In this document: in pieces, positions 1-64,000 of the stretch
Layout of the letters: the number at the start of each line of letters is the position of its first letter
Position numbering within the stretch: the stretch's first letter is position 1
DNA from: Chloranthus sessilifolius
Lineage: Eukaryota; Streptophyta; Magnoliopsida; Chloranthales; Chloranthaceae
DNA: 64,000 nt
Direction of reading: 5' to 3'
Assembly (NCBI GenBank): GCA_021018995.1
Contig: CM037589.1
Span: 62,592,568-62,656,567, forward strand
Position numbers and translations under genes: made by a program
The notes under the pieces: model-generated
Told to the model about the DNA's origin: nothing
Database searches by the model: none
The model's input: the letters and a program-made list of their open reading frames with translations, nothing else

Positions 1-1250
1 CCGGTGGGGTGTGGGATGCGGCAGCTGCCGGTTGTGGAAGAGAGGAGAGGAAGAGAGAACTAAGAAGAGAGAAGAGAGATAAGGGCTTAAAAAAAAATAA
101 AAAATTATAGTCTTAGCCGCGCCCACCCCTAAGTCGGGGCGCCCAGGCGGCCGCCCCGGCCGCTTTTTGGACCACTGGCTACTACCCCCCACCATATGCT
201 GAATATTCCCCATAAGATACTATTGACCATTGATGCTTTGAATCGGACTGATAGAGAACGTTTTTCGTTCCAGTCTTACCCACGACTGATCTTGAAATCA
301 TGAAAATATCATCAAATGGTCATTCCAATCTTTCTCCACAGCTGATCTACCTGATTAATTGGTTAAAAAAATTTCGTCCTCTATAAAAAATATAAAAATT
401 AAAAAATAGTAGAAAATTAAAATATATATTAATGATTAATAAATACTGAAAAATATTAAAATAAATTAATATGAGAAATCAGATGAGCTCAAGCTGAGAT
501 AGAACTAGATTCATGATGAGAAGAAAAATAAAGAACATGCTCAAAAAAGGTAGCATCCATGGAAACGAAGTACTAGCGGAAATTATAGGCAAAGTCCCTA
601 TTATGCAGTCTCCATAAGTAGTATCACCAACCACTAACAGTCATCTAGATTCTAGAATCCAGCAAACCATAACAGCCCAAGCTAGAAGATATTCAGATCC
701 TCCCTTAGTTATTTTCTCGTAAAAAAGCAGACCTTGTATCTAACAACTGGTGGCCAAAGAAGCAACAATTCACAAAATGTTGTTCAAGGGTGAAGCCACG
801 AAAAGCTTTTTGAAGCCATGAAAGATAGTTGAAGTCACGAAAGCCGATTCAAACCGAAATCTTGTTGTAGCCGATACACCATACCCTCACGAAATTTAAT
901 AAAACTCTCTGAATCTCAATCATCTTTAATGATATATGATTCAAACCATTGCTTGATGAAAACCGATTCAAACCCAAAAGATATACTCATACATTTCACC
1001 CCACAGAAAACAGAAACCTCAATAAATGTGAATCTGGGGGATAGAACCAATGACCAAAGATTGCTTTGAAACATGCAAACTTCCTCACAACTGACCAAAA
1101 AGGAAAAAAAATGCTTAAAACTATATTCTGATTCAAATCTTGCTAGAGGCTAGGAATTTTAGGTTCCTGAATCCACATGACACGAAATGAACAGAGAATC
1201 GTGAATGCAGATGTAAACAAAGATCCTTTTGAAACACCTAGAAAGAGGCT
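1..1250. other. Intergenic, no gene recognised
   Basis: No coding region is supported here. Bases about 110-175 are much richer in G and C than the surrounding AT-rich DNA and carry short CCGCCCCGGCCG-like runs. A purine-rich tract lies at 38-90. The rest (360-1250) is AT-rich with no recognisable repeat ends. It may be the decayed interior of the LTR element whose primer site lies at 1391-1403, but no protein similarity is readable. Confidence 0.4.
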
Positions 1251-1478
1251 TCAAAACACATAGGTGACTTCACTAAAGTTGTTCACCATGGATTATCAAT
1301 CAGGTTGACTTGTGCTGATGTCAACGTGATTTCATGCTGACGTTGGCAATGATGAATGATGGCAGCAATGATCCAGCTTGAGAAAAGTCCGCTCTAATAC
1401 CAAGTTTGGATTTAGGCTTATGGTTTAGGTGGCTGTTTTGGGGATTAGGTGTAGGGTTTGTATGGAGGAGAAGAGAAC

Positions 1479-1518
<40 letters not shown>

Positions 1519-1620
1519 TAATCGGCTTAGTCAGTGTTGTATGCTCTACTAGCCTTATAATATATATCAAGATTAGAAATACAAAAATACCCATGTCACT
1601 AACTACATATCCACACAACA
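1251..1620 (-). mobile_element. LTR remnant with tRNA-Met primer site (TRIM/Copia-like)
   Basis: Read on the minus strand, a short putative LTR (about 1405-1620, near 216 bp, starting TGTTGTGTGG) is followed by TTGGTATTAGAGC at 1391-1403. That matches the plant initiator-Met tRNA primer-binding site. A leader follows with an inverted TGCTGACGTTGG / TGTTGACATCAGC-type motif at about 1314-1350. A GA microsatellite (about 1479-1515) sits inside the LTR. The LTR length and the small amount of recognisable internal DNA fit a TRIM or a Copia relic. A related copy lies at about 61907-62260. No coding capacity is seen; the element is old and only one end is recognisable. Confidence 0.55.
1479..1515. 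repeat. (GA)n microsatellite
   Basis: An uninterrupted run of GA dinucleotides within the short LTR at 1405-1620. The related LTR at about 61907-62128 has a CT run (about 62034-62075) in the matching place. The purine/pyrimidine tract is therefore an ancestral part of the LTR. Confidence 0.9.
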
Positions 1621-1859
1621 CTACAGGCACACACCAACAGTATGTTCCTTTGCTCACAAATTTTTCAGAAGATGACCAATGGGAGGGTCCTCTAAAGGAT
1701 GCCTGTAGTTTCACCGAAGGAGTCCTACGACCATCCTATCATGGCCAAAGCTCAAGATTTACCAAGGTACTTCTAACCCCAAAAGACACCAAAAACGAAA
1801 CTCAAATCTCTTTGCGAACTCACATCGCATGAAAAGATGCTCTATAGATTCCTTTTCAC

Positions 1860-4800
1860 ACCACAAAACTTGCACTCAAATGGTACCTCCATCTCTTTCC
1901 TACAATGTCGTACACGTCAAAATTCTTCCTCACTCTACCTCTCAAGTGATGATGTTAATTCTAGACATTACCACAATTTCTCACATTCAAGTCTAAGGTT
2001 GATTGACTAAAGGTCTTTTTCCTAGATGTCTATAGTATGGATCTAATAGTAATATTTTCTTTCTTTTCCATGGTTCATTTGCATACATCTGAATTATTTC
2101 AGTTGTCCTCACATCAGGTTCAATTCCCCTCATAGTTGTGCCAAAACCATGATTTCCTTCTCTCAGATTTCTGTGCAGCAAATATTTCGCAAAGAGGACA
2201 TATTCATCTCTTTCACAAACCTCCGCAACTGTCACATTTTTGTTAATTGCCAAGTTGGAAATCATCTTATATCGCATTACCAAGACTTCCTTCCCACACC
2301 AATGGTCCTACCAGAATCTTACTCTATGCACTAAACCAATTATGAATATAATGTTCTGCTTGAATCAATTTTTTTATTTTTTGCACACTTCCACCATCCC
2401 AGTCTTAGTCTACCTCTTGGCTCTCTAATGCTCTACTGTAAGTTATCCTCAATATTTTACTGCACATAGAATCTCCTTTGTCACCAGACCACCATAGTCA
2501 TTTCCCTAACAAGGCCTTATTCATTGTCTAAAGGGATTGTATTCCGAGGCCACTGAAGTTAGTCTGGAATTACCCATCTCAATTGATCACATGGATTTTT
2601 TCTTTGACCTTTCTCTCGCTTCACAAAAAATTAAATTGTATATTCTATAATCTCTTCATAAATATACCATGACAAACATTTACTTGAAGTAGACTGGGAG
2701 ATTAGATAAAGTTGCCTGATAGCCTAATTCTTTATCCTTTCAAAAGTAGGACCCCCTTCCATTCAGCCAACTTTTGATTAAATCATCCAATCACAGGGTC
2801 CTAGTGGGTCACGTTTGTCTTTCTGATCCATAACAAAAGCCCCAAATATACGGATGGGAGTCTACCTTACCCAAACCCCATTATTCCTACCATATCCACT
2901 GACATAACGTCTTCCATCCTAACACCAAACATCATTGTCTTCCTTAAGTACAACCTTAACATTTCTAAGCCATGCTCACTTCACATCCATGTATAAGGCC
3001 TACTTTAGAAGCTTTGTTCATCAGCTTACACAACACTTCAGTAACGATGTCAAATAAAAAGGGAGAGAGGATCACCTTGAGGCATACCTTCGGAGCTTCT
3101 AAAGAATCCCTTCACAGCTCCATTTATCATCACAGATGAGATGCATCCCCTTATTCATTTCCTCCACTTTTTAGTAAGTTCAAATCTCCGCAACATGTAA
3201 TCGAAAAACTTCCAATCTAAAGAGAATTAGGTCGTTGAGATGCATCATGTTATCCATTTTCTCTACAGTCATAAGCTTTCTCAATGTCAAGTTTACAGAG
3301 CAACCCAGGCGTCCCATCCTTTAATATGGAGTCGATAACTTCGCGAGTTAACACAGCACCATCCACGATTTGACGTCCATCAACAAATTCGTGTTGATAT
3401 GGAGATATAATTGATGACATTCCTGGTCTAAGCCGATTCACTAGGACCTTGACCAATATCTTATACAAACTCCTCAACAGAATTATTGGTCTAAAGTCCT
3501 CATTTTTTGCCTCATTTTTCATTGGTATGATTGTTACGAACATCGTCTTTGTCTTTCACATAAAACTCGGCGAAGACCTCCATAAACTTGTCCCTCAACA
3601 GTTCCCTAAATTGCTTATAGAACTCCAACGTAAATCCGTCTGGACCTGGTGTTAGATCGCCGCTTGGCTTGAAAATAGCCTTAATGCACTTTCTCCTCAA
3701 AACTTAACACTTTCTTCTCTCGGTCCTCTATTCGGATCGGAACAATCTTAATTCCATCAATCACCAGTTGATTCCAACCATCATTGGTATATACTTTCTT
3801 GTCAAATTCCTCCTCATGGTCATCTTAATTCCTTTCTATCCTTGATTGTCCAACTATTATTTGTTGAATAGTGTTTATCCAAAATCGTGCATTTGCCATG
3901 CAATAGAAAAACTTTTTAATTCCTCCTCCGTTTAACCATCTAACCGGTGATCTGTCGCCATATGATTTCTTCTTTTACCTTTTTCTTGTATTTTTCCTTT
4001 GTCATCACCTTTCACTCTCATCTCTCGATAATAGGCCTTCCTCTTTTAGATCTAGCATCTAGATGAGTATCAACAATTCAACATATTCATCATTATCTCC
4101 TAGATATTTTCGAATTCATCCTTACTCCAACTCCCCAATGGTCGACGATCCCCTTCTTGCCCCATCACCTAAAGAGCCCTGCACCAGAGCCATCAGAGAC
4201 AGCTTGTGGCTTTCCATGAAGACACCAGTTCAACTTCTGTTTCCACCACCAACACAAATCAATCACCACCAGAGGAAGAGGTGGATGACCCTCGGGATTT
4301 GTTCAAAGGATGAGGCTCCAACACTCTTCTCAATGAGCTTCTTGGAAGTTCAAACTACATGGATCCACCTTAAGTGGACACAAACATCCCCAATTGCCTT
4401 AAACAGTCATCCACCCCATAACTGCCAAGGAATTTCAAAAACTTTTATCCAGGATCCCGTCTTAAATGCAGTAGGGGAGTTAATGGCCGACCTCCATTTG
4501 TCGAACCAAATCAAGCCAGGCCTAACAGGCCACGCCCCACAGGAGACAACCCTTCTCACGAGTGCCACTGTAGAAGACGAACGTAAAGTTTCCTGGCCCA
4601 AAGGCTATATTGCTCCACACATTTACATTGGTGTCGAGGTCAGGGTCCGAATGAACTCCAACCAAACATTTCCCCCTGAGACAGTGCTGCCACCTAGCAT
4701 CATTATCATCTTCATCCCAGTCAACAGACCTTTTTTTCCAGCTCTGTTGGCAGAAGCTTCCTCCATGGTTGGTGCTTTTTGGTGAAGCTCCTATATTTTT

Positions 4801-5160
4801 TCTGCCAAAGTTCTCACCTGCTGTCCAGCTCGTATTGTAGTGGGCGGAGCCACCTTTGGTTCCTTATTCAGGTGGCAGTCCCAGGCCTTTGGACCCCTCA
4901 CTCCACTGTATCCAGTTCTGAAGCAACGATTACGAAACGCAAAGTTCAACACCGAGCAAATCCTGAAGAGCCAGTCCCCTCTTCTAGCCCTGTTGGCAGG
5001 CTTCACATCGAAGTATCTTCCTCCCTCCATCTTCCATTGTTTCTCCAAGGTTCTTCTCGCCGCTTACCGTTCAAACGCCAGTTACGCTGCCAGTCACCCA
5101 TTGCAGCAAAATAACCTGAAACAGCTCCTGGTTATTCTTTTTGAAATGGAATTAAGATTT
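1860..5160 (-). mobile_element. L1-type LINE, decayed
   Basis: Several minus-strand reading fragments follow each other in LINE order. At 4791-5048 and 4407-4601 there are ORF1-like fragments, with a DUF4283-like stretch (WIKVFEIPWQLWG). At 3512-3700 comes the region just before the reverse transcriptase core (LTPGPDGFTLEFYKQF). At 3250-3543 is the RT core itself (FRPIILLRSLYKILVKVLVNRL, split here for display, and LCKLDIEKAYD). At 1993-2283 is a C-terminal zf-RVT-like region (ISNLAINKNVTVAEVCE). At about 3.3 kb it is roughly half a full plant L1, and it carries many frame breaks and internal losses. The long plus-strand ORF at 4063-4785 is antisense to ORF1 and is not a gene. Ends are approximate. 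Confidence 0.8.
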
Positions 5161-6030
5161 GAACTATGAAGTCTATTTTTATACAGATTAGAGAGGGTGA
5201 GTTGGAAAATAAAAGAAAAAACAAAGGCAATAATTCTTAAAACCGTTTTTGATTTTTAAAAAAATATTTATATGAATAAAAGAATCAATTTCAAGTTTAA
5301 ATGATTTGTTACTCAAAATATGTTTATTAATGCTCTTATCTTATTATTTATTTTATTTGTAACCTTTTAGCATTTATTTGATTTATTTTTAAATTGTTTT
5401 AGTCCAGTGCATTGCACAGGTTGCTTACTAATATAAAACGATGTGACAGTGAAGGATGAAACAGTGAAAGGTTTCACCCTTCATTTGGAATCGTTACCTA
5501 CAGTTAAGATGAGCACCTTCATCTTACTTTCTATTTCATTTCATGCACGTGGCAGTCAAACATGGTTTTGGGTTATGGGTGTCACATGGAGCAAGAGGGC
5601 GTTATTTGTACATATCATTTTACAAAATAAAAAATTTTAAAATTCATCTTCATGTCAAATATAAAAGTTTGCTTACATAGAAGTTGGGCTATACATTTAC
5701 TGTCCAAAGTTCCAACGGTATTCATCACCTTTTTAGAGCTCGAAGAACAGAACCTCTTTTCTTTTATATATATATATCTATATATGGGATCACATGCCGT
5801 GTGATCTAAAAAAGTAAATTACATTTTTACCTTCAAAATCCACGCCCAATGTACTTCGTGCATTGAGTTTTCTAATTTTGACTATGTTTCAAACGGTGAA
5901 TAAGATATTTTTTCAATTATTATTATTATTATATTTTTTATTGAGATTGACCTGATGCACCTGATCAAATGGCATTAGTCTAGGTTTCAATATAAATATA
6001 TATATATATATAGAGAGAGAGAGAGTGTGT
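5161..6030. other. AT-rich intergenic stretch with TA tracts
   Basis: No gene is seen. TA runs lie at about 5766-5784 and 5993-6011, the second followed by GA and GT runs up to 6037. The segment between them begins with a small palindrome around GATCACATGCCGTGTGATC (5788-5806) and may be a decayed MITE, but no convincing terminal repeats were found. Confidence 0.4.
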
Positions 6031-6034
6031 GTGT

Positions 6035-6496
6035 GTGGGGTGTTCAGGATTATACAACTGGTGGTAGCAAAAAGCTCTACAATCAGGCCATTTGGATACC
6101 GTGTGATATCAATCACGAGGATTGGGTGCGACGGCAACTTGGACAATGACTATCATATATCACTCAAAATTTGGGCTCTATCCAATACATATCCACCGTT
6201 AAACATATAGTCAAAGATGCCTAAAATTAATGCACCAAGTTGTTTGGGCATTACCTTATTTTTGACCCATCAAACAGAGGTCAATAAAGTTTAAAAAATA
6301 ATAATAATTTTTTTAAAATCACATGTCCCATGACTGATCAACTCCAAACGATTGTTGGTTTGGATTGATTATGCCATGTGGCATGTGATCTAGAACATGA
6401 GTAGCATTTTTTGCTACATCCAGTTGCAGTTCCCCATATGGCATGTGATCTAGAACATGAGTAGCATTTTTTGCTACATCCAGTTGCAGTTCCCCA
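6035..6496. mobile_element. Fold-back MITE flanked by TA/GA/GT microsatellite
   Basis: The two ends are inverted versions of one another. The left end reads GGTGGTAGCAAAAAGCTCTAC and the right end, reverse complemented, reads GGATGTAGCAAAAAATGCTAC. Internal text around 6122-6165 (TTGGGTGCGACGGCAACTTG) recurs in changed form near 8705, 8785-8840 and 45455-45480, so this is a dispersed family. The left end abuts a compound TA-GA-GT microsatellite. No coding capacity. Confidence 0.55.
6379..6496. repeat. 60-bp direct tandem duplication
   Basis: The segment starting TGGCATGTGATCTAGAAC at 6379 is repeated at 6439 with a period of exactly 60 bp and almost no differences, so the duplication is recent. 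It lies within the right end of the MITE at 6035-6496. Confidence 0.9.
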
Positions 6497-6769
6497 ATTC
6501 TCATATATATATATCGGCACTTTTTACCAGCTTCCTTTTCGAAATCGTAGAATCTGAAGAGTAGCCTCTAAGGGTGTATTTGGATTCAAGGAAAATGGCG
6601 GATTCCTAAGGGTCTGATTCATGAATCATATTTCCCTGTTTGGGTGCAACTTTTGTCTCGTAAAAAAGACACTTTTCCACTATTTTTTAGTCTGGGACCT
6701 TTAACATTTAATATTTACCGTTGGAACATTTGAAAAAGCACGTCTCTTCTTTTTCATTTTTTTTTGGTA

Positions 6770-7130
6770 TTAGAAAGGGTTACCTTCATTTTTAGCCACA
6801 TTCATCCATCTCAACCGGGCTTCACGTTCTTAAAATGTTGACTACTTTGAATAAGATTGGAGATTGTTTTTCATCCCAATCTCTGACACAAAAGATCTTG
6901 AAGTTGTGCTATTATCAAATTGTCATATTTTGATTTCACATGGTACACATTCTCAAAATGAACATGATTGTGGTATATATCAAAGGTGGTTTTAGATCAC
7001 TTTTCAGATGGATGTGTGTCATGTGTAATCAAAATATGACCTGTCTTACGGTAGTATCATAATCTCAAGATCTCTTATTGGGATGAAAAATGATCTCCAT
7101 TTTATCTAATTTAAAGCAGTCAGATAATTT
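6770..7130. mobile_element. MITE-like dispersed repeat, family Q
   Basis: A partial palindrome. The left part carries GGAGATTGTTTTTCATCCCA near 6859 and the right part carries TGGGATGAAAAATGATCTCC near 7079, its near reverse complement. Related blocks with the same inner order (a call for a CATGATCTCAAGATC-like motif, then the GATCTCCAT end) lie at 9197-9608, about 14230-14450 and 16749-17140. No transposase is present and the superfamily is unresolved. Confidence 0.55.
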
Positions 7131-7671
7131 AAGCATGTAAACCCGAATTGAAAAGGAAAAATCTTAGGCTAAAATAAAGTACGCATGGGAACGTCTCCAA
7201 AGGTGGCGCTAAATGCTGATTATTGACTTGCAGTCTCGGAGAAAGTAGCTAATAAGACTTCTATAGTGTGTGTAAGTATAAAGAAAAAGACTTAAATATA
7301 ATGTGATGCCTACGTAATTAACAAATGGAACCATATCAATATCCACTAATGCGTGCAGTCTAAAGTAAAAATCGACTGTCTAATCTCTTGTATATCATAA
7401 AATGCCTCTGTCTTGTATATTTCAGTCTATTTATTCAGACACCGGATTTTGATTAATCCTACATATTTCGGACTATGAAAATGGAGATCCAAACAGTTGA
7501 AAATGATGAATACAGATTGTTTTCAAGTTAAGATTCGATGAGAATACATAGGAAAAATACATAGGAAAAATAAATACTTTTCCTCCATTTTCTATGTAGA
7601 GAGAGAGAGGCTTGAGACTCTACATTTGAGTATAGACCTGGATGCTATGCACGAGGTTGTTGGATTACACA

Positions 7672-7818
7672 TGGTGGTCAACATTAGGATCGGGTGTCAA
7701 ATATATATGTAAAAGGTCAATTAACGATTGAAAAAAAAAAAATTGAAATGGCACCCAGTCGTTGATTGACCTTGTACATGTATATTTGACCCCCAGTCTT
7801 AACGTTGGCCATCACCTT
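7672..7818. repeat. Fold-back repeat
   Basis: Bases from GTGGTCAACATTAGGATCGG (7672) are the near reverse complement of those ending CTTAACGTTGGCCATCAC (7815). They enclose an A-run at about 7730-7741. It looks like a small MITE or a hairpin remnant. No target duplication could be assigned. Confidence 0.5.
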
Positions 7819-7972
7819 CAATTTTGTGGTCAATGGTGACATTTTTAAGAAGAAACCCCATATCTTTAACTCGTGAAATGAAGGGCATATGTATATATAT
7901 ACACCTTCGATTTTGTGGTCAATGGTGACATTTTAAAGAAGAAATTCCATATCTTTAACTCGTGAAATGTAG

Positions 7973-7990
<18 letters not shown>
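7813..7990. repeat. 89-bp direct tandem duplication
   Basis: A block beginning CACCTTCAATTTTGTGGTC at 7813 recurs at 7902 as CACCTTCGATTTTGTGGTC, a period of 89 bp, with a few differences. The second unit runs into the long TA microsatellite. Confidence 0.85.

Positions 7991-8048
<58 letters not shown>
7976..8048. repeat. (TA)n microsatellite
   Basis: An almost pure TA run of about 70 bp that borders the left end of the Mutator-like element at 8049-8571. A shorter TA run (8570-8581) lies at the other end, so the element sits inside the microsatellite. Confidence 0.95.
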
Positions 8049-8052
<4 letters not shown>

Positions 8053-8571
8053 TAATGATTCTCTCACTCAAGTCTAATGGATGCGCTAACGCTCAATGGC
8101 TTTCGTGCTAGCGCACTCGGCCCTTGCTTGTTGGCTGCTATACGACTAGCGCGTCCATCAAACTTTTCTTTCAGCTGCCTATACTTGCTGGCTGCTATTT
8201 AAAATTCTGATTGAAATCTTGAAATCGATAGCTCGAATCCTAACGTAGATAAGATGAGCACCGACCGATGAAGGGGAATCCGCCGAGTAAGTCAACTAAC
8301 CAGACCTCCCATCCGACTCTGTTCGATTCTGTCTTTACAACCTCTGATGAGGCAGCGAAGGGCGATGCAGCATCGAAAGCTCTTCTACTTGCCGGTGCGT
8401 AGAATGGTTAATATCTTTTCCTTCCCGATCCAGTTAAGGCTGAAGCCGAGGCAGAAGAGTTAGTTGCTACTGCTGCTTCCATTCTCCAATATCTTTGTCC
8501 GAAAATGAAGAGGGTGTGATCATGGGGTTATGTCCCATGACTCGAGTGAAGTGGGTGTGATCATTACTGAT
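8049..8571. mobile_element. Mutator/Micron-like element carrying a possible captured gene piece
   Basis: The ends are inverted. The left starts TCAGTAATGATTCTCTCACT and the right, reverse complemented, starts TCAGTAATGATCACACCCAC; both have a CACTC(A/G)AGTC block further in. Flanks are TA repeats, so the target duplication cannot be read. The small MITE at 45271-45374 has related ends (GGGTAATGATCAC). The interior (about 8230-8515) differs sharply from the flanks: it is less AT-rich and holds coding-like triplets, described as a separate entry. No transposase is present. Confidence 0.55.
8268..8521 (+). pseudogene. Coding-like fragment inside a Mutator-like element
   Basis: Two stop-free coding-like blocks lie here. 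One is an ATG-started block at 8268-8402 of 44 codons that ends with DEAAKGDAASKALLLAGA. The other is a block at about 8428-8521 reading DPVKAEAEAEELVATAAS and then ILQYLCPK. They lie in different frames separated by a short break, so no intact product is expected. Ala/Glu/Lys-rich helical composition and codon use differ from the surrounding AT-rich DNA. The parent gene is not recognised. Placement between inverted ends suggests capture by a Pack-MULE-type process; an old host gene fragment is the alternative. Confidence 0.4.
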
Positions 8572-8589
8572 ATATATATATCATATTTT

Positions 8590-9190
8590 TGAAGCTTGGA
8601 ATTTAGACCATTTAAATCAGTTAATGTTGCACTTTTACCTTTTATAAAATTGACTATTTGTTAAAATTGATCTCAACAATTGGCACCCGAACTCTGTGGC
8701 TCCAAAACAATGTTGGGGTGCGACAGGATGTTGTTAGAGTCCAAGACGATGCGATCAAATGCACATTTAAGTCATGCATTAGAATCAATTTGGGTGTCAT
8801 ATGGCATCCAACCCAACGGTTGAGTGCCACGACAATATGCCTAAGGTCGATTAGATATCATAAAAAATTTATTAAAAGAGATAATTTGCCACCATTAAAT
8901 TGAGTCAAAGGTGTGAAATTTCAATACACCATATTTAGGTGACAAATCACAAACTTTGACCCGTGACTTCAAAATTTTAAATTTTCAAAATTCAAAATTT
9001 CCAAATACCTAAGGGACTGACCAAACCCTTATTGGTGTAAATCACGATCACATGCCATGTGATTGCATCTTCCCATTTTGATACACCAAGGTCCACATGG
9101 CATTGAAAACATGATTTGGGGGGGGGATTTGACTTTCAAATCTGTACAACGTATATTCGAGGCTTAAAATATGGGATCAAAATGACATGC
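8590..9190. other. Intergenic with relic of the 6035-type MITE family
   Basis: No gene is supported. Segments near 8705 (TTGGGGTGCGACAGGATG) and 8785-8840 resemble the interior of the MITEs at 6035-6496 and 45401-45735, so a decayed copy is likely. A GATCACATGCCATGTGATTG palindrome lies at about 9047-9066. Confidence 0.35.
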
Positions 9191-9196
9191 AATACC

Positions 9197-9608
9197 TGAG
9201 TGGCATTATTTGCACCCGTTTTTCCTGTAAAGAGCACATGCTCTTCCACCATAAAAAGGCGTTGACTGCCTTGAATTAAATGATAGAGATGGTGTTTTGT
9301 CCCAATCTTCCACAATAGATCTTGAGATCATGGCACACCTATCAGACGGTCACATGTGATTCCATGTAACACATTCCCAAAAGTGATTGTTTGATAGATG
9401 TGCCCATGATCACGATCATTTTTGGAGATGTGTGCCACGTGGTATCAACATGAGACCGCCCGATTGGTGCGCCATGATCTCAAAAGCTATTGTATGTAAG
9501 ATTGGGACGAAAAACAATCTCCATCGTCTGACTCAAGGCAATCAACGATTTCTTATGATGGAAGAGTGTGTGCTCTTCATAGGAAAAACGGGTGCAAATA
9601 ATGTCACC
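9197..9608. mobile_element. Fold-back MITE, family Q
   Basis: Long inverted ends. The left begins near GTGGCATTATTTGCACCCG (9201) and the right ends near CGGGTGCAAATAATGTCAC (9606), with the match continuing about 55 bp inwards (CTGTAAAGAGCACATGCTCT and its counterpart). The middle shows the family Q order: a CCCAATCTTCCACAATAGAT block, the AGACGGTCACATGTGATTCC block and their inverted partners. No clear target duplication was found. Confidence 0.65.
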
Positions 9609-9724
9609 CTTAAAAATAATAAAATAAGTTGCGGTTCACACCACCACCACCAAAGGAGCTGTGGATCATAACCACACCTGTGGTTATGAAACATAGTTAC
9701 AAGTTGTGGTTCATAACCTTCCAT

Positions 9725-9925
9725 TGACCTACGGGTCAAATGGAAGGTTGATAATACTGTTACGCTGAGGTCACTGGTTCAATCTCAGCTTACCATCCAA
9801 GACTGGTCAATGGAAGGTTGACAATACTGCTACCCTGAGGTCACAGGTTCAATCTCAGCTTACCATCCAAGACAAAATACAACAACAACAACAATAATAA
9901 CAATAATAAATGAAAAAAAAAAACA
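9725..9925 (+). mobile_element. SINE-like tandem with A-rich tail
   Basis: A 70-bp unit starting TGGAAGGTTGATAATACTG occurs at 9741 and again at 9811. Each copy contains GGTTCAATCTC, close to the RNA polymerase III B box (GGTTCGANTCC), and ends CTTACCATCCAAGAC. The second unit is followed by an ACA/ATA-rich tail (9873-9925). The SINE entry at 19330-19425 shares the GGTTGACAATATTG and GGTCACAGGTTC blocks, which supports common descent. It is not a functional tRNA: no cloverleaf can be drawn. Confidence 0.55.
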
Positions 9926-10170
9926 TGGGGTAATTCAAAGTAGAGATAGGATCATAGGACAGCAATATATATTTGTTGAGCAAAGCAACAGAATGAGACG
10001 AGGAATACACATCAGATCTCTATTTCTGTAAAGTTCACTGGAAAACAGAAACCAGCAGAAAGTCCCTGTTCTGCTTAAAGATTTCAATCTGGAGAAACAA
10101 CTATCTATGGTAGATAGATACATCATGAGATTTCAATAGAACATTTTTCCCCCTTTCTAATGCTTCAGCT

Positions 10171-10510
10171 TCAGTCGGTGGTCATCGGTTGAGTCATGCA
10201 ACAGCGGAAGCGGGCCTTGCGAACGGTAGTCAGAATCTCGGCCTCAGCATTCTCAAGCATCCTGACAACCTCGGTGAAGGGAGGACGGACTTCAGGGCTG
10301 GCATCCCAGCAGCGGGTCATGATCTCGCCAAGCACTGGGAGACAATCAGTGGGGACCACTGGACGGAACCCTTTGTTGACAACTGCAAAGGCAGCCTGTA
10401 CAGCCGTCATGTTCTGGAATGGAAGCAAGCCTGTTATGAGCTCCCACAATACTATGCCAAAACTGTACACGTCCACTTTCTGGTTGTAGGGCCTGTGCTG
10501 GATCATCTCT
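10171..10510 (-). CDS. STY13: STY13-like kinase, exon 2 (last)
   Basis: Starts with the last base of Pro308 after acceptor TTGGCAG and reads [20 protein letters not shown] onwards to the stop at 10171-10173. It holds the C-lobe ([12 protein letters not shown]) and the conserved Arg of the RPPF segment. A downstream 3' UTR is expected below 10171 but no polyadenylation signal can be fixed. Confidence 0.95.
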
Positions 10511-13500
10511 CTGCCAAGTAACAACAATAAGGAGGACCATGTGCTCATGTAGCCCAATTCCACAGAAAAACAAAAATTACTAGCACTTAACCAAGGAAAT
10601 ATTATATTATATTTGAAAATGGAAAAAAAAACGAGAGTAGAAAACAGTCTATTGTTCTATAACCACACATATATTGTGATTTCAGAACTCAAAGCGATAG
10701 CAATTACTTAACTAGAAAAGTTGAGCCAGAATTGATAAATCAGGGCCTAAAGGTATGAGGATTTATATTTTCTTCACTAAAACAAATGCAACGGTCGATG
10801 CACTTTTTTCCAAAAGGCCAACACCCCTCAAGAGCTTACCATATGCCATTTTCTTATTAATTACTAATGAAATGACACCTGCAAGATTTGATCAACATGG
10901 TATCGTGTCCCTAAAAGAATAGGAAACACGAAAATGAAAGACACGATAATGTGAAACCACTTCATAAGATTCTCTCATGCAAGCATCAGCGCATACAAGC
11001 AAGGTGTCGTATTCTTAGTGAGTACAAATCTCACTATTTTCCTGAATTTGAAACTGTCTATACCCTATTAGCATCTTCAAATTCAAGCTGAATATAGTAT
11101 AGTTGCCCTCCCTAGTCACCAAAACATTCCTTCAATATAGCATTAGAGGTAAAACTTTGTCGAGCTCTTGTCCCTTTGACATTTTGCACAGTTCAGGAAA
11201 AAAATGGATATCAGAGGATAGAAGGCATCAATAGAGAACTTTGTACGAACCAAAAGGCTCATGGTCAAGTGGATTGTGAAGATGGAATTTTGCGGCAATA
11301 GTGATCAAAATTCAAACAGGAATTGGAACTTGGAAGTAAATACTCTACAGAACCATAGGGCGAAACTGTGATGAGATGGATTAAAATCTCATCATTGAAC
11401 TCTATTAGAAGATTGAACTCTATTAGAAGCACGAATTAAAATCTTGGTATTGGACTCAGAAACAGTTAATGCCGATACCCAGATGTATCATCTCGGGTAT
11501 CACCGATACAAAGTTTGTACCAGCAATACAATAAAAGCATGCTACAAAGTATATATATTGGAAGATACCTGAGATGATGCATCGGTCTTGGGTAATTCTG
11601 ATACTGAGACATATCTCTTAGTAAGTCTTGGTATCGCCTGAGATTTTGATCTATGATTGGAAGTTATATGGACAATCCACAGCCTTTTGGAATCGGAGAG
11701 GTCTTAGAAACTACATTAGTAATGTGACCGTAGCTTTTTCTGGTTCGACGAGAACAGAGCGTTAGGTAATCGGCTTAAAGCATTTGATACTTCTTTTCTT
11801 CCTTTTTTTTTTTCTTTTCTGACAACTGGATACTTCACTTTTTATTAATATCACGCCACAGGGGAGAGTTTCCCTTAATGCAATTAAGTGGGCTTCATTG
11901 GACGAGGTTCAAATGTGGTGTTTCTTTTGTATCCTAACGAAGTGGCTTTGATTGAGGAAACAACCCAAGTAATCATTATTAACCACACTCTGACACTAAT
12001 CATGAGGCCAATGAATTAGCATATAGATTTGCTAGAGAGGGATTGGGAAGAGTTACCTTGTATGTAGGAGTGATGGAAATTGAATCTCTGGACAACAGAG
12101 GACGACAATGTCGAAGAACTAAGTCCATGAAAGGAAGAAAGATGAATCCTAATGTGCTCATGTGGCCACTTTGTTAAATTAAATAAACGCTATTTTTACC
12201 AGAAGGTAATGTACCCATACTTTAATCACCAAAAAAGTAGGGTCATTTTTTATGACAAAAATGTCTGACAATATGTGCCTACATGACCCGTATTGTGAAC
12301 TTAAAATCGGCTTCAGTGGCCTAGCCCGGAAGCATAAAAACCAGCGTCAGTGGGCTGGCCCCGAAACATGTACTATAATATCAACGCAATCCCACAGAAG
12401 TAGCTAGTTTTTAATTCGGAGGGAATGAATGAATTGACAGGGCTAAACACGCTTTGGTGGGCTGGTCCCGAAGCAACCGTATTCAGCCTGTGTTACACCA
12501 TTATAAAAATATAACCCTTCTTTTTTTGTGTCTGATATAGGCGCAGAAGCAGATTTGATAACTTGCCCTCAAATAAATAAGAGGTCGTGTGACCACTTAA
12601 TTGGCTCACATGCCACTTAACTAGAGGAAGAGATTTTTTTTATTTTTATTTTTATTAAAAAGATTGAGAACTCGACTTTGACCAAATAGTGAGAGGTTGT
12701 TTTAAATAGGAGATTTTGTGTAAAGAAAAAATAGTGAATAGGTTTGACAAAATAGGGAAATAGATTGGGTTTTTGAGGACAGAAATTAGCAAGGATTAGG
12801 AGAAGATATATTGGGAAGTTGATATATGACTAATAAAGAACATAGGGAAATTAAAAAAATTCCAAATGAAGAGAGAGAGATTGCAGTCTTATTAAGAAGG
12901 CTTAGCTGTGTCAGGAAACTAGTGTTATAATTACTTTAAACGACTCGACTCCTATCTCTGCTTGTAAACCGATATGGCCATGACAACACACTTTTACAGC
13001 ATGTGGCAGACAGCTTTGATCAATCCAAGTAATAAACCTAGCATATCCCATCACTAACACAACTCAGCCGAAGACTCACAGCTACGAGAGGATTGGAATC
13101 ATCAGACTGGTGCACTTTAACATTGAATATTAAAAATTTATGCACAACTCCATATTAAAGTGCATAGATGAATGATTGAAATTACCCAATGAGGTGATTT
13201 TTGGCCCCTACCTTTTAAATGTCATGGATTGCTAAAAACATGTGCCATGTAGCCTAAAAATGGGGCTGTCAAGGCTTCATCTATAATGTAGTGGTGATAA
13301 TCCATTAATCTTTATAAAAAGATCGCATGTGCGACATTTGGAGGTTACAAAAAACTCTGCCGATGTTGGTTCCAAACCTGAATAAAAAGGGAGGGTTAGT
13401 GTCTGGTTGACCGCCAGTTGTAGAAATCATATCAAACTTCCTCGCCAATGCCGGTTCCAAGCTGGCTGTATAGATTAGATGTGATATTACGATCACTTCA

Positions 13501-16500
13501 TATCAAATTTCCTTTTGTAGGGAATTTCTTGTTAGCCGGAAACCATTAATTATCAAGTAGTTTTAGTAGGCTACCACCATGGACATTCCCCACATTCTAT
13601 CACAACTACGAAAAAGCCCTATACAAGCAATATCAGTACATTAGCTAGTTCACAAATCAAACAATTTAAGTGGAAAGGATTGAGCTTGATTTAGAAGAAA
13701 ACACACGTGCATGTTTAAGAGAAAGGAGAGGTGGTGAGCCTTTCCATAGGGCCCACATGCCCCATATTATCCACACGTGTGAAGGAAGAATCCCACTTGA
13801 GGTGTGCTCATTCAATCAGAGTTGAAAAGTCAACCAAGCGAGGTGAGATGGCAATACAAGAGAGGAAAGTGGAAGAGGCAACCAAATTACTTAAAGGGAA
13901 TGGCTAAATATGGAGAAGCTTGAAGAGCTTCCAAAAGGGATTTGCAATCAAGACTCAATTGAGAGTTTACTAAAGTATTTGAAGAAGAATTTAATCAAGA
14001 GAGAATAATTGGGAATCCAACCCTATCTTTTGTATGATTTTGAATTGTGAAGATCAAATTTGTAAGGCTAAACCTATCAAGAGTTTTTTTTTCTTATTTT
14101 ATTCTTTTATTAGCTAGTTTTAGCTCATATATCAGATGGCATGTAAAGAGAATAAATGATTGTCATTTAGGTCAACCCATTGTGTTTATTTTTAATATAA
14201 TTAGACGCTCCGTTTTTTATTTCACATCCCGAAAAAGTGACCTTAACATCAAGTCACAATTATCACGCTTAAACCTGATTTTAACGTCACTTTTTCGATA
14301 TGTGCCACATGAAATCAAAATCTCACCATATGATGGTACGCCCATGATCTCGAGATCCATTGTGTGGAAAATTGGGACAAAAAATGATCACCATCGTTTG
14401 ATTCAAAGCAGTCAATGGTATTCAGCGTGAGCGCCCTCAAAGATCCAGTGGGTGAATTTAAAGGTACTCTTTAATAAATTGAGCATATTTATTGCATAAT
14501 ATTTATAAATAATGCGCACCAAATATTTAAGGTTATTAATCATGAGTGATTGAGCATAGTGATAAATCAACATAAAACTAATCATGAATTCATGATTTAC
14601 TGAATGATATATACATCTACAAGTACAGCATTCAATGATACATAACTATAACTTCACAACTACAAAAAAATGTTTCCATTTCAACTTGTGTTTTGCTCAA
14701 CAATTTTTTATTTAATCAACTTGAAAATCACTAAATTTTATAAAAACATGTGAGAAGACCCAAAAGGGAGCACAAACATGCAATAATTAAGGGACAAACT
14801 CCCATAGTCCCATGACCGTCATTCAACCACCAAATGGTGTTTAAACGATTTCACACCATTCATTGGGTTATGATCTTGGAAATCCATACCACCAGAGTGA
14901 TATATGATCAATCGAAGGGGTATGGGTAAAAATCACACTTTTTGAGAGATCCAAGTCATCCGATCTGTGCGCTCTAATATCAATGGTTGTTCTTAATTAT
15001 GACGGCTGGTATTAAAATTCCCCGATCGGATGGTTTACATCCACTTATAAGCATGGTCCTTTGGCTGGGACATGCTCCAGCGATGGATTGCCACTTGGGC
15101 AATTTAGATTGATCATAGATGTGTGCCACATGGCACAACACTTGAATGGTGTGTGATAAAAAGTGACATTTTAATAGTGTAAGATCATTTAAACACCATT
15201 CGGTGATTAAATGTCGGTCAGGAACCATTATCCCAATAATTAATCATGTGCTGGTTAACATTTCATGAAATTCTGAAAATGTTGAAGCTAGACGGCGATG
15301 GATCCAAAAGAATAAAAATAATAATAATTTCCAACATATATGTTTAGCTCTAGATCTGTCTCCAATTTGTTGAGTAAGTCCTATTTAAATCGCAAATTTC
15401 TTTCAAATGCATTTTTCACGATTTATTAGCAACTTATTAAAGGGAGCAAGTACTTGCACACAAGATTCGTGTCATTGTACATAGTATAAAAGAAAGACTT
15501 GGTATTTTTAGGACCCATGCCACGTGGAATACCATCTAAGCCATCTGATTTGAACTTTGAAGGACAAAATGTAGAGATCTCTCATGCCAAAGATTGGCAT
15601 GAAACACGAGCTCTACATCTGATTCAACAAAGTCAACAATTGAATCAGATGACGGGATTTGTCTTCGTTGAATCAGATGATAGAGATCGTGTTTCATGCC
15701 AATCTTTGATAACAGGGATCTTTACATCATGACCTTCAAATCAGACGGCTTAGATGGTGTTCCACATGGCACAGGTCCCAAAATACCAAGTCTTCCATTT
15801 CATACTATGTGTAGCAACACAATCTCGTGTGCAAGTAGTTGCTCCCCTTATTAAAATATGTTTGCATTTTTCTATTTTTTCCAAACTATAGGATTAAATT
15901 GTGAATTTTACATCTTAATCCTTATTTTTTATGAAGCATAATTTTCCTTATAAATTAACTTTAGCAAAAAAAATTATAAATTCTAGTTTAACCTTTTATA
16001 TTGATTTTTACTTTTAACATTCAACTAAGAATGAGTTAATCAAGGCTTAAAAATTTAAATATTCCCTATTTACAATTTTCTATACTTCTTCCTAATTTTT
16101 ATGTGATACATGTACAATAGCCACTTGAGAGGATACCTAAGAAGCACGGACACGGGTACGGAGACACAGGCACAAAACGATACGGGTACTGCGATACGAA
16201 AATTATCAAAAAATCAGGATACGATACGGGTATTTAAAAGGAATTTTTCTATATATTTTTAGATATATTTTAGGTTAATAAACGTAAGAAAAAAAAGAAG
16301 AAAATGGGAAAGAAACAAAAATAAAACTTATAGAGACATTTCAAATAGGTAGGTTGCACGCTGGTAGGCTCCTTTAATTTGTTCTTCTTCTTTTCCGAAA
16401 AACCCTAAATCTCAAACTCACAATCTGATTGCTTCTTCTTTCTTTTCTTTTTTTCCGGGAAACGCCCAAGATATGCATGCAGCTGTACCGATACGGATAC

Positions 16501-19500
16501 AATACGAGTACGTTGCCAAAAATGGAGTGTCTGTACTTCCTTGGAGGATACTAGTTTTGACACAAAACTAGCAAAACTTGTTGGAAGGTTAAATTTGTCT
16601 TCCAAGGTGGTTGAATTAAGGAATATCCCACTAACATTTCTTTGCCAGTGAACCCACAGGAACAACTAATACTAACCGCAGCTAAGACTTCAAAAGCTCC
16701 AAACAAAATATTTCATTTAACTGTAAATTAAATACCAGCACATTATATGGGTACTTCTGTTCGCGCCAACAGGTTTTCTAAAAGAGCCAACATCTGAAAC
16801 CCATTGACTACTTGGAATCAGAAGATGGATATCGTTTTACCCTGATCTTCCACAAAGGATCCTGAGACCATGATCTTACCATCAGACGGTCATTTTTTGA
16901 TTCCACATGTCATAGATCCCCAAAAATTAGCCCCAAAATCATGTTTGAGTATGTGTGTCATTCTTTTAGGGCCACTTTTTGGGTATTCGTGCCATGTGGA
17001 ATAAAAATTGACCGTCTGATGGTACGTTCATGATCTCAACTCAAGATCCATAGTGTGGAAGCTCGAGGTGAAAAACGATCTCCATCGTCTAATTCCAAGC
17101 AATCAAAGGGTTTTAGACGTTGGTGCGAATAGAGGTACCCTTAGCCTTTATATAGGCTTCTACAATGCATAAAATTAGAAACCCTAGTCTAACTCTAATT
17201 TCTAATTTCAATAAAGAATATCCTAATTTTTCTAAAATAATAAAATAAAATCCTAAATAATATGGAAACTAAACCTTTTTTTATAAAAAAACAAATCTTA
17301 TTGGCTAAAATAAAATAATAAAAAACTAATCCTAATTCAACTAGAGGTCATGAAATTCGTAACTTTCAGTACAGCTTCCAAAACTTGACCATAACTTCTT
17401 CAATACTTGTTGGAATTGTGTGTTTCTTGGCTCGTTGGAAAGCTACTTCGATAAGCTTTAAATAAGATCAACTTAGTATCAATCTGACGTCATTTGACAC
17501 TTGAAAATAGGCCAAACATAAAAGTGACGGGATTGAAAGTTAAAGACTTTACGAACCCCTAATCAGAGAATTTTCGACAATAAATTTTGGATTTTTCTTT
17601 TGATCTTTTCTTCCAACTCTTCTTCTTTCCACTTTCTCTAGTTTTCTTTCTCGGATTTTTCAATATATTAAAATTTGCACTGCATCAAATTTTTTTCTGA
17701 ATTTCGTCGATTTTTCTTGAACTACAATTTTTTTTCCTCCCAAATAATTTTTTAATCTCAATTTTTCCTAAAAAAAGGAATTTTTTTTCAAATTTTGCCA
17801 TTTTTTTCCTAAATCACGAATTTTAGCCCTCACAAAATAAACCTCAGTTCCCAACTAAGTGCCATGGTTCAATGGCAGCGCCCAAGGACACTTTGTGTTG
17901 TTGATGAAATTGGCACACATCAAATATTCCTCAAGCTTGAATGGGATGTCCACAACAGCGAATTAAAAGATCGATCTAGAGTGTAGAGAACATAGATGAG
18001 AACAAGGGGATGGGTTCAATGGGTTTTGAAGAGCAAAATATCACAAACTTGAAGCAACCATAACGAGATCGACGGGTCATCTTTAGAAGTTGAAGGTACG
18101 AAATCGAAAGGCTCTCAGGGAAACCCTTGCTCTCAGTCGATCGAGGAAGATGACAGTGACTGTAGCAATCTGGGTAAGCAGGTAGCCGATCAACTGACGG
18201 GAGTAAAAAAGTTAATGGCAAAAAACTTCAAAACTGTTTCACATAGAAAAAAGAGGTACAGACCCCGCGGGTAGACTTTGAATTTGTATTCTCACTAAAC
18301 CAAATCCAGCGCTACCTATCAAGTTAAAATGCAATGTACCGATCAAAAAAAAAAAAGAAGTTCAAATGCAATGTTTCAAACCTCGGGAAAGTAAGGATGT
18401 TCAGTTATCACATAAAACCTTCTCGGTGGTCCCTTCTGTGGCTTCTGAGCTGGGCTTGTGGGATGAGCCTTCAAGCAAAACATTTTTGTGCCCACTTTAA
18501 ACTCGAGCCCACACTGACATAACAAACAAGAGTTGTTGGTGAATTCGCATATTAACACCGAAACATCTACTAATGAGGCAAATTTGAGGGGGGCGATGCC
18601 CACATTTCTAAATCCAGGTATGATGGAAACGTATCTTCCTCTTCCGCTCATCCCTCGGTGGCATACCCACTCTCAGATTATATATAATAAGTCGACAACA
18701 TAAGAGGATGGCTTCAGCTAACCAGTGATTCAGAGCATTCCAGGCCTTCATGGTCACGCCTTCACGAGCTATGCCAAAGTTGCATAGGACCGTGGTCTCT
18801 CGAGTTCTAAGGATGGTACGGAAAAAATTAATAACCCAAAATCTCATGCCTCTCAGCAAGCACATAGGGGTATCATCCAAAGGAACGTTGAAGACTTGAC
18901 ACCCTTTTTCTCAGTGATTGAGCGGATGTCGAAATCTGTGAGATGGAGTCCATGCGCTGTGAAGCTAAAGGAAAATGGTTAGAAATAAAATGCCCCCATT
19001 GTTCCATAAACTACAAAACAGGGAAGCAGCCTAGAAAGATTTGAACTAGGTCTGGTGGTTGTTTCTATTTTAGTGCCGCAAGATTTTTTATGGCTTTAAA
19101 GCTAATACCTTGGAATGTGAGGGGCTTGGACTGTAGTGAAAAGTGCTCAGATAACAGAATTTGGAAGTAGTCATGCTCCAAGAAACGAAGTGGGACTCCT
19201 GCAATAATTGTAAGATTCAGTGGATCCTAATTAGGTGTAACTGGGAGCGGATATCTATCAATGTTGTGCACGCTGCAGGCGGATCTTGCTGGCAGGCAAT
19301 AAAAAAGAAGATAGCATGAAAGGCAATAGATCCTTTTTTTTATAGTTAAGCTGGATTCGAACCTGTGACCTTTGAGGTTGCAATATTGTCAACCTTACAT
19401 TGTGCTACAGGTCCAATATAGATAAATATATATATCTTGTGTAAAGGCTTGGACGACGGCTTCATCTGGGCAATTACAACATATAAGAGCCTAATGATTG

Positions 19501-22500
19501 GAATTCCCCATCGACCTTTTAGGATGAATTAAGAGCCTTTTGGAGTGCATGGAATGTACCAAATTGTGTTAATGGTGATATCAACGTCATTACGTTCATT
19601 CAATAGAAACCTAGAAGGTCAAAACCATGGTTTAAAACTCAGCGAGTCGACTCGGAACTCCGGCGAGTCAACTCGATTCGACTAGGTTCTGAGTTGACTT
19701 GCCTAAGGGATCAAACAGGCATGTGACTCAAGCAACTCGCCGATCCAACTCGGGAACTCGACCGAGTTTGCGGACTCGGCAAGTCAACTTTCTCCCATCT
19801 AAATAAAGGACTGGCAGGGGGGTTTTATAAACTTAAAGGGAAAACTGGTACTTTCTGTCCCTTTATATTTAAAGACATCGACACCTCGACAGAAATTCGA
19901 AGACAGAAGAAGAAAGAAGAAGAAAGAAGAAAGTAGAAGAAGAAGAAAGAAAGAAGATTAGCCCTAATCTCAGCCCCTCTCGTGCCCTAAAATCTAGAAG
20001 AAGAAGAAGAATCGCAGCCCTCTCGTGCCCTAAAATCTGTAAGTACTTTTTTCTCACTTTTATAAGCCACCCGATTTGAATCACAGCTCTCTCGTGCCCT
20101 AAAATCTGTTAAGCATTTTTTTTCACTTTTATAAGCTACACGATTTGAATCGCAGCCCTCTCTTGCACCATCTAAGCCACACGATTTGAAGACCATGATG
20201 TAAAGATCTTCAAGGCCAAATATCGGCACGAAATATCTGATTGAAATCAGTCAAATGGTGTTCCAAGTGGCTTAGAAGTCTTCCCTTTTAAACATGTGCC
20301 ACGGTACATCATAGCCTTCAAATCATATGGCTTACATGGTGCAAATTTTAGCACCCTTTTACTGTTTTTTTTCACATTTTGTTTGGCTCAGATTTTCTTT
20401 TTGCTCAGATTTGGCTCAGATTTTCTTTTTGCATCTAAGCCATACGGTTGGAAGACCATGATGTAAAGATCTTTGGGGCCAAAGATTATCACGAAACACA
20501 ATCTGCATCATCTGACTGAAATCAGTCATCATCTGATTGAATGCTCTTCACATCGCATGTCTTAGATGGTGTTCCAAGTGGCACAGATCCCCAAAACAAC
20601 TAAGTTTTTTTTTTAGAACATGTACCAAGGTACAGCGTAGCCTTCAATCTTCATATCATATTGCTTAGATGGCTCCCTTTATGTTTTTTCATTTTTGTTT
20701 GCACATATATGTGCAATTTTTTTTTAATTATATATAATATATATTTTAAAAATTATTAAATAACCCGAGTTGGAGCGAGTCGAGTAGGAGCGAGTTTCCG
20801 AGTTGACTCTACTCAGCTGACTTTCGAGTCGAGTTTTCGTGTTTTAAAACCATGGTCAAAACTTACCAAAAGCATTCGTGATTTCGCAGATTTCATGATA
20901 GTTGGTGAATTTATTGACCACCTATGTCCAGCCCTTGATTTACGTAGTTGAATAAACAATACAGCCCAGATTAGACAGATTTGTTGTCACCATCAATTGG
21001 GAAGAGTAGAACATCCTTAAGTTACCCTTAGATGGAATTTCAAGCACAATTTCAAATCCCATTCTAGTGATTTTGCCATCATTTGATGAGTTGGTTACGA
21101 CTAACTGAATTAGTTTGATGAGTTGGTTACAACAACTTCAAATCCCAGCCTCAAGTACTTCCCATTTTGAACTTAGGTGGCTTCAAATGATTCTATAACT
21201 TAGTTAATTACGACTAACTGGAAAAGGCGAAGAATTAGAGGTTCAGTTGAGCATGTAATAACTGAGAAATGAGGAGGTTAAAAGGGCTGCTGAAAAACTG
21301 GAATCAAACCCATTTCGAGGACTTTGGGAAAGCTACGGTGGACTTATTAGATAGCATCCAGAGATTGGATAGAATTGAAGAGTACACCCCTTATCAGGAA
21401 GCAAGAGGACGGTAAGAGATTCCTTGCATGAAAATACAAGAAAAAAATCATTGATGAGGAAATCCATTTTAGAATTCTAGGGTGGACTAAATAGCATCCA
21501 GAGATTGGACAGAATGGAAGCGGTACTCCCTTTACTTGCAGGCAAGAGGGCGGTAAGAGATTCCTATCACAAAAATACAATAAAAAGTTCATTGAGGAAG
21601 AAATCCATTGGAGGCAGCAATCCCATGTCAAGTGGCTAAACAAGGTAATAAAAAGTTACAATACATTTTTCCACTCCATTGCAAATGCACTCCAAAGAAT
21701 TAATCACATCAAATCTCCTAAATTAAATATAACCGAAACCTACTATAGGAAGGAAACCAAAAAGGAGGTTGTGTCCTTCTTCGGAAAATAGTTTATGGAG
21801 TAGATGCCCTCGAGAACCTTACTGGAACGGATCAACTTCAATAGAATCTCATCGGAGGATAATCTGGGACTGCAAGTGCAGTTTCAGGAGGATAAAGGCA
21901 AAAGGGCTACAATAGATTCATTGAATGACAGAGCACAAGGACCGAACGGGTACCCTTTGGGATTTAAAAACACTCCGGACGCTCTAAAAGGAGGATATAT
22001 GAAGTTCTTCAAATATTTCTATAAGAGTGCCCAAGTGAGCAGCATGCCAAATGCAACATTTATAGTTCTCCTAATTCCAAAGAGATTAAGGGGTAAAAAT
22101 CAGAGACTTCAGGCCTATAATCCTTGATGGCATTTTGTACCAAATCCTTGTAAAGGTCCTTGTCTACCGCCTCAAACATCATGGGACAGCATATTTCTCC
22201 TATCAAGGTGCATACGTAGTTGGACGGAAAATTTTAGAGGACGCGGTTACTACTCATGCGTGCATTCACTCCCAGCAAAAGGCAAATGACTCAATGATCG
22301 TTTGCAAAGTGGGCATGGAAAAAGCTTATGACAGGGCAAATTTTGGACAAGGCGGTTATTAGTTATTACTCATAAGTGCATTCACTCCTAGAACAAAGCG
22401 AACGATCCAAGGATCGTTTCCAAGGTGGACATGGAAAAAGCTTATGACAGAGCGAAATGGGAGTTCATTGACTCGATCAGGGAAAATGGGTTTTCGGCAG

Positions 22501-25500
22501 TTATGGCAAAAGTGATGAAGGCTTGCTTCTCAACTTCAGTCTTCTCAATCGACATTAGCAATTTTGCAAACACGTTATTCAAAAGTTTGAGGGGATTGAG
22601 ACAAGGTGATCCATTATCTCCCTTCCTTTTAAAATATGTTAGTAAGGACTTGAGCCAACTCATTGATCGGGGTGTACATATTGGAATGTTACAGGACTTC
22701 AAGGTGACAAATGATATTACACCAATCTCCCATCTACAATTTACCAAGGACACTCTTATTTTTGTAATGTCTCGAGAAATGATCTCTTTCATTTGAAATT
22801 TATAATAAGGAGCTACGAATTAGTCTCAGGACAAAAGATCAAAGTGGAAAAATCAAAGCTTCTTGAAGTTTAGGCGGAGATCAATAGACTACAAATCTTG
22901 ACGGACTACTTTGATTGTCGTGTTAATCTTATCTCGGCCTACTCCTTTGTATGCGCAAACCACCAAAGGTGAAATGGACGCCTGTCATTCAAAGAATGGA
23001 AAGAAAAATATAGATGTGAAGGGCAAGATGCTTTCCACCAATTGTAGAGTAACCCTTATAACCTCCTGCTCTATTACCTATCTCTATTCTGGAGCCCAAT
23101 GGAGATTGTAAATAGATTTAACAATTTAATGCGGACTTTTTATGGTGGCAATGATGAGGGAAACAAACTACATCTAATCACATTAATTATGACGGTATTC
23201 ACTTTGTGAAGTATGGCAGGCTTGGTATTCGGGAAAAAAAAATGAACAAGGCTCTTCTAGAGAAGAGGTTTTGGCACAACGGTCACAATCATGAAGTGTC
23301 GTGGTATAAGATAATTTCAGCCAAGTATAAAACCTCCAAATGATTATGGCACACTCGAAATACAGGGAAAGTCTATCTACTGGCAAGGTTGTCAAATAAG
23401 GTAGGCAGGGGGCCTAGGGGGTGGACCTCCCTAGTGCCTAGGCGGAGCATAGGCGGCAAGGGAAAAAAAAAATTAATTTGTATTTATTTGTAGTAAAATA
23501 TCCATATAAAGTGTAGAATAAAACTAAAATAAAATTGATAATTATGTCATTACCAACTACCAACACACTACTAAGTACCAAGTAAGGTGGCAATAGCTAA
23601 CATGTAATAACATGTTGACAAACTGACGAAGTAAAAATCATCCAACCAAACCAACAACATTCAAGTAAAACTCAACATATTAAAAGTAAAATTCAAATAG
23701 AAACTAATATTATTTAACTTTGATGTGTCAGTCGACCGGTCACAATATCTCTCTACCGCTTGCACTGCTGGACAGATTTTCTATGGAGTAGAGAGGCGAG
23801 AGAAGGGGCTCCGATCTCTTAGGATTTGCAAAATGTGATTGGGGCACTTAGCCCTTTCTTGTTTACATGTAAACATGTGACTCTATTCATTATAAAACTT
23901 ACTTACACATAATAAGTATATACGTTTTATGTTTTTAATTATTTCTGAAAAAATTAAAATTAAAGAAAAATGAGTTTTATTGAAAAAGTTCCCGCTTTTG
24001 AGGCTTTTAGGCCTAGGTGGCTGCTTCAAAAACCAAAGCGAACGCTTTTGGTAGGCTCACTATAAGCAGGTGGCACCTAGGTGCCCTAAGCGCCTATGCG
24101 GTAGGCACCGCATTTGACAGCAGCGTCTAGTGGAAAGGTATTCACTCACAACTACTCTCGTCAGCAATGCATTCGCCACTGCTACAAGAATGGTAAAGTG
24201 TCATAAAGTTTGATTTTGAAAAGATAAATGGCTAGGGGCAGGATGGGTTATACTGTAATATAAGGAGGTTGATTCGTTTGCTAATTTTCTTATAGCTCTC
24301 CCTTCTGATTTGTGGAACCATCATCGAGAAGACAATACATTTCAGAACGAGAGTCAAAATTGTAACTCCTGTCAGATCATACAATAACTACCTGACTATA
24401 AGGCCCCTTTTCACTCCGGCTTTGACAGGACTTTGAAAAATCAGCGGCCCTCATAAGGTGTTGATCTTCACTTGGCATGTGGCTTGGGGGAAGACCAATA
24501 AATCAACAATCTTAAAAGAAGGGGTATGTTGATACCAAGCAAATGTGACGTGTAGTGGGGTAGCCAAATGGGTAAATCATTGGCTCTTACATTGCTCAAT
24601 AGCAACTGCTCTATGGGTTCACTTTCAACAGTGCCGACAAGGATGCTTACCTACCCAGTGAAAAGAATCTTTATCTAAGACTGTCCCCAAATCAATGGGC
24701 CATTATATACTTGGTGTGCTCAGTATTCTTCTTATTCCAATCTTGTGGTCTCTTTAAATGAAAGAAACAGGAGAATTATGGAAAGAAAAAGGAACATGAT
24801 GCGGGACGCCAAGATCAAGAGCCGTAGATTCGAGCCGCAACAGATTTTCCAGCCAAGAGGAAGTGGAGCGAAAACCAAAACTAAGCGTAAAGAAGGGAAT
24901 TCTAGAGAAGGGATCGAACATAAGGCAAATTCGATTGATCGAATTTAAATTTTGATCGATCGAAGTTCTGCTTTGATCGAGCTTCGATCGATCAAATGTC
25001 GACGGTGAAATTTCATATATGAATGTCGATCGATCGAAATTGTGCCGAGTTAGTTTAAATTTTTATATTTCGAATTTAAGTTTTAAGGACTTATTTGTCT
25101 TTTACTTAATATTCGTTTTAGGGTTTCTTTTATTGTAAGACCTCCTATATAAGGTCTTTAAACAATGTAATTGAGGAGTTTTTTTATTCAATGAAAAGAG
25201 AGTTGCTTTTGTGCAAACCTTAAAAAGCTTGTGAAGAGTTTTCAATCGAGGGAGTGAATCGTTCAAACCTTGAGGAGTGAGCAATCATTTCTCGTACGAC
25301 TTAGTGCGAAGCCGACTTACAGCCGTGGTGTGAAGCTTCGGAAAAACCCTTGGTGTGAAGTCTTGGAATCTATCTTTTTAGTTTGTCTTTTCTCTAGTTG
25401 TCAGGTATTATTTTTCTTTCTTTCCATTGATAAAAGAACAAAAATCCCAAAAGAATAGTATTCCATGATATCATTAATCTCCCCTTTTTTAAGCTATTTA

Positions 25501-28500
25501 TTCAAGTTTCATCTCCTTCAAAATCCCCGAGGAATCAAATCCGATATTTCAGTTATCGCTTGATGCCCTAAACTAGAACGAATTCCGAGTTCCTTCATCG
25601 GAGCCGTTTTTCTAGATCGGGAATTTTCACGCATTCAGACGCTAAAACGGATTAATCTAATTGTTTTTATTAATTTCATTGAATTACTTTTATGTGTTAC
25701 TTGATTTTGGATATTTCCGCTATTCAAATCATTCTAAAGTTAATCCCAAATTCGCATATTAGGATTTTAGCGTTTGTAGTGCGTCAGTTTTGGTATCAGA
25801 GCACAGTTTTAGTTTTGGGTTGTCCGTGTTCACTTGATTTTAGTATATTGTCTTGCATAATTCCGTCATGGATACCAGTACCTTAGAGGCCCTGATTAGA
25901 GATCTTGCATCCAAGGTGACCACTAGTCAAACCCGGATGGATGAGTACATTGCTGATCAACAAGCCCGACATGAGGCTTTAGAGACTCGTTTCGAAGAGA
26001 TCAATGAGCTCATCGCTGAGAATCACAATAGAGTCAACAACCGTGACCGTAGGAGAAATGTTCCTCCCCGACGTGAGGTCCAAACCAATATGGACGATAA
26101 GGTCATGAAATCTGTGAAAATAGACGTCCCTACTTTTGACGAAAAAAGACAACCCAAGGTCTTTCTCGAATGGGTCGCCAGCATGGAAAACTACTTTGAG
26201 TGGTATGTCATGCCCGAAGACCGCAAGGTCAGATTTGCCAAAGTCAAGCTTATGGGTCAAGCCAGACTTTATTGGTTGGGAGTGGACCGTCGTAGGCAAA
26301 TCCAGGGTCTTCATACTATTTTCACGTGGGCTGAAATGAAAGTCCAACTGCACGAAAAATACGTTCCCGTATCATATGATGAACGTATTCTTGATCAGTG
26401 GCAGTCATTGCATCAAGGAGACTCCCCAGTCACAGAGTACATCGATCGGTTTGAAGACCTGATGACCCAGGCCGATGTCGATGAACCAGCAAAAGTTACT
26501 CTCTCCCGATTCCGAATGGGTCTTCGCTCAGAGTTACAAAGGGAACTCATTCCTTATCCCGTGAGGGATCTCGAGGAATGTTTTGCTAGGGTTGAAGAAT
26601 TAGCACGGTTTCTCGACACCCCCAGTGATGGCCAATCTAAGTCTTCCAAATTTGAGCCTCAATCTAACCCTATCGTAAAGGGAAATAATGCCTTTAGTCA
26701 ATCCGCAAAATCCATAAGTCCCCAAGTTGACAAAGGAAAGGGACCAATGGTCGAGAGTTCTAAGCGTGCCCCGCAACAATATTATAAGTGTCAAGGTTTT
26801 GGTCACTTTGCATCCCAATGTCCTAGTAAGGGTCAAACTTTGATCATTCAGGATCATACTGAGAAAGAGAGCAACGAGATACCCGAAGAAGTGTACGAAC
26901 CATGTAGCACTCCAAGTGATGACAAAGGTGAGGTTCCGGTCCGAGCCATAGGTTGCATTAGGACAATTCCCATTGCCGAGGACGGTGTTGATAATGTGTC
27001 CATCTCAAGTGAGTCATTAGAGTTGGTAGGATCACATCATCATTCTGATTTGCATGGGATTAACAATATGAATTTATTGAACATTGGAAATACACATGAT
27101 CGGACTAACACGTTGAATATATTTAATGAATTTGATACTAACAGTTTTGTGTTAATTCCTTATGGTTCTAAGCATGTGAAATCTTTCTCAATCTCGGAAA
27201 GAGGTAAGGGTGAAGGTCTAAATCTTCTTCAAGACAAGGGCAATCATCCGGTAGTTGTCATAACGGATCTTACATATATTCTTGATCCCACTACCCCGCC
27301 CTTTGATCCATTCCTTCTTGAGCATCCAATCGAACCACCCTCATTGTCCCATTTTCTATCCCATATCATACCTGTGCAACATGAGAAAAGGTCGAATGAA
27401 AAGGGTATAGAATGTCAATGGAGGTAAATATCATGAGTATCTCACGGCGTGGAAAGGTAAGTCACGAATGAAGCTTCCGGAGTGTGCCATCCATGGATTC
27501 CCTAACTCATCGGAGATGAGTTTTTCCCACCCGGGGAGATTGATGCGGGACGCCAAGATCAAGAGTCGTAGATTCGAGCCGCAACAGATTTTCCTCCAAG
27601 CGTAAAGACAGGAATTCTGGAGAAGGGATCGAACATAAGGCAAATTCAATCGATCGAATTTAAATTTCGATCGATCGAAAGAAATTTCATATATGAATTT
27701 CGATCGATCAATTTTCACATTCAATCGATCGAAATTGCGCCGAGTTAGTTTAAATTTTTCTATTTCGAATTTAAGTTTTAGGGACTTATTTGTCTTTTAT
27801 TTAATATTCGTTTTAGGGTTTCTTTTATTGTAAGACCTCCTATATAAGGTCTTTAAACAATGTAATTGAGGAGTTTTTTTATTGAATGAAAAGAGAGTTG
27901 CTTTTGTGCAAACCTTAGAGAGCTTGTGAAGAATTTTCAATTGAGGGAGTGAATCCTTCAAACCTTGAGGAGTGAGCAATCGTTTCTCGTGCAACTTGTA
28001 TGAAGCCGACGTACAGCCGTGGTGTGAAGCTTCGAAAAAATCCTTGGTGTGAAGCCTTGGAATCTATCTTTTTAGTTTGTCTTTTCTCTAGTTGTCAGGT
28101 ATTATTTTTCTTTCTTTCCATTGATAAAAGAACAAAAATCTCAAAAGAATCGTATTCCATGATATCATTAATCTCCCTTTTTTTGAATTATTTATTCAAG
28201 TTTCATCTCCTTCAAAATCTCCGAAGAATCAAATCCGATATTGCAGTTATCGCTTGATGCCCTAAACTAGAACGAATTCCGAGTTCCTTCATCGAAGCCG
28301 TTTTTCTAGATCAGAAATTTTCACACATTCAGACGCTAAAACGGATTAATCTAATTGTTTTTGTTAATTTCATTGAATTACGTGATTTTGGATATTTCCG
28401 CTATTCAAATCATTCTAAAGTTAATCCCAAATTCGCATATTAGGATTTTAGCGTTTGTACTGCGTCAGAACACAATTCAAGAAGTAATACGATACTAGAA

Positions 28501-29594
28501 GGCTCATTATGTCTTAGCTGCCATTGTCAAAGCAATTCGCAGACCGAGTTCCTGCTCAGCTTGAGGAATTCTGGGCCAACATCCAGGTGCAATGCTTCCT
28601 CTTTGGTGTCACTTTTTTGTTGTGTTTTGTTACGTTTTGTTATGTTTTGTTTTTAGTTTACTACTGCTATCAATACTCTTCTAATTCGTATCTTGTGGTC
28701 TCTTTAATATGAAAGAAACCGGAGAAGTTTGGAGGGAAGAATGAACACAGTTCAAAAGGTGATACTTGATACTAGAAGGCTCATTCGGTCCTGGTTTCTA
28801 TTGTCAAAGCAATTCGCAGACTAACATCCTGCTCAGCTTGAGGAGCTGTGGACCAACATCCAGGTGTAATGCATCCAGTTTGGTGTCACTTTTTTGTTTT
28901 AATTTGTTTTTACTTTATTGCTGCTACTTAGCAGTTTGCTTTTGATCTGATGCTGCTAAGAACCTTGCTTAGTAGTTCCTTTGAAAGTTTGTTGTTTTTA
29001 ACCAAATAACATCTGTACCAATAAAAAAAACTTATCTAGCTTTAGTATTTTCACACTACATGGAATTGCATTCATATGTAATCTAAGCATGTCTGCCTAT
29101 GTAAGTCAGCGGCATCATTTGAACAAAGTAACATTCCATAGAAGTTAAGGCACGTATGCATATTGTTTGAGTCGAAATCAATATGGCGCAGAAAAAAAGG
29201 TACCACCACCTTTTGAGGCTGACTAGTCCCCGAATGGGTCAATATGTGTCTGTTTTATCTCTGCAAAAAACTCACTTTTTATGAGGAAGTCCCGAGGGAC
29301 ACAATCAGGATCCAACTTCAAGATGAAAGATAACCAAGTATCTGATATTCATTACTTGTGTTCTAAATTTTATGGATATATTTTAACAAAAGGACCTTGC
29401 ATTATATGATTACCTGCATTGAAACTAGTTCGAAAGAGTTCACTTCTAATTTTCTTTCATTCAATTCCAGAATTAAGACAAAGAATATGTAAAGCATTCA
29501 TATGAGATGTGTACAGCATATATCTTATATTAGATAGTAATCTCTCCTCTCTTTTTAATAGAAGGGTGTGATCCAATCATCCTCAGGCTTACTG

Positions 29595-29634
<40 letters not shown>

Positions 29635-30729
29635 TTAATAGAGCTGATTAATTCAATTGCATCCCACCAACTACACTAGTTTGGTTTTTAGATTATAGAG
29701 CCATGAATCCAATTCTAACAAAATCTTACATTATAAAAAAGAGGAAATGCTTAATAGAAGCAAGGAAAGGAATTCATGGTAAGAGAAAGAGAATCAATCA
29801 ACTTACGGAGCCATCCAACGGTATGTTCCAGTCTCTGGGGTCATCCCCTCAGTTTGCACCTCAATCCTTGCCACTCCAAAGTCAGCAATTTTTATTGTTT
29901 TATCCCCACAAATCAACAAATTATCTGACTTCAAGTCTCTATGAATAAATCCTAGACCATGAACGTAGGCCATCCCCCTGGCAACATCCAATGCCTGTTT
30001 CACTGCCAATTTCAAAGGAACCGAGCGATTCTGCCTTCTCGTCAAGAACTGCCGAACCGAACCCCCCTTTGCATACTCAGTAACGATACACCAAACCATT
30101 GGTTTTCGGCATGCCCCGATGAACCTAACCACATTGGGGTGCTTCAGAGTTGCCAACATCATTACTTCCTGTGCAAACTGCTGTTCCATCAACTGCGCTC
30201 TCTCGGGATTATTTTCAGGCCTCTCCAGTATCTTAATGGCAACATCCTCACCATTATAAGTACCCTTATAGAGCTTTCCGAAAGCACCCTGGGCGAAAGC
30301 CATCCCCATGTTAAGATTCCTTAAATCAATTGTCCACTCGTCGTAATTCTCGAGACCTTCAGTGGGAAATCTGTTATCCATAAGGGCATGGGCGAGGGCA
30401 TCATCATTTAGGGCATGTGAGACCTTGCCGGGACGGAGGATGCTGTGGACCACAGAGTAGCTGCCGTCGTTGGTGATTGTGCGGTGACCAGCACCGCCGA
30501 TGCCACCGTGCTGGTTTGGGGGGATGAGGTAACGAGAATCATTTGATCCAACGCTGCTGTTCTCGACAGACATAGATACGGAGCCACCAGCGTTGCTTGT
30601 CTGGACGCTGTCAATAGACATGTTGGAACCCTCGCCGAGTTTCTGGTAAAACCCCTGGGTGAAATCGTAGAAGTTGTTCTCATTGTTGTTATTACCTATG
30701 ATTCCCGTGAACTTGGGTCCCTCTATCAT
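10171..30729 (-). CDS. STY13: Raf-like Ser/Thr protein kinase, STY13-like (two exons)
   Basis: Two exons, 29807-30729 and 10171-10510, join at a clean GTAAGT...TTGGCAG intron to give 420 residues, close to the roughly 411 of Arabidopsis STY13 (At2g24360). The N-terminal 135 residues are low-complexity and family-like (start [12 protein letters not shown], then [14 protein letters not shown]). The kinase domain follows: Gly loop AQGAFG near 146-151, VAIK Lys166, helix C Glu188, HRDLKSDN with Asp265, DFG Asp283, GTYRWMAPE at 301-309. The end is [11 protein letters not shown]. All catalytic residues are present. The family is a cytosolic plant Raf-like (C-group MAPKKK-like) dual-specificity kinase with reported activity on chloroplast-precursor transit peptides in some STY members. 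The start is the only Met before the conserved N-terminus. No break is seen. Confidence 0.95.
12250..13800. other. Intronic stretch, nothing recognised
   Basis: Short repeated phrases occur (GTGGGCTGGCCCCGAA near 12347 and GTGGGCTGGTCCCGAA near 12457), but there are no terminal repeats and no coding potential. The remainder is AT-rich single-copy-looking sequence. Confidence 0.35.
14230..14450. mobile_element. Family Q MITE, partial
   Basis: Carries the right-hand half of the family Q order: a CATGATCTCGAGATCCATTG block near 14343, AAAATTGGGACAAAAAATGA and GATCACCATCGTTTGATTC near 14384. The left end is not clear. It resembles 9197-9608 and 16749-17140. Confidence 0.5.
14791..15234. mobile_element. 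Mutator-type fold-back MITE with 9-bp target duplication
   Basis: Flanked by the 9-bp direct repeat AATAATTAA (14782-14790 and 15235-15243). The ends start GGGACAAACTCCCATAGTCC and, from the right, GGGATAATGGTTCCTGACCG. After a small offset the arms pair over a long stretch (CCAAATGGTGTTTAAACGAT against CCGAATGGTGTTTAAATGAT). Nine-base duplications with GGG ends fit a MULE-derived MITE. No coding capacity. Confidence 0.75.
15442..15846. mobile_element. Mutator-type fold-back MITE with 9-bp target duplication
   Basis: A 405-bp element bounded by the exact 9-bp repeat CTTATTAAA (15433-15441, 15847-15855). The termini are GGGAGCAAGTACTTGCACAC and, from the right, GGGAGCAACTACTTGCACAC. The arms then pair almost to the centre (CCATCTAAGCCATCTGATTT against CCATCTAAGCCGTCTGATTT). 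Transcripts would fold into a long hairpin. MITEs inside 19626-20854 share the inner arm. Confidence 0.85.
16137..16543. mobile_element. hAT-like non-autonomous element, CGATACG family
   Basis: Exact 8-bp target duplication GAGGATAC (16129-16136, 16544-16551). The ends are CTAAGAAGCACGGACAC and, from the right, CAAGGAAGTACAGACAC. Subterminal GATACGGGTAC / GTACCGATACGGATAC motifs cluster near both ends. The 8-bp duplication and the short imperfect inverted ends fit the hAT superfamily. No transposase. Confidence 0.8.
16749..17140. mobile_element. Family Q MITE
   Basis: The ends are GGGTACTTCTGTTCGCGCC and, from the right, GGGTACCTCTATTCGCACC, with arms pairing inwards (AGACGGTCATTTTTTGATTC against AGACGGTCAATTTTTATTCC). 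No exact target duplication was found. It is the best-preserved member of the four family Q copies. Confidence 0.7.
17141..19020. other. Unclassified repeat-like block
   Basis: It opens with CCTTTATATAGGCTTCTAC, an LTR-like TATA context, and 17380-17560 resembles plant LTR leader sequence. No LTR ends, primer site or domains can be fixed. On the minus strand open stretches at 18376-18651 and 18608-18880 read, for example, [19 protein letters not shown]; the family is not recognised. They directly precede the LINE endonuclease start at 19090 but are in the opposite orientation. Confidence 0.35.
19330..19425 (-). mobile_element. tRNA-derived SINE
   Basis: On the minus strand it reads TAGCACAATGTAAGGTTG (A-box-like) and, about 35 bases on, GGTTCGAATCC, an exact consensus B box, followed by CAGCTTAACTAT and a run of eight A. 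These are the internal RNA polymerase III promoter and tail of a SINE. It sits within the LINE, so it inserted later. Confidence 0.7.
20021..20165. repeat. 69-bp tandem repeat, about 2-3 units
   Basis: TCTCGTGCCCTAAAATCTG recurs at 20021 and 20090, and a diverged start TCTCTTGCAC follows at 20159, giving a 69-bp period. It lies inside the hAT-like element. The GTAAGT next to the first unit (CTGTAAGTAC) resembles a splice donor, so the unit could be a captured 5' UTR/exon end; this is a guess. Confidence 0.65.
20168..20346. mobile_element. Nested fold-back MITE
   Basis: The left arm CACCATCTAAGCCACACGAT and the right arm, reverse complemented, CACCATGTAAGCCATATGAT pair for about 35 bp. The same arm appears at 20443-20680 and in the MITE at 15442-15846. 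It is inserted within the hAT-like element, making it the third nesting level (LINE, hAT, MITE). Confidence 0.55.
20440..20680. mobile_element. Second nested MITE copy of the same family
   Basis: GCATCTAAGCCATACGGTTG at about 20432-20451 and the inverted GCTTAGATGGC at 20661-20671 mark the arms. The interior holds a GAAATCAGTCATCATCTGAT palindrome and a GTCTTAGATGGTGTTCCAAG block like that at 15747. Ends are approximate. Confidence 0.45.
23388..24120. mobile_element. Non-autonomous element with GCCTAGGCG subterminal repeats
   Basis: The ends are GTTGTCAAATAAGGTAGGC and, from the right, CTGTCAAATGCGGTGCCTAC, inverted repeats with changes. Both termini are dense in CCTAGG/CGCCTA motifs (for example GGGCCTAGGG near 23409 and GGCACCTAGGTGCC near 24072). 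The candidate 8-bp target duplication is imperfect. The design resembles the hAT-like elements in this window. It interrupts the 3' part of the LINE. Confidence 0.6.
24540..24745 (+). repeat. Possible SINE or LINE-tail repeat
   Basis: GGGGTAGCCAAATGGGTAAA (24559) looks A-box-like and GGGTTCACTTTC (24616) is a weak B-box match. The end, CTTGTGGTCTCTTTAAATG, recurs at 28691, so the tract could equally be part of the LINE 3' region. Confidence 0.35.
24797..25786 (+). repeat. 5' LTR of copy 1
   Basis: 990 bp, TG...CA. The upstream part carries a cluster of TCGATCGATCGA-type palindromes (24938-25045). The TATA box TATATAA is at 25146-25152 in the context CTCCTATATAAGGTC. Downstream blocks with GGTGTGAAGC repeats (near 25329 and 25352) recur in all related LTRs here. 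Confidence 0.9.
25868..27427 (+). CDS. Gag protein of gag-only LTR element, copy 1
   Basis: About 519 residues from [17 protein letters not shown]. The order is an N-terminal coiled segment (about 1-60), the retrotransposon gag/capsid region (about 85-240, with [14 protein letters not shown] and [14 protein letters not shown]), a linker, and a zinc-knuckle-like [13 protein letters not shown] near 315-330. A roughly 190-residue tail follows, with acidic and Ser-rich stretches and [16 protein letters not shown]. That tail takes the place where protease and pol would begin and is conserved in the other two copies. Gag packages the element RNA into virus-like particles. An upstream in-frame ATG at 25853 is the alternative start. 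The frame is long and mostly open; this is a mobile-element gene, not a host gene. Confidence 0.85.
   Translation: MDTSTLEALIRDLASKVTTSQTRMDEYIADQQARHEALETRFEEINELIAENHNRVNNRDRRRNVPPRREVQTNMDDKVMKSVKIDVPTFDEKRQPKVFLEWVASMENYFEWYVMPEDRKVRFAKVKLMGQARLYWLGVDRRRQIQGLHTIFTWAEMKVQLHEKYVPVSYDERILDQWQSLHQGDSPVTEYIDRFEDLMTQADVDEPAKVTLSRFRMGLRSELQRELIPYPVRDLEECFARVEELARFLDTPSDGQSKSSKFEPQSNPIVKGNNAFSQSAKSISPQVDKGKGPMVESSKRAPQQYYKCQGFGHFASQCPSKGQTLIIQDHTEKESNEIPEEVYEPCSTPSDDKGEVPVRAIGCIRTIPIAEDGVDNVSISSESLELVGSHHHSDLHGINNMNLLNIGNTHDRTNTLNIFNEFDTNSFVLIPYGSKHVKSFSISERGKGEGLNLLQDKGNHPVVVITDLTYILDPTTPPFDPFLLEHPIEPPSLSHFLSHIIPVQHEKRSNEKGIECQWR
27541..28467 (+). repeat. 3' LTR of copy 1
   Basis: 927 bp, same ends as the 5' LTR and somewhat shorter in the palindrome-rich part. 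The TATA box is at about 27841-27847. The TCGATCGATCGA cluster is at 27648-27735. Confidence 0.9.
28473..29030 (+). repeat. LINE 3' end in tandem copies
   Basis: GATACTAGAAGGCTCATT occurs at 28491 and 28768, a period near 277 bp, followed each time by CAAAGCAATTCGCAGAC and a CAACATCCAGGTG block. A third partial copy (CTTGTGGTCTCTTTAAATG) lies before the LTR element at 24743. The last unit ends near an A-run at about 29023-29034, a plausible poly(A) tail. Confidence 0.6.
29031..29800. other. STY13-like intron, proximal part
   Basis: Nothing codes. A TA run followed by a GA run lies at about 29594-29633. The plus-strand ORF at 29703-29948 overlaps the kinase exon in antisense and is rejected. 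Confidence 0.5.
29807..30729 (-). CDS. STY13: STY13-like kinase, exon 1
   Basis: Codes for residues 1-307 and the first two bases of Pro308. The exon ends at GCTCC with donor GTAAGT. It carries the whole N-lobe, catalytic loop and DFG, and about three-quarters of the protein. Confidence 0.95.
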
Positions 30730-31260
30730 CTTTTTTCTCAGATCCTTATTTTCTCAGCATCTGTGTTTCCTTTTCTCCAAAAAAACAAAAAATCCCAATT
30801 TTTTTTTTTTTCTGCTCTACCTTGAATTGTTCAGAAACACCTTCTCCGTTTCGAAACCCTAAAAAAACATGCGAGACACCAGAAACCCTAAGAAGAATCA
30901 AACCCTAAAATCTTCTAGTGTCTTCTTCGTTTTATTATCCCAAAGCTACAAAGGATGAAAACACCACCCTAGCCTACTTTTATGAATAAAATATCAACGA
31001 AAGAAATCAAATAGAAACTAAAAATATATATAATATTTTCTTATTTAAAAACTAATAGATTTTTCCAAGCCGTACCTCAATCGGGAGGGGTTTTCCAAAA
31101 ATCGAAGCTGGAAATGTAACTCTTTGAAGAAAAATGGAGATCGATGGGGAGAAAATGGAGTTACTGTTGAGAGATTATGCCTGCTAAAGACGAGGAAGAC
31201 CAGTAGACAGAACAAGAGCAAGTCACCGTTTTTCGTTTCTTTTTTTTTTTTCTTTTTATT
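30730..31260 (-). promoter_or_regulatory. 5' UTR/promoter of STY13-like gene with three telo-boxes
   Basis: The motif AAACCCTAA occurs three times within 55 bp (30854-30862, 30883-30891, 30900-30908), 125-180 bp upstream of the ATG. On the gene strand it reads TTAGGGTTT. Telo-boxes in plant 5' regions are known binding sites for telomere-repeat-binding (TRB) proteins linked to Polycomb recruitment and growth-related expression. A T-rich/CT-rich leader (30730-30850) follows. The transcription start is not determinable. Confidence 0.55.
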
Positions 31261-31296
31261 TATTTTATATATATTTATTTATTTTATATATATTTA

Positions 31297-31352
<56 letters not shown>
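31261..31352. repeat. AT-rich tract and (TA)n microsatellite
   Basis: TTTATT-type repeats run into a pure TA run (about 31304-31352) near the middle of the interval between the two divergent kinase genes. It is a likely nucleosome-poor spacer and is unstable in length. Confidence 0.9.
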
Positions 31353-31354
<2 letters not shown>

Positions 31355-31619
31355 CTTAATTAATTAATTCAATAAATAATTCATCTCCTTTGTTGTTTTC
31401 ATTAATTACTTTATCGGATAGCTCTAGTCACCCCTACAGGATTACTGAGGGCGCCAACAATGAAAATCAATGACTCACTCAAATAGGTTTGGTCTTAAGA
31501 TCCATTGTCTAAAACATGACCTCTATCGACCCAATCAATGGATTTTAAGGGGCCTCGAAGTTGGGTGTTTTCAGATAACACGTGGGTGCGTTTAGAGTAG
31601 TTAGTCACAATGTTTTCTA

Positions 31620-31770
31620 CTTTGGGGTGGTAGCCCAGTTGATATCCTCCCTCATTAGGACATGAGATAGTTCGTGGGTTGCTTCTTGTGTGAATAAGGT
31701 GAGAGTTGGTTGTGGAAGATTTATTCCCCTATGTAAATGGATTACAACTGCTTTTCATTTTCGCTACCCA
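31620..31770 (+). mobile_element. Possible SINE in the divergent intergenic region
   Basis: GGTGGTAGCCCAGTTGATA (31627) fits a tRNA-type A box and AGTTCGTGGGTTGC (31669) is a weak B box. This spacing is typical of tRNA-derived SINEs. There is no clear tail or target duplication. Confidence 0.4.
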
Positions 31771-32445
31771 AAATTGTACAGATTGGTGGCATTAGTGTGC
31801 CGGTAAGCCGCTAAGGTTTATTTGGTGATCAACCCTTAGCCCGATTTAAAAATAGACTATGTATTTTAGGGCCATATGATATTAGAAAGTACAATTTGAG
31901 TCGTCTGATTTAAAACTTATGATTTATAGATTCTTAGTAAATAAGATTAACACAAAATATAATCTCTATTATGTGATTAAATATAGTCAAGGTTATTATT
32001 TGATTCAAGACAATAATAGATCATGTAATAAATGTCGCATTTTACTTTAATCTTATCACACTAAGAATTTGTAGATTATAACTTTAAATCAAATGGCTTA
32101 GATTATATTTTCATATATCATATATCCCTGAAATGGAAAGTCTTTCCTTAACTTTGGTGCAATCATTTAAAAAGCGTGTGCAAGTAATGATTCTCATTAT
32201 AAATTTCGCACAAAAATATTAATATTGGCAACCTTCCCCTTATTAATTATTAATAATACAAGAGAGAAAGCAAACGGGGAGGAGGATAGAGCACCACCTC
32301 GAGGATGCCAACTAAGCTACCTACTCATAATAATAATAATAAATCTTTTATTATTTTGAAAGAAGAAGAAGAAAGAATGGGAATTCGAATACCGAGCTGA
32401 AATGGAAAGATAGTATTGAGGACTTGGGAGGAGGGAAGAGGATTC
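31771..32445. promoter_or_regulatory. Upstream region of the PBL17-like gene
   Basis: AT-rich, without an ORF. It is the presumed promoter of the plus-strand kinase, lying within the 1.7 kb that separates its ATG from that of the divergent STY13-like gene. An AAT run lies at 32329-32342 and a GAA run at 32362-32373. No TATA box is assigned with confidence. Confidence 0.4.
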
Positions 32446-32527
32446 ATGGGTAACTGTTTGGCTTGTGCTCCTGCTGCTGCTGTTGCTGTTGTTGCTGCTG
32501 TTGCACCTCCTCCTCCTCCTCCTCCTC

Positions 32528-32563
<36 letters not shown>

Positions 32564-32600
32564 GGGAAGATGAAGCACCAGCTATTTTTTTTTATCCTTG
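32446..32600 (+). CDS. PBL17: PBL17-like kinase, exon 1 (end uncertain)
   Basis: Reads MGNCLACAP, then Ala/Val-rich (GCT/GTT), seven or so Pro (CCT) and eleven Asn (AAT) codons, then [10 protein letters not shown]. The coding microsatellites explain the odd composition. No GT donor in the phase needed for the exon 2 acceptor at 33044 is convincing: the GT at about 32593 is in the wrong phase, and the in-phase GTT codons are weak donors. Either a weak or non-canonical donor is used, or translation starts elsewhere. Confidence 0.6.
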
Positions 32601-35600
32601 TTTCTGATTATTCAACTTTTTATTTTCGAAGATAGTATTCAAAGGGGTCCACTCCGTACTCCCTCCACCCACTTTTAATGGTGGTGCTGGTAGTAGCCTC
32701 CTCCCACCCAATACCCAATTTTAATGGTGGTGCTGGCAGTAGCCTCCTCCCACCCAATACCCAATTTTAATGGTGGTGCTGAAAGTAGCCTCCTCCCACC
32801 CAATACCCAATTTTAATGGTGGTGCTGGTAGTAGCCTCCTCCCACCCAATGCCCTACTTTAATGGTGGTGCTGGTAGTAGCCTCCCTACCCCCCAACTAA
32901 ATCTGCTCTTTCCTTATTGTGAAAAGCAGCAATAGCATGGATGCACTTAGATTTCTTAGTATTCACTCACAACTCAACTGAGTTAGCTCTCCTCGCCTAA
33001 GTGCCTAACCAACAATATCACTTTCTTTATTTCAAAATATGCAGCTCCATCTCCTACCAAACAAAAAACACCTACTGCTTCCCACATCCACAATTCACCA
33101 ACTTGTGCTACCAACTCCCAAGGACGTCAAAAGCTTCCGCCAAATCACTCGATATAACACTAATCTCAACATTCATTTCACCTATAATGAGATGAAATTG
33201 GCAACCAACAACTTTCGGCCAGATCAAATTATCGGTGAGGGAGGTTTTGGAATCGTCTATAAAGGAGTTATAGATGAGAATGTCAGGCCAGGCTTCAATT
33301 CCACTCAAGTTGCCGTTAAGGAGCTCAATACAGAAGGCTTCCAGGGTGACAGGGAATGGCTGGTGCTTCTCTTTTTTAATCTCTATTGTTTAAATACTAT
33401 TTCCTTCTTACTTTCTTAGATTGTGAACAACTTGCATCTGTGGTGGTGACTGGTGATAGATGATAATAATGGATTTCTTCTTCTTCTTTTTTTCTCTTGT
33501 TAAATTTTTTTTTTTTTTATATCTATGATTTTATGGAAGTGAGATGTTCAGACATGTCCAATTAAGATAGTTTCAGATTTGCACTGTCTTTTCACACAAG
33601 GTTAAGGCTGTGTTTTACCTCTTTAGAGCGGCTCTTTCACTCTTTGGCACCATCGGAGAACTGCTTTTACGTTTGGTAACTCAGCTCCTCGCCTAATTTG
33701 TTCTGACAGGAAGCTGTTGTAAGTGATAAAATCTGCTCTGGGAGAGAGCTGCTTCTGTTCTTATAAGAGCTAACCCAAACACAACCTAAACACCTTCAGC
33801 AACCTTGGCATTTCTTCATCTTTTGTGACCAATTACCAACTACCTGAGTTTCAAATCCAGACATATCTAACCAAGATTGGAAATTTCGGTATTGAAGTCC
33901 ATGTTGTTTGGATTTGATATCGATAAGTAGTCTTGGTATCATTCTATATGGTTTGAATTGGAGGATACAGTCACTACAGTGTGAAAAAAGCCCACATCTC
34001 TTTGCATCATATTCAATGCAACTGGATTCAGGGTAGTGTTAGGTTGTGATACAGAGACTTATTAATATATAGGTCTCCATATCTATTTCCAAATTTCAAT
34101 ACATGTCTTTGGCCAAATCATTTCTCTCGTAAAAAGGATTAGAATGTAAAGATAAATGGGACTGTTTTGGACCAAGATATTTGAAACTTCAATTTGTCAT
34201 AAGGTAGTTTGATCTAATATCTATGTTGATGAACATTGGTGAGCAAGAAAAGATGTAGAACTGAATTTATGTTATATTACACATTGCTCGGAGAGTAGGT
34301 AGTGATAGGATGGATAACTGTGAAGTGCGAACTAACATTCAAACATGAAACACTGAAAGGAGGAAAAGCACACCTCAGTTTTTCTTCTGATATTAATGCC
34401 TTTAAGGGGGTGCACTTGAACTATATGAGAATCTTAATATTTAAAAATCAAAGCATAAGCACCTCTAGATCCACAGCTGACTGTAAAACATTATGGAATA
34501 TTATACAATCCTTCCATCTCCATGCATACACACAAAGAAGGTCAAATCCTTTTATAAAGAGTTTGGTGACTTTTTCTTCCAATACTACTTGTTGGCAAGT
34601 GTAATAGCATAGAAACTACTCCTACAACTACAATTTACAAATTTAGAAAATCAGACAATATGTTTTGTACAATTCGTTTTATCGCATGGATTGCATCTGA
34701 TCCCATTACCAAGGCTTGAAGGATGTAATACCTGTGTGTATGAATTGGAATAGGCAGGAATAGAATATGTGAACCAGACAACACTTTGATTAATACATTT
34801 TCAAACCACCAGAGAGGGTTGTGACTGTGAGAGAACTGGGATTATATGGCACCCAGTTTCCATAAATTTAAATTCCAGACTAATTAGTAAGAAATAAACT
34901 GTTGTATGGAAAGCTATAGTTACATGAAGCGAAACAGTTCTGAGGAAGTAGATGCAGGAGCGGATGGGAAAACTGCGAAAAGTTTAAGATATGTCTTTAT
35001 AGTCGACTTAAAAAGGTAACTTATATACTAATCGTGTTAATGAAATCTTACATTCTTTTAAAAGTATTATTTAAAAGAAAAAAACTATAAATAATACAAT
35101 CCAGATTGTGTTCAAGGTGGATTTGATGGAGTCATGGCAGCAGGATCCAGTGAATAAGTGTGTTTGACATAATGCTTTGACGTTGTAGAAACTGTAAGGT
35201 GCGTACTCATCATCTTTTGGCTTTTGCAGGCAGAGGTGAACTATCTCGGGCAGCTTGGGCATCCAAATCTAGTCAAACTCATCGGCTACTGCTGTGAAAA
35301 TGAGCACAGGCTGTTGGTATATGAATATATGGCTTGTGGGAGCCTGGAAAGGCACCTTTTCCGATGTAAGTATCCGAAGCTATGTGACTGGAAAAAATGA
35401 ACGTGTCTCAATGTACATAGTATCATAGTAAACACATACAGTATTCATTTAGTGGCGCAACCCTGGATTATTCAACCTGCCAACACACCCTTACATGGTA
35501 ATATTGACAAACACTTATCATTTCATACAAGTGTTTGATGGGAATGTTAAAGCACTATAAATCCTACGAATGAAACAGAGAAACAAGGAGGAAAAATATA

Positions 35601-38600
35601 CTAAGGTTTTGTCTGGACAGGCGTGCCAATGTCTATCTGACAGACATGGCCCACCCTCCAGCACTGTCTGTCTAGGTAATTTGTTTAATTGGGGGACTGC
35701 CCTTGTGCCTTAACTCTCGTGATGGTTTGATATTTCTGTTGCTCTGCTACCGCCTCTTTCCTCACATCTTTTAGTGGCACAGGATCACAACACTAAAGCC
35801 TAATTTTAATGGCTGGGATTAAAAGTTATAATTTTAAATTATAATATATATGTTTAACATGTTGAATTTCCTTAAAGAATAAAGAATTGGATTAGAATAA
35901 TTATGTCTGAATCAGATTAGTGTTCAACCCTGCAACGTGGTCCCTATTAAATTTAGAAACAAAGATCTTAATGATAGATCTTGCTTCCAACTAGTCTAGA
36001 GCAAAATTTAATTTTCAGCAATAAGGAGTTTCAAAATTAACAAAACTTGAAGAATAGTTGAATTGACAAAGAACAATAAATTTAAGAAAGAATCACTTAG
36101 ATGATTGACCTCGCACCAAACTCATCTTTTAGGCTTAACGCATCATAAATATATATTCTCTATCGATTCCTACTTGTTTCTTATTGTGTAAATCAAACAT
36201 CCTAGGTTGCATGGATTCTAAGCAATAAAAACAATGATGAACATGAATAAACATTTAAACATGATGATTAGACATATACAATATTTGAATAGAAATCCAT
36301 TGCTTGCATCCTAGACAAATTCTGAAATTCCTAACAAAATTCTGGATTCTGGACAGATTCTGGATTCCAAACAAATTCTGAATTTTGGACAGATTCTAGA
36401 TTCCAAACAGATTCTGGATTCTGGACAGATTCTGAATTCTAAATAGATTTTGGATTATGGACAGATTCTAAATTCTGCACAGAATTTCGTGATCAATCAC
36501 GAAACCCCATGTGCCATCGAAAACCCACGATTAAGCATAAAAATTTAACAATTTAATATGAAAAATATTCATTAAATGAAATAAACCCTAATTCCTATTT
36601 TATTTTTGTGTTATCTATATTTTCGATTAATCTCAACCATGGGTCAAAAAGTCGTCCGATACCGATATGTATTGCCCGATACGTATCGGTTTTGGACCGA
36701 GGCGGTACGATACATTGTCAATGTATCGTACCCCCTAAAAAACAGGGTAATTATCGTTCGATACGGGCAATGTATCGCCCGTATCGGACGATACGGACGA
36801 TACATTCAAATTATCGGGCAATAATTTCAAATTATCGTTCGGTAATTTGATTTTTGAGTTTTTTGAAAAAAAAATGTATCAAAACGATACATTCAATGTA
36901 TCGGACGATACGCGATACATATCGAACGATACGAACGATAATTTGATTTTTTAGATATTTTGAAGAAAACAAAAATGTATCGGACGATACGCGATACGTA
37001 TCGTCCTGAACTTCAGAATGATACGTATCGAAAATCCGATATTTTGACCCTTGATCTCAACATGATTTCTCCATACATCTAGTCTTCATGTAAAATTTAT
37101 GTAAGTCCTCTCCCTTGATCCAATCTGAAGCACTAATCCGAAATTCGGTCGCGTCGGAAGCTCCTCTTGCGTTCTTCTAAGCCTTCAACCAAAAACTCTA
37201 AGGTTCCTCTTCTAATTCTCCTTCTCTATAATTTTCTCTCTTTCTCTATGAGGTTATTAAGTTATAAGAGTTATGTAAAAATTCAGTAAATTAATCTCTA
37301 TATTTATAATACTATATGGTTTCCTATTTAAGATCTAATTCTATGTAGAAGGCTTTAAGGTTTCCTATTTAATATCTAACTCTATTTAGAATTTCCTATA
37401 TGGGTTTTAAGTGATTCTAGGTCTTTAATTACTTAATGGGTCTTTAATTAGTTATTGGGTTTTTAATTACTTAATGGATCTTTAGTTAATTTACTAACAT
37501 ATTTTAAAAGTCCATTAAACATTACTAAACGCACCCCAATTATTACTAACACATATTTAAAGGCTTTTAGGGTATATTAATTAGATTAATTAATTATCAT
37601 GGGTGATTATAAAATAAAGTAAGCATTACATTCATGCGTAACAACTAATCACATGCATCAAATCAATCAAACTAATCATAATTACAAATCTAGCAAATTA
37701 TTAAGGACTAAATAGAAAATTTCGGTCGTTACAATAAGAGCCTCAGTCATCCTCGATTTAATCTCATTGAATGCCTTAGTCCGGGCATTGATCCATCGGA
37801 ATTTCCCTTTTCTAATGCAATCATTAATCCGGGCAAAAAGAACAATCTTCATTTAATATTAAATAGGAATACATCAGAAGAAAATTTTTCCAGTTGCAGC
37901 CATATATATGCTTTTTTTAACCCCAAAGAAATTTCCTGACATAGTTAGACTCTAACTTGACAAAGAGACCAAAATACTACTTTTGATTTGGGTGTCCCTT
38001 TAGAAATGACACCATCTTTCATATGTGACGGGGATGCCGATATTATAGATATCGGATACGGACCGTTTCGCGTGCACCGACGTCGGCAGAAGCGGAATGG
38101 AAATCGAAACCAAGCGTAAAGGAGGAGAAACCAGGCGTAAAGGAGGGGAAATCGACATTTTCGTTCGATTGAACAAAATTTTCGTTTAATCGAACCCTTA
38201 TTTCAATCAAACAAAATCGCGCGATAATGAATTTTTTTTTTTTTTTTTTTTTTTGAATTCGAACTTATATTTTAGGGGTAAATTTGTCTTTTTTCATTTT
38301 AGGGTTTTATTTTAAGACCTCCTATATAAGGTCTCTCCATAAACAATGTAATTAGTTTTTTATTAATGAAAAAAAGAGATTATGCTTTCTGCTTGAGTGA
38401 GCAACTACGAAGAGTGAATCTTCTTCCCGAGAAGGGTTTGGTGTGAAGCCAAGGGTGCAAAGCCCACAATCTATCATTTACTATCTCTTTTGATCTATCT
38501 TTCTCTATTTTACTTTATTTTTCATAAGCCCTAAATTCAGCCATTACTCTTTCAAATATTCCGAAAATTATAAACCCTAGTTTTCATTTGAATCCTTGAA

Positions 38601-40635
38601 TCGATCCAATTCAATAACCCTAAATCTCACCCTGCCATTAAGCCCACACGAATCAGAATCTTGAAAACACTCGCGATTCCGTCATTGAATCACGAGCGGT
38701 GCCCTAATCTGGGAAACCTAAAGTTCTACCTCTAGGACCGGTCTGCACCGCAACTCTAACGGATCTAGCGCAAAGACTGGACCCTTTCTTGAACCCGAAC
38801 GTGATCTTTCATATGGAAAACAATGAAACCCTAAGGTATTCTCTTTATTTTCATATTCATTGTTCAATTTAATTTAAATTAATTTTGGCAAGTAATTAAT
38901 TCATCGGATTCACGTAGTTTAGGGTCTTGTCTTGCGTCAATATGACTTGGAGTTGATTCACATATCAATCTCTCATGCGTTTTAGAATCTGAAATCTTTT
39001 TGAAAAATTACTTCCGAGTCTCTTTTAGTCATAGGGAACTACTGGTTCACTAATACATTGCAACTTTTGTGACACATCTAATATAACTCCGATAACTCAA
39101 AGTTGCTCAAAGTGTGTCATCAAAATGAAACTATACACATTCTTAACAACTAATGGACCAGAAAGTCAACAGTCCACCATACGATCAACGATTCACAGCA
39201 TTTAATGAGTTATGTGATGTACAATCGCGATCCAACAGTGAAAATGTAGTACAACGGCGATCCATCGGTGAAAAGTAATCTGATGATCGAAGTGGCTCGA
39301 AAATGAAATCTTACGGTCCACATCGTCCTATGTGTGCATATTCTACGATGGCCCAGATGCACACATCGGGCCTTCAATTACCCATCCAAAGTCCACATGA
39401 GGCATAGATCTTTTCAATCTCTTCTTGAGCCTCTAGTACAGCTTGAAGGGCGTGATGTCCGCATCATTCCTTTTACGTAATGAACTGCACTTTCATCTGA
39501 TAAAGACGATGTATTTTCTATTCAATACCTGTACGTGTTCTTATGAACTGCACTTTCATCTGATAAAGACAATGTTTTTTCTATTCAATACCTGTACGTG
39601 TTCATATATAACTAATATAAGCATGTGTTTTTGTTTCTTTGAGAAAAAATGGAAACAGAAGCCGTAATTTCTTTTATGAAAAAGCTAGGATCACACCTAG
39701 AACATTCCACTGTTCATATTACCATTGATTTCTTGAACCATTTATTTCCAAACATGCCTATATCCAAAAATCAAAGCACAAAATTAAACTTTGGTTGTCT
39801 ATTTTCTAAATTTGGTTGTTTCAAATATAAAATAAATAGTTAAATCCTTGTAATTTTCAGAGATCATGTCAGTAAAGAAGTATTTAGGGTCAAGAGTTTT
39901 TTAGAAGTTGGATTGTTTTGACAATGAGAATAAAACAAAAAAACAAATGAAACAATATTTTTATTTTGTGGGAAATTTAGTCAATATATTTTTCAATCAA
40001 GTAAAGAAAGATGGGACATTTGCACCAATGTTCTAATATGGTAAATGATTTACTTTGTTTATATATCACATTTCTACTCTGTTCACAGGGGTATGCCTTA
40101 CAATGCCTTGGCCTACTAGGATGAAGATTGCCTTGGGTGCGGCAAAAGGGCTTGCCTACCTTCATGACGCAGAAAGGTCTATTATATATCGTGACTTCAA
40201 GACATCAAACATCTTGCTGGACACAGTTTGTATCTCTTCCCACTCTTGCAGTTTAAAGCTTGTACTTTTCATTTGAAAATTAGGAATGCTAGAAATATAT
40301 AGAAAGAAAAATCAGGAGATTTCTCTTGAAAATATTTTTTCTGCTAATAACAACCCATTCGATCCTCGTTAGATTGTCAAAAATAAATTTCTGTTATCAC
40401 CATGTACTTTGAGAAGCTAACAATGTAGTGAACTACTCAGCAAAGGGCATTAATACCAATTTTCGCTTTGTTTTGGCAATATATTTGCCTCGGCCTTGTG
40501 CTATTTATGTTCTTCTTAAACGAATTAGTATTTTTTTTTTAATTATAAATAAATAAATAAAACAACCTGTTTAACTCCCACAAGTTTTGAGAGCTAAATA
40601 TGGGTTCCCATTGGGTGGATGGGATTTTAAAGTGT

Positions 40636-40672
<37 letters not shown>

Positions 40673-43600
40673 GAGGGGGAGGGGGAGGGGGAGGGGAGGA
40701 GAGTGTGAGGTTGGTAGAGGTGGTTATAGTTAAGCATTAGAGTCTTTGAGGGTATTAGCTTAGGGTTGTTAAAATGTTTGAAGTGTATTTTCTAGAATTA
40801 GTTTAGTTATTTTTTATATTTTATTATGAGTGATGTAGTGAGGTTGCTTGTAATTTTGTGTGGATCCCACTTGCACCTGTTGGATGCCACTTGTCACTAT
40901 TTCCTCTTTCACTCCTTCCCACGTAACCTTTCCATATACCCATGTTGACCACAGCATTATCTTCACCATCATTAAGGCCTTTTGTAATTCTCCATACATG
41001 CTCTTCATCTTCCCATACACTTCATCATGTTCTGTGCAACCTATTCCCTTCTCCATAAGCCACAGTCAATCATCATCATTTTTCAATCTCATTTCATCTT
41101 CCAAAAACCCATTTTCGTATGTCTTCATTGCACCCATTGAAAGTCATGTATAACTTTATGATCATGTTTGAGAATGTGCTAAAAACGTACGCTGACCCTT
41201 ATATATACATGTAGGGTATTTTCCTTGAAGAACCAAGTCCATATAACTTTTCTTTAACCATTAGAAGTGAGTGGGAATCCAACATCTCATTTCTTGTGCA
41301 AGTGGTGGTAGTTTATTAAGTCTTTTTGTTTAATTTCTTGTAATGTTCTTTGTTGAATGATAATTATATTTTCTTTCCCCATATCTTCATCTTTTAATCT
41401 TTCTTCTTAATTTGGCTGTGCATCATTGAGCTAGTGTAACTTTGTTGCATTAATTGAGAATCGGTTATCCGGATATTGGATATCGTATTTCTATACAAGG
41501 GTAGGGTTGAGTGCAGGGTTCAAAATTTTAGCCGATAATTCAAATTATCGGCAGAATCTTATCAGTTTCGGTTCACACCAAAACGAAAATTTGACCCGAA
41601 ATTTCGATCAAATAATGTATGGAAGGGTAATTTTCAGTCGAAATTCAAAATTTCGTTCAAATTTTCGGTTTCGGTCATTCCCGAAACCGATATTTTGATC
41701 CTTGATTGAGTGTATTGGGTTTAGGGGTGTATTTGTTAGGGTAGGGTTGAGTGTATTAGGTTTAGGGTGGGGGGGAGTCGTCGTGTTTGGTTTTAAGAAG
41801 CCTGTGGTGTGGATCTTTCTTTTGCATCGAGTGTCCCAATGTTTCTTTCTTGTCCTGCCATTAGGGGTTGCTGTTTGTGAGGTTTTGGATGGGAGATTCA
41901 TGGGATGGATTGGGATGTTCGTCTTTGTAGGGATTTGAGGGAGGTGAGATTAGGAGTCTTACACTAGTTGATGGGCTAGGGGCATATGCCCAGCTTAACA
42001 AGGTTGATAAGAGAGTTTTGAGCTTGTGAGTACAATGGGTGATTCTTCGTTAAATTTTATTTTCGATTTTTATGTTTGCAAATCACGGTTTCCATCCATT
42101 GTGCCTCTCGTTAAAGCTCTTCAGACCCTCTCAGGTGCTCAATTTTGCATGGACAGCCACTAGGAATAAAACTTTTACTATATCACTTACAAAATAGGTG
42201 CTCTTAAATGGTGAATAGATGTGGCCTCCCTATGAAGTGCGGACCTACTTTTGACGGGGACGCCGACATCGTAGAAATCGGATATGGACCTTTTCGCGTG
42301 TACCGACGTCGGAAGAAGCGGAATGGAAATCATTAGAACTAGGCGAAAGACGAAATTCTTGAGAAAATGGGAGGAATACAGCAATTTCGATCGATCAAAA
42401 TTTTCGATCGATCAAATTGCCAAATCGATCGATCGACTCGCATCGACAGAGTATAGAGTTATGGAGTGAAAGTTCGACCGATCAAATGGACTATTCGATC
42501 GATCAAAATTTTCAAGTCGATCGATCAAATGTCGACGGCGATTTTTCATAGAAGTATGAAATTTCGATTGATCAATTTTTTTCGATCGATCGAAATCTCT
42601 TCGGGTTGTTTAGTTAATTTAGGAGTTTAATTTCGAACTTCTGTTTTGAGTGTTTATTTGTCTTTTATTTATTAATTGATTTAGGGTTTTCTTTTATTGA
42701 AAGGACTCCTATATAAGGTCCTTAAATTGAACAATGTAAGAAGTTATTGATGATTAATGAAAAGAGCTTTTGCTTGTGTGCTTGAGATGAGCCTCTACGA
42801 AGAGTGATTCTTCTTCCCAAGAAGGGTTTGGTGCGAAGCCAAGGGTGTGAAGCCCGCAATTCTATCTATCTATCTTCATCTTCTCTGCTTGTGTGTTGAT
42901 CCTTACAATCCTAAATCAATCACCATCCCTTTTGAAATCCTAAAACCCTAGTTTTATCCTAAGCCATTGAATCGACCTGATTCAACAACCGTATATCCCA
43001 GCAGAATTATTAAACCCTTCCGCACCAAATATTCAGAGAAAATCAGTGATCCCATCATTGAATTGTGAGCGCCCTAATCTGGGAAAACCTAGAATTCTAT
43101 CTCTAGGATCGATCTACGCTTCAACTTAATGGATCTAGCGCCTGGACTGAACCCTACCTGAAGCATACATGATTCTCTCATGAAATACTACGAAAACTTG
43201 AGGTATTCGTTATATTTTGTGAATTTTATTATTTAATTTAATTCTAATTTAATTCCGGCAAAATCAATCATATCATTCACGTAGTTTAGGAAACCGTCCT
43301 GCGTCAACTTTCTTGTGTTGTTTGGTGTTCATTGGCCCTTTCCCAATTTGTTAGCTAATCTTTTGTAGATTGGGGTTTGGGTCCCCTCACGAAGGCTTGC
43401 CAAACTCTTTGGAAACTCACTTCTATTCCAATTTTAGCATTAGAGTGCATGATTTATTGAGAAGAACAGGAGTTTTATTGATTAGGGGTGAGCTCAAGGA
43501 ACATGGTGTTTAGCATTAAAGAGTGCATCATTTCATTTGGCATAGAAATGAGTTTAGCATGGTGGGCTTCTTCTTCTTGGAGTTTATGGTTGAAAGGAAT

Positions 43601-45218
43601 AACAGGATTTTATTGATGAGGGGTGAACTCAAGCCGCATGTTTTTAGCATTAAATAGTGCATCATTCATTTAGCGTTGATCACTAGTATTTTCAAGTTTG
43701 TGGATGGTAATGTCTCCGAAGACAGGGTTTTAGCATCTCTGCCAAAGTGCTCTCATGCAGTGTTACTATTTCCAGACGGAACTACCTTGTAACCACTGCT
43801 TCTTGGATTACTAAAATAAAGTTTTATTGGATGCCCTCCCGGGGTCCTAGTCACTTTGGAGGGTTGATTAGAAAACACAAGGTTAGTATTTATTAAAGTA
43901 TGCCAGCCCTATTGGTTGGGCTGACCCCATGGAGGTGGATGCTTAGAGGCTTCTCAAGGGCTTGAAAGCACGTAGATCATTGTCCATAGAATTGGACATC
44001 ATCGAAGGGATCATTCTGCAAATATGATTTAGATGCACTCATGGTATCTTGCTGAAGCTAAGTTTCTTGAAGGTTTGAAAGCACTTAGATAGTTGGTCCA
44101 CACTCCGCAGAATTGGCCATCATCGAGGGAAACTTTGCGAATGTAATTAGATGGGCTGTTATGAATTTCTTAACACCGACGGTTTCTTGCTGATATCTTT
44201 GATAACAACGAAAACTTATGCACATTAGGGGATAGTCTTTTAATCACGTCTTGAGGGAGGGGGAGAAGTGACTTGCATCCTGAGATGGGAGGTTTTCTTC
44301 CTTGTGCCTGTCCGTAATTTATAGTGCTGCAATTTTGGCTGACTTAGGCCATACTGTGTTGGTGTATGTACGGCCATAATTTATTTCTTTACTTTGTCTT
44401 CTATAATTTTTGAGAGAATTTATTACTTTCTTCTAGAGGGCATTTGTGGTAGTTCCTTGATAATACTATTACTTGAAGATGCTTATTAGTAATTAAGTCA
44501 TCTTGTATCACATTTTCGTACTGCTTAAATTAAATCTCAATCTGTAGGAATATAATGCAATGCTTTCGGACTTTGGGCTTGCAAAAGAGGGGCCGATGGG
44601 AGGCCAGACGCATGTTTCCACGCGAGTTGTGGGTACTTATGGTTATGCAGCTCCGGAGTATGTAATGACCGGTAAGTCTATAATAAACCAATATAATATG
44701 GTAAGTCTATAATGAACCACTATAATATAGTGGACCCTCCTGTGTACCAGGATCCTCCATTTAATAAAAGACTCATTCTCCCATGCATACACGTCGCACA
44801 GATGCTAACATGCTTATTATGGATGTATGCATCGACACTTTAGGGCTCATATACTCAGCATACTTGACAGTTGATGCCTTGGACGTGAATAACAGGTTTC
44901 CATGTGCAATTTACATAGATTGGGTTGAGTCATGCATAAAGAATAATTTTCAGCCCCTAACCAATGTGAATTTTGCTCACTATGGATGAAAGCCCAAACA
45001 CATTGTAAATTGTGGAAAGAATAATACACACTTATCCCGATAGATTCTCTCAAATCACCAATGGTTATAGAATTAGTAGGGTGTCACCAGCATCTTAAGA
45101 TTATCAAGCTTCTGAAAAAACTGTTTAGTCCCACAATTCTCTCAAGAACAGACTTCCACAATTGTCAGGGTAGCCCCTGGAAACATGTGAAAATCAACTT
45201 TTGACAAGATTCCTCTCT

Positions 45219-45270
<52 letters not shown>

Positions 45271-45373
45271 GGTAATGATCACCTGACTCAAGCTGGTGAC
45301 CGTCAGATCACGCCGCAGTGAACGTTTGACTGCAATCTGGCGATCACCCTCTCGTGTCAAGTGATCGTTACCC

Positions 45374-45404
<31 letters not shown>

Positions 45405-45730
45405 GTGGAGACCTTGCATTAGCAATGTAGGGTTCCACACCGCAGTTGATCCATTTGGGTGCCACGGCAACATGCACAATATTGATCAAGCCACTCCCAA
45501 AAAAATATATTTGAAAAACATCTTACCCACCGTTCAAATAGTGGTCAAAGTTGGAAAAAAATTAATGCACTCAGTTTGTCGGGCGTCACCCAGTATTTGA
45601 CCTTATTTATTTATTTAGACCACTTGTCATGTGACCCATTACTCCAGAAAAGGTGCCCTTTTGGAGATCTTGCCAAGTGGCACGTAATCTCACAGAGGTG
45701 CAGTGTTCCAACACTGCATCTCTAATGCAG

Positions 45731-45827
<97 letters not shown>

Positions 45828-46565
45828 CACATGTAGAAGCCAAATTCTTATTCCTGTTTGATTTTCTTCTTTTGAGTTCTGCGTATAAAGATGATAAGTA
45901 GTTTTTTTAGCTAATCCAATTAGTTCATGTAATCAGGTCATCTAACAGCTCGAAGCGATGTCTATGGTTTTGGGGTTGTGCTTCTTGAGTTGCTCATTGG
46001 AAGGAGAGCAACGGACAAGAATAGGCCGATCCGAGAGCACAACCTAGTTGACTGGGCACGCCCTCTCTTGAACCATAACAGGAAGTTGCTGAGGATCTTA
46101 GATCCAAGAATGGAAGGTCAATACTTGGTCAAAACTGTCCAAAAGGCTGCCAACTTAGCCTACCAATGCCTCAGCCATAATCCCAAAGGAAGGCCTACCA
46201 TGAACCAGGTGGTTGAGATGTTGGAAACTTTTCAAGCCCGTGCTGATAACCAGGATGACATTCTGTTCCAGTGCGGAGGCAGTTCTGTGACTCTTTATGA
46301 GGTTCCCAAAAGCCTGGCAGATAATTCTGTAGAGGGAAAGAAACACCCCACAAAAAGTGGGGGCACTAGAGAACTTGAAATGCATGCCCAGATAAGTAAA
46401 CCAGAAAACAGCACAAGTAAAAGGGAACTTCCTCCCCCTCCCTTCAAGTGTGATGTTCATATTTCTTTGCCAGATTTTGATCCCCATAAAGCAGCAAAGT
46501 TTTATTCCAGAAGAAATAAAAGTGGGCTACCATCTATGGATGGAATTGATCTGTATAAGTGTTGA
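32446..46565 (+). CDS. PBL17: Receptor-like cytoplasmic kinase VII, PBL17-like (six exons)
   Basis: Exons: about 32446-32600 (3' limit unresolved), 33045-33362, 35230-35365, 40089-40225, 44548-44671, 45937-46565. Exons 2-6 join in frame with GT-AG sites. The N-terminus MGNCLACAP is a classic myristoylation plus palmitoylation signal, so plasma-membrane attachment is expected. Kinase motifs: [11 protein letters not shown] and VAVKEL (exon 2), [20 protein letters not shown] (exon 3), [13 protein letters not shown] (exon 4), LSDFGLA and the [20 protein letters not shown] activation segment (exon 5), [19 protein letters not shown] (exon 6). All catalytic residues are present. RLCK-VII/PBL kinases act downstream of pattern-recognition receptors in immune signalling; the specific role of PBL17 is less defined. 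The closest remembered relative is Arabidopsis PBL17 (At2g07180), by the [16 protein letters not shown] region. Confidence 0.9.
32673..32890. repeat. 46-bp minisatellite, about 5 units
   Basis: The core AATGGTGGTGCTGGTAGTAG followed by CCTCCTCCCACCCAATACCC repeats with successive starts 46 bp apart (AATG at about 32677, 32723, 32769, 32815, 32861). Units are 90-100% alike. It lies in the first intron or 5' region of the PBL17-like gene. The length is not a multiple of three and the units are not separated by unique spacers, so it is neither coding nor CRISPR. Confidence 0.95.
33045..33362 (+). CDS. PBL17: PBL17-like kinase, exon 2
   Basis: 106 codons after acceptor TATGCAG, to donor CTG|GTGCTT. 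It contains the pre-kinase segment ([14 protein letters not shown]), [13 protein letters not shown], the Gly-rich loop and the catalytic Lys of VAVKEL. Confidence 0.9.
33363..35229 (+). other. PBL17-like intron 2
   Basis: 1.87 kb, AT-rich. No repeat with readable ends and no coding signal. The acceptor is CTTTTGCAG. Confidence 0.8.
35230..35365 (+). CDS. PBL17: PBL17-like kinase, exon 3
   Basis: Reads [20 protein letters not shown] and on to [15 protein letters not shown], ending in phase 1 before donor GTAAGTAT. It carries helix C Glu, the hinge and the start of the C-lobe. Confidence 0.95.
36311..36490. repeat. Degenerate minisatellite, ATTCTGGATTC units
   Basis: Units of about 18-20 bp alternate GATTCTGGATTCCAAACA and GATTCTGGATTCTGGACA with changes, roughly nine times. 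Noncoding. Confidence 0.75.
36638..37053. mobile_element. hAT-like non-autonomous element, CGATACG family
   Basis: Exact 8-bp target duplication ATCTCAAC (36630-36637, 37054-37061). The ends are CATGGGTCAAAA and, from the right, CAAGGGTCAAAA. About twenty CGATAC/GTATCG motifs, some as CGATACGTATCG palindromes, fill the 416 bp. No ORF of its own: those called here are repeat artefacts. It is the most repeat-dense member of the family in this window. Confidence 0.85.
37062..37733 (-). mobile_element. Probable gypsy LTR piece
   Basis: On the minus strand it starts TGTAACGACCGAAATTTTC (37733 downward), a common plant gypsy LTR beginning, and continues AT-rich with repeated GGTTTCCTATTTAAGATCTA-like phrases (37318 and 37360). 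The other end is not found, and the hAT-like MITE may lie inside it. No internal domains. Confidence 0.4.
38026..38939 (+). mobile_element. Solo LTR, related to the gag-only elements
   Basis: 914 bp, TGACGGGGATG...TTGCGTCA, with exact 5-bp target duplication ATATG (38021-38025, 38940-38944) and no internal region, so it arose by LTR-LTR recombination. TATATAA lies at about 38323-38329 in the context CCTCCTATATAAGGTC. Upstream of it (38155-38225) lie diverged TCGATTGAAC-type half-palindromes. Orientation is sense to the PBL17-like gene. Confidence 0.9.
39481..39606. repeat. 63-bp direct tandem duplication
   Basis: TGAACTGCACTTTCATCTGA at 39481 recurs at 39544 with a handful of differences. 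Intronic and noncoding. Confidence 0.9.
40089..40225 (+). CDS. PBL17: PBL17-like kinase, exon 4
   Basis: After acceptor GTTCACAG it reads [20 protein letters not shown], then [20 protein letters not shown] and ILLDT. It contains the catalytic Asp of IYRD. Phe after the RD is common in this subfamily. Donor GTTTGT. Confidence 0.95.
40637..40701 (+). repeat. (GT)n followed by G-rich repeats
   Basis: A GT run (40637-40667) continues into GGGTGGGGAGGGGGAGGGGG and further G-tracts to about 40701. The second part satisfies the four-run G-quadruplex pattern on the coding strand. Confidence 0.9.
41514..41704. mobile_element. hAT-like non-autonomous element
   Basis: The ends are CAGGGTTCAAAATTTTAGCCG and, from the right, CAAGGATCAAAATATCGG. 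Flanking octamers GTTGAGTG (41506-41513) and ATTGAGTG (41705-41712) match at 7 of 8 positions. The 191-bp interior carries GATAATTCAAATTATCGG and CGAAATTTCGATC palindromes. It is a short relative of the CGATACG family. Confidence 0.7.
42252..43306 (+). mobile_element. Solo LTR with TCGATCGATCGA array
   Basis: 1055 bp, TGACGGGGACG...CTGCGTCA, exact 5-bp target duplication ACTTT (42247-42251, 43307-43311). About eight GATCGATC-type palindromes lie at 42384-42595. TATATAA lies at 42710-42716 (ACTCCTATATAAGGTC). It shares its start, promoter context and GGTTTGGTGCGAAGCC block with the LTR at 38026-38939. Orientation is sense to the PBL17-like gene. Confidence 0.9.
44548..44671 (+). CDS. PBL17: PBL17-like kinase, exon 5
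   Basis: Reads [20 protein letters not shown], then the [20 protein letters not shown] activation segment. The donor GTAAGT splits the Gly of MTGH, which is restored by exon 6. Confidence 0.95.
45222..45270. repeat. (TA)n(GA)n microsatellite
   Basis: TA run (about 45222-45254) then GA run to 45270, bordering the MITE at 45271. Confidence 0.9.
45271..45374. mobile_element. Micron-like fold-back MITE between TA tracts
   Basis: The ends are GGGTAATGATCACCTGACTC and, from the right, GGGTAACGATCACTTGACAC. The 104-bp element folds on itself and is flanked by TA repeats on both sides (45222-45254, 45375-45401). Ends resemble those of the larger element at 8049-8571. Confidence 0.7.
45401..45735. 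mobile_element. Fold-back MITE between TA tracts
   Basis: The left block CCTTGCATTAGCAATGTAGG (45413) and the right block, reverse complemented, CCCTGCATTAGAGATGCAGT pair imperfectly. The interior TTGGGTGCCACGGCAACATG is shared with the elements at 6035-6496 and near 8800. TA runs flank both sides. Confidence 0.6.
45734..45820. repeat. (TA)n microsatellite
   Basis: A nearly pure TA run of about 80 bp, 120 bp upstream of the exon 6 acceptor. Confidence 0.95.
45937..46565 (+). CDS. PBL17: PBL17-like kinase, exon 6 (last)
   Basis: Begins [20 protein letters not shown], covers the rest of the C-lobe ([36 protein letters not shown]) and a tail of about 105 residues rich in Ser, Lys and Pro. The tail ends MDGIDLYKC and its [19 protein letters not shown] segment is not recognised. 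Stop at 46563-46565. Confidence 0.95.
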
Positions 46566-46670
46566 CATGTAGTTCTTTGCAATCAATTGGTTCTTTTCCA
46601 TGTTTTTTTGTTCTTTTTTTCCTTCTTTGATGGTATAAATTTTCAAAATATAGTCCAAATTTTATATTCA

Positions 46671-46828
46671 GGGAGCCATTACTTGCACACAATTTTAAAC
46701 ATCAAATCCTGTAATTGCACACAATTGCAAAGTGTATGATGACCATTTTAAAAAATAATAATAATAAATAGATTTTTATTTTTAAATGTGAGCAAGGACA
46801 GACATTGGATTTGCAAGTAATGGCTCCC
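46671..46828. mobile_element. Small fold-back MITE in the PBL17-like 3' flank
   Basis: The ends are GGGAGCCATTACTTGCACAC and, from the right, GGGAGCCATTACTTGCAAAT. They are near-identical inverted repeats related to the ends of the MULE MITE at 15442-15846. The 158 bp lie about 105 bp after the stop codon and so may be within the 3' UTR. No exact target duplication. Confidence 0.65.
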
Positions 46829-48540
46829 AGACAGTAATGGAGTTGCAACCAGCAACAGTTACTACTTGTGCTATAATATGAGGAAACAGAGTTGCTGTAT
46901 CTCACTAAAGAGGGATGGCTCTTCAAAGTTTTGTAGTTCCATGCTTCTTCTGCAAATGTATATCCATTAGAGGTTTGAAAAATGTAGTAATAGTTTAAGC
47001 ATGTCATAAAGGACCCATCCCACTAGATTTGCAATGAGCCTATATTACCAGAGGCATAGCAGAACATAGTGACATAATCACCAAGTCGGCGTTTGGCAAT
47101 AATTAGGCAAGGTTAAACTTCAGAAAAATCCAGCAAAATTTGGCAAGTAAAGGGAAAAATCGAAGAGACAAAAAAAATAAGTTTAAAAAGTATTAAAAAA
47201 TAAAAAAAAAACATGATTTCTTTAAAAAATCATGAGTTATTTGCATTTATTCACGAACTTTTAAAAACACGAATTTCTGAAAATTTTGGGATGATACAGA
47301 CCCATACGGCTTGTATTGTCCAGTACACCGTTGCATCACACGATATGAAAACAGTCTGATATTTAAGCCTTCATGAGTGGGTAAGCTGTGATCAAGGCTT
47401 TGATCTCAAACATTCCAAGCCTACCTAAGGAAACAAGGCTTTTAGCCATAAAATGGTAAGCTTCCATTGTGCATTTGCAGATGATGATTTGACTTTTAAA
47501 CTATGGATTGATGGGTCTTTGTATAAGTAACTTGAGCTTTTTCCCATTTCACTCATTCAGGGCCATATTTGCGATTCTTTAACTTCTTCCGGTTTTACTC
47601 CGATGTTTGCCAGGACTTTTGATAATAATACCAGAATCTACCTACTAAACTTTTTATCCCACTAACTAATCTTCTATATCATTACAAGGTGAAAATTTTG
47701 GAGACAGGAAAAAATAAATGCACAACATCAATCATTTTAGCATGGAATATTGAAAACAATAATAATAATAATTCTGATGTACTTCATCAGTCAGCTCAGA
47801 GGAATATCATTTCATTCTTACAACTCTCAGATTGAAACATATTGCAGGTATCATCATAGCAGTTGTAAAGCGGCGACATTTCTACTTGGCATCTGTCCCC
47901 CTACATCTCATGTTCCTGTTTCCCCGGTTTTACTGGATTAGGATCATTTTCCTATAAAACAAGAAAATACAGTTTTTTGCATTAGGGGCCTCAAACTTTT
48001 GTAGCCAACTCCATAAAACACAAATTTTTCATTAAGCAGGTCAAGTACTTTTTTTCTTTTTCGTTAGCCAGGTCTCATAGGTCTATACCAAACTAATTTC
48101 TTTCTGGTGTGGGTTTCATAGACTCTATGGTCATTTCAAGTGACTTAAAATTCAGAGCTATTAATCTCAACTGTATGCATAAAAATTAATACATGGATAT
48201 GAATTGCTGTGTAGCAAATATCACAAATCCAAGGACCACATTAGATTTTCCTCTCCCCTGCATTTATGCTTATGCATAATTTCACATTACAGTCTTTATA
48301 AGATATATTTTCGAGGGACCACAATCTTACACAACCACACCCATGTGAATCTGGCACTTGAAAGCATGTATCATTAACTCCCCTCCACCCTGAGTTAGAA
48401 AACATAAAATATACCCAAAGATCAATAGAGAGACCTACTAAAGAATTTGAGTAAGAGGAGAAAATCAAGAAAATAAGAGGTAAGAGTTAAATAGTTATTA
48501 TTCATCATAGCCAAAAAACCAAGGCATAGGGCTGCCACAT
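46829..48540. other. Intergenic, nothing recognised
   Basis: AT-rich. The stretch 47060-47370 contains CGATATG/GATACAG phrases that may be a worn hAT-type relic, without readable ends. No coding signal. Confidence 0.4.
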
Positions 48541-49745
48541 CATCATCATATCACGTGCCTTTTTTCTTCTTTGGATCAATAAAGCAAGCGATACATATAA
48601 TAGGAAAGAAAGATACAATCCGAGAAGCTAAAGCACGATGACACAAAAAGGCAATAGTCCAAACTACACCCCCCCCCCCCCCCCCGAAAAAAGGAAGCCT
48701 AGAAACCAGGAGCACACAGGCAAAAAGTAGACCAGCCAAGATGATCCCACCTAGGCCCAACTGAAAGATAAGAAGCATTTGAATCCCAAGAGGCCATCAG
48801 CTCCCCACAAGTCATTGGGAAAACCACAAAACCCCAAAGGTTTTAAGGGCCACTTTCTAGATTTCCCTAGCAACATAGCAATGAATAAACAAGTGATTGG
48901 CCGATTCCTCCTCTTGGAGACATATCACACATATATTTCGCATTCTTTCCCTCTTCTAACCAATTGATCCACCATAAGAATCCTACTCAAAGCCAAACTT
49001 CATCTGAAGAATTGAACTCTAGGTGGAGCATAGGCTTTCGACACATTCACCTAGTTATTAACAATCCACACATTCACCCAATAATATAACAACAGGTGTT
49101 GTCTCACCAAAAACCAATAGAAAGACATTGTCAAGAAGTGACCTTTCGGCTCTAGAATCCAAATCCGAGCATCCACCTTATTCCGGTTAGGCTGACACCC
49201 TCCGATAAGGTCAAGGATTTCAACAAACATAATCACTTGCTCGTGCAACAGGTTTTCGCAAATCCAGATATCCCGAAATAATATTACCTCCCACAGTTCA
49301 TACATGTCTACTATATGCTTTCTTTGAATTGATGCAAGATTGTAAATGATACTGAATCTACTAGTCACCCACCCAAACAATCTCCCAAAAGTAAATGTGA
49401 TCACCAGCCCCCGATTCGTGCAAAATAAAAGGTTAAACTCCTTTTTAACCAAACGGATCCCTCTCCACTAAACTGATCCTCTCCTCCTGAAATGGATACT
49501 CTAACCATTGCTAGTGTTTCCATATTTGTTAATGAGAAACCCAGAGCATATCCCTTTTATTCCTCACCCTCCAGAGCCATTTCCCTAATAGAGCTTTGTT
49601 CATTTAACAGAGACGTCAAATACCAAGACCTCCTTCCTCCAAAAAACTGGCAGACATCCCAATTTACCAGATTATGTTTCCCCCTTCCAGCCTTCTTTCC
49701 CAAAGGAAATTTCTCTCAATTTGCTCAGGCTTTTCCATAACCGCC
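48541..49745 (-). mobile_element. L1-type LINE, 5'-truncated 3' fragment
   Basis: On the minus strand the C-terminal zinc-finger-like region of a LINE polymerase protein is readable at 49051-49452 (DARIWILEPKGHFLTMSFYW). Further LINE-like residues continue upstream to about 49745 and downstream to about 48780. A homopolymer C/G tract (48668-48685) interrupts the 3' part. Frame breaks are frequent. The 5' truncation is the usual result of incomplete reverse transcription. Confidence 0.7.
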
Positions 49746-49761
49746 ATTGTTGTGTTGGGAC

Positions 49762-49960
49762 CAAGGTTCAAAATATCGGTTTTTCCAGTACGTATCAGTC
49801 AGCTCCAAAACCAATATATATTGGACGATGCATTGATATGTATTGGCCAATACAAGCCAATAAATATGGGTCAATACTTTCAATGAATCGACACGGTTGC
49901 CCAAAAACTCGCTACGTATCAGACGATATGTATCGGTTCCTAATGATATTTTGAAGCATG
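49762..49960. mobile_element. hAT-like non-autonomous element, CGATACG family
   Basis: Exact 8-bp target duplication GTTGGGAC (49754-49761, 49961-49968). The ends are CAAGGTTCAAAATATCGG and, from the right, CATGCTTCAAAATATCATT. The 199-bp interior has ACGTATCAG and CGATATGTATCGG motifs. It sits next to the truncated LINE. Confidence 0.85.
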
Positions 49961-49969
49961 GTTGGGACT

Positions 49970-50640
49970 CTATCAAGGCAAGGGGAGATGGTGATATAAA
50001 CATGGATCTTTTGGGTATTTATGGGCAGGTTGGACATCTATGTCATGGATGCTCCAACTTGATGGGAGTGCTTGAGGCAATATATTTTGTATGAATTTAT
50101 ATATGTTTAAATGTGGAGTGTTAGGAGTAATAATGGTGTGTGCTAAGTTAGTGTTAGGAGTATTGTTTGTTTTAGTCTCACCTTGTGTAGATATGAGATA
50201 TGTTAGTGGTTGCTTTTCTAATATAAGAAGCTCTTCCCATGTAACTTAAATCATCTTGAATAGCAACAATGTAGTCCTTAATGGGTCCATTTCTCTCTTC
50301 CCTCCCCTTCTTCTCCATCTCTCTTTCTATAATAAACCCTAATTATGGTATGCTTCTCTTTAGTTAGTTTATCATATTATGTGTTTTTAGTTTTCTCCAT
50401 ATTTCTTCTAACGTACTCATTCCTAATTTTATCCTTTCTTTTTACTCCACTCATTCATCCTAACAAACATCTCATTCCCATTCATCTTCTTGTCAGTTTT
50501 GGCTACAACATTTTACACCCTATAGTATGGCGGATCTTACCACTACCTTAGAAAAATGTCCCTTCAATCGAAGTGAAACTCTTGGATTGCATAATACCCT
50601 ACTCTCTTATCTTCATTTCATCCAACAAAAACCAATCAAA

Positions 50641-50728
<88 letters not shown>

Positions 50729-51600
50729 TTCCATGTCACCTCTCTCCCTTAATCATTTCTTCCTCCTTTTGCATCATATTCGTTTTTTCTCTCTCTTCTC
50801 TTTCCTTTTCTCATCTTGCTGTCGTCTTCACTTCATTTTCTCCTCTCTTTTCCTTTGCGTCCAAAAGCATGATTGCATACTTGCATCGCAAAAGGAATAC
50901 AAAGATATTGAGAAGCTGAAATGCCCAAATGATTCAAATGAGGAAATGTAAGAAAGGCGACAAAAACTTAGAAGTAAAATGCTATTCAACATAGAAGAAA
51001 GGTTCAAACGAAATTGTTGCTCAAAGTTGAAAATCTGAACAGTCTGGATATGAGAACAATAATTACTGAAGTTTGAGTGACCCTATCATATTTAGAATTG
51101 CAATTTGATCTTGTAATTTTCTTCAACAAAATCCATGCATTACAAAACCAAATCTCTACTTATTGATTTCTTTCAGTAAAAGTAATAAAAGAGATGAATT
51201 ATCTCAAAACTTTTGGGTTTTCTAATTTCAACTCAGCCATTTTTTTCTCCTTGCTTTAGACAACATTTTATTATGGTAGAAAGTTTGGACATGTTTAATT
51301 AAAAATCTTCTTTTCCAATTTGCTTTGTACGTATGCACAGATGCATGTAGATTCTGGTCACTTTTTTTAGATATTATTTAGTCTTAAAGGAAACTAATCT
51401 TTAACGTTTTAACTTTTCAATAATTTGGTAATCCATTCCCCATCCCCCACCCCCTCTTTTTCCTATTTTGTTATCTTTTTGTACGAAAGCTAAATTTTTA
51501 CTTCCAGATTTGTTTTTCCCACAATCATTATTATGGTCCCCATTATGTAGAGAATATTACATTTTGCCATTCCCTGAATCTGAAAGATTCTACACATTTC
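49970..51600. other. Intergenic between LINE/hAT cluster and the TOR1-like 3' end
   Basis: No gene is supported. A CT-rich stretch lies at 50290-50340 and a TA microsatellite at 50643-50724, followed by a CT/T-rich tract to about 50850. The ORF at 50527-50919 is mostly an Ile-Tyr product of the TA run and is rejected. Confidence 0.5.
50643..50724. repeat. (TA)n microsatellite
   Basis: An uninterrupted TA run of about 80 bp. Confidence 0.95.
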
Positions 51601-51626
51601 GTTCAGGAGCTGAGAAACAAAGATAA

Positions 51627-51833
51627 TTAGCATATACAGAGGTTTGAGTAACTACAAGTGGCCTCACCCCAGACTTGGCGCAACTTCAGTGCAAGCTGTC
51701 TAACTGATCTCCTGTCTGCTGGATCAGAGAAATTCATGGCTGCCGCTTCCTGTATTGATCTTAAGAACTCCTTCCTTCCTTTCGCAGACTGGAGAAGGTG
51801 AAATGGTTCAAAAGCAGTGCTTAGGTCCACCAC
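51627..51833 (-). CDS. TOR1L: TOR1-like, last exon
   Basis: VVDLSTAFEPFHLLQSAKGR to VWGEATCSYSNLCIC and stop, after acceptor ATATAG. The end of the C-terminal helical domain; the last ten residues look lineage-specific. Confidence 0.9.
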   Translation of the reverse strand: MVDLSTAFEPFHLLQSAKGRKEFLRSIQEAAAMNFSDPADRRSVRQLALKLRQVWGEATCSYSNLCIC

Positions 51834-54800
51834 CTATATTAAGAATAATGGCAGCATAGCCATAATTAGATTGTGATCAAAGTATCCTTTCTCTAATGAA
51901 CTTCTAAGGTTGAACTTAAGCTGACATATGTGCATGCAATGCCAACTGGAGAAGGTAAAGAAAAAGAGAAAGTTACTGATAAAAAAGGGAGTACATTAGA
52001 AGAAGCACAGTACCCAAATTTAAACTACATAATGTAGAAATTTTTGACAAAACATGAATGCCAAAAATAAGAAAAAGAATTTACACTCTTTGCTAGAGGT
52101 TACAGTAGATCACCTGTTGTAACCATGGGATTATGGAGTCCAGAAACCTTTGATCCAGGAAGAGTGCTGCTATGGTGCTAAGAATTTCACTGACCGTCTC
52201 ATGAGACAGCCTTTCCAGAACAGGGCCTGTTCTATACATAAGCTCAACAAGAACAATATCGTCATTGGAACAAAGAGCCTCTACAAATGCAGCTTCTAGG
52301 TTCCCAACAGATAGAAAATCTTCAACATGCTTTGGAAAGCTATTCATAGTTTGCGATTTATTTTGTTTTACATTAACATGACAAGTGGAAGCAGATAGAA
52401 CATCTTCAGCTTTCCTTGATTGATGGCTGCCTGTGCTTGGAACTCTTCCTAAGCTCTTTTGGATTCCCTTGGCTATTGGATTTCTAATTATGTTTAGGGT
52501 TGGATCCATCCATAACTCTCCACCTGTTTTAACTGAAGTGCATGATTTGCTATTCGTGAATGCACTTTCCTCCCATAGCTCCTTCTCTTTCAGAGAGGAT
52601 AATGAAGGCTGTTTATAACTTGAATCCACAGATGGCCTAGGAGTGTACGTAGAAAATCTAGGAGAAGAAGAGACACTATGGTTCTTTTTTAAAATCTTGG
52701 GATTGGCCATGCTAGAATAGCTTCCATAGTGAGCAACTTCTCCTGCTATTTTATCTATCACATGCTCAAGACCAACCACCTTTGACTGCAACATAGACAG
52801 TCTATCTATTGAGTTCCCCATAAATACCTGAGCAATTGAAGAAAAAGAAAAGGATGGAAAGAGTAAGCCTCACATTGAGGTCATTTTAGCAAACTGCAAA
52901 GGTGAGAGAGATGCAAATGTCTTAAACCATTTGGGAAAACAGAGAGGTGAATTTCATTTGTGTTATATTATTTTGTATGTGTACATTATCAAAGTCCAAG
53001 AGATTGTAGGTGCACATTTACGTATCAGGATAACATTAGTGAATATCAAAAGGTTGTTATAAGCAGCTCTGAACAGACTGAAGCAATAGGGTCATATAAC
53101 AAGAAAATATTCTTTTAAAGAACAACTCAGAAAATGTTAGACTGCATTTAATATTATTTTTAGAAATGGCTTTTTTTTTAATAGAATATAAAAAATATAA
53201 GCGAACTTTGTGTGGATTAAAATTTTTTGAGGTTAGCACATTATTCTTCAGTTCTCAGTTCAATTCAGCTACTGTGCTCAGCATGAGAGTTTTTTAACAA
53301 TAGCCAGGAATGGTTGTTGCTACTAGTGAGATTGTATTCACCTCTAGGTAGCAGAGTGGCCTCAAAACTCCACAGTGATATCTATATCATTAATGTAAAT
53401 GAAAGAAATTCATAAACCATTGAGTGTCCAGATTCCTTTCTCTTACATTCAAAGTGGAGTAAACTCCAATCGATACTTGTGGAAAGTCCAAAGTCAATTC
53501 TAGAGCATACGATCTCAAGCATGCGGAAGTAAAAAATCATAGTTCCAGGAGTTGATACGAGGTACTGGTATTAATGCTGTCTTGTTATGGGAAAAAAGAA
53601 GGTTTCAGGTACATTTTTATTGGTATGTCTTGTTAAGGGAAAAAAGAAAGTTTCAGGTACATTTTTATTGGTGTGTCTTTGGTACGATAAACCTGAGAGG
53701 TCACGGTATGTGCCTGAACTGACACAAAAAACAGGGCCAGGTCAGACCAATCCGGTTCAGAATCCCTAAACCGATTATATATATAAATAAAATAACAGGC
53801 ATGTCAGGTCAGGCAGATTTCAGATGCTTCAAGCCTGACCTGATAGGTCAAGTTTATGTGCCTGACCCATTTCAGGTAACAGGTCACTCCTAACCGTTGA
53901 CAGCCCTTACTACAACCGACATTTATACAAAATATATACGGCAGAGGTACAAGATTGGTATGACATTGATACGACATAAGTGTGATATTGGTACTTCATT
54001 TGTGTGTATATATTATATTTATATATATAGGCAAGTATTATAACTATGATATTCAACTATAAGAAACAAAATTAATGACATCAAGGTGAAAAAAAACATA
54101 TACTGTCAGTTTGTTTTTATTACTTAATTTAAACTCGTTTATTTGTTTTGAGAACGTATAAATTGCATAACAAATAGAAACAAAATTGCATTTCTGAAGA
54201 CATTTTGTATCAATCGTTGATGCTTGCATACATAGAACTAGTATTACGGGCCAAATAAGGTTCCTGGAAAACTAGGGTACAAATACTGAAGAAGTCAAAG
54301 CAAGATACCTGTAAGAGATCAAATAAGTTTGATTGCTTGTTTTCGATCTCCATGAGTTGCTTTCGAATGAAACCCAATTCATTTGCAGTGCGAGAACAAC
54401 AACTGTTCAAACCTTGAGAACTCGCTTCTGTAAGTGTAGAATCTAGACTCTTACGCTCCTGCATCCTTACGGGACGGATATTATCTTTTGTCGCAATCTC
54501 TTCAGCTGCAGACCCATAATTCATCTCCAAGGGCTTCACTGATTCAACCTCCTCATTATATCCATGAGCAAATTTCATGCACTTATTCTCGAAGCTACCA
54601 GCAACAAGATCTGACATGGTAGAACACTCCAGTTTATCATCCATAGGAACACAATCATACCTGATGCCCTGAGCCCTTGTTGCATCTTCTGCTCTTTCAG
54701 AAATCTTAGTAACACAGCTACCCTCAGATTCTTCATTGTGGGTATCAGCTATAGAAGCATTAAGAGCTTTTGGAAGTGTTATTTCAATATGCCAATCATT

Positions 54801-57800
54801 TCTTTCAGGATGCTTGGGATGTTGTTCATAATTCGGACATGTTTTCCTAACAGCTAAAGGAGCCCTTTTCTTTATTGATCGGTTTGGATTGACACTTACT
54901 GCAGAGAGAGAATCAACTTTCTTAAGAGAGAGAGCTTTCCACCCACCATCACTAGCACTAGTAAAATCAGCATAGTCACCACCACAGAAATTTTCTGTCA
55001 CGAGCGCCAGATAAACTTAGATGAGAGAAGCATGGAAACACTATCTTTACAGGAAGCATCAACTTAGCAAGTGAGGGGAGGAAACTGGAATGCATACAAA
55101 TACTAGAAATGAAGCACCAGGGATGATTAACGCATATAGTTATACGTTAATACGTAACGCAGTACAAACACTAAAATCCTAATATGCGAATTTGGGATTA
55201 ACTTTTAAAATGATTTGAATAGCGGAAATATCCAAAATTAAGCAACACATAAAATTAATTCAATGAAATTAATAAAAACAATTAGATTAATCCAATCTAG
55301 CGTCTGCATGCGTGAAAATTTTTCCGATCTAGAAAAACAGCTCCGATGAAGGAACTCAGAATCCGTTCTAGTTTAGGGCATCAAGCGATAATTGCGATAT
55401 CGGATTTGATTCCTCGGGGATTTGAAGGAGATGAAACTTGAATAAATAGTTCAAAAGGGGAAGCTTGATGACATCATGGAATACGATTCTTTTAGGATTT
55501 TTTTGTTCTTTTATCAATGGAAAAAGAAAATTAATACTTGATAACTAGAGAAGAGACAAAATAAAAGGATAGATCCCAAGGCTTCACACCAAGGGTTTTC
55601 CGAAGCTTCACACCACGGCTGTACGTCGGCTTCGCACCAAGCCGCACGAGAAACGATTGCTCACTCCTCAAGGTTTGAAGGATTCACTCCCTCGATTGAA
55701 AACTTTTCACAAGCTCTCTAGGGTTTGCACAAAAGCAACTCTCTTTTCATTCATCAAAAAAACTCCTTAATTACATTGTTTAAAGACCTTATATAGGAGG
55801 TCTTACAATAAAAGAAAACCCTAAAACAAATATTAAATAAAAGACAAATAAACCCCTAAAGTTTAAAGTTTGAAATTAGAAATTTAAAACAACTAAAACT
55901 CTTCGGCGCGACTTTGATCGATCGAAATTGAAATTCGTTCGATCGAAATTGAAAATCGATTGAACGAAATTCATACATATAAAATTTCGTCGTCGACATT
56001 CGATCGATCGATTTAGGACTTCGTTCGATCGAATTTGCCATGTGTTCAATCCATTCTCCAGAATTTTCGCCTAGTTCTGGTTTTCGCTCCACTTCTTCTT
56101 GGCTGAAAATTTTGTTGCGGCTCGAAACTACGGCTCTTGCTCTTTGCGTCCTACATCAATCTCCCCGGGTGGGAAAAACTCATCTCCAATGAGTTAGGGA
56201 ATCCATGGATGACACACTCCGGAAGCTTCATTCGTGGCTTACCTTTCCACGCTGTGAGGTACTCATGATGTTTACCTCCCTTGGCATAGAAGCTTGGAAA
56301 TTCTATAACCTCCTCATCCGACCTTTTCTCATGTTGCACAGGTATGGTACGGGATAGAAAATGGGACAATGAGGGTGGTTCGACTGGATGCTCAAGAAGG
56401 AATGGATCACAGGGCGGGGTAGTGGGATCAAGAATAAGTGTAAGATCCGCTATGACAACTACCGGATGATTGCCCTTGCGTAGAAGAAGATCTAGACCTT
56501 CACCCTTACCTCTTCCCGAGATTGGGAAAGATTTCACATGCTCAGAACCATCAGGAATTAACACAAAACTGTTAGTATTAAATTCATTAAATAGATTCAA
56601 TGTGTTAGTCCGATCATGTGTATTTCCAATGCTCAATAAATTCAAATTGTTAATCCCATGCAAATCAGAATGATGATGTGATCCTACCAACTCTAATGAC
56701 TCACTTGAGATGGACACATTATCAAGACCGCCCTCGGCAATGGGAATTCTCCTAATGCAACCTATGGCTCTGACCGGAACCTCACCTTCGTCATCACTTG
56801 GAGTGCTACATGGTTCGTACACTTCTTCAAGTATCGCGTTGCTCTCTTTCTCAGTATGATCCTGAATGATCAAAGTTTGACCCTTACTAGGACATTGGGA
56901 TGCAAAGTGACCAAAACCTTGACACTTATAATATTGCTGCGGGGCACGCTTAGAACTCTCGACCATGGGTCCCTTTCTTTTGTCAACTTGGGGAATTATA
57001 GATTTTGAGGATTGACTAAAGGCATTATTTCCCTTTTCGATAGGGTTAGATTGAGGCTCAAATTTGGAAGACTTAGATCGGCCATGACTGGGGGTGTCGA
57101 GATACCGTTTTAATTCTTCGGCCCTAGCAAAACATTCCTCAAGATCCGCAACGAGATAAGGAATGAGTTCCCTTTGTAACTCTAGGCGAAGACCCATTCG
57201 AAATCGGGAGAGGGCAACTTTTGCTGGTTCATCGACATCGGCCTGGGTCAATAGGTCTTCAAACCGATCGATGTACTCTGTGACTGAGGAGTCTCCTTGA
57301 TGCAATGATTGCCACTGATCAAGAATACGTTCATCATATGATACAGGAACGTATTTTTCGTACAGTTGGACTTTCATTTCAGCCCACGTGGAAATAGCAC
57401 GAAGACCCTGGATTTGCCTACGACGCTCCACTCCCAACCAATAAAATTTGGCTTGACCCATAAGCTTGACTTTGGCAAATCTGACCTTGCGGTCTTCGGA
57501 CATGGCATACCACTCAAAGTAATTTTCCATGCTAGCAACCCATTCAAGAAAGACCTTAGGTTGTCTTTTCTCGTCAAAAGTAGGGTTGTCCATTTTCACA
57601 AATTTCATGACCTTATCGTCCATATTGGTTTGGACCTCACGTCGGGGAGGAACATCTCTCCTACGGTCACGGTTGTTGACTCTATTGTGATTCTCAGCGA
57701 TGAGCTCATTGATCTCTTCGAAACGAGTCTCTAAAGCCTCATGTCAGGCTTGTTGATCAGTGATGTGCTCATCCATCCGGGTTTGACTAGCGGTCACCTT

Positions 57801-60800
57801 AGATGCAAGATCTCTAATCAGGGCCTCTAAGGTACTGGTATCCATGACAGAATTATGCAAAACAATATACTAAAATCAAGTGAACCCCAAAATCTATATG
57901 ACGCGAACAACCCTAAACTAAAACTGTGCTCTGATACCAAAACTGACGCAGTACAAACGCTAAAATCCTAATATGCGAATATGGGATTAACTTTAGAATG
58001 ATTTGAATAGCGGAAATATCCAAAATCAAGCAACACATAAAAGTAATTCAATGAAATTAATAAAAACAATTAGATTAATCCGTTTTAAAGTCTGAATGCG
58101 TGAAAATTCCCGATCTAGAAAAACGACTCCGATGAAGGAACTCAGAATTCGTTCTAGTTTAGGGCATCAAGCGATAACTGAAATATCGGATTTGATTCCT
58201 CGAGAATTTTGAAGGAGATGAAACTTGAATAAATAGTTCAAAAAAAGGGAGATTAATGATATCATGGAATACGATTCTTTTGGGGCTTTTGTTCTTTTAT
58301 CAATGGAAAAAGAAAATTAATACCTGATAACTAGAGAAAAGACAAAATAAAAGGATAGATCCCAAGGCTTCACACCAAGGGTTTTCCGAAGCTTCACACC
58401 ATGGCTGTATGTCGGCTTCGCACCAAGTCGCACGAGAAACGATTGCTCACTCCTCAAGGTTTGAAGGATTCACTTCCTCGATTGAAAACTTTTAACAAGC
58501 TCTCTAGGGTTTGCACAAAAGCACCTCTCTTTTCATTCATCAAAAAAACTCCTTAATTACATTGTTTAAAGACCTTATATAGGAGGTCTTACAATAAAAG
58601 AAAACCCTAAAATAAATATTAAATAAAAGACAAATAAACCCCTAAAGTTTAAAGTTCGAAATTAGAAAAACAACTAAAACTCTTTGGCGCGATTTCGATC
58701 GATCGAAATTGAAATTCGTTCGATCAAAATTGAAAATCTCCTCGATTGAAAACTTTTAACAAGCTCTCTAGGGTTTGCACAAAAGCACCTCTCTTTTCAT
58801 TCATCAAAAAAACTCCTTAATTACATTGTTTAAAGACCTTATATAGGAGGTCTTACAATAAAAGAAAACCCTAAAATAAATATTAAATAAAAGACAAATA
58901 AACCCCTAAAATTTAAAGTTCGAAATTAGAAAAACAACTAAAACTCTTTGGCGCGATTTCGATCGATCGAAATTGAAATTCGTTCGATCAAAATTGAAAA
59001 TCAATCGAACGAAATTCATACATATAAAATTTCGCCGTCGACATTCGATCGATCGATTTAGGACTTCGTTGGATCGATCAAAATTTAAATTCGATCGATC
59101 GAATTTGCCATGTGTTCAATCCATTCTCCAGAATTTTCGCCTTTACGCCTAGTTCTGGTTTTCGCTCCACTTCTTCTTGGCTGGAAAATTTATTGCGGCT
59201 CGAAACTACGGTTCTTGCTCTTGGCGTCCCACATCAATAAAACTTTCACAGTTAGCTTCAGGATGGAGATTCCACTTTACATGGACAAAGATAGGTGAGA
59301 AATTGCTACTGTGACTTTAATTTCAATAGTACAGAAAAAATATAGGATTAATGGCCATTTCTTGGTGTGATGGTAAAAGCCGTGGGCTGTCTTTAAAGCA
59401 TGAAAGGTAGGTTCAAGTCAAGAGAGCACCACTTTGTGCGCAAGAAAAAAGCTAGAGGTTAGCTCCGTACTCCATCCACCACTCCCAGCACCCCATACAT
59501 ATGGAACCAGCACGGGTAATGACCTTTTTAGAAGAAAAGAATATAGGCTTAATTTCATATATTCTCTATTAAGTATTAACTTCATCTTCATTGTCTGCAT
59601 CCACTTTACATGGACACAGATATGTGATTATTTTGTAGTGCCTTTTAATTCAGTAATATAGAAAAAAACATAGGAGAACTTTCATATTTTCTTCATCAAT
59701 TTCATCAGACACTTAACTCATTATGTCTAGAGTCTAGCCATTGCATAATTGCTCTACCCATGGCATACTGAACATGGATCAAAATATTGTCCAATACCAA
59801 TATGTATTGTCCGATACGTATCGGTTTTGAACCTCACCAATATGTATTGTCCGATACAGTACATTCAAGGTACCGTATCGGTGCCTCCCATTTAAAATAG
59901 AAAAATACCGGACAATACATACCAATGGATCGTCCGGAATCGATACGTATCGATTGTGGAGCTGGATGATACGTACCGATTTTCTGAATTTTTGGCCCAT
60001 GATACTGAAATAATAACATGGCTGAGACAAACCAAACAAATAGCAAATATAAGCACTTTTACATGCAGGCTGTCTAATCAATAGGCCATAACCCAGAAAC
60101 TTCCTTCACACATTGATCGTAGTTTGCTTATTCATGAATTTAAGAAGCTTTTTTGTTTCTTTTTTAACACACTCAAACATGGATAAGCATACAAAGAGCA
60201 TACAAAGAGAATAACAACCACTTTTACGTAAAGTCTGTCTAACCTAGTCACGCATAAACCATTGTCTTTCCTGACAAGTTTCCTTAGCCCAAGATGAACT
60301 TCCTGCATGTGAGCTTAAGAGCCCATTTTGTCATTTTTGGCAAAGCAAAATTATAAGTAAATTCAACCCCAAGCCAGTATACAAACTAAAGTCCAGTTAA
60401 ATTGTTGAAAGTAATGCATATTGGGATAAGCAAGAACCAAATGCCATGCAAAGTAATTAATAGATATGAGAGAGGTATTAAGAACGGTTCCGCGTTTTCA
60501 CAACATTTTGAGTATCATGCATTGTTGGTATTTTCACAATGAGACACCAAACCTTTTGTGAAGGACTCAGCTTCTGAGGGTTCAGGGGAATCAGAGCATG
60601 GAAGACTTCTCCAATACTGTAGAGCCAGTGTGACTGAATCCCTCACTGGTTTCACCTATTAAAAACAATTTCACTTGCATTTAAAAAATAAAAAATTAAT
60701 TAAATTGCCTCATCAGAAGCAAAAGTCATAAACGGTACTAACCTTGTCAAAGCGACATAATTCAAGGGAACAGATGCAGGAAGTCTTCAAAGACCCCAGC

Positions 60801-60937
60801 AATGATCCACCACTTGCAGCAATACCTGCTAATGCCACAGAAGCAGCTTTGCGTGTTGTCCAATCACTGCTTTTGAGAGCTTCTTGAATGCTGGTTACTG
60901 CTGTAGATAAAGCATTTTCGGTTGAAGCACCCCCTGC
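51627..60937 (-). CDS. TOR1L: TORTIFOLIA1/SPIRAL2-like microtubule-associated protein, C-terminal part (5' exons outside)
   Basis: Five minus-strand exons join in frame with GT-AG sites: 60743-60937, 60553-60655, 54309-54994, 52114-52827, 51627-51833. Together they give 634 residues. The first two encode HEAT repeats (ALKSSDWTTRKAASVALAGI, CRFDKVKPVRDSVTLALQYW). A long polar linker follows. A heptad-like coiled coil spans the third/fourth exon join (IRKQLMEIENKQSNLFDLLQ, then FMGNSIDRLSMLQSKVVGLE). The conserved C-terminal helical domain (KHVEDFLSVGNLEAAFVEAL to RRSVRQLALKLRQVWGEATC) ends the protein. Family members bind cortical microtubules, stabilise minus ends and affect growth handedness. 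Roughly 200-250 N-terminal residues should lie beyond 60938, since family proteins are about 820-870 long. Which paralogue this is cannot be decided. Confidence 0.9.
52114..52827 (-). CDS. TOR1L: TOR1-like, penultimate exon
   Basis: 238 codons from VFMGNSIDRLSMLQSKVVGL to FLDSIIPWLQQ. It holds the second half of the coiled coil, a Ser-rich linker and most of the C-terminal domain. Acceptor TTGCTCAG, donor GTGATC. Confidence 0.9.
52828..54308 (-). other. TOR1-like intron between coiled-coil exons
   Basis: 1.48 kb. It holds a 48-bp direct duplication (GGGAAAAAAG at 53589 and 53637) and a hAT-like remnant. The 52828-53560 stretch has nothing recognisable. Confidence 0.8.
53690..53912. mobile_element. 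hAT-like remnant with AGGTCAGGC repeats
   Basis: The right end, read inwards, is AAGGGCTGTCAACGGTTAGG, a typical plant hAT terminus. Inside are several GTCAGGTCAGGC and GCCTGACCTGA motifs. The left terminus and target duplication are not found. It belongs to the same design class as the other subterminal-repeat elements. Confidence 0.5.
54309..54994 (-). CDS. TOR1L: TOR1-like, linker exon
   Basis: From ENFCGGDYADFTSASDGGWK to NLFDLLQ, 228 codons. Mostly polar and likely disordered, with a basic patch (NRSIKKRAPLAVRKTC) and the start of the coiled coil. Acceptor GTGACAG, donor GTATCT. The first base of Glu comes from the previous exon. Confidence 0.9.
55155..56158 (-). repeat. 3' LTR of copy 2
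   Basis: 1004 bp. GACCTTATATAGGAGGTC (about 55784-55801) is the reversed promoter block. The TCGATCGATCGA cluster is at 55914-56035. Confidence 0.9.
56159..57845 (-). pseudogene. Gag region of gag-only LTR element, copy 2
   Basis: The long open part (56151-57623) has the same order as copy 1: capsid region ([14 protein letters not shown]), [13 protein letters not shown] knuckle-like motif and the long C-terminal tail. It extends to [19 protein letters not shown] and [16 protein letters not shown] next to the polypurine tract. The last part resembles the chromodomain-like end of gypsy integrases. The N-terminal section, matching MDTSTLEAL of copy 1, lies just upstream. About one break; treated as a fossil. 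Confidence 0.8.
57944..59236 (-). repeat. 5' LTR of copy 2, with duplicated promoter block
   Basis: 1293 bp. A block of 264 bp (58475-58738) is repeated directly at 58739-59002. Each unit contains CCTTATATAGGAGGTC (reversed TATA box), the transcribed start region and a TCGATCGATCGA site. The 3' LTR has this block once. Confidence 0.9.
59346..59470 (+). mobile_element. SINE-like repeat
   Basis: GTGATGGTAAAAGCCGTGGG (A-box-like, 59367) and GGTTCAAGTCA (B-box-like, 59411), spaced as in tRNA-derived SINEs, followed by AGAGAGCACCACTTTGTGCG. No clear tail or target duplication. Confidence 0.5.
59773..60001. mobile_element. hAT-like non-autonomous element, CGATACG family
   Basis: Exact 8-bp target duplication ATACTGAA (59765-59772, 60002-60009). 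The ends are CATGGATCAAAATATTG and, from the right, CATGGGCCAAAAATTCAG. CCGATACGTATCGG near 59811 and CGATACGTATCG near 59940 are the subterminal motifs. 229 bp, no ORF of its own. Confidence 0.85.
60553..60655 (-). CDS. TOR1L: TOR1-like, HEAT exon 2 (of those visible)
   Basis: VKPVRDSVTLALQYWRSLPC to SEAESFTK plus one base. Not long enough for a simple ORF scan. Acceptor TTAATAG, donor GTTTGG; the preceding intron is only 87 bp. Confidence 0.9.
60743..60937 (-). CDS. TOR1L: TOR1-like, HEAT exon 1 (of those visible)
   Basis: 65 codons, AGGASTENALSTAVTSIQEA to SLELCRFDK, phase 0 at both ends. The acceptor is ATGTCAG and the donor is GTTAGT. The match to the family SDWTTRKAA and CRFDKVKPVRD consensus is clear. 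The upstream exon(s) are not found before the window end. Confidence 0.9.
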
Positions 60938-61906
60938 CTGACATATGAGAGAAGTAATTCAAAAGGTGAACATTTAGGGACAGCTAGAAGCACCCAGAAA
61001 AGAAAACATAGCCCTGATTTTCTGCAGCCAATAGGCTATAAACTGGTAAAAGGGAGTCTCAAAAGGGCCAATTGTACTACCTGGTTTATGCTAATCGGGT
61101 AGCCTGCTTTAGAAGCAAGAAAACACCATCATTCATTTTTACAATTGGAGAGAAGGCCAAGCATTTGTTTTTCCTTTCTTTTTAAATTTTTTTCCAATGC
61201 AGTTTATTGGTTCTAATTTCAAGCGATAGATCCTTTTAGGATTAATGCCACACACAAAATTTACCTATGAAACAATAAATAGGTATGACCATTGATAGTG
61301 GACTCTCTTTAAGCATGAGTAAGGAAAAAACCCACTTCTTCTAGAATGAGATGGCTTCAGTAATAAAGCTCTTGGAGCTATCTAATAAGGACACTCGATA
61401 TTTAAGAAACTTCCATGGAAGATAGCTTGTATCCATATGCCACATTGACACATGTCTGCATCTATGTTTTTAGTATTCTATATATTCCCAAAAGTTTTCT
61501 TGCTGGACACCTCATATCTGTGTCCAAAACCAGCGCAAATGCATGTCTACGTTGCATAGTTTGGGAGTGACGACACTCTGTTGAACTAATCTATTCTCTG
61601 AATTCCCGTAGAATAGGGAATGCATGCACCTATTAAGGTAATATATTTGAGTATTAAGTATTGTATGATTCGAATATATGCATATCAAATTTTTTTCCCA
61701 AAACAAAAACAGTTTATGCTTTTAAAGGGCTAATTTATAATTCTTCGCAGCCATTTCTAATTAGCTTCTTAATAACATAATACATAGAGTAGATTGATGC
61801 AATTTTAGAGCTGAATACAATCTATGTGACAGCCCCATAACCAAGCAGCACCACATGACACCAAAATAGTGCCACATGTACAGAACAAATGACCAGTTCT
61901 TCTAAT
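60938..61906. other. TOR1-like upstream intron, nothing recognised
   Basis: AT-rich intronic sequence, with no exon matching the N-terminal HEAT repeats and no clear mobile element. Confidence 0.5.
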
Positions 61907-62028
61907 TGTTGTCTCTTTTATGTTGATGTGCTGCTTGTAATAGTTGGGTGTGTAGTATGTATTACTGTAAGTAGTATATATGATAATGAAAAATGGGTAT
62001 GATGTATGACAAAACCCTAATTCTTTGC

Positions 62029-62080
<52 letters not shown>

Positions 62081-62260
62081 ACCCTAATCTTCTTAAACCC
62101 TAAATATAACTTCAAGTATAGAACTTAAGTTGGCATCAAAGCGAGTGATTTAGGGACACAAGTCGTTTCTGACGTCACCCTACTTTGCTGACGTCAACAT
62201 GACACCATGTTGATGTCAGCAATGATCAACACTGCTTGTAGGGTGGATGTGCATCGGTTC
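61907..62260 (+). mobile_element. TRIM/Copia-like LTR and leader remnant
   Basis: A putative short LTR (about 61907-62128, with a CT microsatellite at 62034-62075) is followed by TTGGCATCAAAGCG at 62130, an initiator-Met primer site. The leader holds a near-perfect 16-bp inverted repeat (62186-62201 and 62206-62221) built around TGACGTCA. It is related to the minus-strand copy at 1251-1620. Only this end is recognisable. Confidence 0.55.
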
Positions 62261-62395
62261 TGAGGTAGGAATTAGTTGCCCCTTGTCTCATTTGATTTGG
62301 TTGAGAAATGAAGTTTTCGCGATGAGTTTTATGTTGCATTATCCCAGGCTTGAGTTGTTTCTTATGTTGTTTTCACTTCTAAACTTCTGACATTG

Positions 62396-64000
62396 TGATG
62401 CGGGAAAAACGCTAAAACCCTAATTAATGCGAGTTGGGATTAACTTCAGATTAAATTGAATAGCGGAAATATTCGAAATCACCCAAACACATAAAATAAT
62501 CCAATAGGTTTAATTAAAACAAGTAGGTTAACACAATTTTAGCGCTCACATGCATCGAAATTTCCCGATCTAGAAAAACGGCTTCGATGGAAGAACCCGA
62601 TCTTCGATCTAGTTTAGGGCACCAACCGACAATTACGGTATTAAGGGTTTGGGGTTTTGATTGTATCAAAGGAAATAAGGGTAAATATTACCTAACAATA
62701 ATTAAAGAAAAGACAGAATAGGAAAATAGGGTTCCAAGGGTTCCAAGGCTTCTCACCAAGGCTGTATGTCGGCTTCGCACCAAGTCGTACGAGAAATGAA
62801 GATTCACTCTTCGATTTTTGAAAGATTCACTCTTTCGGTTGAAAACTTTTCACAAGTCTTCTAGGGTTTGCACAACAGCAAGCTCTCCATTTCATTCATT
62901 AAATCAACTATCAGTGTTTTTTTTACAATGCTTACAAGGACCTTAATAGTAGGCCTCAAAAGAAGAAACCCTAAAACAATAAAACACTAAAAGGGTAAGT
63001 TTGACCCAAAAAAAAAAAAATCGTCTTTTGGTGGGCCTAACTTACGCGGCCAATCGATCAATCGATTTATAAATAATAAAATCGCTCGAAGTCTCTGCTC
63101 ACAATCGATCGATCAATCCTAGATAATCAATCAATCGACTGAGAAGAATAAGTTGACAAAAGCTCACAAGCCACTGTCCTCAATTGATCGATCGAATATC
63201 TGAAATCAATCGATCGACTAAAGCACGCATCAATTCTTCACTTGAATCGGATGTCCCTATCAGTTATGGTTCCCTTTCTGTTCTTCCGACGCTTGAAAAT
63301 CTGTTGTAGCCCCATTTCAATGCTCTCGATCTTGATGTCCCTATCAATTCTCCCTGGGTGGGAGAACTCTTCTCTGATGAGTTGTAGAACTCACGTAGTA
63401 TGATACACCTTGGGTACTCAACTCCCGGTTTGCCTTTCCATGTTGTGAGATATCCATGACACTTGCCCGCATTGGTAGTGACATTTGGAAACTCCAAAGG
63501 CAATTCATTCAACTTTTTCTCATATTGTACGGGTTATGAATTGGTTAAATGGGCTTGGTTCGATTGCATTGGCAACAAGGAATGGGTCAAAGGACATAGT
63601 TGCAAGACCTAGAATAGGTGTAAGATCTTATACCGCAATTATTGGATGATTACCCTTGTCTAGAGGAAAATCTAGACTCCCATCATTACCTCTTTTCAAG
63701 ATCGAAAAAGGCTTCATATGCTCGAAACTATCGTGAATTACCACAAAATTGTCATTATTAAACTCAGTAAACAAATTCATTGTGTTAGTGGCATTCTGTG
63801 TATTTTCATCATTTAATAAAATCTTATCGTTAACCCCATGCAAATTAGAATGCTGGCACGTTCCTACCGACTCTAACAACTCATGCGATATGGACACACT
63901 ACCACCACTTTCTTCGGGAATAGAAACCTTCCTAACACAACCTACGGTTTTCACAATAATTTCATCCTCCTCGTCACTTGGCATTTCAATAGGTTTGTGC
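62396..64000 (-). mobile_element. Gag-only LTR element relative, copy 3 (runs off the window)
   Basis: The 3' LTR is 62396-63346 (TGATGCGGG...CCTATCA on the plus strand), followed by gag sequence on the minus strand up to the window end. Its Gag tail (63628-63984, SVSISHELLESVG, KGNHPIIAV) matches the tails of copies 1 and 2 but is much more diverged, and several breaks are present. It is the oldest of the three. TCGATCGATCGA-type sites lie at 63045-63200. Sense to the TOR1-like gene. Confidence 0.8.
63347..64000 (-). pseudogene. Gag tail of copy 3, partial
   Basis: Two readable stretches (63264-63512 and 63628-63984) correspond to the C-terminal Gag tail and the HGYLTTWKGKPGVEYPRC segment before the polypurine tract. 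The capsid part would lie beyond the window. A few breaks; fossil. Confidence 0.7.

Follow-up and report, generated by a model that had tools for sequence, protein, structure and literature searches.

Plant LTR retrotransposons that carry gag without pol are known as TR-GAG elements, reportedly from the work of Chaparro et al. in 2015. The passages on them in three papers describe LTRs and gag only, with no pol (PMC5818461, PMC6022998, PMC8704663), and a copia-type member from Arabidopsis is reported to transpose (PMC8704663). In the wheat system outlined in part of another paper, RLG_Sabrina and RLG_WHAM are high-copy Gag contributors that have no reverse transcriptase (RT) or integrase and belong to a network in which RLG_Wilma is the likely autonomous partner (PMC9744471). 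RLG_Quinta of the Triticeae and oat, partnered by RLG_Cereba, is presented in the sections on this element as encoding Gag and a following domain of unknown function but no RT or integrase, its gag having passed from one lineage to another (DNA identity of about 65% within gag and more than 90% around it) (PMC11302176).

The window analysed here, a stretch of 64,000 nt from contig CM037589.1 of the 2.17-Gb Chloranthus sessilifolius genome (GCA_021018995.1), contains members of a large family of gag-only elements, which belongs to a known kind of plant element, TR-GAG. It shares LTRs and gag without pol with TR-GAG elements but has a long tail after the zinc knuckle, of which the TR-GAG descriptions in those passages make no mention (PMC5818461, PMC6022998, PMC8704663). 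The Arabidopsis element differs in being copia-type (PMC8704663). The Chloranthus elements, of putative Ty3/gypsy origin, have no RT; at E<1e-3, their capsid shows 24-30% identity to five of the eight gypsy-type regions read that lie before RVP_2 matches. It resembles RLG_Sabrina and RLG_WHAM in being high-copy with Gag but no RT or integrase, whereas the semi-autonomous form of Sabrina, as characterized in that part of the source, has Gag plus protease (PMC9744471), and no protease was recognised by Pfam search in the Chloranthus pieces searched. The design is closest to that of RLG_Quinta of wheat, in that an additional in-frame region comes after Gag and gag is exchanged between lineages. 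According to the same sections, RLG_Quinta is centromere-specific with an identified partner, in contrast to the Chloranthus family (PMC11302176), whose scored matches lie mostly in outer chromosome parts and for which no partner was found among the top-ranked matches read. The family offers a parallel to the Quinta/Cereba system that is large, not centromere-bound and likewise swaps gag modules among gag-only elements.

Anatomy of the window copies

Two of the copies, 1 and 2, are LTR retrotransposons in which gag and an in-frame tail fill the LTR-to-LTR interior of about 1.75 kb. Copy 1 (24797-28467, plus strand) lies between the two halves of a perfect 5-bp target duplication (gaaca; 24792-24796 on one side, 28468-28472 on the other) and has the following parts:

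24797..25786, plus strand: 5' LTR, TG...CA, with TATATAAGG near 25146 (sequence and self-comparison)
25791..25802, plus strand: primer-binding site TGGTATCAGAGC (sequence), which we take to be of the initiator-Met type
25868..26116, plus strand: N-terminal part of Gag
26117..26620, plus strand: Gag capsid, Retrotrans_gag PF03732, under purifying selection
26741..26884, plus strand: Gag zinc-knuckle region, without the first Cys
26885..26974, plus strand: first 30 codons of the tail, with some residue constraint (amino acid changes 0.83 of expectation)
26975..27427, plus strand: tail proper, open frame with little or no residue constraint
27530..27540, plus strand: purine-rich tract preceding the 3' LTR (sequence)
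27541..28467, plus strand: 3' LTR

The gag of copy 1 runs without a stop from the ATG at 25868 to 27427. The capsid matches Pfam Retrotrans_gag at E 1.2e-15, demonstrating the presence of a Gag domain, and the knuckle, at 20.1 bits, falls short of the 20.8 cut-off; the first knuckle cysteine, absent from both copies 1 and 2, is present in 23 of 27 other rows.

Copies 2 and 3 are on the minus strand:

57944..59236, minus strand: copy 2 5' LTR with a 264-base tandem duplication (self-comparison)
57939-57928, minus strand: copy 2 primer site
56151..57623, minus strand: copy 2 Gag frame, starting just upstream of the capsid, spanning the tail and ending a few bases inside the 3' LTR
55155..56158, minus strand: copy 2 3' LTR, with terminus TA
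63628..63984, minus strand: copy 3 tail, of diverged group B
62396..63346, minus strand: copy 3 3' LTR

In copy 2 an exact target duplication was looked for and not found, and the N-terminal part of gag is interrupted by a stop, after which a frame of 490 codons is open up to a stop codon at bases 6-8 of the 3' LTR. The window ends within copy 3 and holds only its 3' LTR and part of its tail. The tails of copies 1 and 2 share 85-86% of their amino acids, those of copies 3 and 2 share 49%. The first-pass annotation had given about 1.75-1.8 kb between the LTRs of copies 1 and 2, all used by gag, and had placed the same tail next to the LTR of copy 3; the measured intervals are 1753 and 1785 bases.

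Copies across the genome and the space for pol

The count of three copies was correct for the window and understated the family genome-wide, since a first look gave 2343 candidates with capsid DNA, 3624 with the tail and 2883 with the copy 3 tail, mostly unscored, the best 40, 150 and 150 of which were scored. Capsid, knuckle and tail follow in that order in all 20 tail loci read, with 205-287 bases from capsid end to tail start and only a partial capsid match in L016 and L027. The LTRs of these loci lie 1.73-1.94 kb apart in 12 and 2.17-2.81 kb apart in five, while no LTR pair was found in three. At 2.81 kb or less, the LTRs of all 17 bracketed loci are too close to hold gag plus pol, leaving no space for RT, RNase H or integrase in these loci, most candidates in the genome being unscored. 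The longest open frame at scored tail or extension matches is 656 aa (150 matches in each of three scored sets); the search with the 48-residue extension gave no frame above 633 aa among 150 scored matches, 119 of which reach the LTR without a stop. Among the 40 group B capsid-DNA matches, 18 are followed by a scored tail match at a distance of 295-497 bases, and 14 of the other 22 were read, revealing a tail in 11, a fragment in one and none in two (661 bases read). The earlier proposal of a gag-only lineage with diverged subfamilies and a shared tail, comparable to TR-GAG elements, is borne out.

The copies might alternatively be dead remnants, derived by internal deletion from an ordinary full-length gypsy family and with no life of their own, in line with an element 3' end that, we assume, resembles chromovirus-type ends. 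This is very improbable, given thousands of first-look candidates (mostly unscored) and diverged subfamilies with one layout, purifying selection on the capsid between subfamilies and space for gag plus pol in none of the 17 bracketed loci.

Residue constraint and the open frame of the tail

Purifying selection is clear on capsid and knuckle, and the tail beyond its first ~30 codons shows little residue constraint. Between groups A and B, divergence at the three codon positions is.345/.228/.591 in the capsid and.227/.186/.401 in the knuckle, a wobble excess that is missing from the tail (.323/.256/.307). Fixed differences are distributed 26/14/40 over codon positions in the capsid and 18/16/16 in the whole tail, and the odds of the two regions differ (z 3.66). 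Amino acid changes between groups amount to 0.755 of chance in the capsid and 0.97-0.99 in the tail beyond ~30 codons, compared with 0.83 of expectation in the first 30. They are conservative in the capsid (BLOSUM z 5.61) and not in the tail (0.25; 19 rows, L016 omitted from the test), with a tail z of 0.10 in 11 capsid-picked copies. Decay after insertion dilutes a signal in the tail more than one in the capsid, because the tail has a short inner branch (about 0.15 changes per site, compared with 0.6 in the capsid; trees, 29 rows).

Weak residue constraint on the tail is possible, as indicated by small deficits in group B and by a dN/dS that stays under 1 in the majority of tail windows. A shuffle test within group B gave 0.83-0.99 of the expected changes, a small deficit in nine of nine comparisons, and divergence at codon positions there is.187/.154/.214, with wobble marginally highest. 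By a simple codon count, tail dN/dS is 0.34-0.68 within group B and, between groups, 0.32-0.77 in five of six windows and 1.33 in the last. Together with a tail common to the loci read, its open frame, 26 invariant columns of 177 (11 rows) and an amino acid identity of 44-52% when copy 1 is compared with rows of group B, these values would suit a protein domain kept by purifying selection for a role in cross-mobilisation. That reading is nonetheless rather unlikely, since changes between groups are at chance level and not conservative, fixed differences are spread evenly over codon positions, the best Pfam and PDB matches (E 0.096 and E 0.68) were both judged chance, and an AlphaFold2 model from an input of only three sequences has a mean pLDDT of 39.8. 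That Pfam match, to SH3_Tf2-1 over 16 residues in one of 11 members, was the only one, and an integrase or chromodomain remnant in the tail was rejected.

What is clearly kept in the tail is its open frame. Its frame has 4- to 7-fold fewer stops than expected, even among copies chosen by their capsid DNA, and the other frames are not depleted. In 189 pairs, which are not independent owing to shared history and the decay of each copy after insertion, 116 new tail-frame stops were observed against 813 expected, compared with 1301 against 1109 in frame +1 and 1610 against 1212 in frame +2. As the first choice of group B rested on matches to the tail protein, a criterion that favours loci with few stops, the test was redone on 14 of the 22 capsid-DNA matches without a scored tail match, with the tailless L051 and L058 dropped and the fragment L060 in the totals. 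These 12 copies have 13 tail-frame stops against 57.5 expected (8 against 48 without L060), and 82 against 66.6 and 98 against 71.6 in the other frames. Between regions, 12 stops fall in the tail and 50 in the capsid of the 20 tail-picked group B loci, and 3 and 6 in seven capsid-picked group A copies. Single copies carry frameshifts, with 1-5 indels per tail, nearly all frameshifting. The first-pass annotation had suggested selection on the tail for a role in cross-mobilisation and a comparison of its constraint with that of the capsid; such selection is only partly borne out, the frame being kept open, and for the residues it is not supported, the small deficits within group B and the simple codon counts aside.

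In positions 26975-27154, stops are depleted in frame +1 (64 against 352 expected), although that frame is not depleted over the whole tail.

Selection for an open frame and selection for a protein sequence, two things usually taken as one, seem to come apart in this tail; if this is confirmed, the purpose of Gag tails in gag-only elements is open to a simple test. Perhaps the reading frame and not the protein sequence is the selected trait, e.g. through RNA shielding or as a residue-tolerant spacer, an idea that we hold only tentatively. RNAs with long 3' untranslated regions are degraded in plants; under RNA shielding, an early stop would create such a region and make the genomic RNA a target of nonsense-mediated decay, with amino acids mattering little. 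This would explain stop depletion and weak residue constraint together and would fit a frame continuing into the LTR, as well as tail indels that are scarcer than LTR indels, the tail having about 2 indels per 528 bases (20 group B loci) and, in three pairs, 0-2 gap runs, the LTR 19-20 gap runs in about 890 columns. It is somewhat doubtful, however, as the LTR part upstream of the transcription start already makes a long 3' untranslated region, LTR simple repeats may raise the LTR indels, and the tail indels nearly all shift the frame.

A cis-acting RNA element, e.g. a packaging signal, open by accident, would accord with a tail-plus-LTR backbone common to elements with different gag modules. 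We regard it as improbable: tail divergence in three pairs (0.39-0.44) is close to that of the LTR (0.44-0.46), predicted folding is no better than in shuffles (z +1.47, one sequence), the tail has no Rfam match, and the frame-specific stop depletion is left unexplained.

Module exchange and the search for a partner

In the gag tree, L020 and L021 group with nine group A rows (support 100/100), and in the tail tree they fall within group B (100/99; 29 rows). This strongly supported conflict shows that gag modules were recombined while tail and LTR form a common backbone. The simplest mechanism would be template switching when RNAs are co-packaged.

A gag-only family using pol in trans, with gag exchange and a tail serving as tolerant spacer or filler, is probably the best joint explanation of these data. 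The element would make its own Gag, a Ty3/gypsy partner's Pol would reverse transcribe and integrate it in trans, and different gag modules would be traded between elements by recombination. From its frame, the tail would be translated as a C-terminal extension of Gag up to the 3' LTR, selection acting against stops and not against most residue changes, as expected for a residue-tolerant spacer or filler.

A full-length gypsy partner with matching LTR ends and primer site, which the first-pass annotation had suggested looking for, did not emerge. Only top-ranked matches were read, and the Pfam searches with RT_RNaseH_2, RVP_2 and Retrotrans_gag seemed dominated by other gypsy lineages, under lineage labels that we presume. 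The 18 regions read near gypsy-type matches (10 and 8) held no partner sharing the family's LTR ends, primer site and purine tract, and the 10 upstream regions gave no match to capsid or tail with an E value below 0.2. The gypsy RT end motif was not seen in a scan, run with no positive control, of the window and 38 loci, of which the L029-L038 regions end before RT. Because no mobilising partner was found, cross-mobilisation is inferred.

The scored matches lie mostly in outer chromosome parts, with 38 of 126 and 43 of 135 in the outer 20%; on this scale of relative positions, on which centromeres are not mapped, no centromere-specific insertion was seen, the median relative positions being 0.35 and 0.29, compared with 0.70 for the top Retrotrans_gag matches.

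Structure of the elements and their copies in the genome

Copy 1, the first of three LTR elements in the window, is a clean insertion flanked by a perfect 5-bp target duplication, with a primer site 4 bases inside the 5' LTR end, a purine-rich tract ahead of the 3' LTR and a single gag frame which takes up most of the 1.75 kb inter-LTR region.

24797-25786 and 27541-28467, + strand: LTRs of copy 1
25868-27427, + strand: gag frame of copy 1

Copy 2, on the opposite strand, has the same layout, plus an N-terminal stop and a duplicated stretch in the 5' LTR. Past this stop the frame continues through the tail, the in-frame Gag extension after the zinc knuckle, and its stop codon is provided by bases 6-8 of the 3' LTR. 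The duplicated stretch (58475-59002, - strand) is an exact 264-base tandem duplication with a TATA-like motif in each half. Copy 3 runs out of the window inside its tail. The LTR pairs diverge by 0.072 in copy 1, 0.059 in copy 2 and 0.068-0.111 in six loci of group B, which comprises the loci with a copy-3-like tail, group A being copies 1 and 2 and their kin. The window also holds two protein-kinase-like frames and a TORTIFOLIA1 C-terminal-like frame (29806-30729, -; 33039-33416, +; 52096-52821, -), indicating that host genes of the plant, whole or as fragments, are present.

Genome searches returned 2343 to 3624 first-look candidates, the best 40 or best 150 of which were scored. The order capsid, knuckle, tail was found in all 20 group B loci (the capsid of L016 and L027 being matched only in part), the tail starting 205-287 bases after the capsid ends. 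The inter-LTR distance was 1.73-1.94 kb in 12 of these loci and 2.17-2.81 kb in five, which carried inserts or partial LTR matches; no LTR pair was found in the other three. The longest open frame at any scored tail or extension match (three sets, best 150 each) was 656 aa. Among 40 group B capsid-DNA matches, 18 were followed, at a distance of 295-497 bases, by a scored tail match; 14 of the remaining 22 were read for the tail, revealing a tail in 11, a fragment in one and no tail within 661 bases in two. Several matches recur at a spacing of 2.66-2.80 kb or about 4.7 kb, which suggests head-to-tail tandem arrays of elements with shared LTRs.

Genome G000, C6: matches at 27553696, 27558391, 27567733, 27572419, 27577099
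Genome G000, C8: matches at 134768717, 134771518
Genome G000, C2: matches at 1294328, 1296984
Genome G000, C3: matches at 1640416, 1643206

Exchange of gag modules

Along the gene there is a break in identity near 26570-26670. Loci L020 and L021 share 71-85% identity with copy 1 before the break and 61-80% beyond it, while the pattern is reversed against locus L010 (45-72% before, 75-88% beyond). Correspondingly, both loci group with group A in the gag tree (29 rows, 100/100) and fall within group B in the tail tree (29 rows, 100/99). The identity break and the conflicting trees demonstrate that the elements have a tail-plus-LTR backbone in common and swap gag modules. The branch between the groups measures about 0.6 changes per site for gag and about 0.15 for the tail. 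L016, L027 and L028 have long branches and an unsure placement in the gag tree; their N-terminal gag parts differ from those of other rows and are possibly further modules or inserts.

TR-GAG elements by definition carry gag but no pol (PMC6022998, PMC5818461); one of them reportedly transposes in Arabidopsis (PMC8704663). The closest design is RLG_Quinta of wheat, in which gag is accompanied by an unknown domain and swapped among lineages, with mobilisation by RLG_Cereba (PMC11302176); the Chloranthus family differs from it in chromosomal location and in having no identified partner. Text searches of the open-licence literature, in the portions accessible, gave no account of this Gag tail. 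Scored tail matches lie mostly in outer chromosome parts, with a median relative position, calculated for contigs of known length, of 0.35 (126 of 150 placed) and 0.29 (135 of 150 placed) in two sets, compared with 0.70 for the top Retrotrans_gag matches (132 of 150 placed).

An open tail frame with little residue constraint

Group A, here copies 1 and 2 with seven others chosen by capsid DNA, was set against 21 rows of group B (copy 3 has no capsid inside the window). Differences at the three codon positions were.345/.228/.591 for the capsid; the knuckle gave.227/.186/.401, and both show the pattern of a selected protein. The tail gave.323/.256/.307. Fixed differences, counted at columns at least 80% uniform within each group, numbered 26/14/40 for the capsid (odds ratio 4.67) and 18/16/16 for the tail (odds ratio 0.98), a contrast with z 3.66. 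When observed changes were shuffled among bases of the same kind to give the amino-acid changes expected without selection, the observed/expected ratio was 0.755 for the capsid, 0.733 for the knuckle, 0.83 for tail codons 1-30 and, further along the tail, 1.03 and 0.98. Capsid changes were strongly conservative (BLOSUM z 5.61), whereas tail changes were not (z 0.25 with 19 group B rows, 0.10 with 11 capsid-picked copies). Counter to this between-group result, a simple codon count, which ignores the transition excess that the shuffle test allows for, put the between-group dN/dS of the tail at 0.32-0.77 in all but the last of six windows, which reached 1.33. Within group B this count gave 0.34-0.68, the wobble position differs slightly more often than the other two (.187/.154/.214), and the shuffle test gave 0.83-0.99 in all nine comparisons. 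Residue constraint on the tail is therefore read as little, but not zero.

The tail carries 116 new stops in its own frame against 813 expected, compared with 1301 against 1109 and 1610 against 1212 in the two other frames. Tail matches had been the original basis for choosing group B, and the 20 loci bear 12 tail stops versus 50 capsid stops, a sign of this sampling bias; the seven capsid-picked group A copies bear 3 versus 6. The test was therefore rerun on capsid-DNA-picked copies absent from the scored tail matches, giving 13 in-frame tail stops against 57.5 expected (8 against 48 without fragment L060); the two other frames had 82 where 66.6 were expected and 98 where 71.6 were expected. 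In three between-group pairs, the tail has 0-2 gap runs per 528 columns, versus 19-20 per about 890 in the LTR. In a second alignment, the tails of the 20 group B loci carry 1-5 indels apiece, about 2 on average, and almost all of these shift the frame; one frameshifting indel is present in every row and is thus probably copy 1's own change. Single copies decay, yet the open tail frame is common to both groups. At 26975-27154, stops in frame +1 are also depleted between the groups (64 against 352 expected), without amino-acid constraint.
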